Positions 1 through 64,000 of a stretch of DNA of 64,000 nucleotides are shown here, piece after piece; positions within the stretch are counted from its first letter, which is position 1; each line of letters starts with the position of its first letter. Origin of the DNA: Coxiellaceae bacterium (GTDB taxonomy: Bacteria; Pseudomonadota; Gammaproteobacteria; Coxiellales; Coxiellaceae); contig JAUXWQ010000028.1 in assembly GCA_030680235.1 (NCBI GenBank), positions 1 through 64,000 of the forward strand, in the 5' to 3' direction. A program made the position numbers and the translations under genes. A model generated the notes under the pieces. The model was not told the origin of the DNA, ran no database searches, and saw only the letters and a list, made by a program, of their open reading frames with translations.

Positions 1-140
1 TTTGACGATCTTGAACGATAATTTGTTTCGAAAATGCTCATGGACTTCGTGTACACTGCGCTTTTCTCAACAAATTATCGTTCAACCTCGCCTAAAATCT
101 GAAAATTAGCGGTTTTTCAGACATTCGCCGGGAACTACTG
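1..140. repeat. ~173-bp inverted-repeat element, copy A (cut by window start)
   Basis: The same sequence recurs at 27631-27803 (same orientation) and 15829-16002 (inverted). Its internal arms are TTGAACGATAATTTG (11-25) and CAAATTATCGTTCAA (71-85), a perfect 15-bp inverted repeat. The right terminal repeat (about 124-140) reads as the complement of CAGCAGTTCCCGGCGAA with one change. The left terminus lies outside the window. The element runs into the 3' end of the doxX gene and contains its stop codon. No ORF is present inside, so it is a non-autonomous repeat. Confidence 0.85.
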
Positions 141-611
141 ATCTTCCGGATGCAAATGGTGCCCATGAATTTGATGGATTAAATAGTCGAGTGATATTTT
201 TCCAGAACCATGAAACATTAAAAGCATCAATAACAACCCCCAATTCACGTGTTCATCCAAACCCGCAATGCCATTGCCTGTCCACAAATAGGGATACGCA
301 ATCATACAAATGATGTTATAGAGGAAGAAAATAAGAATGACAAAACGACCGCCAAATCCTAAAACCAGCAATATCGGCAAAATGAGTTCTGCGCCTGTTC
401 CTAAAATAGCAGCAAGATAAGGCGATAAAAATGGCACATGATAAACATGCGCAAACAACATGACGGTTGACTGCCATGCCTGCACCTTAACAAGCCCCGA
501 CAGGAAAAAAATTTTCGCTATCCATAGTCGTGCAATCAAATCCCCAACAGGCGATAGTGCATTAAAAATCCTTACAAAGGGTCGAATAATTTTTGCTGAA
601 ATATGAATCAT
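135..611 (-). CDS. DoxX family membrane protein
   Basis: A 158-residue integral membrane protein of the DoxX/DoxD-like family, with four hydrophobic segments, an early 'ARLWIAKIFFLSGLVK' segment typical of DoxX, and a His-rich C-terminus. The start at 611 is chosen because AAGGA sits 6 nt upstream. Longer in-frame starts at 617, 632 and 719 lack a ribosome binding site. DoxX proteins are quinone/thiosulfate or redox-related membrane partners and are often encoded with DUF2282 (bufferin) and DUF692 genes. Here the gene is divergent from the DUF2282 gene at 685, which supports a functional link. The stop codon lies inside the inverted-repeat element at the window start, so the C-terminus may have been altered by that insertion. 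Confidence 0.85.
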   Translation of the reverse strand: MIHISAKIIRPFVRIFNALSPVGDLIARLWIAKIFFLSGLVKVQAWQSTVMLFAHVYHVPFLSPYLAAILGTGAELILPILLVLGFGGRFVILIFFLYNIICMIAYPYLWTGNGIAGLDEHVNWGLLLMLLMFHGSGKISLDYLIHQIHGHHLHPEDQ

Positions 612-684
612 GTTCATTCCTTGGTTATTCATACGTATTTTATGGTAGCATGTTTTTTCAAATGACAAAAAAAAGGAGTGTTTT

Positions 685-978
685 ATGTCAAAGAAAGCGA
701 AAATAATGGCACACGTCATGCTAACTGCAGCAGCAAGTTTAACGGTTGCGGGGATATCAATGCCGGCTGAAGCAAAATCAAGCTGTGCTGTTGAAAAGTG
801 TTATGGTATTGTCAAAAAAGCGAAAAACGACTGTGGCACACCTAAGCATGCTTGTGCGGCACAAGCAGCAACCAGTGGAGACCCTTCTGAATGGATGTTT
901 GTGATGAAAGGTAATTGTGCTCGCATCGTTGGGGGATCATTAACACCACCTGCTGGAACAACAACATCTAAAAAATAA
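685..978 (+). CDS. bufA1: DUF2282 / BufA1-type bufferin precursor
   Basis: A 97-residue secreted protein with an N-terminal signal peptide ending near 'PAEA' (residue 30). The mature part has Cys34, Cys39, Cys50, Cys57 and Cys78 in the pattern [13 protein letters not shown]...HACA...[13 protein letters not shown], the signature of DUF2282. DUF2282 proteins are bufferins: ribosomally made peptides whose cysteines are modified by an MNIO (DUF692) enzyme and which bind copper in the periplasm. AAGGAG lies 9 nt before the ATG. The usual partners bufB (DUF692) and bufC (DUF2063) are not downstream; the next gene is convergent. A divergent doxX is the only familiar partner. The family call is secure; the modification is inferred from the family. 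Confidence 0.85.
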
Positions 979-995
979 GCACTTTCTCGATGCGA

Positions 996-1085
996 GTGTG
1001 CGAGCATGAGCGTAGCGAGTGTTTGCAGGGTTTAACGTGTACCGAGATTTTTTGCAAAAACACTCGCTACGCTCATGCTCGCACC
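996..1085. repeat. Long palindromic intergenic repeat (copy 1), likely bidirectional terminator
   Basis: Two near-complementary arms of about 30 nt (997-1026 and 1052-1084) share the core GAGCGTAGCGAGTGTTT and its complement. They sit exactly between the convergent genes at 978 and 1088. Related copies occur at 7991, 14402, 20177, 27518, 53946 and 59752. The position suggests it ends both transcripts. Confidence 0.8.
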
Positions 1086-1087
1086 CG

Positions 1088-3521
<2,434 letters not shown>

Positions 3522-3534
3522 CTAGGCTCTGGAA

Positions 3535-3646
3535 AAAGACGCGATAAATAGGCGCGCATTAATTAAATAGAGAGGCGCTATTGTGAAAGGGTTAATTGCT
3601 GTGGAGACGTCGATACATGCCGTGAAGCGGTATTTATCACGTCTCT
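3535..3646. repeat. Inverted repeat with AGACG(C/T)GATAAATA arms
   Basis: The arms AAAGACGCGATAAATA (3535-3550) and TATTTATCACGTCTCT (3631-3646) are complementary at 14 of 16 positions. They flank about 80 bp between zipA and ligA. A related pair of arms flanks the deleted repeat at 58600-58700, and a single arm-like sequence is present near 16835. No coding capacity. Confidence 0.55.
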
Positions 3647-3652
3647 GATTTA

Positions 3653-4387
3653 TCAGGCCTCTGCAGATGAGAACATATCTGTAGTTGTTTTATTGTTTTC
3701 AATCATGCGCAATTGCTGCCGATGCTGAATCATTTTGTCTTTCGTAAATAAAGCATGCTTCTCATCAAAAACATCACCGCCTAAATCATCGATTAATTGA
3801 TCCAAGGTTTCCATTAAGCAATCAAAGGCGGCTAAAGGCTCTTCTACTTCACCAGCCGTGAAAAACAAACATAATCCACGACCTGAAAATGAACCCATTT
3901 TTGTTAAATCAAATGTACCCGGTGCCGTTGCAGAGGCGCAATGGAATAAAATATCACCACGACCATCTTTATGCGTGTGGCGATGGAAAATTTTCTGTTG
4001 CCCATAACGCAAGCCAGCGGAGAGCAAAGCTTGCAACAATTCATACCCCGAATAATGCTCCCCTTCTTTCGCAACCAAATAAACTGCAACAATATAATCA
4101 GATTGCTCAAAAGGCACTTGCTTTTTAGTCGATATTTCATCTATTTCTGACAGTTCATTCATTAAAGGATCTTTACCTTCCGCCCTAATTTCCCTAACAT
4201 TTTCATCATCATTTTTGCAAAGCTGTTCTGTAATAATGTCTTCAGATAGTTTTTCAGGCGCTACTGCTGTTGATCTTTTGCGGTCATAACGATTAATCGA
4301 TTTTTTCTGGTCAACAGGCATTCGATGACGCCAGAAATAAACGACAGTAGCAATAAGGGCAAGCGATAAAAAAATTAATGATGCCAT
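3653..4387 (-). CDS. zipA: Cell division protein ZipA
   Basis: 244 residues from the ATG at 4387, which has AAGGA nine nt upstream; a longer frame to 4432 has no ribosome binding site. Residues 2-18 form an N-terminal membrane anchor followed by a basic stretch (WRHRMP, NRYDRKR). A short charged linker leads to the C-terminal ZipA domain from about residue 110 (SDYIVAVYLVAKEG...GYELLQALLSAGLRYG...GTFDLTKMGSFSGRGL). ZipA tethers FtsZ to the inner membrane at the division site. The linker is shorter than in E. coli ZipA. Gene order smc-zipA-ligA supports the call. Confidence 0.93.
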   Translation of the reverse strand: MASLIFLSLALIATVVYFWRHRMPVDQKKSINRYDRKRSTAVAPEKLSEDIITEQLCKNDDENVREIRAEGKDPLMNELSEIDEISTKKQVPFEQSDYIVAVYLVAKEGEHYSGYELLQALLSAGLRYGQQKIFHRHTHKDGRGDILFHCASATAPGTFDLTKMGSFSGRGLCLFFTAGEVEEPLAAFDCLMETLDQLIDDLGGDVFDEKHALFTKDKMIQHRQQLRMIENNKTTTDMFSSAEA

Positions 4388-4442
4388 GTTCTTGTTTCCT
4401 TGCTGTTTTATTTTGCACGCATGCTGCCGCACATGCGTTCCT

Positions 4443-7400
4443 TTATACTATTAATGCAACCGCTTCTTTCATATCAACCGATACAATACGAGAAACACCA
4501 GGCTCTTGCATTGTTACGCCCATCATGTGATCAGCACTTTCAATCGTTACTTTATTATGGCTAATAATTAAGAACTGCGTATCTTTTGACATTTCTTTAA
4601 CAAGCTGGCAATAACGACCAACATTCAAATCATCCAGCGGAGCATCTACTTCATCAAGAACACAAAAAGGCGCGGGATTCAATTGGAACATAGCAAACAT
4701 TAAAGAAATGGCTGTTAATGTTTTTTCACCACCCGATAACATATGAATGGTTGCATTACGTTTTCCAGGCGGTTGCGCTTTAACAAGAATGCCTGTCGTT
4801 AATAAGTCTTCATCTGTCAATTCAAGCGATGCTTGCCCACCATTAAAAATACGTGGAAATAAACGCTGAAAATGACTATTGACTTGATCAAAGGTCTCTT
4901 TGAATAAATGACGCGTTTCACGATCAATTTTACGAATCGCATTTTGCAAGACTTCTAAAGCTTCTTGAAGATCCGTTACCTGCGCATCTAAATACGTTTT
5001 ACGCTCAGATACTGTTTTAAATTCGTCAATAGCCGCCAAATTAATTGGGCCCAATCGATCAATTTTTGCCTGTAAGGTATTTGCTCTCGCTTCGCATTCA
5101 GGCAATTGCAATTCGGCTGGCAATTCTGCAACCAACTGATCCCATACCATTTGCATTTCAATAATTTGCTCTTTTAGGGTTTTCTGACGGACACGCATTT
5201 CTTGTCCATCCATACGTAAGGTTTGTTGCTGTTCTTGCAAATGAAGCAATAGTTTTGCCAATGAATCACGCATGGATTCTAATTCTTTTAAACGATGTTG
5301 CTCTGCTTGCAACTGCAAATCTGCTTCACGTAAAGAGGATTCAATAGAAACACGCGCGGTCAATTCAATTTGTAGCTTTTCATTCCATTGTTGCAGCGGT
5401 AAATCTGCATCACACAATTGCGATTGTAATTGTTCACGACGAGACCCTAACTGAAGCAATTGCTTTTCATTGGATTGAAGCGTTTGTGTTAATACACTCA
5501 ATTGCCTTTCATTCGAAGACAACCTAATATGCCATTCATCCATTGCTTGTTTTTTTGCTTGCGCATCAGTGCGTGCACTATTCAATGCAGATTCTGCCGC
5601 ATGACGTGCATCATTTAAACGGTCTTTTTCAGCTTGCTCTGCCTCTTGCGTGCCACTTAATTCAGCTAGCATTTCACTCACTTCTTGTAATGCCGCTTCA
5701 TTTTGCGATAACTGTGATTCAATTTGTGCCATTTCAGCATTTAAACGTTGTTGCTGTTGCGACAAACTTTCTAAGCGAGAACGCTTTGCACTCAACTGTG
5801 TTTGTGTTTCGGTTAATTGCGCCGTCGTTTGCTGAAATGTGCGATGTTCTAAATCACGTCTTGCTTCCAGCTGCTCAAGTTGCGCTCGCGCATCCGTTTG
5901 CAACTGTTGCAACGCTGTTAAAGCCTCTTTTTGTATTTGAATATCGTGTTGTAATTGTTTCAGCTGTTTTTCACGAAGCAAAAAGCTATTTTCTGTCGAC
6001 TGCGATTTGCTCATTTGCAACCAATTTGCACCCAACCAGCACCCTTCACGCGTCATAATCGATTCGTGCGCTTGCAATTGTGACTGCAAAGAAAAGGCTT
6101 CTGCTAAATTCTCAGCAACATAAACATTTGACAACCAACTTGGTAAATAATCTTTTGTACTAATGACTGCTGCAATGGTTTTTTGAGATAAACGTGCTGA
6201 ATGGGTAGCACCCTGTTTTTCTAAAAACCTTGCCTGACCCTTATTAAAATCCGTCAATGCAGACGACAAATCAGACAATGTATCCACACAAATAGCATCC
6301 AACTGATCAGCCAATAGTGTTTCAACCGCCAACTCCCAACCTGCTTCAACTTGCAATAATTCACCAAGACGGGGTTTTTCTGAAAACCCATGATTGTCTA
6401 ACCACGGCTTTACATCCATCTTTTTATCTTGCAATGCTGCTTTTTGTAATGCAGACATCGATGCAAATTGTGCTTCTAGTTTTTGTAAGTCACCTTGCTG
6501 CTGCGATACCGCCTGCTGTGCAGATTGATGTGTATTTCGCTGTTCTTGAATATGCTGCGATAATGCCAATAATGTTTCTTGAATACAGGCAATGGCTTCT
6601 TTTAACTGTTCTGTTTTTTCATGTAAAGGATCAATTTCAACAGACAAATTTTGTAATGATGCCTGCGCTAATTGCGATTCGATTTGTGCTTTACGATCAC
6701 TCAATTGATTGCGCTGCACTTCATAATGACGAATATTATTTTTGGCAATTTCAACTTGCTGATTTGTTTTTGCTAATCGCTCAAGGAAACGATCATAATC
6801 ACTTTGTGCTTGACGTGTCACTTGGTCTGCTGTTTGTAATACATGATTAGCTTGTTGTGATGCCGCTTGTAAATCATCCGATTGCGGCTGCAAATCTTCA
6901 ATTTCTGCGGTTAAAGTTTCAATTTGCAAAGTATGTTCAGCAGATTGCGAAGATAGCTCTAAAAAGAGAGATTCAGATTCTGCTAACTCTTGTTCCCATT
7001 GCTTTAATTGTTCTTGCTTATGCTGAATTTGCTGTTCTAAACGACCAATTTCACCGCTTTGCTCATAGAATTTTTTTTGTCGCTCATTTTTTTCATCTAA
7101 CAATGTTTCCGCTTGTAAACGCGCTTTTTCAATAGCCGTTTCACATTCAGATTGTTCGGATAGCTTCGCATCACTTTGTAATACAAGCGAGGTGATTTTT
7201 TCGTGCTGACTAGACAGCTGCGTTTCAAATTGCTGCCACTGCAATACTTTCATTTGGGCTTGCAATAAACGCAGTTCCTGTTGCAACACTTTATACTGTT
7301 CTGCTGCATTGGCTTGACGTTGCAAATGACGAAGCTGTTTTGCCAGCTCTTCTTGTAAATCATTCAAACGTGCCAAGTTATCATTTGTGTTTTGAATACG

Positions 7401-7946
7401 ATTTTCTGTTTCACGACGACGCTCACGGTATTTTGAAATGCCTGCGACTTCTTCTAAGTGCGTCCGCATGTCCTCTGGTTTTGCTTCAACCAATTGAGAA
7501 ATCATGCCTTGCTCAATGATTGCGTAGCTACGGGGTCCTAAACCAGTACCCAAAAATAAATCAATTAAGTCGCGACGTCGCGCAGGAACGCCGTTAATGA
7601 AATAGCTTGATTGACCATCACGCACCACTTCACGACGAATAGAAATCTCAGTGAAAGCTGCATATTCACCGGTAATACGATGATCAGAATTATCAAAAGT
7701 CAGTTCAACAGCTGCTTTACCAACGGGTTTACGCGTCGTTGTCCCGTTAAAAATAACGTCAGACATAGACTGCCCGCGCAATTGCTTTGCGGACGTTTCC
7801 CCTGTCACCCAGCGAATTGCATCGACAATATTCGATTTACCACAACCATTCGGGCCTACAATCGCATTCATATTACTCAAGACAGGAATGCTAGTCGCAT
7901 CAACGAAAGATTTAAAACCATATAATTGTATGCGTTTAAGCTGCAT
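4443..7946 (-). CDS. smc: Chromosome partition protein Smc
   Basis: 1167 residues. Walker A (GPNGCGKSN) is at residues 32-39, the N-terminal head includes LFLGTGLGPRSYAIIEQGMI, and two long Gln/Glu-rich coiled coils surround a hinge around residues 500-650. The C-terminal head carries MLSGGEKTLTAISLMFA and Walker B PFCVLDEVDAPLDD. SMC dimers compact and segregate the chromosome with ScpA/ScpB. The high Gln content gives rise to several long but spurious antisense ORFs. The gap to zipA is 55 bp, so the two are probably co-transcribed. Confidence 0.98.
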   Translation of the reverse strand: MQLKRIQLYGFKSFVDATSIPVLSNMNAIVGPNGCGKSNIVDAIRWVTGETSAKQLRGQSMSDVIFNGTTTRKPVGKAAVELTFDNSDHRITGEYAAFTEISIRREVVRDGQSSYFINGVPARRRDLIDLFLGTGLGPRSYAIIEQGMISQLVEAKPEDMRTHLEEVAGISKYRERRRETENRIQNTNDNLARLNDLQEELAKQLRHLQRQANAAEQYKVLQQELRLLQAQMKVLQWQQFETQLSSQHEKITSLVLQSDAKLSEQSECETAIEKARLQAETLLDEKNERQKKFYEQSGEIGRLEQQIQHKQEQLKQWEQELAESESLFLELSSQSAEHTLQIETLTAEIEDLQPQSDDLQAASQQANHVLQTADQVTRQAQSDYDRFLERLAKTNQQVEIAKNNIRHYEVQRNQLSDRKAQIESQLAQASLQNLSVEIDPLHEKTEQLKEAIACIQETLLALSQHIQEQRNTHQSAQQAVSQQQGDLQKLEAQFASMSALQKAALQDKKMDVKPWLDNHGFSEKPRLGELLQVEAGWELAVETLLADQLDAICVDTLSDLSSALTDFNKGQARFLEKQGATHSARLSQKTIAAVISTKDYLPSWLSNVYVAENLAEAFSLQSQLQAHESIMTREGCWLGANWLQMSKSQSTENSFLLREKQLKQLQHDIQIQKEALTALQQLQTDARAQLEQLEARRDLEHRTFQQTTAQLTETQTQLSAKRSRLESLSQQQQRLNAEMAQIESQLSQNEAALQEVSEMLAELSGTQEAEQAEKDRLNDARHAAESALNSARTDAQAKKQAMDEWHIRLSSNERQLSVLTQTLQSNEKQLLQLGSRREQLQSQLCDADLPLQQWNEKLQIELTARVSIESSLREADLQLQAEQHRLKELESMRDSLAKLLLHLQEQQQTLRMDGQEMRVRQKTLKEQIIEMQMVWDQLVAELPAELQLPECEARANTLQAKIDRLGPINLAAIDEFKTVSERKTYLDAQVTDLQEALEVLQNAIRKIDRETRHLFKETFDQVNSHFQRLFPRIFNGGQASLELTDEDLLTTGILVKAQPPGKRNATIHMLSGGEKTLTAISLMFAMFQLNPAPFCVLDEVDAPLDDLNVGRYCQLVKEMSKDTQFLIISHNKVTIESADHMMGVTMQEPGVSRIVSVDMKEAVALIV

Positions 7947-7990
7947 TAGGGCTCATCCTCTAGGTTATAGCGTCAACTTGGGTTGGGGAA

Positions 7991-8082
7991 AGGCACGAGC
8001 CACGCGCGTAGCAAACAATCCACAAGCCCTGATATTTCCTGGCATATTTCCTGCAAACACTCGCCACGCTCACGCTCGCATC
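7991..8082. repeat. Long palindromic intergenic repeat (copy 2, degenerate)
   Basis: The right arm (about 8049-8082) contains CCTGCAAACACTCGCCACG and GCTCACGCTCGCATC, typical of this family. The left arm (GAGCCACGCGCGTAGCAAAC) is diverged. It lies upstream of smc and downstream of the SPOR lipoprotein gene, both on the minus strand, so unlike most copies it is not between convergent genes. Confidence 0.6.
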
Positions 8083-8112
8083 AAAGCATTAACCCAAGTG
8101 CTCTTTATTTTT

Positions 8113-9069
8113 TTAAGCAACTATTTTTTGCAAAGTGACTTCTTTTTCAATCGTTACCATTGATTTCACCCAAGGCTGATGATGTTGCAAAGTAGCAGGC
8201 AATCCCTGTAATGCAAGCCTTGCATCATGTTCTGTATTGTAATGACCATAAGTCAACATATACCATGACTTACCTTCATATTCCGTACGATATGACTCAG
8301 CTTTTGATCCCAAATGGTGTGCAGCAATATAGTTTTTAATATCACTCGATTTTGCGCTGGCTAACAACTGCAAAGTATAACCCTTTTTATTTTTTGCAAG
8401 CCTCACGCCAGCATTTTGATTGGCTTTTTCAAGTGAAGTCTTGGCTGCAACCATTGCGGCTGTTTTATCTTGCGCAGCACCTATCACAGGCTTTGCATTT
8501 TCTGCAAGGCGACTATCATGTAATTGATCTTCACGCTTACCTGTTGTCATTGATTGATTATTTTGCACTTTTCCATAGCCGGGCAATTCATTGTGAACAG
8601 AGCCTGATTGGTTTTTTACATTAAACTGATCGACATCCGCAGATTCTTGGGGCACAACCGTGTAAGGAGCCGCAGTCACTTTTTTCGCTGCTGCTTGATG
8701 CAAATCATTAAAGGTTTGACCCGTATTAATTAAAGTCCATGCTTTTTTTGCCAAGGGCTGACCCTGATTAGCGGCACGTTGAATCCATAGCTCAGCTGTA
8801 TCTTTGTCTTTTACAGTATCAATACCGTAGTAATACATATAACCCAATGCATATTGCGCATCAGGATTGCCTGCTTCAGCAGCTGCTTGAATACGCTCAA
8901 TAGAACAACCATACTTCATCAAATAAGGATTGGTTGAACAACCAGAATGAGCGCCTGATGCGCCGTTTCCATGTGTGCTATCCGAAGGTGTACGATGACA
9001 AGCCGTCAGCAATGATAATGCTGCAGAGAGTGAAAGAAGCGCAACGAGGCGTAAATTCTTTTTTTTCAT
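8113..9069 (-). CDS. Lipoprotein with Sel1 repeat and SPOR domain
   Basis: 318 residues. A lipoprotein signal peptide ends in LLTAC with the lipidated Cys at 24. A Sel1-type repeat follows (AAEAGNPDAQYALGYMYYYG...AELWIQRAANQGQPLAKK, about residues 62-110), then a polar linker and a C-terminal SPOR domain (GYTLQLLASAKSSDIKNYIA...WYMLTYGHYNTEHDARLAL, about 235-305). SPOR domains bind denuded septal peptidoglycan, so an envelope role at the division site is likely. It is preceded on the same strand by a small ORF with its own terminator (9197-9326). The neighbouring smc-zipA-ligA genes fit a cell-cycle theme. Confidence 0.85.
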   Translation of the reverse strand: MKKKNLRLVALLSLSAALSLLTACHRTPSDSTHGNGASGAHSGCSTNPYLMKYGCSIERIQAAAEAGNPDAQYALGYMYYYGIDTVKDKDTAELWIQRAANQGQPLAKKAWTLINTGQTFNDLHQAAAKKVTAAPYTVVPQESADVDQFNVKNQSGSVHNELPGYGKVQNNQSMTTGKREDQLHDSRLAENAKPVIGAAQDKTAAMVAAKTSLEKANQNAGVRLAKNKKGYTLQLLASAKSSDIKNYIAAHHLGSKAESYRTEYEGKSWYMLTYGHYNTEHDARLALQGLPATLQHHQPWVKSMVTIEKEVTLQKIVA

Positions 9070-9196
9070 TATGGTCCTTCCTGGGTAGAAATACAGAACA
9101 CGCTCAAACTGCTTTCACTAAGCTATTTCACCAAGCTATGTTCCTAGGGCGAAGATAATTTTAAAGCATGTAGGGGCAATTGAGAAGTAATTCAGC

Positions 9197-9233
9197 AAAA
9201 AAAACCCGTAGGGCCAGCCGCTCTACGGGTTTT
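9197..9233 (-). terminator. Strong rho-independent terminator
   Basis: Read on the minus strand, AAAACCCGTAG (9233-9223) pairs with CTACGGGTTTT, giving an 11-bp stem followed by a run of eight T. It lies just after the 18-codon ORF and 128 bp before the SPOR lipoprotein gene. It should end a short transcript or act as an attenuator for that gene. Confidence 0.9.
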
Positions 9234-9269
9234 GATCGATACTAGGGAGTTCACAGTTTTTGTCTTCCA

Positions 9270-9326
9270 CTAAGGAACCCAGTAGGGATACCATTGGACT
9301 TGATCTTTAATAGCGCTCATCATCAT
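9270..9326 (-). CDS. 18-codon small ORF with strong ribosome binding site
   Basis: On the minus strand AAGGAGG is followed after 4 nt by three consecutive ATG codons. The frame reads MMMSAIKDQVQWYPYWVP and stops at TAG (9270-9272). The Shine-Dalgarno match is among the best in the window, and a clean terminator follows 37 nt later, so the unit looks like a real short mRNA. The peptide is rich in aromatic residues and proline at its C-terminus and has no signal peptide. It could be a leader peptide controlling read-through into the SPOR lipoprotein gene, a stand-alone small protein, or a precursor peptide. I do not recognise a family. Confidence 0.55.
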   Translation of the reverse strand: MMMSAIKDQVQWYPYWVP

Positions 9327-9712
9327 TGATCCTCCTTGGTAGTACAGTTAGAATGGCTATCAGAACAGCAACACTTGTTATTTACCTTAACTTCCGTGTT
9401 AATTCGAATAACTTAAGTGCATAAAACAAGACTAACACAGGCATTTTTTTGAACAACTGGCGCCGTTGAAAAAAGGCACTCACTACTTTTTATCCACAAT
9501 AGTTTATTCAGCCGCTTATCCTTTTTGCTGGAAACAATCAAAAACTTGGTGTTTTATATTCACTCCAATATCGTCGCATGCATTGAGAGATATCTCACAA
9601 GAAACGAAGACATTGAGCAATAGGCAATTATTTGATCAAATAAGGGGTGTCGTTTCATACTCAAAACTATCGTATGATTATTGCTCACGACTATTTGAAA
9701 AAGGATTTCATC
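9327..9712. other. Intergenic region between small ORF and liu operon
   Basis: About 385 bp without a supported gene. It must carry the minus-strand promoter of the small ORF and the plus-strand promoter of the acyl-CoA operon, but I see no convincing -35/-10 pair for either. A perfect DnaA-box match (TTATCCACA) is at 9490-9498. An 89-codon open frame here has no ribosome binding site and unlikely composition and was not called. Confidence 0.5.
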
Positions 9713-10873
9713 ATGCCCATTCCCTTCGGCTGTGATTTTTTACTAACGGATGAAATGAAACAGTTAAAAGCATCCGCAAGCGCCTTTGCAGAAAAAGAAA
9801 TTGCGCCACTTGCAAGGCACATTGACGAAACCAATCAGTTTCCCCGAGAATTGTGGCCCAAACTAGGTAAAGCTGGGTTTTTAGGCGCGACGATTTCCAA
9901 AGAATACGGCGGCACAAAATCAGGGTATCTCGCGCAAATGATTATCATGGAAGCCATTGGTCGTGCCTCCTCCTCCCTTTGTTTGGCTTATGCTGCGCAT
10001 GCCAATTTATGCGCGAATCAAATTGATCGCTTTGGAACGCCTGAACAAAAAGCATTGTACTTGCCAAAATTAATGTCCGGCGAATGGCTAGGTTCTCTTG
10101 CCATGAGCGAAAAAACAGCGGGTTCTGATGTGTTAAGCATGCAACTACACGCTGAAGAAAAAGAAGACCATTACGTATTAAATGGCCACAAAATGTGGAT
10201 TACCAATGGGACAACGGCTGATGTATTGGTCGTTTATGCTAAAACAAATCCAGAGTCTGGCGCCCATGGCATGACTACTTTTATTGTTGAAAAAAACTTC
10301 CCAGGGTTTAAAGCACTGCCAAAATTAAACAAATTAGGCATTCGTGGCTGCGATACTTCCGAATTAAATTTTAACAATTGCATTGTACCGAAAAAAAATA
10401 TTCTGGGTGGATTAAACCAAGGTTTAAAAATTTTAATGAGCGGCCTTGATATTGAACGCGCTGTGATTACCGCAGCACCCGTTGGTTTAATGCATGCCTG
10501 CCTAGATTTAATGATTCCCTACGTAAAAACACGCCAGCAATTTAAAAAACGCATTGGTGATTTTCAATTTATTCAACACAAAATGTCCAATGCACATATG
10601 AAGTTTCAAATTTCGCAAAATTATTTATATACGCTTGGCATGATGTGCGACCAACATATCATTCGCCCAGAACAAGCAGCTGGCGCCTATTTATTTGCGG
10701 CTGAAAGCGCGACAGAAATTGCGTTAGATACTATTCAGTGCTTAGGGGGTATTGGTTATTTAAATGATTCAGACGCAGGTCGTTTGCTGCGCGATGCAAA
10801 ACTCTATGAGATTGGCGCCGGCACTTGCGAAGTGAGAAGATTAGTCATTGCACGTGAACTATTAAAGGATTAA
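9713..10873 (+). CDS. liuA: Isovaleryl-CoA dehydrogenase
   Basis: 386 residues from the ATG at 9713, which follows AAAGGATTTCATC; an upstream in-frame ATG at 9647 has no ribosome binding site. The acyl-CoA dehydrogenase signatures are present (LAMSEKTAGSD, WITNG). The catalytic Glu is in MSGLDIER (Glu248), as in isovaleryl-CoA dehydrogenases, while the C-terminal position used by other family members reads IGAGTCEVRR without Glu. This supports specificity for isovaleryl-CoA, oxidised to 3-methylcrotonyl-CoA with electrons passed to ETF. It is the first gene of a four-gene operon for leucine breakdown. Confidence 0.93.
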   Translation: MPIPFGCDFLLTDEMKQLKASASAFAEKEIAPLARHIDETNQFPRELWPKLGKAGFLGATISKEYGGTKSGYLAQMIIMEAIGRASSSLCLAYAAHANLCANQIDRFGTPEQKALYLPKLMSGEWLGSLAMSEKTAGSDVLSMQLHAEEKEDHYVLNGHKMWITNGTTADVLVVYAKTNPESGAHGMTTFIVEKNFPGFKALPKLNKLGIRGCDTSELNFNNCIVPKKNILGGLNQGLKILMSGLDIERAVITAAPVGLMHACLDLMIPYVKTRQQFKKRIGDFQFIQHKMSNAHMKFQISQNYLYTLGMMCDQHIIRPEQAAGAYLFAAESATEIALDTIQCLGGIGYLNDSDAGRLLRDAKLYEIGAGTCEVRRLVIARELLKD

Positions 10874-10879
10874 ACGCCC

Positions 10880-12052
10880 ATGGACATAGATCCCATCGTT
10901 ATCGTTTCCGCCAAAAGAACCCCTATTGGTCACTTTGGTGGCTATTTCAAAGATGTTTCAGCGCCAACACTCGGTGGCTACGCCATTAGCGCCGTCATAC
11001 ACGAAGCGCCTGAATGCATTAAAAATATTGATCAAGTATTGATGGGGTGTGTTTTGTCTGCGGGACTAGGGCAAGCACCTGCACGACAAGCAGCATTGGC
11101 TGCTAAATTACCGACTAAAACACCCTGCACCACTATCAACAAAATGTGCGGCTCCGGCATGGAAGCGGTTATGCTTGCGCGCCGCGCCATTTTATCTAAT
11201 TGCGCCAATATTGTGATTGCAGGCGGTATGGAAAATATGTCGCGCGCACCCTACTTATTAGCGCATGCACGATTTGGCTATCGTTTTGGTAATCAAACTA
11301 TGTTTGATCATATGCTATTGGACGGCTTAACGAATGCTTATGAACCTAAAGAATCCATGGGGAAACTCGCAGAAAACTGTGCTGCAAAACTAGGCATAAC
11401 ACGCGAGCATCAAGATGCTTTTGCAATCGCATCTACCAAGCGTGCCATAGAAGCGACACAAAAAGGCTTATTTTCAAGTGAAATAACGCCAGTCACTTTA
11501 AATAATGCAACAATCGAACACGACGAAGGCATTAGCAAAGCGAACCTTGAAAAGATCCCCGCATTGAAACCAGCCTTTTTAGAAAATGGCACTATTACAG
11601 CAGCCAATTCAAGCAGTATTTCAGATGGTGCAGCCGCCTTATTGCTCATGCGTGAGTCCATGGCGAAAAAATTAAACCTTACGCCACTTGCGAAAATTGT
11701 TGCTGACCAAAGCGTTGCGCAAGAACCAGAATGGTTTTCAACAGCACCGGTGCTTGCCATAGAAACATTAATGAAAAAAATGGAATGGACGGTTGATAAT
11801 GTTGATTTATTTGAAATCAATGAAGCCTTTGCCGTCGTCACCTTGGCAGCCATGAAAACACTGTCAATTCCCTTTGACAAAATCAATGTGCATGGTGGTG
11901 CCTGTGTTCTAGGACATCCCATTGGGGCATCTGGCGCACGTATTTTAGTCACGCTGATTCACAGCTTAAAACACTTAAACAAAAAGCGCGGTATTGCAGC
12001 ACTCTGTATTGGTGGTGGTGAAGCAACAGCAATTGCCGTGGAGATATATTAA
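10880..12052 (+). CDS. Acetyl-CoA C-acetyltransferase (thiolase)
   Basis: 390 residues, standard thiolase length. The acylation Cys90 is in [10 protein letters not shown], the His in NEAFAVV, and the C-terminal motifs are [18 protein letters not shown] and ALCIGGGEA with the second catalytic Cys. It interconverts acetoacetyl-CoA and two acetyl-CoA. In a leucine pathway it would use acetoacetyl-CoA derived from acetoacetate. It starts 6 bp after liuA, and its stop codon overlaps the next start by one base, so translation is coupled. Confidence 0.95.
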
Positions 12053-13638
12053 TGACAATACTCGAGACTAAAATCACACGTGATGAGGCTTTTAAGAAAA
12101 ACACCAATATCATGAAAAAAAAATGTGAGTCGCTCACAGCAATTTTAGATGAGATAAAAAAAATAAAGCAAAAACCCGGCTCCAAAAAATTACCTGCGCG
12201 TGAACGAATCGCTGGACTGATTGATCCCAATACCACTTTCTTTGAGTTATCCGCGCTTGCTGGATTTAATCTCTATGAAGACAATCTTCCTTGCGGTGGC
12301 ATTATTACCGGTATTGGAAAAATTCATGGCATTGATTGCATGATCGTTGCAAACGATGCGGGCGTAAAAGGTGGCACCTATTTTCCCATCACTGCAAAAA
12401 AACATTTACGCGCACAACATATCGCGCTTGAAAATCATTTACCTTGCATTTATCTCGTCGATTCCGGCGGTGCATTTTTACCAATGCAAGATGAAGTGTT
12501 TCCCGATCGCGATCATTTTGGCCGCATCTTTTTTTATCAAGCCAATTTATCTGCAAAAAATATTCCGCAAATTGCCGTTGTCATGGGTTCTTGCACAGCA
12601 GGTGGCGCCTATGTGCCTGCAATGGCAGATGAATCCATTATGGTAAAAAACCAAGCAACGATTTTTTTAGCAGGACCACCCCTTGTCAAAGCCGCCACTG
12701 GTGAAATTGTTGATGCCGAAAAATTAGGGGGTGCCGATGTGCATTGCCGATTATCGGGCGTCTCTGATTATTACGCTGAAGATGATACCCATGCATTACA
12801 ATTGGCGCGTGAGAGTGTCTCTCACCTAAATCGTCCAAAACCCTATTACTCTCGCAAAAAAGAAGTCATTGCACCCCGCTTTGATGCACAAGAATTATTA
12901 GGATTGATTCCAACCGATACACGCCAACCGATCGAAATTCGCGAAATTATTGCACGCATTGTGGATAATTCTCAATTTCATGAATTTAAAGCGCTCTATG
13001 GCACAACCTTAGTTTGTGGTTTTGCTTACATTGGTGGTTATGAAGTTGGCATTATCGCCAATAACGGTATTTTATTTTCAGAATCTGCTGAAAAAGGAAC
13101 CCATTTTATTGAGTTATGCTCACAGCGCAAAATCCCACTTGTTTTTCTACAAAATATCACCGGCTTTATGGTGGGTAAAAAAGTAGAAGAAAAAGGCATT
13201 GCCAAAGATGGTGCTAAAATGGTGATGGCCGTTGCAAATTCTAAAGTACCCAAAATTACAGTCATTGTAGGCGGCAGCTTTGGCGCAGGTAATTATGCCA
13301 TGTGCGGCCGGGCTTATGATCCTCAATTTTTATTTATGTGGCCTAATGCACGCATTAGCGTCATGGGTGGTGAACAAGCCGCACAAGTATTAGCGCAAGT
13401 TAAATCGGATAAATTAGCGCGCGAAGGAAAAACCTGGGATGAAACTGAAAAAAATATTTTCATTCAGCATATTCGTGATCAATATGACCAACAAGGCAGC
13501 CCCTTTTATGGCAGTGCGCGCTTGTGGGATGACGGCGTTATTCAACCGACTGACACACGCGACACCTTGATTCGATCACTTGAAATCATCAGTAATACAG
13601 AAATTCCAGACACAAAATTCGGAGTATTTCGCGTATGA
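12052..13638 (+). CDS. liuB: Methylcrotonyl-CoA carboxylase beta subunit (carboxyltransferase)
   Basis: 528 residues, a biotin-dependent carboxyltransferase with the two crotonase-like halves expected of the family ([14 protein letters not shown]...GIITGIG...VDSGGAFLP; then [11 protein letters not shown]-like segment, [27 protein letters not shown] and SVMGGEQAA). It transfers carboxyl from biotin to 3-methylcrotonyl-CoA; propionyl- or geranyl-CoA carboxylase activity cannot be excluded from sequence alone. The operon context with isovaleryl-CoA dehydrogenase favours methylcrotonyl-CoA. The required biotin carboxylase/biotin carrier subunit is absent from this window. Confidence 0.9.
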
Positions 13639-14393
13639 CAAAGGTATTACTCAGCATTGAAAATGCTATTGCTACCATTACGCTGAACTTTCCTGAAAAG
13701 CATAATATTTTAAATCCTGATGCAATTTTAATGCTGTCACAAGCGTATAAAAGTGCACTCCATCAAGCAGAAGCGCATGTGATTATTCTCAAAGCCAACG
13801 GCAAACATTTTTGCGCAGGCGCTGATTTATCGCATATGCTCGCCATGGGAAATGCTGCTTTTGAAGAAAACCTAGAAGATGCAAAAAAATTAGCAGAATT
13901 ACTTTATCTTATTTATGCCTCTGAAAAACCCACCATTGCCTATGTACAAGGAAATGTTCGTGGCGGCGGATTAGGTCTTTTTGCAACACATGATATTGTC
14001 ATTGCAGAAAAAAATGCGACTTTTTCATTTACTGAAGTCAAATTAGGGTTATTGCCTGCCGTCATTTCTCCTTTTATTCTGAAACGAATGACACTGCAAT
14101 CTGCGAAAATTAAAATGCTCACGACAGAAGTATTTACTGCCGAAGAAGCATTGCACTTACAGCTAATTGATCATATTTGCAATGATACAGAAGATTTTTC
14201 TCATGCATTAACAATGGCAGCACAGTTGGCTGCTTATCCCACAGCTGCGCTACAAAAAACAAAACAGTGGCTTCATACTTTAAAACCGATTACAAAAACT
14301 CAAATCCATGAAGCTGCCCATCAACTAGCAGAAGCACGAGCAAGCGCATCTGCAAAAAAAATAATAGCCGCATTTCTAAAGAAAATGCTTTGA
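13635..14393 (+). CDS. liuC: Enoyl-CoA hydratase / methylglutaconyl-CoA hydratase
   Basis: 252-residue crotonase-family protein with the oxyanion-hole segments [12 protein letters not shown] and [19 protein letters not shown] and the characteristic [18 protein letters not shown]. In this operon it most likely hydrates 3-methylglutaconyl-CoA to HMG-CoA. The ATG overlaps the end of liuB by 4 nt. It is the last gene before a repeat and a convergent lipoprotein gene, so the operon ends without the usual liuD and liuE. Confidence 0.88.
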
Positions 14394-14401
14394 AGTATTT
14401 T

Positions 14402-14468
14402 TACCGGGTTTGATATGTATCGAGATTTTCTGCAAAAATACTCGCTAACGCTCACGCTCGCATCAAGA
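14402..14468. repeat. Palindromic intergenic repeat (copy 3, half element)
   Basis: It carries the right arm TCTGCAAAAATACTCGCTAA and GCTCACGCTCGCATCAAG of the palindrome family, but the long left arm is missing. It lies between the convergent genes ending at 14393 and 14525. Confidence 0.55.
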
Positions 14469-14524
14469 TACGAGAGCGTTCATTTGTATCACCTTGAACC
14501 AAGATCATGAAAGGGGGCTCACAA

Positions 14525-14776
14525 CTACTTTTGAACACAAGCATTCAAAACACAAAAACCAGGGGTGGCCATTTCACACATCCCTTGCCCTACTGCATCT
14601 GCACGTTTTTGGTCTAAATCAATCCCTTCAAAAACCTTTCCATTCTTAGTGCTGTAATAATAACAATGGTATTCAGTCGCACCATAATAAGTGGATACGG
14701 GATCCACCCCGCGATTCGCACATCCAGCAAGCAAAAGAAAAACAACAGATGCCCCGATTATTTTAATCCTTTTCAT
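14525..14776 (-). CDS. Small lipoprotein, unknown function
   Basis: 83 residues from the ATG at 14776 with AAGGAG 11 nt upstream. A lipoprotein signal peptide has the lipobox LLAGC (Cys19). The mature part is about 64 residues with four further cysteines (HCYYYS, GMCEM, GFCVLNAC) that could form disulfides in the periplasm. I do not recognise a family. It is divergent from the DAHP synthase gene 42 bp away, and the two may share a control region. The longer open frame reaching 14869 has no start signal. Confidence 0.75.
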   Translation of the reverse strand: MKRIKIIGASVVFLLLAGCANRGVDPVSTYYGATEYHCYYYSTKNGKVFEGIDLDQKRADAVGQGMCEMATPGFCVLNACVQK

Positions 14777-14817
14777 GATACGCTTAACTCCTTTTATAAC
14801 TTTAAGCATAACGCAAA

Positions 14818-15816
14818 ATGTCGGCCATATTAACACCAGCGCAATTACGAACACTATTGCCACTTTCAACAGCGTCGCAAGAGACTGTTGCGCATACTCG
14901 CCAATCCATTAAAGCTATTTTAGATCAAAAAGATAAGCGACTCATTGTGATCGTTGGTCCCTGCTCGATCCACAATCCAACAGCCGCTATAACCTACGCA
15001 CAAAAACTCCAAAAAAAAATACGTGAGCATAAGGATCACCTTTGCATTGTGATGCGAACCTATGTCGAAAAATCTCGGACCTCACTTGGCTGGAAGGGTT
15101 TTATCAATGACCCCCTATTAAATAACAGCTTTCAAATTGAAAAAGGCCTAAAAGAGGCGCGCAAGCTTTTTTTACAATTAAATGACTTAGGCGTCCCTGT
15201 TGCAACCGAAATTGTACATCCTTACGTTTCATTGTATTTATCCGATCTCACCAGTTGGTCTGCAATTGGTGCACGCACAACAGAAAGTCAATTGCATCGC
15301 GAGTTTGCATCTGCACTCTCTACTCCCATTGGCTTTAAAAACAATACCAATGGCGATATCCAAGTTGCTATTGATGCCGTTAAAACCGCACGGGAATCGC
15401 ATACCTTTTTTAAAACAGATTTATCCGGAAATATGCAGCTAACCACATCAAACGGAAATGCTTATGGACATGTTGTATTACGTGGCGCTTCTGAAAAATC
15501 GAATTACGATAAAGACACGATTGAAAAAACAGCAGCGTTCTCACCAGTAATTGTCGATTGTAGTCACGGCAACAGCCAAAAAAATCACGCGCAACAATTA
15601 TGCGTTGTTAAAGCATTGTCCGACAATCTTGAAAATATTTCAGGTGTCATGCTTGAAAGTTATTTAATGGCAGGAAAACAATCCTGGCATCCTGATATAA
15701 CACCCTGCGCAAATCAAAGCATCACAGATGCCTGTATTGGATGGGAAGATACCGAAAAAGTCTTGGATCTATTAAGCAACGCCGTGCAAACACAGCGCAA
15801 AAATTTGCTACACTAA
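14818..15816 (+). CDS. 3-deoxy-7-phosphoheptulonate synthase (class I DAHP synthase)
   Basis: 332 residues, slightly shorter than E. coli AroF/G/H. It contains GPCSIHN, the substrate-binding EKSRTSLGWKGFINDP (KSRT in place of the common KPRT), SAIGARTTESQLHREFAS, GFKNNTNG and the metal-site segment VIVDCSHGNSQK. It condenses PEP and erythrose 4-phosphate, the first step of aromatic amino acid synthesis. No good ribosome binding site precedes the ATG. Which aromatic amino acid inhibits it cannot be told here. A ~174-bp inverted-repeat element follows. Confidence 0.94.
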   Translation: MSAILTPAQLRTLLPLSTASQETVAHTRQSIKAILDQKDKRLIVIVGPCSIHNPTAAITYAQKLQKKIREHKDHLCIVMRTYVEKSRTSLGWKGFINDPLLNNSFQIEKGLKEARKLFLQLNDLGVPVATEIVHPYVSLYLSDLTSWSAIGARTTESQLHREFASALSTPIGFKNNTNGDIQVAIDAVKTARESHTFFKTDLSGNMQLTTSNGNAYGHVVLRGASEKSNYDKDTIEKTAAFSPVIVDCSHGNSQKNHAQQLCVVKALSDNLENISGVMLESYLMAGKQSWHPDITPCANQSITDACIGWEDTEKVLDLLSNAVQTQRKNLLH

Positions 15817-15828
15817 TTGAGAAATGAC

Positions 15829-16002
15829 ATAACGATTCCCCTCGAATGTCTGAAAAACCGCTAATTTTCAGATTTTAGGCGAGGTTGGACGGTAATTTGT
15901 TGAGAAAAGCGGAATGGTCATGAAGTACCTGAGCATTTTCGAAACAAATTACCGTTCAAGATCGCCAAAAGATGAAAATTTTTTGTTCACGGGGAATTGC
16001 TG
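15829..16002. repeat. ~173-bp inverted-repeat element, copy B (inverted orientation)
   Basis: The reverse complement matches 27631-27803 over almost its whole length. Internal arms TTGGACGGTAATTTG (15885-15899) and CAAATTACCGTTCAA (15945-15959) are complementary apart from one position. Compared with copy A, an A-T pair has become G-C in both arms. The left terminal repeat is degenerate (AACGATTCCCCTCGAA), while the right one ends CACGGGGAATTGCTG. It sits between aro and an orphan gene on the same strand. Confidence 0.85.
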
Positions 16003-16025
16003 GGAATGGCAGATAGGAATGGAAT

Positions 16026-16829
16026 ATGCTAACGCTTGATAATCACTTTATTGGCACTTATGGCAAAAACTTACTGACCGATTGGTCTGTTATTGCTGAC
16101 TTAATCAAATTACGCGGCATGTGGATAAAAGAAACCCTTGAAACAGCCGAAACAAGCAGCCCTGAAAATGCGTTACTATCCGACCAAAAAATCAATGATG
16201 CATTGAATGGCCCTTACCAACAATTTTTCAAAGCACATCTTGCAGCCTACGCAAAAATTGCAAAACTCGAAACTGCCATTACGCTTTCAAAAGAAGATTA
16301 TTTTAAAGAATCTGAACATAATGCCGATTTAACGTTAGGCCTTCCTACTTTTTTAATCGAGCGTAATGATTTTTCTGTTTTGAAAAATTTACGCGATCAA
16401 TTAAATACCTTAGTTAAAACGCATTACACACAATGGGATACAAAAGACGAAGAATGGAAAGCGCTGATTATTGCAGAACTCAAAATAATTGAGCTTCAAA
16501 TTGCTGATAGCGAAATGCAAGACTTAACCGTCAATCAACCGTTATCAGAATTAAATGATCGTTTTATTAATCTCAAACTCAACCTTCCAAGACTCTCAAA
16601 ATCTGCGTTTGACTTTCAACAATACTGGACATTAAAAGCAGCCATTGCAATTCAAAGTGCTTTAGGGCGAATGCATTTGCCAAACAGTGACAAAGAAATT
16701 GATGACAAATTAAAGCTGCTGAAACCGGCTTTCAAGAAAATCACTAGTGCAGAAAATACACTTATTACTGCACAAAAAACAGCCATTCAGAAATTATTAA
16801 TGCCGATTACACCGCCAGGTGGTAAATAA
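16026..16829 (+). CDS. Hypothetical protein, predicted all-helical
   Basis: 267 residues with no signal peptide, membrane segment or motif I recognise. The sequence is rich in Leu, Lys, Ala and Glu with long amphipathic stretches (about residues 70-90, 120-140 and 230-260), suggesting a soluble helical protein. The start follows GGAATGGAAT, giving a plausible ribosome binding site, partly supplied by sequence next to the repeat element. It is convergent with rlmB (25 bp apart). It may be lineage-specific. Confidence 0.7.
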   Translation: MLTLDNHFIGTYGKNLLTDWSVIADLIKLRGMWIKETLETAETSSPENALLSDQKINDALNGPYQQFFKAHLAAYAKIAKLETAITLSKEDYFKESEHNADLTLGLPTFLIERNDFSVLKNLRDQLNTLVKTHYTQWDTKDEEWKALIIAELKIIELQIADSEMQDLTVNQPLSELNDRFINLKLNLPRLSKSAFDFQQYWTLKAAIAIQSALGRMHLPNSDKEIDDKLKLLKPAFKKITSAENTLITAQKTAIQKLLMPITPPGGK

Positions 16830-16854
16830 ACTGAAGGCGCGATTTATCGCATCT

Positions 16855-17592
16855 TTATGAACGCTGCCGAACAGCCTCATACAACGCAATCCCTGTCGCA
16901 ACTGATACGTTCAAACTTTCAACAACTCCTAGCATTGGAATCTTGGCCAGATGATCACAGGCTTCTTTAGTAAGACGGCGCAAACCATCGCCTTCATTCC
17001 CCATGACAATGGCAATTTTACCCTTTAAATCGACTTGTGAAAGCATCTGCGCACCTTCTGCATCAAGCCCTACCAACCAAACGCCCGCATCTTTTACTTG
17101 TTGTAAAAAGCGGTTCAAATTCGTAATCGCAATCACCGGTGTATGCTCCGCAGCACCACACGCTACTTTTTTGACAACATCAGTTACAGACGCCGCGCGG
17201 TCTTTTGGAATAATCACCGCATGAACACCCATCGCATTGGCAGAACGCAAACACGCACCCAAGTTATGTGGATCTTGAACACCATCCAACACCAATAGTA
17301 ATAGAGACTTTTTTTCTTCAATATCACGCAATAAATCATCTTCACTCAAAGCCTGCCCAGCGCGACACAACACAGCCACACCTTGATGATTCACTTGCCC
17401 TAATTTTTTCTCGAATTGTACTTTTGCCATCACTTCTGTGCGAATATCAAAAGAGTCCGCCAAAGCCATTACTTCACGCAAGCGATGATCTGTACGGTCC
17501 TGCTGCACAAAGAGCTGAAGTACATCCCGAGGGCGTGTTTGTAAGAGTGTCTTAACTGCATGAAGGCCATAAATCATTTCATTCTGTTTCAT
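16855..17592 (-). CDS. rlmB: 23S rRNA (guanosine-2'-O-)-methyltransferase RlmB
   Basis: 245 residues, a SPOUT (TrmH) family methyltransferase with the N-terminal L30e-like substrate-binding domain (IYGLHAVKTLLQTRP) and the three SPOUT motifs LDGVQDPHNLGACLRSA, IAIVMGNEGDGLRRL and LNVSVATGIALYEAVR, which build the knotted SAM site. It methylates G2251 of 23S rRNA in the peptidyl-transferase region. It is divergent from rlpA. Confidence 0.95.
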   Translation of the reverse strand: MKQNEMIYGLHAVKTLLQTRPRDVLQLFVQQDRTDHRLREVMALADSFDIRTEVMAKVQFEKKLGQVNHQGVAVLCRAGQALSEDDLLRDIEEKKSLLLLVLDGVQDPHNLGACLRSANAMGVHAVIIPKDRAASVTDVVKKVACGAAEHTPVIAITNLNRFLQQVKDAGVWLVGLDAEGAQMLSQVDLKGKIAIVMGNEGDGLRRLTKEACDHLAKIPMLGVVESLNVSVATGIALYEAVRQRS

Positions 17593-17658
17593 AAAATCTC
17601 ACTTGCGCTATTTCGAATGTTCGTTATTATAGGTAAGAAATACCACACGGACGATAGA

Positions 17659-18459
17659 ATGCAACCCAATCAGAAGCCTCAACTGCCCACCTCGTACTCT
17701 GCTATTCTTTTATTTTTTCTGTTCGTCTTTACCATTGGTGGCTGCTTTCGTCATACACAGCATGATAGCGCACCAAATTACTACGTCGACATGAGCAAAG
17801 TCCACAATCAAGTGCCGCATTATCTCCCAAAAAGTAAATATGGCAATCCAAACACCTACTGGGTCCACGGCCGCCAATATCATGTGCTAAAAACAGCAAG
17901 TGGTTACAACAAAACAGGTATTGCATCCTGGTACGGTACGATGTTCGATGGCCGCCTCACTTCAACGCGTGAAAAATATAGCTTACTTGAAATGACTGCT
18001 GCAAGCCCCGATTTACCCATCCCCTGTTTCGTACGTGTAACTAACTTAGAAAACCACAGGCAAATTATTGTTAAAGTAAACGACCGCGGCCCTTTCGCCG
18101 CAAATCGCGTCATGGATCTATCGTATGTTGCTGCACGAAAATTGGGTTATGCCGGAAAAGGCACCGCAATGATTCAAGTTACCAGTATTGATGTGCCAAA
18201 CCCTCTAGAACAAACACAGCATGCCTTCGCACACCGTCATCCACAATTGTATTTGCAAATCGGTGCGTTTTCTTCGGCGCGCAATGCCGAACGCTTAGAA
18301 ATGCAATTAAAACGCGTTACATCACGTCCAACACGCATTGTTCGAGGCCGGTTATATCGCGTACAAATTGGTCCTGTGAAAAACGTACAAGAATCTGATT
18401 ATTTAGAAGAGCGAATTCACCGCGCGAGATTAGGCCATGCCATCACTGTCGTCGGATAA
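17659..18459 (+). CDS. rlpA: RlpA-like septal lipoprotein (DPBB + SPOR)
   Basis: 266 residues from the ATG at 17659; longer frames would run into rlmB. The lipobox IGGC puts the lipidated Cys at 29. The double-psi beta-barrel domain (about 86-175: TGIASWYGTMFDGRLTS, VRVTNLENHRQIIVKVNDRGPF) is followed by a SPOR domain (about 195-266). In RlpA lytic transglycosylases a conserved His in TAAHxxLP and the Asp in NDRGP are important. Here the Asp is kept (Asp142), but the first motif reads TAASPDLP with Ser116 at the His position. Glycan-cleaving activity is therefore doubtful. Confidence 0.9.
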   Translation: MQPNQKPQLPTSYSAILLFFLFVFTIGGCFRHTQHDSAPNYYVDMSKVHNQVPHYLPKSKYGNPNTYWVHGRQYHVLKTASGYNKTGIASWYGTMFDGRLTSTREKYSLLEMTAASPDLPIPCFVRVTNLENHRQIIVKVNDRGPFAANRVMDLSYVAARKLGYAGKGTAMIQVTSIDVPNPLEQTQHAFAHRHPQLYLQIGAFSSARNAERLEMQLKRVTSRPTRIVRGRLYRVQIGPVKNVQESDYLEERIHRARLGHAITVVG

Positions 18460-19117
18460 CTGGACCAATTTACTCGCATCTGAGAAAAAAAAGCCTTATT
18501 TTCTAGAAATCATGCGCTTTTTAAAAGAAGAAAGTGCGCGCGGGAAAGTTATTTATCCCGCCACAAAAAATATTTTTAATGCCATTAAATTCACACCCTT
18601 TGATACGCTAAAAGTTGTCATCATTGGACAAGACCCCTATCATAATCCTGGTCAGGCTCATGGTTTGTCTTTTTCCGTGCCAAAAAATAGTCCTAAACCA
18701 CCTTCCTTGCGCAATATTTTTAAAGAATTAAAAAGTGATTGTGACATTGAAATATCCGCTCATGGTTGCTTGGAAAGTTGGGCGCGGCAAGGGGTGTTAT
18801 TATTAAATGCGGTGTTAACCGTTGAAGAAAATAAACCTGCCTCCCATGCAAATGTTGGCTGGCAACAATTTACAGATACCATCATAGAAAAAATCAATCA
18901 TCACTCGAATCAAGTGATTTATTTGCTATGGGGTTCATACGCACAAAAAAAACGTGTGTTGATTGATGCCAAAAAGCATATTATTTTAACGGCACCACAC
19001 CCATCGCCCTTATCAGCGCATCGCGGCTTTTTGGGCTGTAAACATTTTTCAAAAGTTAACACGCTCTTGATCAAATCGGGCAGAAAGCCGATTGATTGGT
19101 CCATTGAAGGTTGTTAA
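18437..19117 (+). CDS. ung: Uracil-DNA glycosylase (family 1)
   Basis: 226 residues. The water-activating motif GQDPYH is at 64-69 (Asp66), with the minor-groove loop HPSPLSAHRGF and LLLNAVLTVE also present. It removes uracil from DNA. The start lies 23 nt inside rlpA in another frame, so it is probably co-transcribed with rlpA. No in-frame alternative start gives the full N-terminus. Confidence 0.97.
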   Translation: MPSLSSDNWTNLLASEKKKPYFLEIMRFLKEESARGKVIYPATKNIFNAIKFTPFDTLKVVIIGQDPYHNPGQAHGLSFSVPKNSPKPPSLRNIFKELKSDCDIEISAHGCLESWARQGVLLLNAVLTVEENKPASHANVGWQQFTDTIIEKINHHSNQVIYLLWGSYAQKKRVLIDAKKHIILTAPHPSPLSAHRGFLGCKHFSKVNTLLIKSGRKPIDWSIEGC

Positions 19118-19123
19118 CAGCAC

Positions 19124-19153
19124 TTGGCGTTTTACTTATTATTACGGTAGAAT
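19124..19153 (+). promoter_or_regulatory. Sigma-70-type promoter for tRNA-Leu
   Basis: TTGGCG (19124-19129) and TAGAAT (19148-19153) are separated by 18 bp and lie 16 bp before the tRNA 5' end. Spacing and similarity to TTGACA/TATAAT support a promoter. Confidence 0.6.
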
Positions 19154-19169
19154 GCGCAGCTTATAAATT

Positions 19170-19253
19170 GCCGAGATGGTGGAATTGGTAGACACGCAGG
19201 TTTCAGATGCCTGTGGGGTAAAACCCGTGGAGGTTCGAGTCCTCTTTTCGGCA
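19170..19253 (+). tRNA. tRNA-Leu (anticodon CAG)
   Basis: The acceptor stem GCCGAGA pairs with TTTCGGC (one G-U), and the D-loop sequence GGAATTGGTAGAC is typical of leucine tRNAs. The anticodon stem-loop CAGGT-TTCAGAT-GCCTG shows CAG. A long variable arm follows, and the T-arm GGAGG-TTCGAGT-CCTCT is intact. The CCA end is not encoded; the 3' sequence is A followed by ACA. Confidence 0.95.
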
Positions 19254-19326
19254 ACAATAAAAACGTCTTGGGTTATTAATCTCAAGCGCTTTTAAAAAAA
19301 TACTGTGCCTTTAAGATATTTCCTTC

Positions 19327-19574
19327 ATGTGCTTTTATTCTTTTAATAAAGAAGATAAAAAAGCCTCGAGCTATTATGTGCCACACAAAAATCCATTACC
19401 CCTAGAAAGATTAAAGTTAAAAAACATAATGCCTCATTACCATCGCCCACAATGCATCACGTTGATCCGCTGAGCAACTTTAGCGATTTATTTCATATCA
19501 GCAAACTGCGCAGAAAAAGTAAAGCATTGTCAACAGGTGATAAAACTATTGTCAGCCCACCCTTCACTCAGTAG
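19327..19574 (+). pseudogene. Possible frameshifted small ORF downstream of tRNA-Leu
   Basis: Two overlapping frames fill the 350-bp gap between tRNA-Leu and the deformylase gene. The first (19327-19473, 48 codons) contains PHKNPLPLERLKLKNIM; the second (19452-19574, 40 codons) contains DPLSNFSDLFHISKLRRKS. Joined by one frameshift they would give a protein of about 80 residues. Neither frame has a good ribosome binding site and I recognise no family, so this may be a decayed gene or chance. Confidence 0.25.
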
Positions 19575-19606
19575 AATTTCAAAAAATTACTGAAGAGAAG
19601 GTTCAC

Positions 19607-20164
19607 ATGACAATCGTTCGTATTTTACAATATCCAGATGTCCGCTTAAAAACTAAAGGGGCAAAAGTCACTGATTTTGGTGCTGACACCCAAAAAATGA
19701 TTGATGACATGTTCGAAACGCACTATGCCGCAAGCAATTGCGCGGCACTTGCCTGTACACAGCTTGATTTTCAAAACCCTAAGCATATTACCGTGATTGA
19801 TTTTTCAGAAAAAAAAGATCAACCCTTGTGCTTGGTTAATGCAGAAATTATTGAACGTAGCGGCAATCTGACGCTAGAAGAAGGTTGCATGTCAGTATCT
19901 GGCGGTGCCTACGAAAAAGTAACTCGCGCAGAAAAAGTTAAAGTCAAGGCGCAAGATCGCCACGGAAAAGAATTTATCTTTGACGCAGATGGCTTTATGG
20001 CAAAATGTATTCAGCATGAACTAGATCATTTAGATGGAAAATTATTTATTGATCATTTGTCACATTTAAAACGTGATCGCATTAAAAAGAAAATTGAAAA
20101 ATTAAATCGTCAAGGTCACGATCACCACGAGCACGTGCACGGTGAACACTGCAATCATGATTAG
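19607..20164 (+). CDS. def: Peptide deformylase homologue with His-rich tail
   Basis: 185 residues of the peptide deformylase family. Motif 2 is EEGCMS (Cys94) and motif 3 is QHELDH (His137, Glu138, His141), so the metal site and catalytic Glu are complete. Motif 1, usually GxGLAAxQ, reads CAALACTQ here. The C-terminal tail from residue 170 has seven His in 15 residues (HDHHEHVHGEHCNHD), a likely metal-binding extension. A housekeeping deformylase may be encoded elsewhere, with this one a divergent paralogue. GAGAAGG precedes the ATG. Confidence 0.85.
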   Translation: MTIVRILQYPDVRLKTKGAKVTDFGADTQKMIDDMFETHYAASNCAALACTQLDFQNPKHITVIDFSEKKDQPLCLVNAEIIERSGNLTLEEGCMSVSGGAYEKVTRAEKVKVKAQDRHGKEFIFDADGFMAKCIQHELDHLDGKLFIDHLSHLKRDRIKKKIEKLNRQGHDHHEHVHGEHCNHD

Positions 20165-20176
20165 TAGTTTGATGTT

Positions 20177-20270
20177 TGATGCGAGCAGCATGAGCGTAGC
20201 GAGTGTTTTTGCAGGAAATCTTGATAACCATCAAACCCTGCAAAAACACTCGCACAGCGAGCGCTCGCAC
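20177..20270. repeat. Long palindromic intergenic repeat (copy 4)
   Basis: Left arm GATGCGAGCAGCATGAGCG onward to TTTTTGCAGG and right arm CCTGCAAAAACACTCGCA onward to GCGCTCGCA form a stem of about 30 bp with a few bulges. It lies between the convergent def and der genes. Confidence 0.8.
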
Positions 20271-20283
20271 CAAAAATCTCGAC

Positions 20284-21645
20284 TTACCGCGCATCCCTTT
20301 CTTCTGTCGAATTTTTAATCGGTGCATCGACAAATGGATTATTATCTCCTAAGAATTTCAAAATAAGCGGAATACCCACAAGCTTTAATTTATCGCGGAA
20401 GAAATGCACTAAATATTGCTTATAAGAGCCCGGTAATTTATCCACCTGCTTTCCATGAATTACAAATGATAAAGGCTTAGTAGAACCCACATGCGCATAA
20501 CGCAATTTTACACGACGCCCTTTTGCAAGCGGCGGCTGATGTGTTTCTGTTGCCGCCATCAAAATTTCTGTTAATTCATGTGTCGTAAATGCTTGTGATA
20601 ACGCCGCTTCCGTTTCATCAATCGCATCATACAATTGACCAACACCCGTGCCATGTTTTGCAGAGATAAAGTAACGCCGTGCAAATTTTGCAAAAGGTAA
20701 TTTGCGATCGATTTCATTTTTTAAATACGCACGATCGTCTTCACTCATACCATCCCATTTATTGAAGGCAAGCACCAATGCATTGCCCGTTTCAATAATT
20801 AATCCAAGCAATCGCATGTCTTGTTCAGTCAACCCATCGCGCGCATCCACCACCATCACAACCACATGGGCCTGACGCATTGCCTGCATCGCTTTAATCA
20901 CAGAAAATATTTCGACACCTTCTGTCATGTTTTTACGACGACGAACACCTGCTGTATCCACCAAGGTATAACTTTTACCATTGCGTTCATAAGGAATTTC
21001 GATCGAGTCTCGCGTTGTGCCCGGACGATCAAACACAATGACGCGCTCTTCACCAAAAATACGATTAATCAGTGTCGACTTACCTACATTTGGGCGACCC
21101 AACACTGCAATACGCGTTCGCTTACTGTCTTCTTTCTCAACCACTTCCTCAGGAAATGCCGACAAAATATCTGTCAACATTGAAACAACATGTCGACCAG
21201 TTGATGCTGAAATCGTAAATAATTCTTTAAAGCCGAGCGAATAAAATTCAGTGCCCGTCATTTCCAACACTTCGTGATCCGCTTTATTCGCAACCAACAC
21301 AATTCTTTTGTCTTTCACTTGGCGCAATTTTTTGGCAATCACATGGTCTGCATTCGCAACACCTGTTTTTGCATCGACAACAAATAAAATGACATCCGCT
21401 TCATTAATAGCTGCATCGACTTGTTGTTCAGTCATCGCACCCATTTCTGGATCATCTATTTCTGCAATACCACCGGTATCCACAACAATAAAAGCATGAT
21501 TTTCAAACTGCCCTTCGCCATATTGCCGATCGCGCGTAATACCTGCAACATCACCGACGATAGCGTCCCGCGTTCTCGTCAAACGATTAAATAAAGTAGA
21601 TTTGCCGACATTAGGACGGCCAACGATAGTAAGGACTGGTAACAT
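20284..21645 (-). CDS. der: Ribosome-associated GTPase Der (EngA)
   Basis: 453 residues with the tandem GTPase domains unique to Der: G1 motifs GRPNVGKST at residues 8-16 and again near 180, DTGG and DTAG G3 motifs, NKAD and NKWD G4 motifs, then a C-terminal KH-like domain (PPLAKGRRVKLRYAHVGSTKP). It acts in 50S subunit assembly. No clear ribosome binding site precedes the ATG. In many gammaproteobacteria bamB lies directly upstream of der; here that place holds a 205-bp non-coding gap. Confidence 0.97.
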   Translation of the reverse strand: MLPVLTIVGRPNVGKSTLFNRLTRTRDAIVGDVAGITRDRQYGEGQFENHAFIVVDTGGIAEIDDPEMGAMTEQQVDAAINEADVILFVVDAKTGVANADHVIAKKLRQVKDKRIVLVANKADHEVLEMTGTEFYSLGFKELFTISASTGRHVVSMLTDILSAFPEEVVEKEDSKRTRIAVLGRPNVGKSTLINRIFGEERVIVFDRPGTTRDSIEIPYERNGKSYTLVDTAGVRRRKNMTEGVEIFSVIKAMQAMRQAHVVVMVVDARDGLTEQDMRLLGLIIETGNALVLAFNKWDGMSEDDRAYLKNEIDRKLPFAKFARRYFISAKHGTGVGQLYDAIDETEAALSQAFTTHELTEILMAATETHQPPLAKGRRVKLRYAHVGSTKPLSFVIHGKQVDKLPGSYKQYLVHFFRDKLKLVGIPLILKFLGDNNPFVDAPIKNSTEERDAR

Positions 21646-21808
21646 AAGATTTTAACTACAAATGATGATAAAAACAGCTGGCAATATACGTTCAAACCCA
21701 CTTGAAATCAATGCGGGAATTAAAAATCAATAGGATAGGGGCTGTTTCGGTAACTTCTCAAAAAGCCAGGGGGAATTCCACTTTAGATTCGGAAAATTCG
21801 CTTGTTAC

Positions 21809-21836
21809 ACGCGCGGCTCGCACTCGCACGCGCGCC
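21809..21836. repeat. GC-rich hairpin between yfgM and der
   Basis: ACGCGCGG and its near complement CACGCGCGC flank a short loop in otherwise AT-rich DNA. This may be a worn copy of the palindrome family, or a pause/terminator between the two minus-strand genes. The rest of the 205-bp gap (21646-21850) shows nothing recognisable. Confidence 0.35.
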
Positions 21837-21850
21837 CAGGTTCTTACGGT

Positions 21851-22474
21851 TTAGTTCGCGCTCAGCTGCGCCAACACCGTTGCCGCAGGAGGGAAATCCG
21901 CCAATCCATTTTTTGCTTCTTGATAATATTTTTGTGCGGACTGCTGATTGCCTTCCTGCATTGCAATATCACCTTTCACCCAACTCACAAGCGGTGCAAA
22001 ACTTTTATCATCCATTTTTTTAATGACGGCTTCTGCCTCTTTGGGTTTCGACTGCGCTAATAACACACGAGCTGCATTAATACGCGCAATTTCTTTCAAA
22101 CGCGATACTGCGCCATGATCAATCACCCACTGCAATTCCGTTAATGCTTCCGGCAATTGTTTTTGATTGACTGCTTCTTTCGCAGCAAGCAATGCACCTA
22201 AACTCGCATAAGGCGTACCTGAAAAATGCTGCTTTAAAATAGCAACACCCCCCTGCAGAGTTTTAATTTGTTTGTCACTATTAGCTTGCAGTACTTGTTG
22301 ATAAACAACGGCTGCATTTTCAGCACGCTGCAATTGCAATTTTTGCCATTGACGCCATGAGAAACCAATTAATAAACCAATACCAACAGCCAGCAATAAC
22401 AGCTTGCCATGTTCGTTCCACCACTTACGAATCGATTCAATTTGTTCTTTTTCTGACACGTATCCATCTAACAT
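21851..22474 (-). CDS. yfgM: YfgM family protein (SecYEG ancillary subunit)
   Basis: 207 residues. A short cytosolic N-terminus (YVSEKEQIESIRKWWNEHG) is followed by one membrane segment (LLLLAVGIGLLIGFSW) and a periplasmic TPR-like helical domain. YfgM associates with SecYEG and PpiD and hands secreted proteins to periplasmic chaperones. AGGAG lies 7 nt before the ATG. It is 9 bp downstream of hisS, as in the gammaproteobacterial hisS-yfgM-bamB-der cluster. Confidence 0.9.
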   Translation of the reverse strand: MLDGYVSEKEQIESIRKWWNEHGKLLLLAVGIGLLIGFSWRQWQKLQLQRAENAAVVYQQVLQANSDKQIKTLQGGVAILKQHFSGTPYASLGALLAAKEAVNQKQLPEALTELQWVIDHGAVSRLKEIARINAARVLLAQSKPKEAEAVIKKMDDKSFAPLVSWVKGDIAMQEGNQQSAQKYYQEAKNGLADFPPAATVLAQLSAN

Positions 22475-22483
22475 GAATCACTC

Positions 22484-23731
22484 CTATTTCACATTCGCTT
22501 CAAGAAAGGCATCAACAGATAAGGTTTTCTGCTCGCCCGATTTTAAATTTTTTACCGTAATTTGCTGATTGGCGATTTCATCATCCCCTATAATCAACGC
22601 AACTGTTGCACCACTTTTATCTGCACGTTTAAATTGCGCACCAAAACCTGAATTGCCACAATGCATTTCAAATTTGCAATGAGCTAACTGATCACGGATT
22701 TTTTCAATAAATGCAAAAACTGCTGCATTTCCAGATGAAATAACGTAAAAATCAGGCACATCCTGCCATTGTTTTTTCGCTTGCAAAAGCAAGACAATAC
22801 GCTCAATACCCATCGCAAAACCAACTGCAGGCGTGGCTTTCCCACCCAATTGCTCAACCAATCCGTTATAACGACCACCTGCACATACTGTGCCTTGCGC
22901 ACCTAAGTGGGTTGTCACCCATTCAAATACTGTTAAGCCATAATAATCTAAGCCGCGAACAATCCGTGGATTAATGCGAAAGGCGACATCAGCGGCACGC
23001 AAAAACGCACAAAGTTGATCAAAGTGCGTACGCGACTCACCCACAATAAAATCTGTTAACTTAGGCGCATTTTCAATCAATGTTTTCATTTCAGGGTTTT
23101 TTGAATCCAGGATTCGCATTGGATTTTTATCTAAACGCCTTAATGAGTCTTCATCTAATTGATCATGATGTGCACGAAAATATGCAGCCAATTGTTGTTG
23201 ATACTCTGTACGCTCTGTAATTGTACCCAATGTATTTAACTCAAGCACCACGTCATCGTATAAACCAAGCTGTTGCAATAAACGCTTCGATAATAAAATA
23301 ATTTCAGCATCAATATCTGGGCCCTGCAAGCCAAATGCCTCGACACCCAGCTGATGAAATTGACGACAACGCCCTTTTTGTGGACGTTCATGACGAAACA
23401 TCGGGCCCATGTACCACAAACGTTGAATTTGATTGTACAGCAAACCATGCTCAACACCTGCACGCACACAGCCAGCAGTACCTTCTGGACGCAAGGTTAA
23501 ACTATCTCCATTGCGATCCGCAAAAGTATACATTTCTTTTTCAACAATATCGGTTGCATCACCGATGCTGCGCTTAAATAAACGGGTTTGCTCAACAATT
23601 GGAAAACGAATTTCGCGATAAGCATACTGCGCAACCACTTGGCGACAAGCGTTTTCAATAAACTGCCAATAAGGAACTTCCAGCGGCAACACATCATGCA
23701 TGCCGCGAATTGCTTGAATTTTTTCACTCAT
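22484..23731 (-). CDS. hisS: Histidyl-tRNA synthetase
   Basis: 415 residues, class II synthetase. Motif 1 is around [16 protein letters not shown], motif 2 is [21 protein letters not shown], the HisA motif [13 protein letters not shown] is present, and motif 3 is [13 protein letters not shown]-terminal anticodon-binding domain starts near [11 protein letters not shown]. It charges tRNA-His. In E. coli ispG lies between rodZ and hisS; here rodZ is directly upstream with 15 bp between. Confidence 0.98.
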
Positions 23732-23746
23732 AGATTACGAAGCTTT

Positions 23747-24451
23747 TTATTCTGGTGTTACTGGAGAAATCGTATAAGTAGCTGCATGATGCACCGGTGC
23801 CTTTGGCTTTGACGCAACATGCGCTACAGACTTTCTAATAAACGGTGTGTTTGTACCAGGGTTTGCTTGACCAAGCGTGGTTGGCGTCATTACCTTTGGT
23901 GTTTCAACGTCTGCTGTTTTTTGCGTCGTGGCTGATGGCACTGCCGCAGCTAATGCCGTTGTTTCAGCAGGAATTACAATTGCTGGTTCTGCCGAAGAGA
24001 CTACCGTTTTAGCATCATCTTTTTTTGTGTCTACAACCGTTGTCGTTGTTTTTCCAGAATGAAAAACAAGCGCAAACAATATAAATATAAAAATAGCCGC
24101 GCCAATCAATATTTTTGGTGAGTAACGAAATGCTGTGCGTTCACGCGTAACATTCACAATAGGCGCACCCTCAACAGCCGAATCAGAAGAAGGAATAATT
24201 TCCGGCATTGGTGATACTGCATCAAATAGCTCTAAAATGGTTGCCTGCGAAACGCTGACGATACGTGCATACGTTGCTAAATAACCTCGCACAAAAGTAC
24301 GAACGCCCATATTGCCATACTCATCACGCTCAAGCGCATCAACCGCCTGCAGCGACAAACGCATTTCTTTGGCAATATCAGCGGTCGAAAGAGACTGCGC
24401 TTCCCGTGCAGCCCTGAGGATTTGTCCGGGTGTTTTATTTTTTTCAGTCAC
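23747..24451 (-). CDS. rodZ: RodZ-like helix-turn-helix membrane protein
   Basis: 234 residues starting at a GTG codon with AGGA about 8 nt upstream. An N-terminal HTH domain (GQILRAAREAQSLSTADIA...VDALERDEYGNMG, about residues 8-80) is followed by a membrane segment (ILIGAAIFIFILFALVF) and a Thr/Ala/Pro-rich periplasmic tail. RodZ links MreB to the elongation machinery. The tail is low-complexity and shorter than the folded periplasmic domain of E. coli RodZ, so only the cytosolic and membrane functions seem kept. Confidence 0.85.
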   Translation of the reverse strand: MTEKNKTPGQILRAAREAQSLSTADIAKEMRLSLQAVDALERDEYGNMGVRTFVRGYLATYARIVSVSQATILELFDAVSPMPEIIPSSDSAVEGAPIVNVTRERTAFRYSPKILIGAAIFIFILFALVFHSGKTTTTVVDTKKDDAKTVVSSAEPAIVIPAETTALAAAVPSATTQKTADVETPKVMTPTTLGQANPGTNTPFIRKSVAHVASKPKAPVHHAATYTISPVTPE

Positions 24452-24493
24452 GAGCGTCGTCCTGTGATTTCATTTTGTAGTCAGGGTTTACTG

Positions 24494-24916
24494 TTAAGCA
24501 AAAATTTCTTCTTTTTTAAAGAAGAAAGCAATTTCTTGTGCTGCTGTTTCTGGAGCATCAGAACCATGCACCGCATTTGCATCAATAGATTCTGCAAAAT
24601 CAGCACGAATCGTACCAGGCAAAGCTTCTTTTGGATTCGTAGCACCCATGATATCACGATTTTTCTTAATTGCATTTTCGCCAGACAATACTTGAACCAA
24701 CACCGGTCCTTGCGTCATAAACTTGACGAGATCATTGAAAAAAGGTCTTGCTTGATGGACAGCATAAAACTGCTCAGCTTGTCCACGCGATAAATGCATC
24801 ATGCGTGCAGCTGCTATTTTTAAACCAGCGTCTTCAAAGCGCGCCATAATCTTCCCAATCACATTTTTTGAAACCGCATCAGGTTTAACGATCGATAAAG
24901 TCAATTCTGCTGACAT
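24494..24916 (-). CDS. ndk: Nucleoside diphosphate kinase
   Basis: 140 residues, typical for bacterial Ndk. It contains [10 protein letters not shown], the nucleotide-binding [15 protein letters not shown], and the active-site segment [20 protein letters not shown]; the phosphorylated His is in NAVHGSDA. It balances NTP pools. It stands next to rodZ with 42 bp between. The genes rlmN and pilF, often located between ndk and rodZ, are absent. Confidence 0.98.
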
Positions 24917-25055
24917 AAATACCCCCCATAATTTAATTTTCGTGATTATACCGAGTTCGTTTGAAATTGCGAGAATTGTTTATGATTATGTTTGAATACA
25001 GCTTGCAAGGAGGTTATCATAACGCCAACGTTTTTCTTTGAGTAAGGAAGTAATC

Positions 25056-26315
25056 ATGTCTAAACGTATTTTATCGCGCATTTCAATCATTCTTTGCACA
25101 ACTGCTTTTATTGCTACTGTAACAGCAGCAACAACGGCTCCATCACCTGTTGCAACAAAAACAGCACCTATAGCCGCCGCACCTGCAACCGCAACCCCTA
25201 TAGCGACGCCAACAATTGACCCAACCCCTGCGCCAACAGCACCTTCTCTAACACCCACCCCTCCTACGCTAAGCGCAACAGGTTATGTATTAATGGATGC
25301 AAATACAGGCATGATTTTGGCGCAAAAAAACATGAATGAGCAAATGCATCCTGCAAGTTTAACAAAGTTAATGACGCTTTATTTGACATCACAAGCACTT
25401 AAACACGGTCAAATTAAATTAACGGATATGGCTCCTGTCAGCAAAAACGCTTGGCAAACAGGCGGGTCACGCATGTTTATCAAAGTTGGCACAGAAGTCA
25501 GTGTTCAAAATTTGATTGATGGTATTATTGTTGCATCCGGCAATGATGCCTGTGTTGCCTTATCAGAATTTGTTGGGGGCAACGAACAAACTTTTGTCGG
25601 CATGATGAACCAAGCTGCTGCGCAATTAGGCATGAAGAATACGCACTATACGGACTCAACCGGCCTACCTGATCCACAACATTTCACAACCCCTTATGAC
25701 ATGGCCCTATTAAGCCGTGCAATCATCACGCAATTCCCAGAGGATTATGTGTGGTATAAGCAAAAATGGATTACTTACAACGGCATTAAACAACCCAATC
25801 GTAACCGTTTATTATGGCGCGATCCTTCAGTTGATGGCTTGAAAACAGGTCATACTGAAGAAGCGGGTTATTGCTTAATTTCTTCTGCATTGCGCAATGG
25901 AATGCGTTTAATTGCGATTATATTAGGGACGCCGACCGATGCAAAACGTGCTAATGATTCTGAAGCACTCTTGAACTGGGGCTTCCGTTTCTACAACACA
26001 CACAAATTATTCGATGCTAACCAAGCACTGGCACATCCACGCGTATGGTTAGGTGCTGATAAAACAATCCCTGTTGGCGTTGCATCAACACTCTATGTGA
26101 CGATACCAAAAAACACCTATGCACAATTAACGCCAAAAATTACCCTGGATCAAAATGCACTTCATGCGCCCATTAAAAAAGGTGCTGCCGTTGGCACAAT
26201 ATCTATCCAAATGGGAAATAATGTGCTGACAACAGCACCACTTATTGCCCTACAAGATGATGCAAAAGGCAATATTTTCTCAAGAATTTGGGATCATATT
26301 GCGATGATCTTATAG
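25056..26315 (+). CDS. dacA: D-alanyl-D-alanine carboxypeptidase (PBP5/6 family)
   Basis: 419 residues from the ATG at 25056 after AAGGAAGTAATC. It has a signal peptide, then an unusual Ala/Thr/Pro-rich linker (about residues 26-73) before the S11 peptidase domain. Catalytic motifs are SLTK (Ser101, Lys104), SGN and KTG (LKTGHT). The C-terminal PBP5-type beta domain follows (KTIPVGVASTLYVTIPKN). The end IFSRIWDHIAMIL could form the amphipathic membrane anchor. It trims the terminal D-Ala of peptidoglycan pentapeptides. The next genes are dat and ybeD, resembling dacA-ybeD of E. coli. Confidence 0.92.
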   Translation: MSKRILSRISIILCTTAFIATVTAATTAPSPVATKTAPIAAAPATATPIATPTIDPTPAPTAPSLTPTPPTLSATGYVLMDANTGMILAQKNMNEQMHPASLTKLMTLYLTSQALKHGQIKLTDMAPVSKNAWQTGGSRMFIKVGTEVSVQNLIDGIIVASGNDACVALSEFVGGNEQTFVGMMNQAAAQLGMKNTHYTDSTGLPDPQHFTTPYDMALLSRAIITQFPEDYVWYKQKWITYNGIKQPNRNRLLWRDPSVDGLKTGHTEEAGYCLISSALRNGMRLIAIILGTPTDAKRANDSEALLNWGFRFYNTHKLFDANQALAHPRVWLGADKTIPVGVASTLYVTIPKNTYAQLTPKITLDQNALHAPIKKGAAVGTISIQMGNNVLTTAPLIALQDDAKGNIFSRIWDHIAMIL

Positions 26316-26329
26316 GATTATTAGCATAT

Positions 26330-26367
26330 TCCCGCGGATTTTTTCTATAACCGCGGGATCCCTTTTT
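26330..26367 (+). terminator. Rho-independent terminator after dacA
   Basis: TCCCGCGG (26330-26337) pairs with CCGCGGGA (26351-26358), and five T follow at 26363-26367. It lies between dacA and dat, so dat may be expressed from read-through or its own promoter. Confidence 0.85.
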
Positions 26368-26378
26368 CTGAGGCCTTC

Positions 26379-27230
26379 ATGCAAAACATAATCTATGTTA
26401 ACGGAAAATATCTTCCTCAAGAAAAAGCCGTTGTCTCTGTTATGGACCGCGGCTTTTTATTTGGCGATGGTATTTATGAAGTAATTCCTGTGTTTAATGG
26501 GAAACTTTTCGGCTTTGAAGAGCATATGGCACGCATGAAATCCAGCCTAGATGCGGTTGATATCAAAAATCCACACGCAGTTACCGAATGGGAAACTATT
26601 TTCAAAACGATTTTAAAAAAAAACAAGGAAGAAGCTGGGAATTGCAGTATTTATTGTCAAATTACACGCGGCGTTGGTGAAACACGAGAGCACACCTATT
26701 CAGATGATTTAATTCCAACGGTTGTTGTCTTTTTAAAAGCCCCCCAAACAATTACACATGAAGAAATCGCTCATGGTTTTTCAGCGATTACATCAGACGA
26801 TTTACGACATCGTGATTGTCATATTAAAGCGATTAACTTACTACCCAATATTTTACAGCTGCAAAAAGCAAAAAAAGCGGGCGCTATTGAAGCTGTGCTT
26901 ATTCATGATAATGAAGTATTGGAATGCACCAGCAGCAATATTTTTATCGTCAAAGATAATATCTTAATGACACCCCCACTCTCACAAAATATCTTAGGTG
27001 GAACCACGCGTAAAAAAATTATTGCGCTTGCCAATGAAAATAAAATTGATTGCCGTGAAATAAAAATTTCGCGTGAGATGCTAGAAAATGCTGATGAAAT
27101 CTGGGTGACAGGTTGCGTTAAAGAAATTTGTCCGATTGTCGTGCTTGATAACAAACAAATTAATAACGGAAAAGTTGGGCCACTCTGGCACAAAATGAGC
27201 GCCCTTTATGAAGCTGGGAAAAAACTATGA
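26379..27230 (+). CDS. dat: D-amino-acid transaminase (class IV aminotransferase)
   Basis: 283 residues, fold-type IV PLP enzyme. Features include SVMDRGFLFGDGIYEVIPVFNGK, the PLP lysine region CHIKAINLLPNIL, and the phosphate-binding EVLECTSSNIFIV and NILGGTTRKKI. The length and the RGFLFGDGIYE pattern fit D-alanine aminotransferase better than branched-chain IlvE. It would interconvert D-Ala and D-Glu, fitting its place next to a D-Ala-releasing carboxypeptidase. The stop overlaps the ybeD start by 4 nt. Confidence 0.88.
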   Translation: MQNIIYVNGKYLPQEKAVVSVMDRGFLFGDGIYEVIPVFNGKLFGFEEHMARMKSSLDAVDIKNPHAVTEWETIFKTILKKNKEEAGNCSIYCQITRGVGETREHTYSDDLIPTVVVFLKAPQTITHEEIAHGFSAITSDDLRHRDCHIKAINLLPNILQLQKAKKAGAIEAVLIHDNEVLECTSSNIFIVKDNILMTPPLSQNILGGTTRKKIIALANENKIDCREIKISREMLENADEIWVTGCVKEICPIVVLDNKQINNGKVGPLWHKMSALYEAGKKL

Positions 27231-27502
27231 CGGAAGCACAAACACAAGAATCACTGATAAAATTTCCCTGTGATTTTATGCTTAAGATTATGGGAAAAGC
27301 AGAAGATGATTTTGAGGCAATGGTTATTGCCATTGTGAAAGCACATTTTCCAAATCTATCTGACGCCAATATTCAAAAAAAATTCAGCAAAGATAATCAA
27401 TTTTTATCGCTGTCTGTTACAGTACATGCCGACTCAAAGCCAGCATTAGATGCGCTCTATCGAGACTTATCTGGCAATAAAAAAATATTGATGGTGTTAT
27501 AA
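27227..27502 (+). CDS. ybeD: YbeD / DUF493 family protein
   Basis: 91 residues with the DUF493 pattern: LIKFPCDFMLKIMGKAEDDFEAMVIAIV near the start and SVTVHADSKPALDALYRDLSGNKKILMVL at the end, an ACT-like ferredoxin fold. The family is commonly found beside lipB and lipA. Here those lipoate genes are missing and a repeat-rich region follows. Confidence 0.93.
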   Translation: MTEAQTQESLIKFPCDFMLKIMGKAEDDFEAMVIAIVKAHFPNLSDANIQKKFSKDNQFLSLSVTVHADSKPALDALYRDLSGNKKILMVL

Positions 27503-27517
27503 AAACGCAACATCGAT

Positions 27518-27606
27518 GATGCGAGCCGCGCGCGGTGCAAGCGATTTTCAGGGTCAATAGCCCTGTCGATTTCCTGCAAATACGCGTTACACTCGCGCTC
27601 GCATCA
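27518..27606. repeat. Long palindromic intergenic repeat (copy 5, diverged)
   Basis: Ends read TGATGCGAGC (27518-27527) and GCTCGCATCA (27597-27606), a perfect 10-bp inverted pair. The interior is diverged from other copies but keeps TTCCTGCAAATACGCG. It lies just after ybeD and before a ~173-bp repeat, in the gap between convergent genes. Confidence 0.65.
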
Positions 27607-27630
27607 AAGCACTTAAATACAACAGACAAC

Positions 27631-27803
27631 CAGCAATTCCCGGTGAACAAAAAATTTTCATCTTTTGGCGATCTTGAACGGTAATTTGTTTCGAAAATGC
27701 TCATGGACTTTGTGTACACTGCGCTTTTCTCAAAAAATTACCGTTCAACCTCGCCTAAAATCTAAAAATTAGCGGTTTTTCAGACATTCGCCGGGAACTG
27801 CTG
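27631..27803. repeat. ~173-bp inverted-repeat element, copy C (complete)
   Basis: The best-defined copy. Terminal inverted repeats are CAGCAATTCCCGGTGAA (27631-27647) and the complement of CAGCAGTTCCCGGCGAA (27787-27803), with 15 of 17 positions matching. The internal arms TTGAACGGTAATTTG (27674-27688) and AAATTACCGTTCAA (27735-27748) form a long stem. No ORF is inside. It ends 17 bp from the stop codon of the transporter gene. Confidence 0.88.
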
Positions 27804-27819
27804 ACAGACAATACAGACC

Positions 27820-29280
27820 CTAATTTTTAATCAGTTTCTTAATAACTGGCGTTATCGACAACAACACCACTGCCACTGCCAAGGTCAGCCATCCTAATTG
27901 TGAAAACATATGGCTAAAAGAGAGATTCGTTTCAATCGGATTGCTAGAACCTGAACTGCCTAGTGCGTAATTTGAAAAGTAGCTTGCTAGTACTGCTGCA
28001 ACACCTGCGTTTAATAAGGTCGAACCCATACAAATACTTTGCCAGCGCGGCGCAACCAATTGCCCCACCATTGAATAACCAATGGGACTAATTAATAGCT
28101 CTGCAATCGCTTGCAAAACATAGGTCGCAAACAACCAAACAAATGCCGTGTAGCCTTCATGCCCCATCGCAATACCCACTGGCAAAATTAATAAACCAAT
28201 GGCACTCAACACAAGCCCAATCGTATACTGCAGAGGCAATAAAATAGCTTCTTTTGCCCGCTTTTGAATCCAAACAAAGAGCATACCCAACAAAGGTGCA
28301 CCGATAATAATCGTAATACTATTAATATTTTGAATCCAACCAGGCGCAATTAAAAATCCAAAAACTGTGCGATCTACATTATTTTTAGCAAATAAAGTCA
28401 AACCCATGGGTGCCAATTGATACACAATCCAAAATATTTGTGCGCTTAACAATAAAATTAAGAATGCAAACATTTTCCTACGCTCAGCACCCTCACTTCG
28501 AAATGCAATGTAACATAAGGTAATCGCGACAATCACACCAACAGACAACACCAAATGATCACTAAAATCGGTATGATCAAGTAGCATTGTCAACACAGGG
28601 ACTAAAATAAATAGCAGCAAGAAACCACCCGCCAACCTTTTCATTTGACTGTGTTTGCTTGCCTGACTAAACAAGGTGTTTTTATCCTTCATTGCCTTCC
28701 ATTGTGATGAAAGCACAATGAGCGCGAGAAAATTATTGGCTGCCGTAATCATAAACAGCATTGAATAATTCACATGCAACTGAAAATAACCCGCTAAAGT
28801 AAAGCCAAAAAGAAATCCAAAATTCATGCTGCTGTAATTCCACAAGAAGCCGGATTGACGCTTTTCCACTTCTTCTGGCGCAAATAACTGTGACAGCAAC
28901 ATATTCAAACAAGTCACCATCGTACCTGTGCCCACCAACATACAGGCAAGACCCCAATATAAGCGTTGGTCATCCGCCGTTGCTAAAATCAGACAGCCAA
29001 TGAGCTGAAAAATAATACCCGTGACAACCAATCCTCGATAACTGAAAAAACGCCCACCCAAATAACCTGAGAGCAAATGCAAGGCAAAATTACAGGCAAA
29101 ATAAACCCCTGTAATCAAGTTGGCCTGTTGCGAGCTCATATGCAACTGCTCTTTCATATAAAGCACAAGCGTTGCATATAAAACAGCAAAACTGATTGTA
29201 CTAAAAAGCTGTGTGAAAAAAAGCGCGCTAAAACCCAGTGGCTGACCCAAAAAATAACGTTTTTCAGAAATAGGCGACAT
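27820..29280 (-). CDS. POT-family proton-dependent peptide transporter
   Basis: 486 residues from the ATG at 29280, with about 12-14 hydrophobic segments. The N-terminal region has FFTQLFSTISFAVLYATLVLYM followed by HLLSGYLGGRFFSYRGLVVTG, matching the POT/PTR2 signature region where a Gly-rich loop and basic residues follow helix 2. A longer in-frame start (29298) is weaker. It probably imports di- and tripeptides with protons. This fits an organism that uses amino acids, as the leucine operon also suggests. The expected ExxER-type motif in helix 1 is replaced by the sequence given above, so the substrate is uncertain. Confidence 0.82.
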   Translation of the reverse strand: MSPISEKRYFLGQPLGFSALFFTQLFSTISFAVLYATLVLYMKEQLHMSSQQANLITGVYFACNFALHLLSGYLGGRFFSYRGLVVTGIIFQLIGCLILATADDQRLYWGLACMLVGTGTMVTCLNMLLSQLFAPEEVEKRQSGFLWNYSSMNFGFLFGFTLAGYFQLHVNYSMLFMITAANNFLALIVLSSQWKAMKDKNTLFSQASKHSQMKRLAGGFLLLFILVPVLTMLLDHTDFSDHLVLSVGVIVAITLCYIAFRSEGAERRKMFAFLILLLSAQIFWIVYQLAPMGLTLFAKNNVDRTVFGFLIAPGWIQNINSITIIIGAPLLGMLFVWIQKRAKEAILLPLQYTIGLVLSAIGLLILPVGIAMGHEGYTAFVWLFATYVLQAIAELLISPIGYSMVGQLVAPRWQSICMGSTLLNAGVAAVLASYFSNYALGSSGSSNPIETNLSFSHMFSQLGWLTLAVAVVLLSITPVIKKLIKN

Positions 29281-29488
29281 GATAATCCATCCTGACAATG
29301 CTAATACTACTTAGAGCCTGTTTAAGCTCTTAAAGATTATACTACAGAAATTACTTCAGGTTAGCGACGCGGGTGCGACACCGACACTTTATCAACAGAT
29401 CCTGTGTGTAAAGCTGTGGACAAAGCGCGAATAACTTTCATATGTTGAGGTAAGATTGAATTTTTTATTGGATTGATTAAAAAATAAC

Positions 29489-30178
29489 CTAAAATAAGCT
29501 TTCTTTTTTGCTTTCAGCACACCCTTTTTTCTCTTTGCAAAAAACACCAATTAACACTGATAAAAAACCAAAAATTACCATAAGCGCACCAAGTACATCA
29601 CGCATTTTTTTTGCCAATAAAAGTTTTTGTGCTCCCAACAGGTAACGTCTTTTCCCTGCTTCTAATCTTAGCTCACCTGCTTTTAGTTTTTGATACCCTA
29701 TTTTAATCTGATCTTCACCCTTCGCTACTTTTTGCTCTCCTGCTGCCACTTCTTTTTCACCTGCTGCAACCCGTTCCTGCCCAGCAAGAATACTGCTCCT
29801 GCCTATAGCCACCTTATTTTGAACCCCATGAAAAATGTCTTGTATGATAGAAATGGGAATAAGAGAAGCGATCATTCCAAAAGGAAAGTTCTTCACTTTG
29901 TTATAGGTTTTTTCACCTTGAGCAAGCTCCTCCTTCCCAGCCGCTAAACGCTCTTTTCCCGCGACCAATTTTTCTTTACCAACAACCAATCGTTCCTTGC
30001 CACGCATAAGCTTTGCTTTACCCAAAGCAAGTGCTTTTTCACCAGCAATAATTTCCTGATAGCCTACACGCAATTGAATCTCACCAGCTTTAATTTGGCG
30101 ATTGAGAATCCAAACACAAAGCGCCATGACAACACACAGTACCGTTGTAAGTATGACGACAGACGATTTACGGAGCAT
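29489..30178 (-). CDS. Membrane protein with Gly-periodic heptad repeats
   Basis: 229 residues from the ATG at 30178 (AAGGTAAGGTA upstream). One membrane helix lies near the N-terminus (about 7-26) and another near the C-terminus (VLGALMVIFGFLSVLIGVF). Between them are two blocks of about eight and seven seven-residue units of the type G-K-E-(K/R)-L-x-A, separated by a hydrophobic segment (FPFGMIASLIPISIIQDIF). Gly recurs every seventh residue. The pattern predicts long helices or coiled coil outside the membrane. I do not recognise the family. The C-terminal tail is charged and Lys/Glu-rich. Confidence 0.75.
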   Translation of the reverse strand: MLRKSSVVILTTVLCVVMALCVWILNRQIKAGEIQLRVGYQEIIAGEKALALGKAKLMRGKERLVVGKEKLVAGKERLAAGKEELAQGEKTYNKVKNFPFGMIASLIPISIIQDIFHGVQNKVAIGRSSILAGQERVAAGEKEVAAGEQKVAKGEDQIKIGYQKLKAGELRLEAGKRRYLLGAQKLLLAKKMRDVLGALMVIFGFLSVLIGVFCKEKKGCAESKKESLF

Positions 30179-30633
30179 TACCTTACCTTCAATAACTAAA
30201 AGCTTGTTTAAAATCTCCCGATTCACTGAAAATAATGCTATTTGGCATAAAAAATTAACCATTTTCAGAGAAGGCAACAACAAGCATTCACCTTAAATTC
30301 TTAATTTTTTTCTACTCAAATCTCATCATTTTCGCTTGAGCGAGCCTGGAGATCTTAAACAGGCTCTAAAAGAACATGGACGTGAATTATCACAATTTGT
30401 AATAAAAAGTGCCAGGCCATTTCGCACAGCAAGACTGTCATTTTTTAAACAATCTAATAAAATCCACCTTGTTGAGAGCGCTAAGCTACTTCATCAACGA
30501 CTTATCCACAGGTTTCTTAACAGGCACTGTGGATGATGAGACCAAAAATGCAATTAAAACACAGCAACGCCAAAAATTGACGCAGAATCGAAGTTCCTTT
30601 ACCCTTTGCCCAACCAATTCAAGGAACGCAACC
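30179..30633. other. 455-bp intergenic region upstream of tex
   Basis: No supported gene. It holds a 7-bp perfect hairpin (GAGCCTG/CAGGCTC around 30340-30364), whose right side TAAACAGGCTCT is repeated in inverted orientation near 29312, and an inverted DnaA-box pair at 30502-30536. An open frame extends tex upstream to 30409, but its residues do not look like Tex and the start at 30634 has the ribosome binding site. Confidence 0.5.
30502..30536. promoter_or_regulatory. Inverted pair of DnaA-box-like sites
   Basis: TTATCCACAG (30502-30511) and CTGTGGATGA (30527-30536) face each other across 15 bp. The first matches the DnaA box exactly, the second at 8 of 9 positions. It may be a regulatory DnaA site or a hairpin in the tex leader. 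No other origin features are present. Confidence 0.3.
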
Positions 30634-32904
30634 ATGGACATTACGTCAGTCATTTCAAAAACGCTTAAAATTCCAACAAAACAAGTCGAAGCAACTATTC
30701 AGCTCATCAACGAAGGCGCAACCATTCCCTTTATCGCGCGCTACCGTAAAGAAGCAACGGGCGGGCTTTCCGACGATCAACTACGCGATCTAGATGAAAA
30801 ATTCCAATACTTTACTGAATTATCTGCACGAAAAACAACGATTTTAAAATCAATTGAAGAACAAGGAAAGCTAACGGCAGAACTAAAAAAAATTATTTTA
30901 GCCACAGAAAATAAAACGGAGTTAGAAGATTTATATTTACCCTACAAGCTGAAACGGCAAACCAAAGCACAACAAGCAAAAGAAGCCGGCTTAGAACCCC
31001 TTGCAGAAAAATTATTAAGTGATATTCATGCGGATGCATCAACCCTTGCGAAAGATTTTTTAAATCCTGAAAAAGGCATTGAAACGGCTGAACACGCACT
31101 CGAAGGCGCGAAGCATATTTTAGCAGAACAATTTTCAGAACGTGCGGAATTACTGAAAAAAATACGTGAATTATTCTGGCAACATGCTGTCATTACAAGC
31201 GAAGTCCTTCCCGATCAAAAGGAAATTGGCAAAAAGTTTTCTGACTATTTTGAATTTCAAGAGGCGATACAAAAAATTCCTGCACATCGTTTACTCGCCT
31301 TATTTCGTGGCAGAAATGAAAATATATTACGCCTTAAGATTACATTTCTTAATGAGCAAATGATCAATAACGGTTGTGCGCTTATCACAAAAATATTTTC
31401 TATACCGGCGCTACCGAAAGACCATTGGTTATCAAAAACAGTATTATGGACCTGGAAAATAAAACTCCACGTTAAAATGGAGATTGAACTTATGATGGAA
31501 TTAAAAAATCGCGCCGATGAAGAATCTATTCGCGTTTTTGCGAATAATTTAAAAAACTTATTGATGGCAGCACCTGCTGGAAATCATGTCGTTTTGGGAT
31601 TAGATCCCGGTTTTCGTACAGGTGTAAAAACGGTTGTTGTCGATGCAACAGGTAAACTGCTTACTTACACCGTTATTTTTCCTCATGCACCACAACAACA
31701 ATGGGATAATGCCCTGCAAACACTCGCTAAATTATGCCACACTTTTAAAGTAACCTTAATCAGCATTGGAAATGGGACTGCTTCTCGTGAAACCGATGAA
31801 TTAGCAAATGAACTCATCAAAAAAAATCCGGCTTTTAATTTAAATAAAATTATGGTGTCTGAAGCTGGCGCTTCTGTTTATTCTGCTTCTGCTTTTGCCT
31901 CCAAAGAATTTCCAGATTTAGATGTCTCTTATCGTGGCGCGGTTTCCATTGCGCGTCGCTTACAAGACCCACTCGCTGAACTTGTTAAGATTGATCCAAA
32001 AGCAATTGGTGTTGGGCAATACCAGCATGATGTTAATCAAGTCAAATTAAACCAATCCTTAACAGCAACCATGGAAGATTGCGTAAATGCTGTAGGGGCT
32101 GATATTAATACGGCATCAGTGCCACTCTTAGCCAGTATTTCAGGCTTAAATGAATCTGTTGCCAATCAAATTGTACAATACCGTGAAGCCAATGGTAGAT
32201 TTACCACACGCAATAAAATTAAATTGGTGCCACGCCTAGGTGAAAAAACCTTTGAACAAGCTGCGGGATTTTTACGTATCGTTGGTGGAGAAAATCCACT
32301 GGATGCTTCTGCGGTACATCCGGAAAGCTACCATATTGTTCAGGACATTGCTAAAAAAACAGGGAAATCTTTGCTTGAATTAGTAGGCAATAATGATTTA
32401 ATAACCCGATTAAATCCGATGGAATTTGTCACTGAACAAGCTGGTTTACCAACCATTTGGGATATCTTTGAAGAACTAAAAAAACCAGGACGTGATCCAC
32501 GTCCTGAATTTAAAATGGCAAAATTCACGGATGGCATCAAAGAAATTGCTGACTTAAAACCAGGAATGGTTTTAGAAGGCGTTATCACAAACGTCGCAAA
32601 TTTTGGTGCATTTGTGGATATTGGTGTGCATCAAGATGGTTTAGTGCATGTGTCGCAATTAGCAGATCACTTTGTAAAAGATGCACAAAAGGAAGTCTCT
32701 GTTGGACAAATTGTATCAGTAAAAGTGGTTGATGTTGATGCCGCTCGTAAACGCATTAGCTTAACAATGAAGAAAAATGATGAGATACCACGTAGTGTCC
32801 CTACCATAAAAAATCAACCTCAGAATAAAACACAAAAGAAGCCGGAAAAAGTGATACTACAATCTGCCTTTGGAGATAGCTTGAAAAACGCACTCTTACG
32901 ATGA
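30634..32904 (+). CDS. tex: Tex family RNA-binding transcription accessory protein
   Basis: 756 residues from the ATG at 30634, preceded by AAGGA. The N-terminal helical Tex domain has INEGATIPFIARYRKEATGGL, the YqgF-like RNase H fold has LGLDPGFRTGVKTVVVDATG, helix-hairpin-helix motifs lie around LNESVANQIVQYREANG, and a C-terminal S1 domain spans GMVLEGVITNVANFGAFVDIG to RISLTMKK. Tex binds nucleic acids and affects transcription. It is the last housekeeping gene before the AT-rich biosynthetic cluster. Confidence 0.95.
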   Translation: MDITSVISKTLKIPTKQVEATIQLINEGATIPFIARYRKEATGGLSDDQLRDLDEKFQYFTELSARKTTILKSIEEQGKLTAELKKIILATENKTELEDLYLPYKLKRQTKAQQAKEAGLEPLAEKLLSDIHADASTLAKDFLNPEKGIETAEHALEGAKHILAEQFSERAELLKKIRELFWQHAVITSEVLPDQKEIGKKFSDYFEFQEAIQKIPAHRLLALFRGRNENILRLKITFLNEQMINNGCALITKIFSIPALPKDHWLSKTVLWTWKIKLHVKMEIELMMELKNRADEESIRVFANNLKNLLMAAPAGNHVVLGLDPGFRTGVKTVVVDATGKLLTYTVIFPHAPQQQWDNALQTLAKLCHTFKVTLISIGNGTASRETDELANELIKKNPAFNLNKIMVSEAGASVYSASAFASKEFPDLDVSYRGAVSIARRLQDPLAELVKIDPKAIGVGQYQHDVNQVKLNQSLTATMEDCVNAVGADINTASVPLLASISGLNESVANQIVQYREANGRFTTRNKIKLVPRLGEKTFEQAAGFLRIVGGENPLDASAVHPESYHIVQDIAKKTGKSLLELVGNNDLITRLNPMEFVTEQAGLPTIWDIFEELKKPGRDPRPEFKMAKFTDGIKEIADLKPGMVLEGVITNVANFGAFVDIGVHQDGLVHVSQLADHFVKDAQKEVSVGQIVSVKVVDVDAARKRISLTMKKNDEIPRSVPTIKNQPQNKTQKKPEKVILQSAFGDSLKNALLR

Positions 32905-32911
32905 TTGATAC

Positions 32912-32947
32912 ATAAATCCCCCGACGCTTTGCATCGGGAAGATTTAT
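32912..32947. terminator. Hairpin between convergent tex and cluster end
   Basis: ATAAATC (32912-32918) pairs with GATTTAT (32941-32947), and CCCGA (32920-32924) with TCGGG (32934-32938). There is no long T-run on either side. Its place at the ends of two convergent genes suggests a bidirectional terminator. Confidence 0.55.
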
Positions 32948-33435
32948 GCAATATATTTACATACTGAAACAGAAGCATATGTCGGCAACGCAATAGTAGC
33001 ATTGACACAAAGTGGTAAAATCGCCTGCTCAAAAACCACAATCAATCCATGATCACTCTTCGACAAACAAGCTGCTAAAATATGTTTTGCATTATCCAAT
33101 AAATTTTCTTTAGGTGACGAGATCGCAATCACCGATGATACTAAGTTAAATCTATTGATAACATACGGGACAATATGGGCATAATCGGGGTCATACTCAT
33201 AACTCTCATGGGCAATGACAATCACTTCTGATTTTAAAAACCACTCGGAAATAACGCTATTTTCAATAAGACATAATTCAAGCAACTCAGCAAAGGAAAA
33301 TCCCACTTTATCTGAGAAATGCAAAAAACCAGATTCTATACGCTGTAAATCAACACAATAATCAATAAAATCTTGCTTGGTTTTTCGAGAAGAAGAAGCT
33401 CTTGTTTTAAATAAAAAATGATCGACTAATATCAT
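32944..33435 (-). CDS. Half-length thiolase-fold-like protein, unknown function
   Basis: 163 residues, no signal peptide. By eye it aligns with the first 140 or so residues of the 249-residue protein at 40975-41724: similar openings, then SFAELLELCLIEN against SYEFLSGLLFDVV, and a strand of the type GLIVVFEQ against VLIVSIEM. That protein in turn resembles KAS III enzymes. If right, this is an isolated N-terminal half of a ketoacyl-synthase fold without catalytic Cys or His. It is the last gene of the cluster on the minus strand, separated from it by a 180-bp inverted-repeat element, and may be a decayed copy or a structural partner. Confidence 0.6.
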   Translation of the reverse strand: MILVDHFLFKTRASSSRKTKQDFIDYCVDLQRIESGFLHFSDKVGFSFAELLELCLIENSVISEWFLKSEVIVIAHESYEYDPDYAHIVPYVINRFNLVSSVIAISSPKENLLDNAKHILAACLSKSDHGLIVVFEQAILPLCVNATIALPTYASVSVCKYIA

Positions 33436-33458
33436 AAAAAAAACCGAATAGTTGCATA

Positions 33459-33638
33459 AACCTAGATCCGGCAGTTAAACCCTACTGTGAACGCTTAAAC
33501 GTCTGAATCTGTATTGAATTTTTAAAAAAATTTTTTCACCGCATGGGTGAATACTGTTTCAAAAATTTTTTCAAAAATCCAACGCATATTCATATGCCTA
33601 AGCTTTCTCGCTACGGATTTAACTGCCGAATCTAGGTT
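33459..33638. mobile_element. 180-bp MITE-like element with 21-bp terminal inverted repeats
   Basis: CCTAGATCCGGCAGTTAAA (33461-33479) and TTTAACTGCCGAATCTAGG (33618-33636) are complementary at 18 of 19 positions, with two more matching bases outside. The interior is AT-rich, without a transposase, and contains a smaller palindrome around CACCGCATGGGTG. The element abuts and overlaps the stop codon of the KAS III gene (33637-33639). It could be a non-autonomous transposon remnant or a very large terminator. Confidence 0.6.
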
Positions 33639-34554
33639 AAAATCTAAATACGGCTGCCGATAGTGTAAATCCGAGCCCACAACCAACCATGAGGTAATAG
33701 TCACCTGGTTTTAATAATCCTTCTAAAATAAGCGATTCTAAATTTATTAAATGATCTGAACAAAAACTATGTCCAAGCTCTGGAATATTTTTTAAATAAA
33801 TTTTTTCAATAGGAAAATGTAAGGCGCTTGAAATATTTCGCCAAGTTGAAAGATTTACATTGTGCGGCAAAATATAAGTGATTTCTGAAAGAGAAAGTTT
33901 TGCTTTTAAGAGCGCTTCTTTAACTACAGATACAGTGTTTTCTATATATATTAAATCAAATTTTTTTAATTCATCCATCGTTAAATAAATCCCTTTCTCA
34001 TAACCCCTTATGAATTTATTCACAACAGAAAGCAACTGATGGACGCCAGGTGAATTCAACCATATTGCTGCTGTTGAAACATCACTGACAATACTAGATT
34101 GTGGGACAACACGTAAAGCAGGTGTAAATGCAATTTCACCTGTTAATATTAATGCAGAGACACAATCAGAATATTTAAATAATTTTGAAAGTAGTTCCAA
34201 TGCTATAAAATAAGAAGCACATCGCGCATAAGAAATTTCAAAAAAATGACAGCGACTTAACCCAAACTTATCCTGCACTCTTTTTAAAAGTGAATCACCC
34301 TGTGGCAAAACCCAATCAGCCGTATGCAAATAGATTAAATAGTTAATCTGAGATACATCATACTGCAATTTTAATAAAGCATTTTCTATCAGCGAAAAAA
34401 CACCACCCTCATCATAAATAGCCACTTTCTTTAACCCATAAAAATGCTCAAAAACAGCAAGCATGTCTTTTGGAAGCCCTGTTTCATTCTGAAGTGAACG
34501 TATATCCTTTCTCTTATCTGGAATAAATGTTGAAAATAGGTTAAGAGAGAGCAT
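33637..34554 (-). CDS. KAS III-like ketoacyl synthase / acyltransferase, last of cluster
   Basis: 305 residues from the ATG at 34554, overlapping the previous gene by 14 nt; the longer frame to 34608 needs a TTG. The thiolase fold is recognisable: Cys112 in SYARCAS at the FabH nucleophile position, His231 in LPHNVN aligning with FabH PHQAN, and a C-terminal GDYYLMVGCGLGFTLSAAVFRF like the FabH end. The third FabH catalytic residue, Asn in HGNTS, aligns with His262 in LGHSFCSD, giving a Cys-His-His set as in FabB/FabF. It may condense or transfer acyl groups from the cluster's carrier protein. Confidence 0.82.
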   Translation of the reverse strand: MLSLNLFSTFIPDKRKDIRSLQNETGLPKDMLAVFEHFYGLKKVAIYDEGGVFSLIENALLKLQYDVSQINYLIYLHTADWVLPQGDSLLKRVQDKFGLSRCHFFEISYARCASYFIALELLSKLFKYSDCVSALILTGEIAFTPALRVVPQSSIVSDVSTAAIWLNSPGVHQLLSVVNKFIRGYEKGIYLTMDELKKFDLIYIENTVSVVKEALLKAKLSLSEITYILPHNVNLSTWRNISSALHFPIEKIYLKNIPELGHSFCSDHLINLESLILEGLLKPGDYYLMVGCGLGFTLSAAVFRF

Positions 34555-35434
34555 TATTTTTCTCACACAAATCAACCCACACACCCTCAAAAAAAGGGCT
34601 ATCCTCAAAAATTTTATCGGGTACTTTTAATAATGGGTTGGACTCATAAAAATGCCTTACCCTTGATAAATTATTTTCATCAATGGATAAAATTTTTGCG
34701 AGATCATCCATTAAAGAGATATGATTCTGCATTGGCTCTAACATTCCACCCCAGACATCCCACACCAATAATTCTTCCTTATTTAACAAAGCTAAATCTT
34801 GTATTAAACGATTGCGTACAACCGACAATCCACGACATTGTCTTGACCCAAAACGATTCGGATCTGCTGCTCCCTTACGACATAGCTGCCATGCCTTTGC
34901 TGCTGAAATAAACTTATTTTCTGGAATATCCGTTAAATCAAAATCAATTTTTAAGTGATAATGATCAATTTGTTCTTGAGAAGTACGGGTATCAACTAAG
35001 CGCCATCGCTTTAATGCACAATCATAATATTCAACAACCAGGCCATCTAAAAACAAACCTGGGATGAAATAAGTCACATATCCTGAACGAAGGCGCGCTG
35101 GAACAGAAAAAAATCGCAATATTGAACAAAGCAGTAGCGAACTATCACGACAAATACCCATTATTCTATGGTCTGGCGATCTTGGAATAATTAATGCATT
35201 GCTATTTTTAAATAAAATTTCTTTTAAAATATTATACAAATAACGATTATTTAATTCAGAATATCTTTCTTTTTTGACTGACGCACAAAATAAATCTAAA
35301 TCTGCGTAGTGCAAAAATAAATTTTGCATACAAGAACGAATAAAATTTATATCTTTTGGGAAATCCAAAAATAAATATTCAAATGATGCTGCATCTGAAT
35401 AGATGCTTTGATCGATATAATATCTCATGTACAA
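34541..35434 (-). CDS. Transglutaminase-fold protein, probable catalytic His lost
   Basis: 297 residues. The transglutaminase-like core has GICRDSSLLLCSILRFFSVPARLRSGY with Cys95, and WRLVDTR with Asp148. The His that normally precedes the VEYW-type strand aligns with Gly131 in LDGLVVEYYD. The C-terminal part with RNRLIQDLALLNKEELLVWDVWG matches a family of bacterial transglutaminase-like proteins. Such folds can form amides from acyl thioesters, as AdmF does in andrimid synthesis, but the missing His makes catalysis uncertain. It overlaps the adenylation gene by 10 nt and the KAS III gene by 14 nt. Confidence 0.78.
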   Translation of the reverse strand: MYMRYYIDQSIYSDAASFEYLFLDFPKDINFIRSCMQNLFLHYADLDLFCASVKKERYSELNNRYLYNILKEILFKNSNALIIPRSPDHRIMGICRDSSLLLCSILRFFSVPARLRSGYVTYFIPGLFLDGLVVEYYDCALKRWRLVDTRTSQEQIDHYHLKIDFDLTDIPENKFISAAKAWQLCRKGAADPNRFGSRQCRGLSVVRNRLIQDLALLNKEELLVWDVWGGMLEPMQNHISLMDDLAKILSIDENNLSRVRHFYESNPLLKVPDKIFEDSPFFEGVWVDLCEKNNALS

Positions 35435-36948
35435 TTCCTTCCCGTGGTTAATAATCTGTTATAATTAATTTTTCCATTCGTAAAACGCGGGAAAGCATCT
35501 ATTACGAAATGTTTTTCTGGAATTGCTGCCGGGATTAAATACGATCGAAGTTCTTTTTCGTAATCTTTCAATCTAAAATTTTCAAGTGAAAAAAGACATA
35601 AATAATCAATCAATTTTTCTGAATTACACTGTGGCACAACACAAATATCATCAAAACCCGTCACTAATTTCAATGTGTTTTCAACTTCCGATTTTTCAAT
35701 GCGATAACCCCTTATTTGCCACTGATCATCTCGTCTTTCTTTAAAAACAAAACCGTACTTTTTGTGAAAAAATGCGGTATCACCCGTAAAATATCGGTTT
35801 ATTTTTTTATCAGCAGATAATTGAAATTTTTCGTTTTTTTTCGAATCTGAAAATAAATATCCACTTGATACTTGCTCACCTGAAACAACCATTTCACTCT
35901 GGTTTGTTAATGCAATACCGACACCCGGAAAAGGATACCCAATAGGAACAGTGGTTAATCCAGAATAGTCATTTTTAGCATTATAACAATGGTATATGCA
36001 TGATACAGTCGCTTCGGTTGGCCCATAAAAATTAATTATGGTTGAATTTGGCGCTATTTTTTCCCATGATTTCGCATACGTGATAGGAAAAGGCTCCCCA
36101 CAAACAATTGTTTTCTTGAGCATTTTAAAATTTATTTTAAAATACCTGCTTAATTTTACAATTTGATCAATCATCGATGGAATAACAATAAGCTGCGTGA
36201 TGCCACTATTTCCAATAAAGTCTACAATACTCGAAAAAAAATTTGAATCATAGACATGCAAAGTAGCACCTACAGACCAACAAAACAGAATTTCATGTAT
36301 GGAAATATCAAAACCAATATCAGAAATTTGAGAAAAATGATCATTGGTATCACAGGGAAATAATATCCATACTGATGCTAAATAAGCATTGATATTTTTA
36401 TAGGATATAGGAACCCCTTTCGGACTTCCTGTTGAACCTGATGTGAACAACAAGTAAGCAATATCTTTTTCAGATGGAAACGTTATTTTTTTACTTGAAG
36501 TAGTGTCAAGCGCAATGTAACGCACCCTATTATTTTTTTTAAAAAATTTCAATAAGTTCTGATTCAAAACAAAAATTTTCTTTTTCGAAAAAGATGGGAT
36601 GAACGGCTTTATTTTTTCGTAATCTATATCGCCTATTAAAATAACCGCATTATCAATAGACTGTATAATTTTCTTATTACGATCCAAGCTCCCATTAATA
36701 TTGATTGGCGTATAAATCAGCTTTGATAAAAAACAGGCCAATATCAACTCATAAAAAAAATGGGTTTTTTCGGATAATAGGATGCAAGGAATATTTTTTT
36801 TAACATGCTTTTTCAAAAAAAAAGAAAGTGATTTTGCTGATGAAATAATATGATGATAACTATACTGATCCTCTCCAATCACCAAAGCAATTGAATCTGG
36901 ATTTCTTTTTTCAAAACCTAAAATTTCTTCTAAAAAATTAAATTCCAT
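35425..36948 (-). CDS. Stand-alone amino-acid adenylation enzyme
   Basis: 507 residues of the AMP-forming superfamily, NRPS A-domain type. The P-loop LLFTSGSTGSPKG is at about 166-178. The substrate segment GFDISIHEILF carries Asp214 at the position that binds the substrate amino group in NRPS A domains, so the substrate is probably an amino acid. INFYGPTEATVSC and a C-terminal catalytic Lys segment FTNGKINYNRLL are also present. It has no attached carrier domain, so it must load a separate protein, most simply the ACP at 41714. It sits 22 bp after the KAS III gene at 36971. Confidence 0.88.
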   Translation of the reverse strand: MEFNFLEEILGFEKRNPDSIALVIGEDQYSYHHIISSAKSLSFFLKKHVKKNIPCILLSEKTHFFYELILACFLSKLIYTPININGSLDRNKKIIQSIDNAVILIGDIDYEKIKPFIPSFSKKKIFVLNQNLLKFFKKNNRVRYIALDTTSSKKITFPSEKDIAYLLFTSGSTGSPKGVPISYKNINAYLASVWILFPCDTNDHFSQISDIGFDISIHEILFCWSVGATLHVYDSNFFSSIVDFIGNSGITQLIVIPSMIDQIVKLSRYFKINFKMLKKTIVCGEPFPITYAKSWEKIAPNSTIINFYGPTEATVSCIYHCYNAKNDYSGLTTVPIGYPFPGVGIALTNQSEMVVSGEQVSSGYLFSDSKKNEKFQLSADKKINRYFTGDTAFFHKKYGFVFKERRDDQWQIRGYRIEKSEVENTLKLVTGFDDICVVPQCNSEKLIDYLCLFSLENFRLKDYEKELRSYLIPAAIPEKHFVIDAFPRFTNGKINYNRLLTTGRNCT

Positions 36949-36970
36949 AAAGACTCATAATATAAAAAAA

Positions 36971-37900
36971 TTAATACTTCACTAACATAGCAGCAAAAGT
37001 TGAACCTAATCCAACGGTTACTAAAATAATATAGTCACCTGAAACTAATATACCTTCAGACTCAGCATCAAAAAAATTAATAAATGGATCAGCACCAAAA
37101 CAATGTGCTATTTTTGAGATATTATTGAGATAAAATCTATCGAGTGAAATCTGTAGTTTTTCAGCAACTTTCTTCCAAGAAAATACATTAACATTATGTG
37201 GAAATATTTTTTTTATTTGTGAAATAATCATGTTATTTTTATGCAGTAATTTCTGAATCGTATTCACAACATTATCTAAATAGCTGCTTTGAAATAATAA
37301 TTGCTCTTCATGATCCCCAAATATTCCCCTGGAAAAACTTCCTTGTTCGTTCAGGATAGTGTCTATTACAAAACGGTGAAGCACCGATTTCTTAAGCTGT
37401 ATCAATAGCGCTGAATCACTAAGCACCGTTGATCCTGGGATATATTGAAGAATATCTGTAAAAGCAAGATCAGAAACCAAAAGTAAAATAGTGTCTTCAT
37501 CAGATAAGTTTTCAAATAACTGACTTGATAACTTAAACAATTGAAATACAGACGCACACTTGTGTAGTGATACACCAAAAAACTGGGTTTTAACCAAACC
37601 ATGCTTTTTCAGTGAATTTTCAAAAATTTGAAACCCGCTTGGCGCTATGTCATCTGCTGTATGTGCATAAAAGCAATATTGAATCTTATTTTTATCAACT
37701 TTATTTTTTTTAAAGAATTGGCTTAATAAATTGATTAATTGCTTTTCATGTGTTAACAATAAATTCCTAATAACAAACTTTAGGCCAAAAATTTTTTCAA
37801 AAACATATCTCTCCGAAAGCGGTATTTCAGCTAATTTTTCCAATTCGGATAGCGGAACAGCATCGCCAGAAAGATCATAACTAATGTGTGCAATATTCAT
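36971..37900 (-). CDS. KAS III-like ketoacyl synthase / acyltransferase
   Basis: 309 residues, paralogous to the protein at 33637-34554. Cys115 lies in SLHKCASVFQ, His235 in FPHNVNVFSW, and His266 (IAHCFGAD) occupies the place of the FabH Asn. The N-terminal half shows YAHTADDIAPSG, matching YLHTADWVLPQG in the paralogue. The Cys-His-His set is intact, so it should be an active thiolase-fold enzyme. Its start overlaps the ligase stop by 4 nt. Two such enzymes in one operon may act in successive steps or as a pair. Confidence 0.83.
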   Translation of the reverse strand: MNIAHISYDLSGDAVPLSELEKLAEIPLSERYVFEKIFGLKFVIRNLLLTHEKQLINLLSQFFKKNKVDKNKIQYCFYAHTADDIAPSGFQIFENSLKKHGLVKTQFFGVSLHKCASVFQLFKLSSQLFENLSDEDTILLLVSDLAFTDILQYIPGSTVLSDSALLIQLKKSVLHRFVIDTILNEQGSFSRGIFGDHEEQLLFQSSYLDNVVNTIQKLLHKNNMIISQIKKIFPHNVNVFSWKKVAEKLQISLDRFYLNNISKIAHCFGADPFINFFDAESEGILVSGDYIILVTVGLGSTFAAMLVKY

Positions 37901-39381
37901 TCTGAACAGCCCTTAGCAATCAACTCCAAAGCTTTTCCATCCAGCTTTCCATTACTTAAGCAAGGGAATTGTCGTGTAATATACAACGCACTCGGTTTTT
38001 GTGCTGGTGGAAATAAAGATAATATTTCCAATCGAAAAAAATCATCATGGTTTTTTTCTATTTCAATACAGACAATTAATGCATCATCACTTAAAAATAA
38101 ATATGACCTATTTACAAAATCAATATCATTTATTTTTTTAATATATGTTTGACAACAAAGCTTCACACCTTTAAATTTAATAACACTATCTTTTCTACCT
38201 TTAAAATAAAAATAGCCATCTTCATCCATTATTGCTCTATCACCTGTCATAAGTGTTTTTTTATGTGATTCTGAAAATTTAATTTTTAAGTTTGTTTCTT
38301 CATTGTTTTTCCAGTACCCAATCATCACTGAAGGCCCAGATACTACTAAATTACCTTCATTATTTTTTGTAAGCTTATTGCCTTCATCATCCTCAATCCA
38401 CATTTCTAAATTTGGCATTGGAATACCAATAGAATCCATTTTTTCAGCCAGCATACTTGGCGGGACATAACTGCATCGCTTGCATTCTGTTAAACCATAC
38501 ATTGAAAATAGCTGAGCTTTTGGAAACAAGTGTTTTATTTTTTCAATATGTGCGCTTGTTAAATTCTCACCTGTATTAGTAATCATTCTTACCGAATGAT
38601 AATCTTTTTTATTATGCTTACTAAAAACATGCAAAAGCTGCACAAGATAAGGGATGCAAGGAATCACCGTCACTTTTTTATGAATTATTTTATGTGAAAT
38701 TTTATTAATAAATAACGAATTTTCTTCTAAAATTAGTGTTGCACCAAAGGAAAGCGGCAAAAATAATTGATAGAGGCCATAATCAAAATGCAAGGGTAAA
38801 ACAGAAAGTATAATATCTGAACCATTAATTCCTAGATAAGTACGAATTGCATATAGCGCAGAAAGTACATTTCGATGAGATAGCATAACGCCTTTTGGAA
38901 GTCCCGTGCTTCCTGAAGTATGCATAATCATCACCAAATCTTGTTCTGTACTCTTGAAAATCATTTCAAAAGAATTTTTACCAATTAAAATATCATCTAG
39001 ACAAATAATATTTTTTTTGTGAAAAATATCCTTTTTAAGAGGATCATTTTTTTTTACAATAGCTATTTTTGGTTGCAATGACTGAATCAATTTTTCAAGT
39101 ATTTCTATGGGCAAGTTTTCATCCAATACACAAGGAACAGCATCACAAAAAATTGCGGAGAAAAAAGAAACCACAGTTAAATAACTGTTACCAGATTGGA
39201 TTAAAACGCGATCACCTCTACTTAAGTAACACTCAACTAAATATGCGGAAAATTTTAGCACCTCGTTAAAAAATGCTTCATAAGTAATATTTACATTATC
39301 TATAATTAAAGCTATTTTTTTAGGGTGTAATTTTGCAGTATTAATCAACTCATGCTGCAAAAGAAATGGATAGTTTTCCAT
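37897..39381 (-). CDS. AMP-forming acyl/aminoacyl ligase, exosortase-A-cluster type
   Basis: 494 residues. The P-loop MIMHTSGSTGLPKGVMLSHRN is near 152-170, with PLHFDYGLYQL, SMYGLTECKRCSYVPP and a C-terminal FPCLSNGKLDGKAL with the catalytic Lys. The GLTECKR(C/V)SYVPP region is characteristic, to my memory, of the ligases found in exosortase-A-associated clusters (TIGR03098) and of related prolyl-AMP ligases. It would load an acid on the ACP of this cluster. AGAGG lies before the ATG, supporting this start even though it overlaps the dehydrogenase gene by 32 nt. Confidence 0.87.
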   Translation of the reverse strand: MENYPFLLQHELINTAKLHPKKIALIIDNVNITYEAFFNEVLKFSAYLVECYLSRGDRVLIQSGNSYLTVVSFFSAIFCDAVPCVLDENLPIEILEKLIQSLQPKIAIVKKNDPLKKDIFHKKNIICLDDILIGKNSFEMIFKSTEQDLVMIMHTSGSTGLPKGVMLSHRNVLSALYAIRTYLGINGSDIILSVLPLHFDYGLYQLFLPLSFGATLILEENSLFINKISHKIIHKKVTVIPCIPYLVQLLHVFSKHNKKDYHSVRMITNTGENLTSAHIEKIKHLFPKAQLFSMYGLTECKRCSYVPPSMLAEKMDSIGIPMPNLEMWIEDDEGNKLTKNNEGNLVVSGPSVMIGYWKNNEETNLKIKFSESHKKTLMTGDRAIMDEDGYFYFKGRKDSVIKFKGVKLCCQTYIKKINDIDFVNRSYLFLSDDALIVCIEIEKNHDDFFRLEILSLFPPAQKPSALYITRQFPCLSNGKLDGKALELIAKGCSE

Positions 39382-40483
39382 TCATCACCTCTTTTAATCT
39401 TTTTTTTAGGTGGATTTTTTGAATCATTGTAGTACCTTCCATAAACTCCCAACAAAATACATCACGATATGCTTTGACAATCCAAGGATTTTCAATCAAT
39501 TGATTAATGTCACAAAGATCATAGCAAGCTGAAATGACGGTTTCAGCTGTACGCGTCGCCATTACTTTAGAGGCCGACACGTGATAAAAATCCAAAGGTG
39601 ATTTATCAACAGAGTCTGCCGCAAAATGCAAATAACGCCGAGCTGCCGTTAATTGATGGTGCAACTCATCAAAAAAAGAGCCTCTTGAAAAAAAATCGCT
39701 TTTTCTTAACTGCAACACCAAGTCGTATACCGCTTGTGCCTGACCAATTGCAAGTGCGCCAACACCTGTTCTCAGCTGATTAAAAACTTTCAAAATACTA
39801 AGCAATCCATTTTGACAAACTGATTTATGACCCCCTAAAATCAACGACTCCGGAACTTCTAAATTTGAAAACCTCATATAAGAAATTTGAGCACCTTTCA
39901 AACTTGCCATTGGCAACACCTGTTTTTCAATGCACTGACTTTTAAGAAGCGCTGGTTTCAGCCAAATTGCACGAATACCAACAGGTCCATCATTGATACG
40001 CGCCAAAACAATTCCTGTTTCAGCGACCGCACCATTTCCAAAAAAACACTTCTCACCTGTTAAAAAATAGGATTTATCTTTTTTTATCAATTGTGTATCT
40101 ATATTGTTTGCATCAGACCCTTTTTTAGGCTCAGTCAATCCAAAAAATGTTCTCATTTTTTTTGATTGAATCTCTGAATAAAATTCATCAATCTGATTTT
40201 GACTTCCTAGTTCTCGTAGCATTAAACCGGATAATGAAGGACCTGGCGATGCCAGCAAAACACCTAGATCACCATATGAAAATGCTTCTAAATAACAGGT
40301 TCTTTCAAGCGCTGTACTGTTTTTATCAGAAACAAGGAAATCAATAGCAGGCAAATTAAAATAATTTTTTATTTTTGAAGGATCTTGATCAATAATAAGG
40401 GCTATTTCACGAAAATTACGCGCATAAGCATATAATTTCTCACCATAGCGATCTACAGGAGCTAAATAACTGCTTTTTTTCAT
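39350..40483 (-). CDS. Acyl-CoA / acyl-ACP dehydrogenase
   Basis: 377 residues with the acyl-CoA dehydrogenase layout: FFGLTEPKKGSDANN (FAD/substrate loop), GEKCFFGNGAVAE, and a C-terminal FMEGTTMIQKIHL with Glu349 at the catalytic-base position used by medium-chain enzymes. In carrier-protein pathways such enzymes oxidise a tethered acyl group, for example prolyl-PCP to pyrrolyl-PCP. It starts on a TAATG overlap with the preceding helical protein, and TTGGAG provides the ribosome binding site. It is quite diverged from the catabolic enzyme at 9713. Confidence 0.88.
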   Translation of the reverse strand: MKKSSYLAPVDRYGEKLYAYARNFREIALIIDQDPSKIKNYFNLPAIDFLVSDKNSTALERTCYLEAFSYGDLGVLLASPGPSLSGLMLRELGSQNQIDEFYSEIQSKKMRTFFGLTEPKKGSDANNIDTQLIKKDKSYFLTGEKCFFGNGAVAETGIVLARINDGPVGIRAIWLKPALLKSQCIEKQVLPMASLKGAQISYMRFSNLEVPESLILGGHKSVCQNGLLSILKVFNQLRTGVGALAIGQAQAVYDLVLQLRKSDFFSRGSFFDELHHQLTAARRYLHFAADSVDKSPLDFYHVSASKVMATRTAETVISACYDLCDINQLIENPWIVKAYRDVFCWEFMEGTTMIQKIHLKKRLKEVMNGKLSISFAA

Positions 40484-40971
40484 TACAACTCCAAATATTT
40501 TATAAGAAATTTAAGGCTTGTCATTAACTCTATTGCATTATTTTTTAAAATAGCCCTTGCACCACCTAACTGCCCCAGTTGCTTCAAAATGAAAACACAT
40601 TGCTCCATCACCTGTATTTTATTTTCATAAAATATGATCTTATCGAGCATTAAAATAATCTCTAAAAAAATATCTTCAATTACTGCTAATTCTGCTATTG
40701 CAAAACCATTATATTTCCTAGAAGACAAATGTTCATAGGTGTAAAATAATATTGTTAAAATGGCATCCACAAGAACGGGAATAAATTTACTTAAAAAAAG
40801 CGTTCTTTTTTCTCTTAGAAAAGAAAATCTCACAGCCTCTTTAAAAAAAATAGGGTCATCAAAACACTCCATATTTCCAGAGTATGAAAAATTCTTTAGT
40901 GCCAACTTCAAAAGATCACTTAATAGAATTGGCTTATAGTGAGCCGAGTCGAATTTTATTGTTATATCCAC
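40483..40971 (-). CDS. Helical protein resembling an acyl-CoA-dehydrogenase C-terminal half
   Basis: 162 residues, all-helical, no signal peptide. By eye its last 110 residues line up with the C-terminal helical bundle of the adjacent dehydrogenase, including FILKQLGQLGGARAILKNN near the position where family members have Q-x-x-GG. It lacks the N-terminal FAD and substrate loops. It could pair with the full-length enzyme as a non-catalytic subunit. The gap to the upstream gene is 3 bp and the downstream start overlaps its stop. Confidence 0.6.
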   Translation of the reverse strand: MDITIKFDSAHYKPILLSDLLKLALKNFSYSGNMECFDDPIFFKEAVRFSFLREKRTLFLSKFIPVLVDAILTILFYTYEHLSSRKYNGFAIAELAVIEDIFLEIILMLDKIIFYENKIQVMEQCVFILKQLGQLGGARAILKNNAIELMTSLKFLIKYLEL

Positions 40972-40974
40972 TTT

Positions 40975-41724
40975 CTACCCTTTCCTTAAAAGGACAACAG
41001 CATATCTTTGCAATGACATTTCTTGATCAACAATTAAAAGATATTTTCTATCCTTATTTTTTTCATCAATGACAGAAAGTGCTTTATATAAAAAAGCAGA
41101 GTCAAAGCAAAACCCAAAATTCTTATGACTAACAATAAAGACATCTTCCAGCGAAATTTCAAAATTTTTCAACATTAGATTTACAAAATTTTTTAGGCTA
41201 TTTTTATTTTTCGTGTAAAAAAAATTACAGTAATCTATATAAAAATTTTTACTAGAAGTTCTATTTTTTCTTATTTCTAAAAACCCAATATAAGGAAAGT
41301 TTTTAAAAATTGAATCCATTTCAATAGAGACAATAAGCACATTTTTATTTAATGATTTCGCTAGACTAATCGCCTGATAAACACAAAGCGAACCACAATC
41401 CCTAATATCTAGCAAATTACTTTTTAAACAGTACTTATTTTTTAGATACAATTCTTGTGAAACATGCCCCCCATCCCAGTTATAACCATGCCTTGGAAAT
41501 AAAACCCAGGCAATATCAGACAGAAAATTTTTATTTTTTACAACATCAAAAAGCAATCCCGATAAAAACTCATAAGAATAAATTTTTTTCTTATTATTCA
41601 CTGAAAAATCAATATGGTATCTAAGATGCAAATCTTTATAATACTGAACTCTTCCGACATCCATATTAATAAACCCATCATCCACATTTTCTAAGTCATT
41701 AAAATAAAAACTTTCAATGTACAT
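40975..41724 (-). CDS. Short thiolase-fold protein without catalytic cysteine
   Basis: 249 residues. Segments align by eye with the two KAS III proteins of the cluster: LLDIRDCGSLCVYQAISLAKS with their active-site region, ISLEDVFIVSHKN with their LPHNVN region, and a final YLLIVDQEMSLQRYAVVLLR strand pair. The column of the catalytic Cys holds Ser112, with Cys110 and Cys114 nearby; one His (SHKN) remains; and the third catalytic residue region is deleted. It may be an inactive partner like the chain-length factor of type II PKS. It overlaps the ACP gene by 11 nt. Confidence 0.65.
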   Translation of the reverse strand: MYIESFYFNDLENVDDGFINMDVGRVQYYKDLHLRYHIDFSVNNKKKIYSYEFLSGLLFDVVKNKNFLSDIAWVLFPRHGYNWDGGHVSQELYLKNKYCLKSNLLDIRDCGSLCVYQAISLAKSLNKNVLIVSIEMDSIFKNFPYIGFLEIRKNRTSSKNFYIDYCNFFYTKNKNSLKNFVNLMLKNFEISLEDVFIVSHKNFGFCFDSAFLYKALSVIDEKNKDRKYLLIVDQEMSLQRYAVVLLRKG

Positions 41725-41983
41725 ACTCAGCCTTTGAAAGCATTTGTAAATTCACATAATTCACCACAGATGAAACCGTTTCTAAATCACTCATCTGCAA
41801 TGTTTCAGGGTCAACCAAAAAACCCGGGATATTTTCTTCTAGTTTCATTAAAAACATCAATGAACTCATTGAATCCAATTGAAGATCATTGCGCAAACGA
41901 TGATGCATCAAAATTTTTGAAGTGTCCAAAAAATTTAATGACGCTGCTAATGCATTTTTTACTGATATTTCTGTATCTAACAT
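41714..41983 (-). CDS. Acyl carrier protein
   Basis: 89 residues with the carrier-protein signature LQLDSMSSLMFLMKLEE; Ser38 in DSM is the phosphopantetheine attachment site. It lies between the PLP decarboxylase (12 bp upstream) and the short thiolase-fold protein (overlap 11 nt). As the only carrier protein in the cluster, it is the natural anchor for the amino acid or acyl group handled by the two ligases, the decarboxylase, the dehydrogenase and the KAS-type enzymes. Confidence 0.9.
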   Translation of the reverse strand: MLDTEISVKNALAASLNFLDTSKILMHHRLRNDLQLDSMSSLMFLMKLEENIPGFLVDPETLQMSDLETVSSVVNYVNLQMLSKAEYVH

Positions 41984-41995
41984 ATTAATTTCCTT

Positions 41996-43255
41996 TTAAT
42001 GTAGTTGTGTTGCCAATAAATCTGATAACTCTTCTTTACGTCTAATAAGCTTTAATACCGAATCATCCAACATGACCTCAGCTGGGCTACCATGACTTAA
42101 AAATCTTCCAGGGGATGCGGTTAAACCATACGCACCTGTTTTTTCAAGAATAATCAAATCATCTAAAAACACCGGTGGTAAAATAACATTTCTTAACAAA
42201 ATATCACCCGGCGTACAAAGCGGGCCCGAAATTTGGAATTCATCTAGCATTTCTTTATGAGCTCTTTTTTTTAAAGAAATATGTCGCATAGGGAAATTTC
42301 GATGGACAAAGGATCCAACACCGGTTGCAGCCAAGTGGCAATGCATTCCGCCATCCAAAATAACATAATTTTTTTCATGGCTTTTTTTAATAGATTGAAC
42401 AGAGGAAATAAAATACCCAGACTCTGAAACCAAATAACGACCTAACTCCATAATAAATCGCATTTTTGGATTTTCTTTTTTATACTCAGCAATCAATGCA
42501 TTAATTTCTTTTATGAGTGATTTTATTGGAAGTGTATTTTCACCTTCAAAATAGGGAATACCAAATCCACCGCCAAAATCAATCACGCTAAAATTTATTT
42601 TAGACAAATAGGACAATTCTTTTGAACTTTCAAAAATATTTTTGATGTTTTTAACAATTGAATAAAAATGTAAAACGCGACTTGCATTATAAATTTGTAT
42701 GCCATCAACACAGACAAAACTACACGCCGCTATCCTATCTATATTCTTTAAAAAATTTGAAAAATCTATTCCAAACTGTGTTGCAACACCACTCATTTTA
42801 ATAGGTGCACCAGGAACAATAAAATCTGGATTGATTCGAATCAATATCTTTACAATTTTATTTTTACTTTCTGCAATATAATTAATAGCCTCTATTTCTT
42901 CTATTGATTCACAAATAACATAGCGAATGTCTTCTTCAATTGCCAACACCAATTCATTTTTTTTCTTTCCCGGCCCTACAAAAATAATGTTTTTTGGCAA
43001 GAATCCTGCAGCAATTGCCATTAACAACTCATTTGCACAAGAAACCTCACAGCAAGCACCATAGCTTTGAAACTGCTTACAAATTTCAATAGAAGGATTA
43101 GCTTTCATTGAATAAAAAATATCACATTCTTTTGAGAGTAGTTCTCTTAATTCAGAATATTTATTTTGAATGCATGCTAAATCATAAAGATATACTGGTG
43201 TTCCGAAACGTTTCGCCACTTCTAATAAAATATCATTTGATACTACATCACTCAT
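41996..43255 (-). CDS. Type III PLP-dependent decarboxylase (LysA/BtrK-like)
   Basis: 419 residues, alanine-racemase-fold decarboxylase. The PLP Lys51 is in FYSMKANPS, the phosphate-binding glycines in VIDFGGGFGIPYF, and the active-site Cys region GPLCTPGD. The stretch TGAYGLTASPGRFLSH resembles the decarboxylases of exosortase-A clusters (TIGR03099) and BtrK, which decarboxylates glutamate while it is bound to a carrier protein. The next gene is an ACP, so a carrier-bound amino acid substrate is likely. AAAGAG precedes the ATG. A role as the lysine-pathway LysA is less likely given this context. Confidence 0.87.
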   Translation of the reverse strand: MSDVVSNDILLEVAKRFGTPVYLYDLACIQNKYSELRELLSKECDIFYSMKANPSIEICKQFQSYGACCEVSCANELLMAIAAGFLPKNIIFVGPGKKKNELVLAIEEDIRYVICESIEEIEAINYIAESKNKIVKILIRINPDFIVPGAPIKMSGVATQFGIDFSNFLKNIDRIAACSFVCVDGIQIYNASRVLHFYSIVKNIKNIFESSKELSYLSKINFSVIDFGGGFGIPYFEGENTLPIKSLIKEINALIAEYKKENPKMRFIMELGRYLVSESGYFISSVQSIKKSHEKNYVILDGGMHCHLAATGVGSFVHRNFPMRHISLKKRAHKEMLDEFQISGPLCTPGDILLRNVILPPVFLDDLIILEKTGAYGLTASPGRFLSHGSPAEVMLDDSVLKLIRRKEELSDLLATQLH

Positions 43256-43265
43256 AACATACTCT

Positions 43266-43682
43266 TTAAATGTGTGTAATTGTTCCGTTAACTACTTTTC
43301 CATTTATTTTTGACGACTGGTCAATCTCGACAGACCCTGGTTTTGAGCCTTCAAAAATAACATCATGATCAACCACAGAGCTTTGTTTCAACGTTATTTT
43401 TTCATGCGAGCCATTATCTTCAGAGATGATCTTATTGAACTCAGTTTTTGCAGCGTTAATAGGGCCGCTTATGTCAGCAATACCTGTAATAACAGATTGC
43501 GATACATTCAAAGGACCACGAACAACAATGTCATTAATACTGACCTGCTGACAAAATGTTGGACCATCGTAAGTGTGCGTACCAGGCTCATAAAAACCAA
43601 TCACAGCACAGAGATCTTCTGCTTGCGCAATATTGCCTGCAAGAATACCAAGCAATACAATATTTAAAATAGTTTTTTTCAT
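43266..43682 (-). CDS. Secreted polymer-forming (bactofilin-like) protein
   Basis: 138 residues with a signal peptide cleaved near AQA (residue 21). The mature part shows short beta-rich repeats (VVRGPLNVSQSVITGIADISGPINAAKTEF; SSVVDHDVIFEGSKPGSVEIDQSSKINGKVVNG) that suggest a right-handed beta-solenoid, as in bactofilin-like proteins. Two Cys (24, 43) could form a disulfide. It is 10 bp upstream of the decarboxylase and may be the first gene of the cluster transcript. Its ribosome binding site lies in a perfect 10-bp hairpin. Confidence 0.7.
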   Translation of the reverse strand: MKKTILNIVLLGILAGNIAQAEDLCAVIGFYEPGTHTYDGPTFCQQVSINDIVVRGPLNVSQSVITGIADISGPINAAKTEFNKIISEDNGSHEKITLKQSSVVDHDVIFEGSKPGSVEIDQSSKINGKVVNGTITHI

Positions 43683-43683
43683 A

Positions 43684-43731
43684 AAAACCTCGTCGTGAAT
43701 TAAATTAACGAGAGAATCATAACGAGGTTTT
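43684..43731 (-). promoter_or_regulatory. Hairpin sequestering the ribosome binding site of the 43266-43682 gene
   Basis: On the minus strand AAAACCTCGT (43731-43722) pairs perfectly with ACGAGGTTTT (43693-43684). The second arm contains the only Shine-Dalgarno-like GAGG, two bases before the ATG spacer. The structure would hide the start signal or, because T bases follow the stem, end transcription before the cluster. Read on the plus strand it also resembles a terminator. Confidence 0.5.
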
Positions 43732-43833
43732 TTTTAAATTTATATGCGGGTTTTTGATTTTTTTAAAAAAAGTTTGACGTAATATAAAAAATAGCGGCAT
43801 GTAATGCGAGGATAATCACTTGTCCTCGATTCT

Positions 43834-45591
43834 TCATTTTCCACGAAAGAATATTTTATCAAGCTCGGAAATTGAAAATAATTTCCAAGTGGGTCTGCCA
43901 TGATTACAGCATCCGCTATTTTCAGTACTTTCCATTTGGCGCAAGATCGCATTCATTTCAGGAATCGTTAACCGATGTGGCGCACGCAATGCCGCATGAC
44001 ACGCAACCGTTGCAAGCACAGAATCCATTTCTGCTGCTATTCTCGTGCTTTTTTCTTTTTCAACTAAATCTGACAAAACATCCGATAATAAAACCTGAGG
44101 GTTTTTATTTTTAATTAACGCGGGCATTTCCCGAATGATCAACTGATTTTTACCAATAGCATCCACAGAAAAACCAATATCACTGAATAAGTGTACATGA
44201 TTTTCATAGGCCTGCATTTCCTGCAAGGATAATTCAACCACAATGGGCACCAACAAAGCTTGCTTTGCGGAATAAATATCCCCACGATGTGATTTTAATT
44301 GTTCATACAAAATGCGTTCATGTGCTGCATGCATGTCTACAATAATCATGCCCATTTTATTTTGCGCAACAATATAAATTTCTTGCACTTGACCAATCGC
44401 AAAACCCATTGGATAGTCTGGATTTTCTTGCGCTTCTTCACCTAAGGGTAATGTCGATTGCTCATGCAACGCTTGATATGTTTTCATTTGCGCAGCACTA
44501 ATAGTTGGCGTTGAGCTTGCATAATGTATAGGCTCGCAATGCGCATGAGCAACTGTTTCAGGAGGTGCAACAACGTTATCAACACTTGGCCGAATCGCAT
44601 TCAGTGCCTCATGAACACCACGACGTATAAAAGAAAACACCAACTGTTGATCACGAAAACGCACTTCTTGCTTTGTTGGATGCACGTTAACATCGATATG
44701 TTCAGGATCCATTTCAAAATATAATAAATACGCGGAATGTCTTCCGTGAAACAACACATCACGATACGCTTCTCGAATAGCTTGTGTCACAATTTTATCT
44801 TTTACAAAACGCCCATTGATATACATCATCTGCAGATCTGCTTGTGCGCGCGAGTAACGTGGCTCTGCAATCCAACCCGACAAATACATACCATTATAGG
44901 CGTAATCCATCGCAAATGCATGCGCCATAAATTCACTGCCAAAAACAGCGCCTACACGCTTTTCTTTTTGCGCAAGCGTCTCAGCGCTTTTTAATGAAAA
45001 AATTTCACGGTCATTATGTTTTAATGAAAACGATACATCCGGTCGACTCAAGGCCAATCGATGCAACATGGTCTCAATATATTGAAACTCAGTACGCTCA
45101 GCACGCAAGAATTTTTTTCTTGCTGGTGTCTGATAAAATAAATCGGCAACTTCAATGGTTGTTCCTTTAGGGTGTGAAGCAATAGAGGGTGGTGATACCG
45201 TACCATCTAAATTATTTTTAATAAAAAAACCAAACTCGCCAGAGACTGTTTTAGAGCTCATTTTTAAGCGTGAAACTGAAGCTATACTTGCCAACGCTTC
45301 GCCACGAAATCCTAGGCTAGCCACGCAATTTAAATCATCATAGGTTTTAATTTTGCTGGTTGCATGTCGCAACAAAGCCAGCGTTAAATCGCTTTCATAA
45401 ATACCATCGCCATTGTCTTTCACGCGAATTAAACGATGCCCACCTTGCTCAATATCGACAGCAATAACGGTTGCATTTGCATCCAAACTATTTTCAATTA
45501 ACTCTTTCACAACAGAAGCAGGTCTTTCAATCACTTCCCCTGCTGCAATTTGATTTGATAAAACAGGATCTAATAACTGAATTCGTGACAT
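43834..45591 (-). CDS. mutL: DNA mismatch repair protein MutL
   Basis: 585 residues. The N-terminal GHKL ATPase has ELIENSLDAN, DNGDGI and SLGFRGEALASI, and the transducer domain has YINGRFVKD and DVNVHPTKQEVRF. The C-terminal dimerisation domain contains DMHAAHERILYE, which fits the endonuclease metal motif DQHA-x2-E-x4-E apart from Met in place of Gln, so it may nick DNA itself. It is 4 bp after amiC. The usual downstream neighbours miaA and hfq are absent, replaced by the AT-rich cluster. Confidence 0.97.
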   Translation of the reverse strand: MSRIQLLDPVLSNQIAAGEVIERPASVVKELIENSLDANATVIAVDIEQGGHRLIRVKDNGDGIYESDLTLALLRHATSKIKTYDDLNCVASLGFRGEALASIASVSRLKMSSKTVSGEFGFFIKNNLDGTVSPPSIASHPKGTTIEVADLFYQTPARKKFLRAERTEFQYIETMLHRLALSRPDVSFSLKHNDREIFSLKSAETLAQKEKRVGAVFGSEFMAHAFAMDYAYNGMYLSGWIAEPRYSRAQADLQMMYINGRFVKDKIVTQAIREAYRDVLFHGRHSAYLLYFEMDPEHIDVNVHPTKQEVRFRDQQLVFSFIRRGVHEALNAIRPSVDNVVAPPETVAHAHCEPIHYASSTPTISAAQMKTYQALHEQSTLPLGEEAQENPDYPMGFAIGQVQEIYIVAQNKMGMIIVDMHAAHERILYEQLKSHRGDIYSAKQALLVPIVVELSLQEMQAYENHVHLFSDIGFSVDAIGKNQLIIREMPALIKNKNPQVLLSDVLSDLVEKEKSTRIAAEMDSVLATVACHAALRAPHRLTIPEMNAILRQMESTENSGCCNHGRPTWKLFSISELDKIFFRGK

Positions 45592-45595
45592 TAAC

Positions 45596-46885
45596 TTACA
45601 CTCTGTGGGTATTTAGATTATTTTTCCAGTATGCCAGCCAAGTATCTCTCGGCGGATTGTAAACAAAATATTGTCGCACACCGTCGGCAATTGCTTTTGA
45701 TAATTGCGCCTGATATGCCGCACTACTTAATTTTCTTTCTTCTAATGGATTTGATAAAAATCCTGTTTCAACCAGTAGCGATGGAATATCCGGTGATTTC
45801 AATACAACAAAAGCTGCTTGCTCAACACGCGAATGATGCAAACGTGCGATGGGCTTTACTGAATTCATAATGTTTTTACCGATAATTAAACTGGCTCGAA
45901 TCGTTGCAGATTGTGATAAATTAATTAATACCGATTGCAACAAATGTGATTGATCATTTAATTGAACACCACCCATTAATTCCGAGGCATTTTCACGCTT
46001 TGCAATCCATCTTGCCGCTTCACTCGTTGCGCCCCGCTGTGATAGCGCAAAAACAGATACACCCCGTGCATCGCTATTTCTCCATTTATCCGCATGAATG
46101 GCAACAAACATATCCGCATGATCTTGGCGTGCTACTCGCAAACGCTCACGTAGCGTTAAATAACGATCCGTAGTGCGCGTTAATACCGCATGAAAACCGG
46201 GTGTTTGATTAATTGTTTTTTGCAACAATAAAGAAATAGACAGTACTACATTTTTTTCATCTATACCCGCGGCACCTTTAGCGCCAGGATCTTTACCCCC
46301 ATGACCTGGATCAATAACAACAATGACATTGTGATATTTATTTGAAGTGGTTGTTATTGCTTGATCTGATAATACTGGCTTGTCAACGGTCAAGACTGCT
46401 ATTTTTTTCTTTATATTTTCTGAGGTCCTTTTTGGCGGCGCGAGAACAATAGTATCCGCAATGGGTTGAATGCTATTTAATTGGATTTCGTCAGATTGTT
46501 TTCTATTCGCAAAAAATAATTGCAATTTAACAGCACCTGTTTTTTTATGCTGCAAAACAATAATATGCGGACTAGAAAAATGCCGCAAAGTAAAAACCAT
46601 TCTCAAAATACCATCACGATGTGCTGCATAATGCAAATCAGAGATCACAGACTGTGATGGTAATCCCAACCGCAAGGAATGGGGTATTTTAACGTCTTTC
46701 ATATCCATCACAAAACGATCCGGATTAGAAATCATTAAAGTGTGATACGTTGGAAAAGCAGATAAAGTCAAGGTAACATCAGTCCCTGCATTTGTTTTTT
46801 CAGTCGACAGATTGCGCAACATTATTGTGTTAGCAAATACACTCGCTGAAAATACGCACAAAATAAAAAGCAATATCCGTTTCAT
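45596..46885 (-). CDS. amiC: N-acetylmuramoyl-L-alanine amidase (AmiB/AmiC type)
   Basis: 429 residues. A signal peptide is followed by an AMIN domain (about 25-130) and a C-terminal Amidase_3 domain from VVIDPGHGGKDPGAKG (Zn-binding His and Glu), with LTRTTDRYLTLRERL, FVAIHADKW and a final SLLVETGFLSNPLEE carrying the catalytic Glu. It splits daughter cells by cutting the peptide from the glycan strand. It overlaps tsaE by 4 nt and mutL follows after 4 bp, the common tsaE-amiB-mutL order. Confidence 0.94.
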   Translation of the reverse strand: MKRILLFILCVFSASVFANTIMLRNLSTEKTNAGTDVTLTLSAFPTYHTLMISNPDRFVMDMKDVKIPHSLRLGLPSQSVISDLHYAAHRDGILRMVFTLRHFSSPHIIVLQHKKTGAVKLQLFFANRKQSDEIQLNSIQPIADTIVLAPPKRTSENIKKKIAVLTVDKPVLSDQAITTTSNKYHNVIVVIDPGHGGKDPGAKGAAGIDEKNVVLSISLLLQKTINQTPGFHAVLTRTTDRYLTLRERLRVARQDHADMFVAIHADKWRNSDARGVSVFALSQRGATSEAARWIAKRENASELMGGVQLNDQSHLLQSVLINLSQSATIRASLIIGKNIMNSVKPIARLHHSRVEQAAFVVLKSPDIPSLLVETGFLSNPLEERKLSSAAYQAQLSKAIADGVRQYFVYNPPRDTWLAYWKNNLNTHRV

Positions 46886-47310
46886 TTTTTAAAGCGCTCA
46901 ATGGTTAGTTCTCGTCCGCCTTCATTCGGCAAAATTGTCAAAGTACATAAAATATCAGGTTTTGGTAACCACCCTTTTGCATGACTTGCCCACTCGATTA
47001 AACTAATGGTATTGGAATTAAAGTAATCACGAAATCCCATATTTTCTAGCTCGACAGGATCTTTAATGCGGTACAAATCCGCATGCAAAAAAACAATGTC
47101 ATTGAGTTCATGCGTTTCAACAAGTGTATAAGTGGGGCTTTTAACGGTGCCTTCATACCCCAAACCCCGCAAAAAACCTTGCACAAAAGTGGTTTTTCCA
47201 GCACCTAAAGGTCCTTCCAAATAGATATTGGTTGGTGCGCGCAAACCAGAAGCAATCTTTTCTGCGATATTGTCGGTATCTTCTCGGGTTTTAAGTATAA
47301 TATGCTTCAT
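46882..47310 (-). CDS. tsaE: tRNA t6A biosynthesis ATPase TsaE
   Basis: 142 residues from the ATG at 47310 (AAAGG 7 nt upstream; a GTG two codons earlier is less likely). The Walker A motif GPLGAGKTT is followed by TVKSPTYTLVE and the Walker B-like FLHADLYRI. TsaE supports TsaB-TsaD in making threonylcarbamoyladenosine at A37 of ANN-decoding tRNAs; tsaD is also in this window at 48413. It is divergent from queG with only 25 bp between the starts. Confidence 0.95.
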   Translation of the reverse strand: MKHIILKTREDTDNIAEKIASGLRAPTNIYLEGPLGAGKTTFVQGFLRGLGYEGTVKSPTYTLVETHELNDIVFLHADLYRIKDPVELENMGFRDYFNSNTISLIEWASHAKGWLPKPDILCTLTILPNEGGRELTIERFKK

Positions 47311-47335
47311 AGGCACACCTTTTTAAAATACAATT

Positions 47336-48382
47336 ATGATCGATTTTACCGAATTACGTGACAATATTAAATCTTGGGCAAAAGCATTGGGCTTTGGCCA
47401 AGTCGGCATTACTGATTGTAACACCGAAGCGGCTGATGCACGTCTACAGACATGGCTTGACCAAAAATTTCATGGCAACATGAAATATATGGAGAATCAC
47501 CGCGCATTGCGAAAAAATCCTGAAAAACTTCTCCCTGAAACAGTTCGTATTATTTCAGTTACGCTAAATTATTTACCCGATAATCACGATAGCATTGCTG
47601 TTTTAGAAGATAAAAGCAAAGCTTATATTTCGCGCTATGCACTGGGTCGCGACTACCATAAGGTTTTACGCAAACGTCTCAATCAATTGGCCGAGAAAAT
47701 AAATAACGCCGTCAAACCTTTTAATCATACTTACCGTGCCTTTGCCGATAGCGCACCTATTTTTGAGCGAAAAATTGCGGAAAAGGCGGGTATTGGTTGG
47801 GTGGGCAAAAATACCATGATGATGAATCAACAGGCAGGCTCTTTCTTTTTTCTCGGCGAATTATTCACCAATTTACCACTACCCGTTGATCACCCTGTGT
47901 CCGCTCACTGCGGCTCCTGCACTGCGTGCATTGATATCTGCCCCACCAAAGCCATCATTGCACCCTATCAAATTGATGCGCGCTTATGTATTTCATACTT
48001 AACTATTGAACATAAAGGATCGATTGATCCTGTATTACGACCCTTAATGGGGAATCGCATTTATGGCTGCGATGATTGCCAATTATTTTGCCCTTGGAAT
48101 AAATTTGCAAAAACAAGCCCAGAAGAAGATTTTAAACCACGCCATCATTTAAAGCATGCAGACTTAATTGAGTTATTTGCCTGGACAGAAGCAGAATTTC
48201 TGTCAAAAACCGAAGGTTCTGCCATGCGTAGAGCAGGTTATATTTCCTGGCTTAGAAATATTGCCATTGCCTTAGGGAATGCCGAAAAAACAGAGGCTGT
48301 TATTTTAGCGTTAAAATCACGGGAAAACCATGAATCGGTGATTGTGCGAGAGCATGTGGCCTGGGCCTTAGAGGCTATTTAA
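47336..48382 (+). CDS. queG: Epoxyqueuosine reductase QueG
   Basis: 348 residues. The N-terminal cobalamin-binding DUF1730 region has FHGNMKYMENH and AGIGWVGKNTMMMNQQAGS. The two 4Fe-4S clusters use CGSCTACIDICPTKA and CDDCQLFCPWNKF. It makes queuosine from epoxyqueuosine in tRNA, the last step of the pathway; tgt, another queuosine gene, is at 60968. No ribosome binding site precedes the ATG, consistent with a nearly leaderless start in the short divergent gap with tsaE. Confidence 0.96.
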   Translation: MIDFTELRDNIKSWAKALGFGQVGITDCNTEAADARLQTWLDQKFHGNMKYMENHRALRKNPEKLLPETVRIISVTLNYLPDNHDSIAVLEDKSKAYISRYALGRDYHKVLRKRLNQLAEKINNAVKPFNHTYRAFADSAPIFERKIAEKAGIGWVGKNTMMMNQQAGSFFFLGELFTNLPLPVDHPVSAHCGSCTACIDICPTKAIIAPYQIDARLCISYLTIEHKGSIDPVLRPLMGNRIYGCDDCQLFCPWNKFAKTSPEEDFKPRHHLKHADLIELFAWTEAEFLSKTEGSAMRRAGYISWLRNIAIALGNAEKTEAVILALKSRENHESVIVREHVAWALEAI

Positions 48383-48412
48383 GATCTCCGGGCCCTAAGA
48401 AGCGCCCGTTAC

Positions 48413-49414
48413 CTAAATTTCATTAATTGCCCAGCGCGCTTTTACGTCCGTATCCAACGCATCTCTTTCGCCACGCGATAACCGTAAAAAACCATTGATT
48501 GCAACCATCGCCGCATTATCCGTACAAAACTCACGCCGCGGGAAAAATATTTTTTTGTCCTGTTTTTCCATATTTTTTGCATGTGCGCGCAATTTTTCAT
48601 TTGCAGAAACACCGCCTGCAATCACTAACTGATGACATCCCATTTCTGCTAATGCACGTTCAGATTTTTTCATAAGCACTTCAACAACCGCTGCCTCAAA
48701 TGCACAAGCGATATCCGCTTTGGTTTGATCAGACTGATCCGATTTTACATACGCTTCCATCACTGCTGTTTTTAATCCACTAAAACTAAAATCACAATTG
48801 GATTGATGCAACATGGGTCGCGGAAAATGAAAAATATTTTCTCGACCTTGCAATGCCAATTTAGCCAACGCCGGACCACCCGGATAAGGCAAACCCATTA
48901 ATTTTGCAGTTTTATCAAAAGCTTCACCCGCTGCATCATCTTGCGTTTCACCTAAAATACGATAAACACCGTATTTTTCAGCATATAATAATGAGGTATG
49001 GCCACCCGATACCAATAAGGTGACAAAAGGATAGTGGGGCTTATCTTCTTCTAACATCACTGCCATGATGTGCGATTCTAAATGATGCACACCCACACTT
49101 GGAATTTTCCACGCAAAGGCTAGTGCACGCGCAAGAGACGCACCCACCATTAATGCACCAATTAATCCTGGACCGCGCGTATACGCAATTCCAGATATGT
49201 CTTTCTTTGATAATTGCAGTTGATCAAGTAATCGCTGAATTAAGGGCAATAATTTTTGAATGTGATCACGCGAGGCTAACTCAGGCACCACGCCACCATA
49301 CTGCTTATGCAATTCAATTTGACTGTGAATCAGCTGCCCGAGCAAGCCACGATGCGCATCATAAATAGCAACAGCCGTTTCGTCACAGGATGTTTCAATC
49401 GCTAAAATACGCAT
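48413..49414 (-). CDS. tsaD: tRNA N6-adenosine threonylcarbamoyltransferase TsaD
   Basis: 333 residues from the ATG at 49414, where the canonical MRILAIETSCDETAVAIYD begins; a GTG at 49441 is an alternative. The metal-binding His pair is in VHHLESH, and the ASKHA motifs LLVSGGHTSLLYA and LVIAGGVSANEKLR are present, with the C-terminal CTDNAAMVA. With TsaB and TsaE it installs t6A37. It starts 30 bp after mdh and probably shares its transcript. It is convergent with queG across a 30-bp gap. Confidence 0.97.
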   Translation of the reverse strand: MRILAIETSCDETAVAIYDAHRGLLGQLIHSQIELHKQYGGVVPELASRDHIQKLLPLIQRLLDQLQLSKKDISGIAYTRGPGLIGALMVGASLARALAFAWKIPSVGVHHLESHIMAVMLEEDKPHYPFVTLLVSGGHTSLLYAEKYGVYRILGETQDDAAGEAFDKTAKLMGLPYPGGPALAKLALQGRENIFHFPRPMLHQSNCDFSFSGLKTAVMEAYVKSDQSDQTKADIACAFEAAVVEVLMKKSERALAEMGCHQLVIAGGVSANEKLRAHAKNMEKQDKKIFFPRREFCTDNAAMVAINGFLRLSRGERDALDTDVKARWAINEI

Positions 49415-49444
49415 CGTTCTGGTTTGCTCGCTCGCCCGCACTTC

Positions 49445-50431
49445 CTAAATTAATCCAAGATCCTTAACGGCATCTCTTTCGCCGCGCAATTCCTTTAATG
49501 TCGCTGCCATTTTTTCTTCGCCGAAAGCATTGTGCTTCCAATCCGTTACGGAAATAACCTTGCCATTTTCTGTGCGTGATGGGAAAGAAAAAATCAAGCC
49601 TTCATCCACACCATATTCGCCTTTAGATGCTTTACACATTGAATACACTTTTCCTTTAGGTGTTTCATGATGCATTGCAGAAAGACCGTCAATAATAGCG
49701 TTTGCAGCCGATGCAGCGGACGACAATCCACGCGCCGCCAAAATAGCCGCACCACGTTGCTGAACGATTGGAATAAAATAATCGTTAAACCATTTTTCAT
49801 CATTAATGACATCAAATGCTGATTTTCCGTTTATTTTCGCATTATAAAAATCAGGGTATTGTGTCGATGAGTGATTTCCCCAAATAATCATATCGGTAAC
49901 ATCGCTCACAGAAACACCTGCTTTTTGCGCCAATTGTGTCACTGCACGATTTTGATCAAGCATCGTCATCGCAAAAAAGCGATCTGATGAAATATCTTTT
50001 GCATGATTCATTGCAATCAAACAATTTGTATTACAAGGATTACCCACAACAAATATTTTCACATCATTTGCAGCACAGTTATTAATCGCAAGACCCTGCG
50101 TTTTAAAAATAGCGCCGTTGATTTTCAGTAATTCTGAACGCTCCATACCTTGCTTGCGCGGAACAGAACCAACCAATGCTGCATAATTCACATCTTTCAT
50201 TGCAGTAGCAGGATCATCCGTCATAACAATATTTTTTAACAAAGGAAACGCGCAATCTTCCAATTCCATTACCACGCCTTTTAATGCGGGCAATCCTTGT
50301 GGGATTTCAAGCAATTGCAATTCAACAGGCTGATCCGCACCAAAGGCTTGACCCGATGCAATGCGGAATAATAGCGCATAGCCAATTTGACCTGCACCAC
50401 CGGTAATGGCAATTTTGATCGCTTTTTTCAT
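49445..50431 (-). CDS. mdh: Malate dehydrogenase
   Basis: 328 residues of the cytosolic-type MDH family. The NAD-binding [18 protein letters not shown] starts at residue 11. [19 protein letters not shown] contains the mobile active-site loop, [11 protein letters not shown] precedes the catalytic Asp/Arg region, and the catalytic His is in [13 protein letters not shown]. It interconverts malate and oxaloacetate in the TCA cycle. AAGGA is 7 nt before the ATG, which overlaps the cysQ stop by 4 nt. Confidence 0.96.
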
Positions 50432-51246
50432 ATAAATTTCCTTGAAGTGACAATAGATAAATACTGCTCTAAACGTGATACATCCGCCATTGCTAAGAAT
50501 GGTGGATTAATCACCGAAGATTTTACGTTATATTGCAGTGGCTTGCCTTGAAAATCAACCACAGCACCACCCGCCTCAGCAACAATACAGTGCCCTGCGG
50601 CCGTATCCCACTCACTCGTTGGCCCAAAACGGAGGTATAAATCTGCCAGACCACTCGCTATGACAGTGAATTTTAACGCACTATTTAGCGCCGTTAATGT
50701 CACATTTGAAAAGGACTGACTTAAAAATTTGCGTATCTCAAGATTGCGATGAGAATGCCCGCAAAGAACCCGTAATTGCTTAACATCCCCTTTTTTCACC
50801 TGCAACTGCGTTTCTGTTTGATCAGTGCACGAACGCTTCCAGGCCCCTTTATCTTTAATCGCATAAGAAATATGCACATCAAAAGGAGAGTAAATAACAC
50901 CAAAAATCGGCAGCTGATTTTCAATTAATGCAATGCACACACAAAACTCACGACTTTTATTGATAAAGCCGCGCGTACCATCCAACGGATCAACCAACCA
51001 ATATTGCTTCCAGGATTGTCGCGCATCAAAATCAGGGATGGTGTTTTCTTCTGATAATACAGGAATATCTGGCGTTATTTTTTGCAAGCCTTCAGTAATG
51101 ATTTTATTCGCAGCGATATCAGCTTGTGTGACAGGAGATTTATCGGACTTCATCGTAACAGATGGTAAAAAAGCACTGTGAAAGTGCGCGGACAAGACAT
51201 CACCAGCCTGCTTCGCAATAGTCAGAACCTCTTCTAAAAAATCCAA
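50428..51246 (-). CDS. cysQ: 3'(2'),5'-bisphosphate nucleotidase CysQ
   Basis: 272 residues of the inositol-monophosphatase fold. Metal-binding motifs are [20 protein letters not shown] and [17 protein letters not shown]. It removes the 3'-phosphate from PAP formed in sulfur assimilation and lipid or ACP modification; phosphopantetheinyl transfer also makes PAP, which may matter given the carrier-protein cluster. The start is a TTG at 51246 preceded by GGAG; I see no better in-frame ATG at the N-terminus. It lies next to nudE, a common pairing. Confidence 0.92.
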
Positions 51247-51316
51247 TTTTTATACTCCATTGAGGCAAAGCATTGTGAGACTCGATTTATTGTGCCTCTA
51301 CAATAGACCACAATAC

Positions 51317-51865
51317 TTATCTGAGCGTGATTAGATTTCTTTCCAGCCATAAAAGTGCTGCAATACTACGCGATTCATGAAATTCTGGATGCTTCAATAA
51401 TGCATCGATATTGCTTATTTTCCAAGAAATGACTTCGATCGGCTCAGGCTCATCTCCTTCCAATTTTTTCGAATACAAATCCTTTGCTAAAACAATATCC
51501 ATTTTTGCATCAAAATACGCAGGCGATAAGCTCCATTGCGCAAGATGAATCAGCGTGTTTGCGCCATATCCTGCTTCTTCCATTAACTCTCGATTGGCAG
51601 ATTCTATTGGATTCTCACCCGCATCCATTGCACCCTTTGGAAAACCCAAAAAATAGCTGTTAGAGGCTGCTGCATATTCACGAATCAACAAAAAAGTTTC
51701 GTCATCAAGCAACGGGATAATCATCACAGACCCCGCTGATTTTCCAGAAATCGTTTCAAATTTTTGCTCATTACCATTTGAAAAACGCAGGGTAGATTCT
51801 TGGATTTCAAAAATACGAGTTTTAGAAATACATTTTTTTTCGAGTAACTGGGGAAGTTTTAGCAT
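51317..51865 (-). CDS. nudE: ADP compounds hydrolase NudE (Nudix)
   Basis: 182 residues. The Nudix box matches GX5EX7REUXEEXGU in GAMDAGENPIESANRELMEEAGYG. The N-terminal beta-rich domain (KTRIFEIQESTLRFSNG) and the downstream LSPAYFDAKMDIVLAKDLY fit NudE, which hydrolyses ADP-ribose, Ap3A and NADH. The nudE-cysQ pair is common in gammaproteobacteria. Confidence 0.92.
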   Translation of the reverse strand: MLKLPQLLEKKCISKTRIFEIQESTLRFSNGNEQKFETISGKSAGSVMIIPLLDDETFLLIREYAAASNSYFLGFPKGAMDAGENPIESANRELMEEAGYGANTLIHLAQWSLSPAYFDAKMDIVLAKDLYSKKLEGDEPEPIEVISWKISNIDALLKHPEFHESRSIAALLWLERNLITLR

Positions 51866-51907
51866 AGATAGCGCTCTTTATTTAGTTGCTCACACATTGC
51901 AAGCGTA

Positions 51908-51930
51908 CGCACCCTGCTGGGTGCGTTTTT
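51908..51930 (+). terminator. Short perfect hairpin with T-run, plus-strand polarity
   Basis: CGCACCC (51908-51914) pairs with GGGTGCG (51919-51925) around a TGCT loop and is followed by five T on the plus strand. Both flanking genes are on the minus strand, where the hairpin is preceded by A bases instead. It may work as a terminator for the L,D-transpeptidase gene despite lacking a T-run in that direction, or end an antisense transcript. Confidence 0.55.
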
Positions 51931-51951
51931 AACAAAGCTTCACAGGCGTCT

Positions 51952-52701
51952 TTAATTGACAACAACTACCCGCGTCCCTTTTCTAACAAAGGTTTCATTT
52001 AACCATTTTGCATCAGAATCAAAGAGACGTACACAACCACCACTGCGATTAACAAACCCTGATAAAGTGGAGGTATGAAATGCTACACCACCATGGAAAA
52101 ACATGCAGTATGGCATAGGCGCACCACCATGTGTTTCAAGGGGAAACTCTCTTGAGATACAGTCTTTGCCTTCAATACGAAACACGCGAAAATCACCCAC
52201 TGGTGTTGCACAAGAAGCATTAGAAGCTGGGCAAGCAGGTGCGCCACTGCTTTCAGGCCCCCAATAAATTAAATTACCATTTTGATCATAAGCACCAAAA
52301 GCAAATAAACCTAAATCAATAAAAACTTCTTTTTCACCGTGCGTATCAATATGTTTTGGCAATGGCGACATATCCATATAGTTCATTTTTGAAAGATCTT
52401 TCGGTACCACAATCCAATTTTTATAAACAAGCGCCACGTTCGTGCGATTTAAACGCATTACTGCTTCACGCTGTTGAAAATTTGGAAATAAAGAATACCA
52501 GCTGTCATTTTCGCTCACCGCACGACAAACATAATCTGGATTGTGACATAATGCACTGGCGTAATTGTGCAAACTCTCCTGTTCCTCTTGTGCTGCGTAC
52601 GTTGCCGGCGGAACGTCTACACCTTCGTCATCTGAAAATGCAAAAGAAGAAGATAGTGTTAAAAACAAAGCTACGATTGTTTTTTTAATGCGATTTTTCA
52701 T
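51952..52701 (-). CDS. L,D-transpeptidase (YkuD domain)
   Basis: 249 residues from the ATG at 52701, with a signal peptide ending near AFS (residue 23). The YkuD catalytic region reads FFHGGVAFHTS and RSGGCVRLFDSDAKWL with Cys223; the usual SHGCVR has Gly in place of the His before GC. GDFRV and the preceding GPESSGAPACPASNASCATP segment are typical of secreted YkuD proteins. It would form 3-3 peptidoglycan cross-links or attach proteins to the wall. Extra Cys pairs suggest disulfides. Confidence 0.88.
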   Translation of the reverse strand: MKNRIKKTIVALFLTLSSSFAFSDDEGVDVPPATYAAQEEQESLHNYASALCHNPDYVCRAVSENDSWYSLFPNFQQREAVMRLNRTNVALVYKNWIVVPKDLSKMNYMDMSPLPKHIDTHGEKEVFIDLGLFAFGAYDQNGNLIYWGPESSGAPACPASNASCATPVGDFRVFRIEGKDCISREFPLETHGGAPMPYCMFFHGGVAFHTSTLSGFVNRSGGCVRLFDSDAKWLNETFVRKGTRVVVVN

Positions 52702-52785
52702 GAAATAAAGATTCCGAATTGTCTCTGAAGTTCTCAAAGTATGCTACTGTTGCGCGCATTATAACGAATAAAATTCGACAAGCCC

Positions 52786-53913
52786 ATGACTATTCCGCTC
52801 AGTTTATACATTCATATACCCTGGTGCATCAAGAAGTGTCCATACTGTGATTTTAATTCACATGCGCTGAATGGTGTGATCCCAGAAAAAGCTTATATAG
52901 ACCAACTATTGAAAGACTTACAAGCACAGCAATCGCTTGTACAAAATCGAGTGATTGATAGCATTTTTATTGGTGGCGGTACGCCCAGCCTGTTTTCACC
53001 AGAAGGCTATGCCACTTTATTTTCAGCTTTAAAAAACAATCTCAACTTTTCAAATAACATTGAAATCACGCTTGAAGCAAATCCAGGCACAACTGAGGCA
53101 TCTCAATTTCAAGGCTATTTTGACGCTGGCATTAATCGCATTTCACTGGGTGTTCAAAGTTTTCAAGATGATAAATTAAAATTATTAGGGCGCATTCATG
53201 AAAGTGATCATGCAAAAAATGCCCTGTCTCAAGCAAAAAATGCGGGTTTTAAACGCATCAATGTCGATTTAATGTTTGGTTTACCCAATCAGACAACCAA
53301 GGATGCCTTATTTGATTTGCAAACGGCGATTGATTTATCACCAACCCATATTTCCTGGTATCAATTAACCCTAGAACCCAACACCTATTTTCATCGTTTT
53401 CCACCGATATTACCCAGTGACGACGCACGCTTTGAAATACAACAAAAAGGCCAAGCATTGTTGCATAAAAATGGGTTTTTACAGTACGAAATTTCAGCTT
53501 ATTCAAAAAATGATCCCTGTCGGCACAACATGAACTACTGGCAGTTTGGTGATTACTTAGGTATTGGTGCGGGCGCACATGCAAAATTAACTGACTTAAA
53601 AACAATGCAAATTAATCGACGTATGCCCCCTAAAAATCCAAAACAATATTTAGCCGCCGATTTACATGCCGTCGAAATACAGGCGATCACAAGAGATCAA
53701 CTACCACTTGAATTTATGATGAATGCATTGCGACTCAATCAACCGATCGGAATTGATCTATTTGAAATTCGCACAGGCCTTCCGTTTTCACTAATCGAAA
53801 ACCCCTTAAAAAAAGCCATTAAAAATAACTTATTGCAAGTTGAAAATAATCATTTTTTAGTGACAGATCATGGAAAATTGTTTTTAAATGAGCTACTGGA
53901 GATTTTTTTATAG
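52786..53913 (+). CDS. hemW: HemW-like radical SAM protein
   Basis: 375 residues. The radical SAM motif CIKKCPYC (Cys14, 18, 21) is followed by Phe23 in CDF, typical of HemW/HemN. GGGTPSLF, TLEANPGT and GVQSFQDDKLKLLGRIH follow, and a C-terminal HemN domain includes YEISAYSK and RHNMNYWQFGDYLGIGAGAH. HemW is a heme chaperone, distinguished from HemN by lacking the upstream HemN-specific cysteine. It stands alone on the plus strand between L,D-transpeptidase and a palindromic repeat. Confidence 0.94.
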   Translation: MTIPLSLYIHIPWCIKKCPYCDFNSHALNGVIPEKAYIDQLLKDLQAQQSLVQNRVIDSIFIGGGTPSLFSPEGYATLFSALKNNLNFSNNIEITLEANPGTTEASQFQGYFDAGINRISLGVQSFQDDKLKLLGRIHESDHAKNALSQAKNAGFKRINVDLMFGLPNQTTKDALFDLQTAIDLSPTHISWYQLTLEPNTYFHRFPPILPSDDARFEIQQKGQALLHKNGFLQYEISAYSKNDPCRHNMNYWQFGDYLGIGAGAHAKLTDLKTMQINRRMPPKNPKQYLAADLHAVEIQAITRDQLPLEFMMNALRLNQPIGIDLFEIRTGLPFSLIENPLKKAIKNNLLQVENNHFLVTDHGKLFLNELLEIFL

Positions 53914-53945
53914 CAGTTTCATTGTCATCAAGCATGCAAAGCCTC

Positions 53946-54028
53946 CCGTCTCTTGATGCGAGCGTTAAAGAGTGTTTTTGCAGGATTTAAAAACACTCGC
54001 TAACGCTCATGCCCGCACCAAGAGACGG
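53946..54028. repeat. Long palindromic intergenic repeat (copy 6)
   Basis: The outer arms CCGTCTCTTG and CAAGAGACGG are perfectly complementary. The inner arms GAGTGTTTTTGCAGG and its relatives, with AAACACTCGCTAACGCTCAT, continue the stem with bulges. It lies between the convergent genes ending at 53913 and 54066. The outer GTCTCTTG links this family to the AGAGACG repeat arms at 3535 and 58600. Confidence 0.78.
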
Positions 54029-54065
54029 AAGTGATCGCCTTAAATCGAGATTTTTTCACAACCCC

Positions 54066-54866
54066 TTACAACAAAGCAACTTCATATCCGCCAAATTTCC
54101 GTATATTCAAAACACCCCCATCCAACAAAAGATACTGACCTTTAATTCCTTTTAAAACGCCTTCAACTATAGGCATTTTATCAAAAGACAAGGAATTTAT
54201 TTTTGCAGCATATTCTAATACGGGGTAGTTAAATGTAAAAATTTTATCTTCAGAAATTGGGATAATTTCATCGAGATATTTTTTTAAAATTGGCTCAAGC
54301 GTTTTTTCTGCTTGCAACAATAGTTCTTTTTTTAGCGTTATTAAATCAATAGGCACTACATTTTCTCGCAACATCACACGCCAATTTGTTTTATCGGCAA
54401 CAAAAGATTTAAAAGCAACTTCAACTATTCCTGCCTGATAACGATTATGCGTTTGAAAAATCGGCAAGGCTTGCGCAGCACCTTGATCAATCCAACGGGA
54501 TGGATTATTTTTCGTGCGCGTAATCCCCACTTTTAAGCCTGAAGAATTTGCTAAATAAACGAGATGTGTTTGATGACAATGTTCGTGCACCCAATCAGTA
54601 GCATTACATTTTCCTGTTTCCACTAAGCATTTCTCAGGGTGAATCATGCAATTGTTACACTCATTGATTTTTTGCATACAAGGAAAACAATAACCTTGCT
54701 GAAAAGATTTTTTTATTTTTCTATTGCACTGAATACAAAAAATATTTCCCGTAAATGCTAAAGAAATTTTTTTATCCAAAAAATCATTTAAACAAATAGT
54801 ATTTAAATGATATTGAATCGTGGACTGATGAGAAACAGCCATTTTTCTAATAATAAACGTATTCAT
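54066..54866 (-). CDS. DUF2797 zinc-ribbon protein
   Basis: 266 residues. Three CxxC-like pairs in the N-terminal third (CIQCNRK, CFPCMQKINECNNC, then CLVETGKC) suggest a zinc ribbon. A GIY-YIG-like HLVYLANSSGLKVGITRTKNNPSRWIDQGA follows and is the conserved core of DUF2797. The function of the family is not known to me; the core resembles a nuclease fold. The gene is 3 bp after the ferredoxin-like gene, so the two are co-transcribed. Confidence 0.85.
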   Translation of the reverse strand: MNTFIIRKMAVSHQSTIQYHLNTICLNDFLDKKISLAFTGNIFCIQCNRKIKKSFQQGYCFPCMQKINECNNCMIHPEKCLVETGKCNATDWVHEHCHQTHLVYLANSSGLKVGITRTKNNPSRWIDQGAAQALPIFQTHNRYQAGIVEVAFKSFVADKTNWRVMLRENVVPIDLITLKKELLLQAEKTLEPILKKYLDEIIPISEDKIFTFNYPVLEYAAKINSLSFDKMPIVEGVLKGIKGQYLLLDGGVLNIRKFGGYEVALL

Positions 54867-54869
54867 TGT

Positions 54870-55238
54870 TTAACCCGCCTCAGGCATTGCAATCACATAC
54901 TCAGTAACCGGAACACCCCCTATTAAGTGCTCTTGAATAATGCGCTCTAACACTTCTGGCGTGCAATGCTTGTACCAAACACCCTCCGGATACACAACCG
55001 CAATCGGACCCTCACAACACACCCGCAAACAATTGGCTTTTGTGCGATTAATACCGACTTCACACGTTAAACTTAATTCGTTTAAACGGCTTTTTAAATA
55101 TTCCCAAGAAAGCAAACTATCATCACGCGAACAACACTTTGCCTTCGTTTGATCACAACATAAAAAAATGTGGTGACGAATTTTATCTAGGTGAAGTTTT
55201 TGGAGCTTATCATTCAGGGCTGTCATTATGTCCGCCAT
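54870..55238 (-). CDS. Thioredoxin-like (2Fe-2S) ferredoxin
   Basis: 122 residues. [14 protein letters not shown] and [24 protein letters not shown] carry the four cluster cysteines in the pattern of thioredoxin-fold 2Fe-2S ferredoxins (PF01257-like). It is probably a small electron carrier. An alternative start is the ATG at 55226 with GGCGGA upstream, which still keeps all cysteines. It lies between fabV and the DUF2797 gene on the same strand. Confidence 0.85.
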
Positions 55239-55268
55239 TTTTATTATTACTCACGCGCATGCGTTTTT

Positions 55269-56465
55269 TTATGTTATCGATGGAATTTTAACGTCAACCT
55301 CAACGTCTTTTGAATAATCCACACCCTCAACTTCAAATCCAAATAACTGATAAAAATCGTGACGATACCCTGCAATATCTGTTAATTCACTTAAATTATC
55401 GGTAGATATGATTTTCCAAATACGTTCAATTTCTGCTTGTATATCAGACTGCATTTCTAAATCATCCACGCGCACACGCTGTTCTTCATCGACAGGAATC
55501 ACATCTCCTGTAAAAACAAAATCGTGAAATAATCGAACCATTTGCTCGATACACCCTTCATGCGTATCTTTTGCCTTCATTAATTTAAATAAAATAGAAA
55601 TATACAATGGTACGACTGGGATAGCAGAGCTCGCTTGTGTAACCAACCCTTTATTAACAGATACAAATGCACGACCACCTGTTTTTTGCAATTCAAGATC
55701 TAATGTATATGCGGTTTTTAATAAATCGTCTTTTGCGCGACCAATTGTGCCATTTTTATAAATAGCGTGCGTTAATTCAGGGCCCACATAACTATAAGCA
55801 CAAGTCACAACATCGTCCGTTAGCACATTCTCTTGCTTTAAAAATGTCATCCATTCATGCCAATCATCACCACCCATAACAGAAACCGTATCGGCAATTT
55901 CCTCAAGATTGGCAGGATCAATCGCAATTTCAGTGACAGCACCCGTGTTGGTATCAACTGTTTTATTGCGATAAACCTCGCCTATCGGTTTTAAAACAGA
56001 ATGCTTTACCGTGCCATCACGCAACTGTCGACGCGGCGATGCAAGACTATAAACCACGCAATCCACTTTTCCGAAATCTTGGCGAATTAAGGCTACTACT
56101 TGTTTTTTAATGTCCTCAGAAAAAGCATCCCCATTAATGCTTTTTGCATAATGCCCCTCTTGGTGCGCAATCGTTTCAAATGCTGCTGTATTATACCAAC
56201 CCGCCGTTGCCGTACGTTTTTCACTTGCCGGTTTTTCAAAAAACACCCCGATCGTTTTTGCATCCCCCGTATAAGTTGCTGCAATACGAGAAGCCAAACC
56301 ATATCCTGTGGATGCCCCAATAACGAGCACATGCTTTGGCTTTTTAAGCAAGGCTGGCGCTGACTTTGCATAATTGATTTGAGCTAACACATTGTTATAA
56401 CACCCTGCTGGATGCGCTGTTGTACAAATAAATCCACGGACTTTGGGTTCGATGATCATGGTCAA
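55269..56465 (-). CDS. fabV: Trans-2-enoyl-ACP/CoA reductase FabV
   Basis: 398 residues. The NADH-binding VLVIGASTGYGLASRI is near residue 46, VYSLASPRR follows, and the catalytic Y-x8-K is in AIYKNGTIGRAK. FabV reduces enoyl-ACP at the end of each fatty acid elongation cycle and is naturally insensitive to triclosan. Two ATG codons (56465 and 56459) lie two codons apart; either may be used. It is divergent from the SRP RNA. Confidence 0.97.
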   Translation of the reverse strand: MTMIIEPKVRGFICTTAHPAGCYNNVLAQINYAKSAPALLKKPKHVLVIGASTGYGLASRIAATYTGDAKTIGVFFEKPASEKRTATAGWYNTAAFETIAHQEGHYAKSINGDAFSEDIKKQVVALIRQDFGKVDCVVYSLASPRRQLRDGTVKHSVLKPIGEVYRNKTVDTNTGAVTEIAIDPANLEEIADTVSVMGGDDWHEWMTFLKQENVLTDDVVTCAYSYVGPELTHAIYKNGTIGRAKDDLLKTAYTLDLELQKTGGRAFVSVNKGLVTQASSAIPVVPLYISILFKLMKAKDTHEGCIEQMVRLFHDFVFTGDVIPVDEEQRVRVDDLEMQSDIQAEIERIWKIISTDNLSELTDIAGYRHDFYQLFGFEVEGVDYSKDVEVDVKIPSIT

Positions 56466-56536
56466 TTCTCACTAAAATAAAAAAGATTGTAGCAAACGTG
56501 ATGAAACTCCGATAGAATTTCGCTGTTTTCAAAAGT

Positions 56537-56644
<108 letters not shown>

Positions 56645-56670
56645 TCTTTTGAGAATAACAAGGACACTCA

Positions 56671-58182
56671 ATGCCTTACCAAGCCTTAGCAAGACAATGG
56701 CGTCCTAGACGCTTCCAGGAGGTTGTCGGTCAGCCACATGTCGTTCAAGCCTTGTCTCACGCGCTCACCACACAGAAATTGCATCATGCCTATTTATTTA
56801 CCGGCACACATGGGACTGGTAAAACAACAACAGCACGCATTTTTGCAAAATGCCTGAACTGTGAAACGGGTATCACTGCTACACCTTGCGATCAATGCAC
56901 TGCTTGTCAAAGTATCGATGAAGGTCGTTTCCCCGATTTATTTGAAATAGACGCCGCGTCACGCACGAAAGTTGAAGATACACGTGAGTTGCTTGACAAC
57001 ATTCCTTACGCGCCAACCTTCGGTCGCTTTAAAATTTATTTGATCGATGAAGTGCACATGCTCTCTGGGCATAGCTTTAATGCCTTGCTAAAAACACTCG
57101 AAGAACCCCCTGCGCACGTAAAATTTTTATTGGCCACAACTGATCCACAAAAATTACCCGCAACCGTTTTATCACGCTGCTTACAATTTCATTTATCACT
57201 GATCGCACCCTCACAAATTGCCGAACAGCTCGCCCATATTCTATCGTCTGAAAAAATTGAATTTGAAAAGTCGGCGCTAGATGCGATTGCAGAAGCAGCT
57301 GAAGGCAGCCTGCGCGATAGCTTGAGCTTGCTTGATCAATGCATTGCTTACAGCAACGGGAAAATCACCCACGACAGCACCCAAAAAATGCTGGGCTTGT
57401 CCAATCACGCAGACATTGATGCGCTGCTAAACGCCATTCATAACAACGATGGAAAAACTGCTTTAACATTAACCGCAAAATGGGCTGGACAAGGTGTTAA
57501 TTTTTCGCGTGCGCTCACTGAATTGATCAAACAATTATTCCAATTAGCCACAAAGCAATTTTTAAAGCCCGATGAGAACGCAGCACTCTCTCCAGAAAAT
57601 ATCCAATTGTATTATCAAATTGCACTGATGGGTCAACGCGACTTGTCGCTTGCACCGACCGCTCAAATGGGCTTTGAAATGATTGTCATGCGTATGATGG
57701 CATTCACCCCCAGACACGCTTCCAACACCCCTCCCATAAACCCGACTCAAAAAACGGCAGAACCTGCTAAAGCAGTAGAAAAACCCATAACTGCCCCCAC
57801 TTCTAGTAATTGGGGCGAGTTATTCAATCAGTTGGGGCTAACCGGCCCAACATTAGCGCTGGCGCAACACTGTAGTTTGCGCAATTTTAGCGAAAATGAA
57901 CTACAATTGACACTGTTACCAAAATACAGCGCCCTCCTGAATGAAAGACAACGTGAACGCATTCAAGAGGCCGTTGTTAAGGTATTAGGAACAACCATCC
58001 GCGTAACGATTATCGTGGATGCAAATGCCTCACTAGAAACCCCTGCAGTATCTGCGGGACGTTTGAAAGAAACACGACAACAATCGGCGAAAAAGGCTAT
58101 TTCTGCCGATCCAACTGTTCAACGGATTGTAAACACCTTTGGTGCGACTGTGATTGAAAATAGCATTGAACCACTGAAATAA
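56671..58182 (+). CDS. dnaX: DNA polymerase III tau/gamma subunit
   Basis: 503 residues. The AAA+ clamp-loader domain starts [19 protein letters not shown], with Walker [10 protein letters not shown] near residue 45, a zinc motif CDQCTACQS (plus an upstream Cys), Walker [10 protein letters not shown] and the arginine-finger region [13 protein letters not shown]-terminal domain for polymerase contacts follows a short Pro/Thr linker. It loads the sliding clamp and links polymerases. It is followed at 14 bp by a YbaB-like gene. Confidence 0.97.
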
Positions 58183-58195
58183 CACGGAGAAAACA

Positions 58196-58591
58196 ATGAC
58201 AACACCTAACCCTGATGATTTACTGTCGAACATCAAAAGCAGCATTGTTGATATGCAATCGCAAATGCAATCAACCTATCAAAATCTAGCGGATATTATC
58301 TTGAGCGGCGAGTCCTCAGATAAAACCGTTAAAATCACTATGACGGCGACCTATGGCTTTCATGACATCGAATTTAATGAAAAAGCACTCCAAGGTGGCG
58401 TGAAAGAGTTTAAATTACGCATTCGTGAAGCATGGGAAAATCTTGTGAAAAAAATTCAAGAAACCACCCAGGCGAAAACCATGGAATTATTGCAACAAAT
58501 GCAAATTCCTGACGAAATTCGCAATATGTCTATGCCAACCGATCAACAAGCCATTGGCACAGACAAAAAAGAAGAAGACGAAGACAAATAA
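58196..58591 (+). CDS. YbaB/EbfC-like nucleoid protein, divergent paralogue
   Basis: 131 residues. The middle section [26 protein letters not shown] corresponds to the YbaB core (AVKITMNAQGYAKSVFIDDDIL in the true ybaB at 59367), and helices before and after match the YbaB layout. The C-terminus is an acidic/lysine tail (KKEEDEDK). It occupies the normal ybaB position between dnaX and recR. It probably binds DNA, but the function is not established by sequence. Ribosome binding is by GGAG before the ATG. Confidence 0.78.
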
Positions 58592-58599
58592 TCTTAATG

Positions 58600-58700
58600 A
58601 AGAGACGTAATTTATCGCTAGTAATTTCCAGTGAGTGTCTAAAAAATCACTAAATTTCAGATTTTTTTTCGCTAGGAATTGCTGATTTATCACGTCTCTT
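58600..58700. repeat. Nested repeat: deleted ~173-bp element inside an AGAGACG inverted repeat
   Basis: The outer arms AAGAGACGTAATTTATC (58600-58616) and GATTTATCACGTCTCTT (58684-58700) are inverted repeats. Inside (58618-58684) is a 67-bp sequence matching both ends of the ~173-bp element, with the internal long stem removed. Diagnostic parts are GTGTCTAAAAAATCACTAAA and TAGGAATTGCTG. It lies between the YbaB-like gene and recR. Confidence 0.65.
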
Positions 58701-58719
58701 TACGCATCTGGTTTTTACT

Positions 58720-59322
58720 ATGTTCAGCCCACTCACCAAGCAGTTGATCGACGCATTACGCGTATTGCCAGGCATCGGTCCAAAATCTGCGCAACGTATG
58801 GCGTATCAATTGTTATCGGATAAAGGCCGGGTAAAAGCGCAAACGCTATCCACCGCACTACAAGAAGCCATTCAAGCCGTCAAGCATTGTACGCGCTGCC
58901 GACAATTTACAGAGCATCCACTCTGCGATATTTGCAACAATACAAAACGCGATGCAACACTGCTCTGCGTGGTTGAAACCCCTTCTGATGTCATCGCGCT
59001 CGAGCAAACACACGCCTTTAAAGGCATTTATTTTATTCTGCACGGACATTTGTCACCACTCGACGGCATATCACCCAATGATTTAGGCATTCCTTTGTTA
59101 CTAGAACGCTTACAAAATGAAATGATTCGCGAAGTGATTTTAGCAACAAATCCAACTGTTGAAGGCAAAGCAACTGCGCAGTATATTTCACATCATCTGG
59201 ATGCAAAAAAAATAGTCTGTTCTCGCATTGCACACGGCGTGCCAATCGGCGGTGAATTAGAATATTTAGACAGTAGCACCCTATCGCATGCGTTTTATTC
59301 ACGCTTTGCGTTTAATGAATAA
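58720..59322 (+). CDS. recR: Recombination protein RecR
   Basis: 200 residues. An N-terminal helix-hairpin-helix (LRVLPGIGPKSAQRMAYQLL) is followed by a zinc finger with CTRCRQFTEHPLCDIC and a Toprim domain from LLCVVETPSDVIALEQT, with YFILHGHLSPLDGI and a final RIAHGVPIGGELEYLDSSTL. It acts with RecF/RecO in gap repair. The dnaX-ybaB-recR order is conserved, but here a second YbaB follows recR. Confidence 0.97.
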   Translation: MFSPLTKQLIDALRVLPGIGPKSAQRMAYQLLSDKGRVKAQTLSTALQEAIQAVKHCTRCRQFTEHPLCDICNNTKRDATLLCVVETPSDVIALEQTHAFKGIYFILHGHLSPLDGISPNDLGIPLLLERLQNEMIREVILATNPTVEGKATAQYISHHLDAKKIVCSRIAHGVPIGGELEYLDSSTLSHAFYSRFAFNE

Positions 59323-59366
59323 ACGCATGAAGAGCATGCATGCACACACAAAGAGGTATAATTGTT

Positions 59367-59699
59367 ATGTTAGGAAATTTAGGTAATCTAGCCAATCTCA
59401 TGAAAAATGCGGGTAAAATTCAAGAGATGATGAAAGAAGCGCAAGAAAAACTTGCCAAGTTAGAAGTCATTGGTGAAGCGGGTGCTGGTGCTGTCAAAAT
59501 CACGATGAATGCCCAAGGCTATGCAAAATCTGTTTTTATCGATGACGACATTCTCAAAGAAGAAAAAACAATCGTGCAAGAATTGGTTGCGGCTGCCATC
59601 AACGACGCGGCACAAAAAATCGAAAAAGAGCGCGAAAAAATGGTGAGCGCTACTGGAATGATGGGCGATATTTTTTCTGGAAAAGAAACAGAAAAATAG
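59367..59699 (+). CDS. ybaB: Nucleoid-associated protein YbaB/EbfC
   Basis: 110 residues from the ATG at 59367 with AGAGG upstream; a frame extension to 59340 has no start signal. It begins LGNLGNLANLMKNAGKIQEMMKEAQEKL and contains the core VKITMNAQGYAKSVFIDDDIL, matching YbaB throughout. It binds DNA as a dimer. It lies after recR instead of before it, while a divergent paralogue holds the usual position. Confidence 0.93.
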   Translation: MLGNLGNLANLMKNAGKIQEMMKEAQEKLAKLEVIGEAGAGAVKITMNAQGYAKSVFIDDDILKEEKTIVQELVAAAINDAAQKIEKEREKMVSATGMMGDIFSGKETEK

Positions 59700-59751
59700 C
59701 GCAGACTATTCTACAGCGAGGCATATTATCGCGATCTCGATCCAAGGCAGC

Positions 59752-59831
59752 GCGCATGAGCGTAGCGAGTGTTTTTGCAGGGTTTATGCGCATCGAGATA
59801 TCCTGCAAAAACACTCGCTACGCTCATGCGC
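59752..59831. repeat. Long palindromic intergenic repeat (copy 7), perfect 30-bp stem
   Basis: The arms 59752-59781 and 59802-59831 are perfectly complementary over 30 bp, including GCATGAGCGTAGCGAGTGTT. The loop is 20 nt. It lies between the convergent ybaB and metalloprotease genes. This is the best-preserved copy of the family. Confidence 0.9.
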
Positions 59832-59882
59832 ACATCAAGTAATGAGAGCGTTTTTTATATCACGTTGCATAGGGATCGACCC

Positions 59883-60569
59883 TTATATAGGATTATTCAA
59901 TTCACGACAAGATACTCGCCAATCTGGTAAAAACCGATCCATCAACGAAACAAAGCGTTTGTTATGTGATGGCTCAAGCAAATGCGCAAGCTCATGGACC
60001 ACAACATACTCCAAGCAATCCAATGATTTTTTTGCAAGCGCCAAATTAATACGAATAGCACGCGATTTTGGCGAGCAACTTCCCCATCGTGTTTTCATGT
60101 TCCGTATTGAAAACCGAGAAACAGAAACTGCCATTATCCTTTCCCATTTGGCAATCAACAAAGCCGTTTTTTCTGTTAGCTGCTCGCAATACCAATGATC
60201 AAGCAAAGCTTGTTTTTTTATTTTAGTTGCATTGGGGTGTACTGAAATAACAATATGAGCATCTAATAACATCACATGTGGTTTTTTTTCACACGCAATA
60301 ACCTTCAGCAAAAAGCACTGCCCATTAAAATAATGCTTTTCACCATCATTATATTTTTTTGGCCCTATAGGCGCGGCCGTGCTGATTTTTTTCTGTTGTT
60401 GCTGAATCCATTTTAATTTTGATAAAACAAAATGATGGATGCTTTCGATACTCATCTTCTTAGGTGCCGATACCTTCACTTTTCCTGTCGATGAACACAC
60501 ACGCAAATACGTATTTTTAATTTTTTTTTGCGTGATAACGACATCAAGGCCATCAAGTTTAGAGTTCAT
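59883..60569 (-). CDS. YgjP-like M48-type metal-dependent hydrolase
   Basis: 228 residues from the ATG at 60569; a TTG extension to 60608 is unlikely. MKTRWGSCSPKSRAIRINLALAKK precedes the zinc motif HELAHLLEPSH (HExxH with a third ligand downstream at HNKRF), the pattern of DUF45/YgjP (WLM-like) predicted metalloproteases. The N-terminal half has beta-strand character (YLRVCSSTGKVKVSAPKKMS). It is cytosolic, with no signal peptide. It overlaps no gene but follows the rhodanese by 10 bp and is probably co-transcribed with tgt. Confidence 0.88.
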   Translation of the reverse strand: MNSKLDGLDVVITQKKIKNTYLRVCSSTGKVKVSAPKKMSIESIHHFVLSKLKWIQQQQKKISTAAPIGPKKYNDGEKHYFNGQCFLLKVIACEKKPHVMLLDAHIVISVHPNATKIKKQALLDHWYCEQLTEKTALLIAKWERIMAVSVSRFSIRNMKTRWGSCSPKSRAIRINLALAKKSLDCLEYVVVHELAHLLEPSHNKRFVSLMDRFLPDWRVSCRELNNPI

Positions 60570-60579
60570 ATTTTGCAAC

Positions 60580-60975
60580 TTATGCGACAAAAACAGGCGT
60601 ATTTTCAATCAATACCTCAAAGCCACATCGCTTCCACTGCTCAATTCCCCCTTCCATACAGAAAACCGCCTTACCTTGAGCCAAACGCAAAAATTTTTCA
60701 ACATTTTCAGGCAATTTTGTCCGTCGACCCGACTTGCAATGCAACAAGATTTTACTATCATCCTCCAAAACAGAAAATTGATTATCTGAAAAAGATGAAG
60801 CTGGAACATTTCTAGCGCCAGAAATATGCTCCTTTTGATATTCATCCGGCTCACGAACATCAACCACCAAAAATGTATTATTTAAAACAAATTCCTGTAA
60901 CGCAGCGTCATTCAGATAGGAAATACGTGAAGCGGAAACAGCTTCTACTTTAAAAAAAGAACTGTCATTAGGCAT
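60580..60975 (-). CDS. Rhodanese-like sulfurtransferase
   Basis: 131 residues with a single rhodanese domain: LVVDVREPDEYQKEHISGARNVP, the active-site loop LHCKSGRRT with the persulfide Cys, and MEGGIEQWKRCGF near the end. It would carry sulfane sulfur, possibly for tRNA thiolation or cyanide detoxification. The start overlaps the tgt stop by 8 nt, so expression is coupled to tgt. Confidence 0.92.
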   Translation of the reverse strand: MPNDSSFFKVEAVSASRISYLNDAALQEFVLNNTFLVVDVREPDEYQKEHISGARNVPASSFSDNQFSVLEDDSKILLHCKSGRRTKLPENVEKFLRLAQGKAVFCMEGGIEQWKRCGFEVLIENTPVFVA

Positions 60976-62134
60976 GTGCTACCCCCATAATATTTCGCAT
61001 CCGATCACATGTCTCTTGCATCACATGAATGTTATGTGTACATGCAAGCAAATGATACATCGGTGCCTGAGATTTAAATAAAAAATGTAAATAAGCACGT
61101 GAATAATTTAAGCAAGTTTTACATTCACAGCCAGATAAAATAGGTTTTTCATCTTTCGCATAAATCGTTTTTTTAATAAGAATATGACCTTTTTCTTCCC
61201 CGGCATGATCAAAGCGCAGCCAATGATTGTCATCGGGAACTGCAAATCCATGATACAAACTACCATGGCGTGCATTGCGGGTTGGACCCACGCAATCAAA
61301 AATATCTACGCCCAATTTCACCACATCTAATAAGTCTTTTGGATGCAAGCCAACACCCATCGTGTAACGAATTTTATTGTCAGGTAAAATAGGACGAATC
61401 CAATCAATAATTTCAGCCGTTTTTTCCATGTTGAACCCAATGGATTCTCCGCCAATACCAATGCCATCTAACTTCGCATCCACAATAAATTGTGCACTTT
61501 GTTCACGTAATCGCTGATATTGCCCACCTTGCACAATACCAAAAAGCGCTTGTTTTAAACCATAAAATGAATTTGGATTTTTTTCATGAATATCTTTTGA
61601 TTCCAATAACCAACGATGCGTACGCTGCATGATTTTTTCTGCTTCACCTTCAGAAACAGCGTCTGGCGTGCACTGATCAAAAGCCATAATAATATCGGCA
61701 CCTATACTTTTTTGTGCATCAATCGAAGTTTGCGAATTTAAAACGATGAATTTCCCCGTCATAGGATGCTTAAATTTCGCACCTTTTTCACTGATTTTAC
61801 AAATGTCAGTGTTTTGAGAAAGACTAAATACTTGAAAACCACCGCTGTCGGTCAGCATAGGCTTATGCCAATTCATCATGGTATGCATACCCCCAGCCGC
61901 CTGAATGACCTCCATGCCAGGTGTACACAACATATGATAGGTATTACCACCCAAAATAATCTGACTTTTTGCCGACCTAAGATCCTCTGCTGTCATTAAA
62001 TTAACAAAGGCCCGCGTACCAACTGGCATAAAGGCAGGCGTTAATACTTCACCATGTGGCGTTGTGAATTTCATCACGCGCGCTTTCGTATGCGCATGTT
62101 GACTGATCAGTATGCTTTTATAATCATTAATCAT
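60968..62134 (-). CDS. tgt: Queuine tRNA-ribosyltransferase Tgt
   Basis: 388 residues. TPAFMPVGTRAFVN, LGGNTYHM, the catalytic Asp segment LTDSGGFQVFSL, GIGIGGESIGF and YTMGVGLHPKDLLDVV are present, and the zinc site is CECKTCLNYSRAYLHFL with a downstream His. It exchanges guanine 34 for preQ1 in GUN-anticodon tRNAs. It connects with queG (47336). The related genes queA and yajC are not adjacent in this window. Confidence 0.97.
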   Translation of the reverse strand: MINDYKSILISQHAHTKARVMKFTTPHGEVLTPAFMPVGTRAFVNLMTAEDLRSAKSQIILGGNTYHMLCTPGMEVIQAAGGMHTMMNWHKPMLTDSGGFQVFSLSQNTDICKISEKGAKFKHPMTGKFIVLNSQTSIDAQKSIGADIIMAFDQCTPDAVSEGEAEKIMQRTHRWLLESKDIHEKNPNSFYGLKQALFGIVQGGQYQRLREQSAQFIVDAKLDGIGIGGESIGFNMEKTAEIIDWIRPILPDNKIRYTMGVGLHPKDLLDVVKLGVDIFDCVGPTRNARHGSLYHGFAVPDDNHWLRFDHAGEEKGHILIKKTIYAKDEKPILSGCECKTCLNYSRAYLHFLFKSQAPMYHLLACTHNIHVMQETCDRMRNIMGVAHA

Positions 62135-62173
62135 TGTTTTTCATCTACCAAAAACTAAAATACGCGGATCTTA

Positions 62174-63532
62174 TCACAAGACTGGTCCGTACCCCCGCAA
62201 CTTTACACGCCAACGCCAGTAAATAATCACCGCACCAATCAACAATCCAATATTACCCCCTATGCGAAAACCAATCACATTTAAATGTAGGGTAAAGGCA
62301 AAGAAATAGCCAAGTGGTAATACCAAACACCACATCACAAATAGTCCAATCTGCATAGGGAATTGTGTATCAAATAAGCCACGTAATGAACCCGTAATCA
62401 CATCTCTTATTGAATTAAATATCAATGTAATGGCCATTAATAGAAAGAGTTGCGGGACAAGCGTTAATACACCTGCATTTTTGGCAGAGGTGGCATCCAT
62501 ATAAAAAGAGACAAAAAAGTGCGGGAAAAAGACAAATCCAAAGTCAATCAACAAGACAAGCCCAAGCGATAAAATCAAACTTGCGCGTGCAATTGTATTT
62601 AAATGGGAAAATTCACGCGCACCAACAGATTGTCCAACCAAGATGCCCGAGGCCTCTGACATCGCAAAAATCGGCACGATCACCAAAAACATCCATTGCT
62701 GCACCACTTGCGTTGCCGCTAATGCATCTGTACCCAACCAACCAATCATCATTGTTACTACAAAAAATGCGCCGAGCTCACCACCAAATTGCACGCTCAT
62801 CGGCCAACCAATACGAAAAATTTGTCGCAAATAAATCAGTCCTGTATGTGAGCGTTTTTTAAACACTTCAAATTTTAGAAAATCACTTTTGAAACAAACG
62901 CACAATAATAAGCTTGAAAAACCAAAGCATGCTTGAATCACAAAAGTTAACGCAAGGCCACCAACACCAAGCTGTGGCATCCCAAATTTTCCAAAAATAA
63001 AGCAATAGGCAATAGGAATACCTATTAAGACACTCAAAAAATTAATCACAACAACAATACGTTGCTTTAACACACCATAAAAAAACTGTTCCAAGCAGGA
63101 TTGCAATAAAATGGGAATCGCACCCCACATCAAAATATGAAAATATTGACGCACATAAACAAGCTTTGCTGGGTCTTCATGAAACCAATATAAAGCTGTA
63201 TCTGCAAACCAACAGCAAATCATCATCAGTACGCCTAAAATCAAGGACAACAATGCACCCTGCTGTACTAACGCACCAATCTCTGAATATTTTTTTGCGC
63301 CAAAAGATTGCCCGACAATAAAACTCAAAGAAAAAACAATAGAAATAAAAATCATCAAAATAGGCGTTAAGGTCGCGCCAATCAAGGCACACGCGGCAAG
63401 AATAGTCTTTCCCAAATGCGCTACCATCATGGTTGAAATAAAGCCACTCAGCATCTGTAAAAAACGAGACCCTGCCATTGGTAGTGACAATGCAATAACA
63501 CGTTTTAATTGGGTTTTAGAAGAAAGTAACAT
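62174..63532 (-). CDS. MATE family multidrug efflux transporter
   Basis: 452 residues with 12 predicted membrane segments in two homologous halves. Characteristic parts include SLPMAGSRFLQMLSGFISTMMVAHLGKTILAAC near the N-terminus and GWPMSVQFGGELGAFFVVTMMIGWLG at the start of the second half, as in NorM-type transporters. It exports cationic compounds using a Na+ or H+ gradient. It lies alone between tgt (39 bp) and a divergent transporter gene. Confidence 0.9.
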   Translation of the reverse strand: MLLSSKTQLKRVIALSLPMAGSRFLQMLSGFISTMMVAHLGKTILAACALIGATLTPILMIFISIVFSLSFIVGQSFGAKKYSEIGALVQQGALLSLILGVLMMICCWFADTALYWFHEDPAKLVYVRQYFHILMWGAIPILLQSCLEQFFYGVLKQRIVVVINFLSVLIGIPIAYCFIFGKFGMPQLGVGGLALTFVIQACFGFSSLLLCVCFKSDFLKFEVFKKRSHTGLIYLRQIFRIGWPMSVQFGGELGAFFVVTMMIGWLGTDALAATQVVQQWMFLVIVPIFAMSEASGILVGQSVGAREFSHLNTIARASLILSLGLVLLIDFGFVFFPHFFVSFYMDATSAKNAGVLTLVPQLFLLMAITLIFNSIRDVITGSLRGLFDTQFPMQIGLFVMWCLVLPLGYFFAFTLHLNVIGFRIGGNIGLLIGAVIIYWRWRVKLRGYGPVL

Positions 63533-63635
63533 TGGGAATAGCCCTCAAAGAATAGCAGCCTAGCAATCAATTTTTAAAAGCGCAATACCGTAAAAAAGGG
63601 CATAATATCCCTACGTAATCGGATCAAGAGAAAAC

Positions 63636-64000
63636 AATGCGCCAAAAGACCCCAAAAGAAAAAACCATTCTTGCCGTTTCGCTCATAAACGCGCTCACCA
63701 ATTGTGCACTTGCCATCCTAAAAGTGATCATCGGATTTTTTGGATTTTCACAAGCCCTCGTTGCAGATGGCGTTCATTCCTTTTCAGATGTGATCAGCGA
63801 TGCACTCGTCTATTTTGCAGCCAATGCAAGCACACGCGACCCTGATGCAGAACATCCTTACGGTCACGAACGTATTGAAACCATTGGCACCATGGTCGTC
63901 GCAGTTGTTTTATTGATCGTCGCGTTTTCTATCGGTTATGAAGCTATTTTACGCCTCACAACACATACCCATCCAAAACCAACGCTTGCCGTTATTATTA
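63636..64000 (+). CDS. Cation diffusion facilitator transporter (partial, cut by window end)
   Basis: 121 codons are visible from the ATG at 63636. Membrane helix 1 (ILAVSLINALTNCALAILKVIIGFF) is followed by ALVADGVHSFSDVISDALVYFA with the two metal-site Asp residues, then HPYGHERIETIGTMVVAVVLLIVAF. This matches the CDF/FieF family, which exports Zn2+, Fe2+ or Mn2+. AAGAG lies 7 nt before the ATG. The C-terminal half is outside the window. Confidence 0.9.

What the first reader, a model, noticed from the sequence alone, without database searches (positions are those of the whole stretch)
32944..43682. Undescribed carrier-protein-based biosynthetic operon
Ten to twelve tightly overlapping minus-strand genes encode an ACP, a BtrK-like PLP decarboxylase, two AMP-forming ligases, an acyl-CoA dehydrogenase, two KAS III-type enzymes with a complete active site, two degenerate thiolase-fold proteins, a half-dehydrogenase-like protein and a transglutaminase-fold protein. 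There is no modular NRPS or PKS. The set suggests an amino acid is adenylated, loaded on the ACP, decarboxylated and/or oxidised there, and condensed or transferred. I know no characterised pathway with this exact combination; the product is unknown.
Basis: partly seen in the sequence, partly recalled or inferred. Interest (0 to 1): 0.9.

Follow-up and report, generated by a model that had tools for sequence, protein, structure and literature searches.

The report
NRPS-free dehydro-beta-alanine peptide operon
A compact bacterial operon, kept in several relatives of Coxiella, looks built to turn aspartate into beta-alanine-type building blocks on one small carrier protein and join them into an exported small molecule without the usual giant enzymes, a logic first worked out in 2025 for a Burkholderia antifungal.

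Summary
Window 32944-43682 (minus strand) carries a tight operon of 11 biosynthetic genes plus one secreted protein. It is not pseudogenic: the same order recurs at mostly 40-55% protein identity in three congeners and, less complete, in another genus, with catalytic residues kept. Two corrections. First, the carrier-loading enzyme is most likely the second ligase (37897-39381), not the A domain at 35425-36948: it is VinN-like and keeps VinN's D230, K330, R331 and shortened loop, so it should activate the side-chain carboxylate of aspartate (or glutamate), leaving the alpha-carboxylate for the BtrK-type decarboxylase. Second, the transglutaminase-fold protein has lost its catalytic His. Best explanation: a condensation-domain-free, ACP-based beta-alanine/dehydro-beta-alanine assembly line working like the afc (AFC-BC11, 2025) pathway and the front end of bolagladin biosynthesis, with KAS III-like proteins (Cys-His-His) making the acyl/amide transfers. 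So a characterised pathway with this logic exists, but this gene set is a new variant (amino-acid-type A enzyme with transglutaminase fold, paired KAS and ACAD subunits, no fatty acyl-AMP ligase). KAS relatives occur at 285 places in genomes of several phyla. The product is unknown.

The parts
43266..43682 (-). gene m: small secreted protein of unknown family, conserved at the head of the operon in 4 relatives
   Evidence: 40-47% identity in L023, L024, L025, L027; signal-peptide-like N-terminus by reading; no Pfam match
41996..43255 (-). gene l: BtrK-type PLP decarboxylase acting on ACP-bound amino acid (AfcP/BolN/VinO role)
   Evidence: best PDB match BtrK 295 bits versus 157 for the best DAP decarboxylase; tree groups it with decarboxylases of KAS clusters, apart from exosortase-type ones
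41714..41983 (-). gene k: stand-alone acyl/peptidyl carrier protein, Ser in LDSMS
   Evidence: NCBIfam ACP matches; 62-71% identical in congeners and G014
40975..41724 (-). gene j: degenerate KAS III-fold partner, catalytic Cys not conserved
   Evidence: profile comparison with KAS family; alignment A3
40483..40971 (-). gene i: ACAD half-protein, probable partner of gene h
   Evidence: AlphaFold model pLDDT 78.7; top 50 Foldseek hits all ACADs, best E 0.08; homologues next to the ACAD in Vibrio, Photorhabdus, Paenibacillus
39350..40483 (-). gene h: acyl-CoA dehydrogenase-type enzyme with catalytic Glu (MEGT), predicted beta-alanyl-thioester desaturase (BolQ/AfcE role)
   Evidence: Pfam; PDB alignment to CarC; alignment A5
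37897..39381 (-). gene g (A2): VinN-like ligase, predicted to load Asp (or Glu) via the side-chain carboxylate on the ACP
   Evidence: best PDB match VinN 3WVN, 2.8e-59; D230, K330, R331 kept, F231 to Tyr, S299 to Thr, short loop
36971..37900 (-). gene f: KAS III-like acyltransferase, Cys-His-His
   Evidence: Pfam ACP_syn_III_C; triad
35425..36948 (-). gene e (A1): alpha-amino-acid-type adenylation enzyme without its own carrier domain
   Evidence: TIGR01733/DltA matches; LgrA A domain best PDB; lacks K330/R331
34541..35434 (-). gene d: transglutaminase-fold protein, Cys kept, catalytic His replaced by Gly
   Evidence: fused to A1 in one ORF in G003
33637..34554 (-). gene c: KAS III-like acyltransferase, Cys-His-His; start ATG 34554 judged from relatives (the listed frame opens at TTG 34608)
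   Evidence: Pfam; alignments
33459..33638 (.). MITE-like palindromic element between genes c and a (not part of the pathway)
   Evidence: 24-nt terminal inverted repeats; second full-length copy and partial copies elsewhere in the genome
32944..33435 (-). gene a: truncated second degenerate KAS-fold partner (homologue of j)
   Evidence: hhalign 99% to j; longer in G001 and G003

Best explanation
A condensation-domain-free, single-carrier-protein assembly line for a small exported amide built on beta-alanine or dehydro-beta-alanine, working like the afc (AFC-BC11) system. Proposed steps: (1) VinN-like ligase g adenylates the side-chain carboxylate of L-Asp (less likely L-Glu) and loads ACP k, possibly iteratively as AfcQ does; (2) BtrK-like decarboxylase l removes the free alpha-carboxylate, giving beta-alanyl-ACP; (3) a KAS III pair (f with j, or c with a) N-acylates the amine from a fatty acyl or other thioester; (4) the ACAD h with partner i desaturates the beta-alanyl thioester to the enamide; (5) A-enzyme e activates a second amino acid, and the other KAS pair with the transglutaminase-fold protein d couples and releases the product; (6) RND, MATE or MFS pumps found beside relatives export it. 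Shown by sequence or structure: enzyme families, active-site residues, VinN pocket, conserved gene set. Inferred: order of steps, Asp as substrate, KAS pairing, roles of e and d, export, product.
For: Gene g: best PDB match VinN, with D230/K330/R331 and the shortened loop conserved in all six Legionellales copies, Photorhabdus and Vibrio, absent from A1; role of these residues from PMC11253843. Gene l is closest to BtrK by nearly twofold bits, and BtrK, VinO and AfcP act on ACP-bound substrates. ACAD keeps its Glu; the bolQ deletion shows this enzyme type makes dehydro-beta-alanine. AfcL (KAS III-like) was shown to carry and transfer the beta-alanyl chain. No C domain in the operon, and none detected in four other genomes that carry it (G001, G003, G005, G014). 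Conserved order and residues in relatives. Pumps inside or next to relatives' clusters.
Against: No substrate or product evidence. No fatty acyl-AMP ligase, citrate synthase or methyltransferase as in afc. KAS triad is C-H-H, not C-H-D as in AfcL. F231 and S299 of VinN are Tyr and Thr here, so Glu (as for BtrK) is possible. The own genome has NRPS genes on other contigs, so hand-over to an NRPS in this strain is not excluded. G014 has the transglutaminase-fold gene and one KAS but no A1, second KAS or gene a beside the operon. Gene a is truncated. I could not obtain afc or bol sequences for direct comparison.
Confidence: 0.62

Rival explanations
1. GABA version: g loads L-Glu through the gamma-carboxylate, l makes GABA-ACP as in butirosin, the ACAD gives a 4-aminocrotonyl thioester, and the KAS III proteins transfer it.
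For: Decarboxylase closest to BtrK, a glutamyl-ACP decarboxylase; F231Y and S299T differ from VinN; Firmicute relatives have a preATP-grasp ligase, the fold class of BtrJ (own knowledge).
Against: VinN pocket (D230, K330, R331, short loop) is the Asp-type pocket; the ACAD plus KAS III context matches the Asp/dehydro-beta-alanine pathways bol and afc.
Confidence: 0.2
2. The KAS III proteins do true carbon-carbon condensation with malonyl-ACP, giving an amino-ketide (for example a pyrroline alkaloid).
For: The Cys-His-His set is that of decarboxylating KAS I/II (own knowledge) and is kept in 120 of 126 family members including references.
Against: KAS III homologues in the two characterised relatives are assigned acyl or amide transfer; no ketoreductase, dehydratase or malonyl loading gene in the operon.
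Confidence: 0.15
3. Starter-unit supplier: the operon makes an N-acyl-beta-aminoacyl thioester that is handed to an NRPS encoded elsewhere, as in bolagladin.
For: The window genome has large NRPS genes on contigs C9 and C10; bolagladin works this way.
Against: No C domain found in G001, G003 (100% complete), G005 and G014 (100% complete), which all carry the operon.
Confidence: 0.08
4. Decaying remnant of a pathway with no current function.
For: Gene a truncated, MITE between c and a; congener G004 has lost everything but the ACP.
Against: Eleven other frames open and syntenic in several species, catalytic residues kept.
Confidence: 0.06

Closest known systems
afc cluster / AFC-BC11 (Burkholderia cepacia complex; PMC12186527)
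   Same: VinN-type A enzyme, single ACP, PLP decarboxylase, ACAD, KAS III-like transferases, no condensation domain
   Different: afc has FAAL AfcA, citrate synthase, methyltransferase, desaturases and C-H-D KAS; the window has an amino-acid-type A1, a transglutaminase-fold protein, C-H-H KAS with degenerate partners and an ACAD half-protein
Bolagladin cluster front end (BolO/BolC/BolN/BolM/BolP/BolQ; PMC7756342)
   Same: VinN-like ligase, ACP, BtrK-like decarboxylase, two KAS III homologues, ACAD giving dehydro-beta-alanine
   Different: bol feeds a tetramodular NRPS; BolM/BolP have Ser/Thr in place of the KAS Cys; no NRPS here
Vicenistatin VinN/VinL/VinO/VinM (PMC11284099)
   Same: side-chain loading on a stand-alone ACP, decarboxylation there, second stand-alone A enzyme
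   Different: delivers a PKS starter; no ACAD or KAS III described in that cassette
Butirosin BtrI/BtrK (PMC7857480; PDB 2J66, 7RU7)
   Same: closest solved relative of the decarboxylase; ACP-bound substrate
   Different: BtrJ-type ligase absent here; no ACAD or KAS III in that route (own knowledge)
Photorhabdus/Xenorhabdus/Vibrio ruber clusters (L077, L104, L094; uncharacterised as far as found)
   Same: carry homologues of k, j, i, h, g, c, e, d, l
   Different: contain MATE and RND pumps and an alpha/beta hydrolase; their transglutaminase-fold protein keeps His; decarboxylase groups with the exosortase type

Membership tests
afc-type condensation-free beta-alanine assembly | VinN-type ligase loading Asp through the side chain (R331 equivalent) | tested here: met
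   D230, K330, R331 and short loop; the substrate itself was not tested
afc-type condensation-free beta-alanine assembly | single stand-alone carrier protein with Ser | tested here: met
   and sequence LDSMS
afc-type condensation-free beta-alanine assembly | BtrK/VinO-type PLP decarboxylase | tested here: met
afc-type condensation-free beta-alanine assembly | no condensation domains in the system | tested here: met
   operon frames; PF00668 absent from four carrier genomes; present elsewhere in the window genome
afc-type condensation-free beta-alanine assembly | fatty acyl-AMP ligase (AfcA) for N-capping | tested here: not met
   only two ligases: VinN-like g and amino-acid-type e with the A-domain Asp
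afc-type condensation-free beta-alanine assembly | KAS III-like transferase with Cys-His-Asp | tested here: not met
   KAS III fold and Cys present, but the triad is Cys-His-His
afc-type condensation-free beta-alanine assembly | iterative loading of Asp and beta-alanyl chain transfer by KAS III-like enzyme | not testable with these tools
   needs purified enzymes
bolagladin pathway | dehydro-beta-alanine unit handed to an NRPS in the cluster | tested here: not met
   no NRPS in or beside the operon
bolagladin/AFC dehydro-beta-alanine chemistry | ACAD-type desaturase with catalytic Glu | tested here: met
   activity not testable with these tools
butirosin side-chain pathway | ATP-grasp ligase BtrJ loading Glu | tested here: not met
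   no ATP-grasp gene in the operon; preATP-grasp only in Firmicute and actinomycete relatives
canonical FabH (KAS III) | Cys-His-Asn triad | tested here: not met
   Asn replaced by His
transglutaminase-like cysteine enzymes | Cys-His-Asp triad | tested here: not met
   Cys kept; His position is Gly in window and most relatives, His kept in Rhizobium, Vibrio, Photorhabdus copies

The most novel reading that the evidence does not exclude
The operon represents a widespread, so far unrecognised class of condensation-domain-free peptide assembly lines in which pairs of an active Cys-His-His KAS III and an inactive KAS partner form the amide bonds, a split ACAD makes the enamide, and an A-enzyme/transglutaminase-fold unit adds and releases a second amino acid; its product in Coxiella relatives would be a new chemotype.
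Probability: 0.4. Interest if true: 0.75.

Novelty: new variant of a known kind. Interest (0 to 1): 0.6.

Why it matters
The afc pathway was reported in 2025 as an unusual way to make peptides without condensation domains. This operon, and its relatives in Bacillota, Actinomycetota, Pseudomonadota and Bdellovibrionota, suggest the same logic is widespread and comes in a streamlined form of about 11 genes, small enough to move whole into E. coli. It supplies candidates for roles left open in afc: an enzyme to activate the C-terminal amino acid and one to release the product. It also puts a small-molecule pathway in relatives of the intracellular pathogen Coxiella.

Tried and rejected
Loading by A1 (35425-36948): rejected as the main loader because it lacks VinN's K330/R331 and has an ordinary amino-acid A-domain pocket. 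Exosortase-type system: decarboxylase and ligase resemble those, but the tree and motif separate them. Pyrrole pathway of PigA/RedW type: ACAD only weakly similar and the PLP decarboxylase does not fit. Direct profile match of the half-dehydrogenase to the ACAD failed; fold search used instead. The transglutaminase structure prediction was poor (pLDDT 60) and its fold search meaningless. A Burkholderia cenocepacia region (NZ_CP091013) looked at as a possible afc or bol copy is a different, related cluster. Relation of gene m to DUF2807 proteins beside the Vibrio and Rahnella clusters was only eyed, not shown. Paper searches for an already described identical cluster found none beyond bol and afc.
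Full report
WHAT IS THERE. The window is G000:C14 of a 2.03-Mb genome. Between 43682 and 32944 on the minus strand lie, in transcription order: m (138 aa, secreted-like), l (PLP decarboxylase), k (ACP), j (249 aa), i (162 aa), h (ACAD), g (ligase A2), f (KAS III), e (ligase A1), d (transglutaminase fold), c (KAS III) and a (163 aa). From l to c the genes overlap or are separated by at most 22 bp. Between c and a lies a 180-bp palindromic element with 24-nt terminal repeats, of which one further full-length and several partial copies exist elsewhere in the genome. G+C is 0.32 against 0.41 for the rest of the window, and a lower operon G+C is seen in all five relatives examined.

CONSERVATION. 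The same operon in the same order is present in three congeners, G005 (L023), G003 (L024) and G001 (L025), and in other genera as G014 (L027, without A1, second KAS and a) and G009 (L026, reordered, with RND pump genes inside). That the host is a Coxiellaceae member is therefore an inference. In G001 the operon lies between the amidase gene amiB and an aminotransferase/uvrB pair. In operon-less G004, rated 100% complete, exactly that interval holds an intact orphan ACP 52% identical to k, and in G006 it holds unrelated genes. The simplest reading is an old operon at a fixed locus, lost in some species, with an ACP left behind in one. In G003 A1 and the transglutaminase-fold protein are one 798-aa ORF, which ties their functions together.

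THE ENZYMES. Decarboxylase l: best solved relative is BtrK (295 bits; next 157) (profile search). A tree places it with decarboxylases of the other KAS III clusters (support 0.95), away from the exosortase-type ones. BtrK acts on glutamyl-ACP (PMC7857480); such enzymes need a free alpha-carboxylate, so the amino acid must be loaded by its side chain. Ligase g: best solved relative is VinN (3WVN, 2.8e-59; identity of the entry from PMC11253843). In VinN, D230 holds the amino group and the short loop with K330/R331 makes room for the substrate, R331 being proposed to bind the alpha-carboxylate. Using VinN numbering, g and its five Legionellales homologues, plus the Photorhabdus and Vibrio ones, keep D230, K330, R331 and the shortened loop; F231 is Tyr and S299 Thr. 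A1 keeps only D230 and is an ordinary amino-acid A domain. By motif alignment its ten-residue code reads roughly D-I-H-M-I-C-F-V-S-K (inference), and it varies between species, so no substrate is predicted. ACAD h keeps the catalytic Glu (MEGT). Protein i gives a helical model (pLDDT 78.7) whose top 50 Foldseek hits are all ACADs, although no hit passes E 0.001. KAS III proteins c and f have Cys, His and, in place of the FabH Asn, a second His; 120 of 126 family sequences, references included, share Cys-His-His. Proteins j and a are homologous to each other and j resembles KAS III without its Cys. Two active KAS and two degenerate ones suggest heterodimers (inference). Protein d belongs to a stand-alone family annotated as transglutaminase in rhizobia and vibrios, but in the Legionellales operon copies the catalytic His is replaced (Gly in most) while Cys is kept; Photorhabdus, Vibrio and Robbsia cluster copies retain His.

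THE WIDER FAMILY. One scan of 84,980 species genomes with the c/f alignment gave 285 places encoding relatives; the best 79 loci were read. Photorhabdus, Xenorhabdus and Vibrio ruber clusters have nearly the same gene set plus MATE and RND pumps and an alpha/beta hydrolase. Bacillota and actinomycete clusters share c, l, k, j and h but use a preATP-grasp ligase, with an agmatinase-like protein and MATE pump in Paenibacillus and Bacillus. Plasmid clusters of Rahnella, Agrobacterium vitis VAR03-1 and Tritonibacter add P450s and further ligases. In a class-wide sample of 369 genomes only the window's own genome had strong hits, so the distribution is patchy.

MECHANISM AND PRECEDENT. Two characterised pathways carry the same module. 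Bolagladin: BolO (VinN-like), BolC (ACP), BolN (BtrK-like), BolM/BolP (KAS III) and BolQ (ACAD; deletion gives beta-alanine instead of dehydro-beta-alanine), feeding an NRPS (PMC7756342). AFC-BC11: VinN-type AfcQ loads Asp on the sole carrier AfcK and iterates, AfcP decarboxylates to beta-alanine, FAAL AfcA caps, KAS III-like AfcL takes over the chain and passes it to lysyl-CoA, BolQ-like AfcE is expected to desaturate, and no C domains are used (PMC12186527). The window operon matches this logic at loading, decarboxylation, desaturation and KAS III transfer. It differs in having no FAAL, citrate synthase or methyltransferase, and in having an amino-acid A enzyme linked to a transglutaminase-fold protein, KAS and ACAD partner subunits, and the C-H-H triad. 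In afc the activation of lysine and the final release are unassigned; A1 and d are candidates for such roles here (inference). NRPS condensation domains are absent from four other genomes with the operon, two of them rated 100% complete, so the operon should work without them; the window genome itself has NRPS genes on other contigs.

LIMITS. Asp rather than Glu, the acyl donor, the amino acid used by A1, the order of steps and the product are not shown. Sequences of afc and bol could not be fetched, so the comparison with them rests on published family assignments. The transglutaminase model was too poor to use.

VERDICT. Observation confirmed; interpretation partly supported. It is a new variant of a recently described kind, not a categorically new system.

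Noticed in passing
window 33459-33638: 180-bp MITE-like palindromic element with 24-nt terminal inverted repeats; another full-length copy at G000:C41:71754-71934 (83%) and several partial copies on other contigs.
   Followed up: partly
L169:9452-9727 (G004:C16): Intact orphan ACP, 52% identical to the operon ACP, left alone at the locus where congener G001 has the whole operon.
   Followed up: yes
G000:C9 about 3663-16877 and C10 about 12825-22199: Large NRPS genes (open frames of at least 3135 aa) in the window's own genome, absent from most congeners searched.
   Followed up: no
L040, L048 (Paenibacillus, Bacillus): Related clusters with a preATP-grasp ligase, agmatinase-like protein, an unknown 336-339 aa protein and a MATE pump; product not known to me.
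   Followed up: partly
L170:3725-7530 (Sinorhizobium meliloti pSymB): asnB + ACP + VinN-like ligase trio with the same TECKR motif; similar ligases on many Sinorhizobium and Ensifer replicons.
   Followed up: no
window 29489-30283: 264-aa protein with many repeats of the type AxGxxxLxxGKxxLxxG between membrane-like ends.
   Followed up: no
L121 (Agrobacterium vitis VAR03-1) and L122 (Rahnella aceris): Related KAS III/ACP/decarboxylase clusters on plasmids of plant-associated bacteria; Rahnella aquatilis HX2, a crown-gall biocontrol strain, carries one too.
   Followed up: partly
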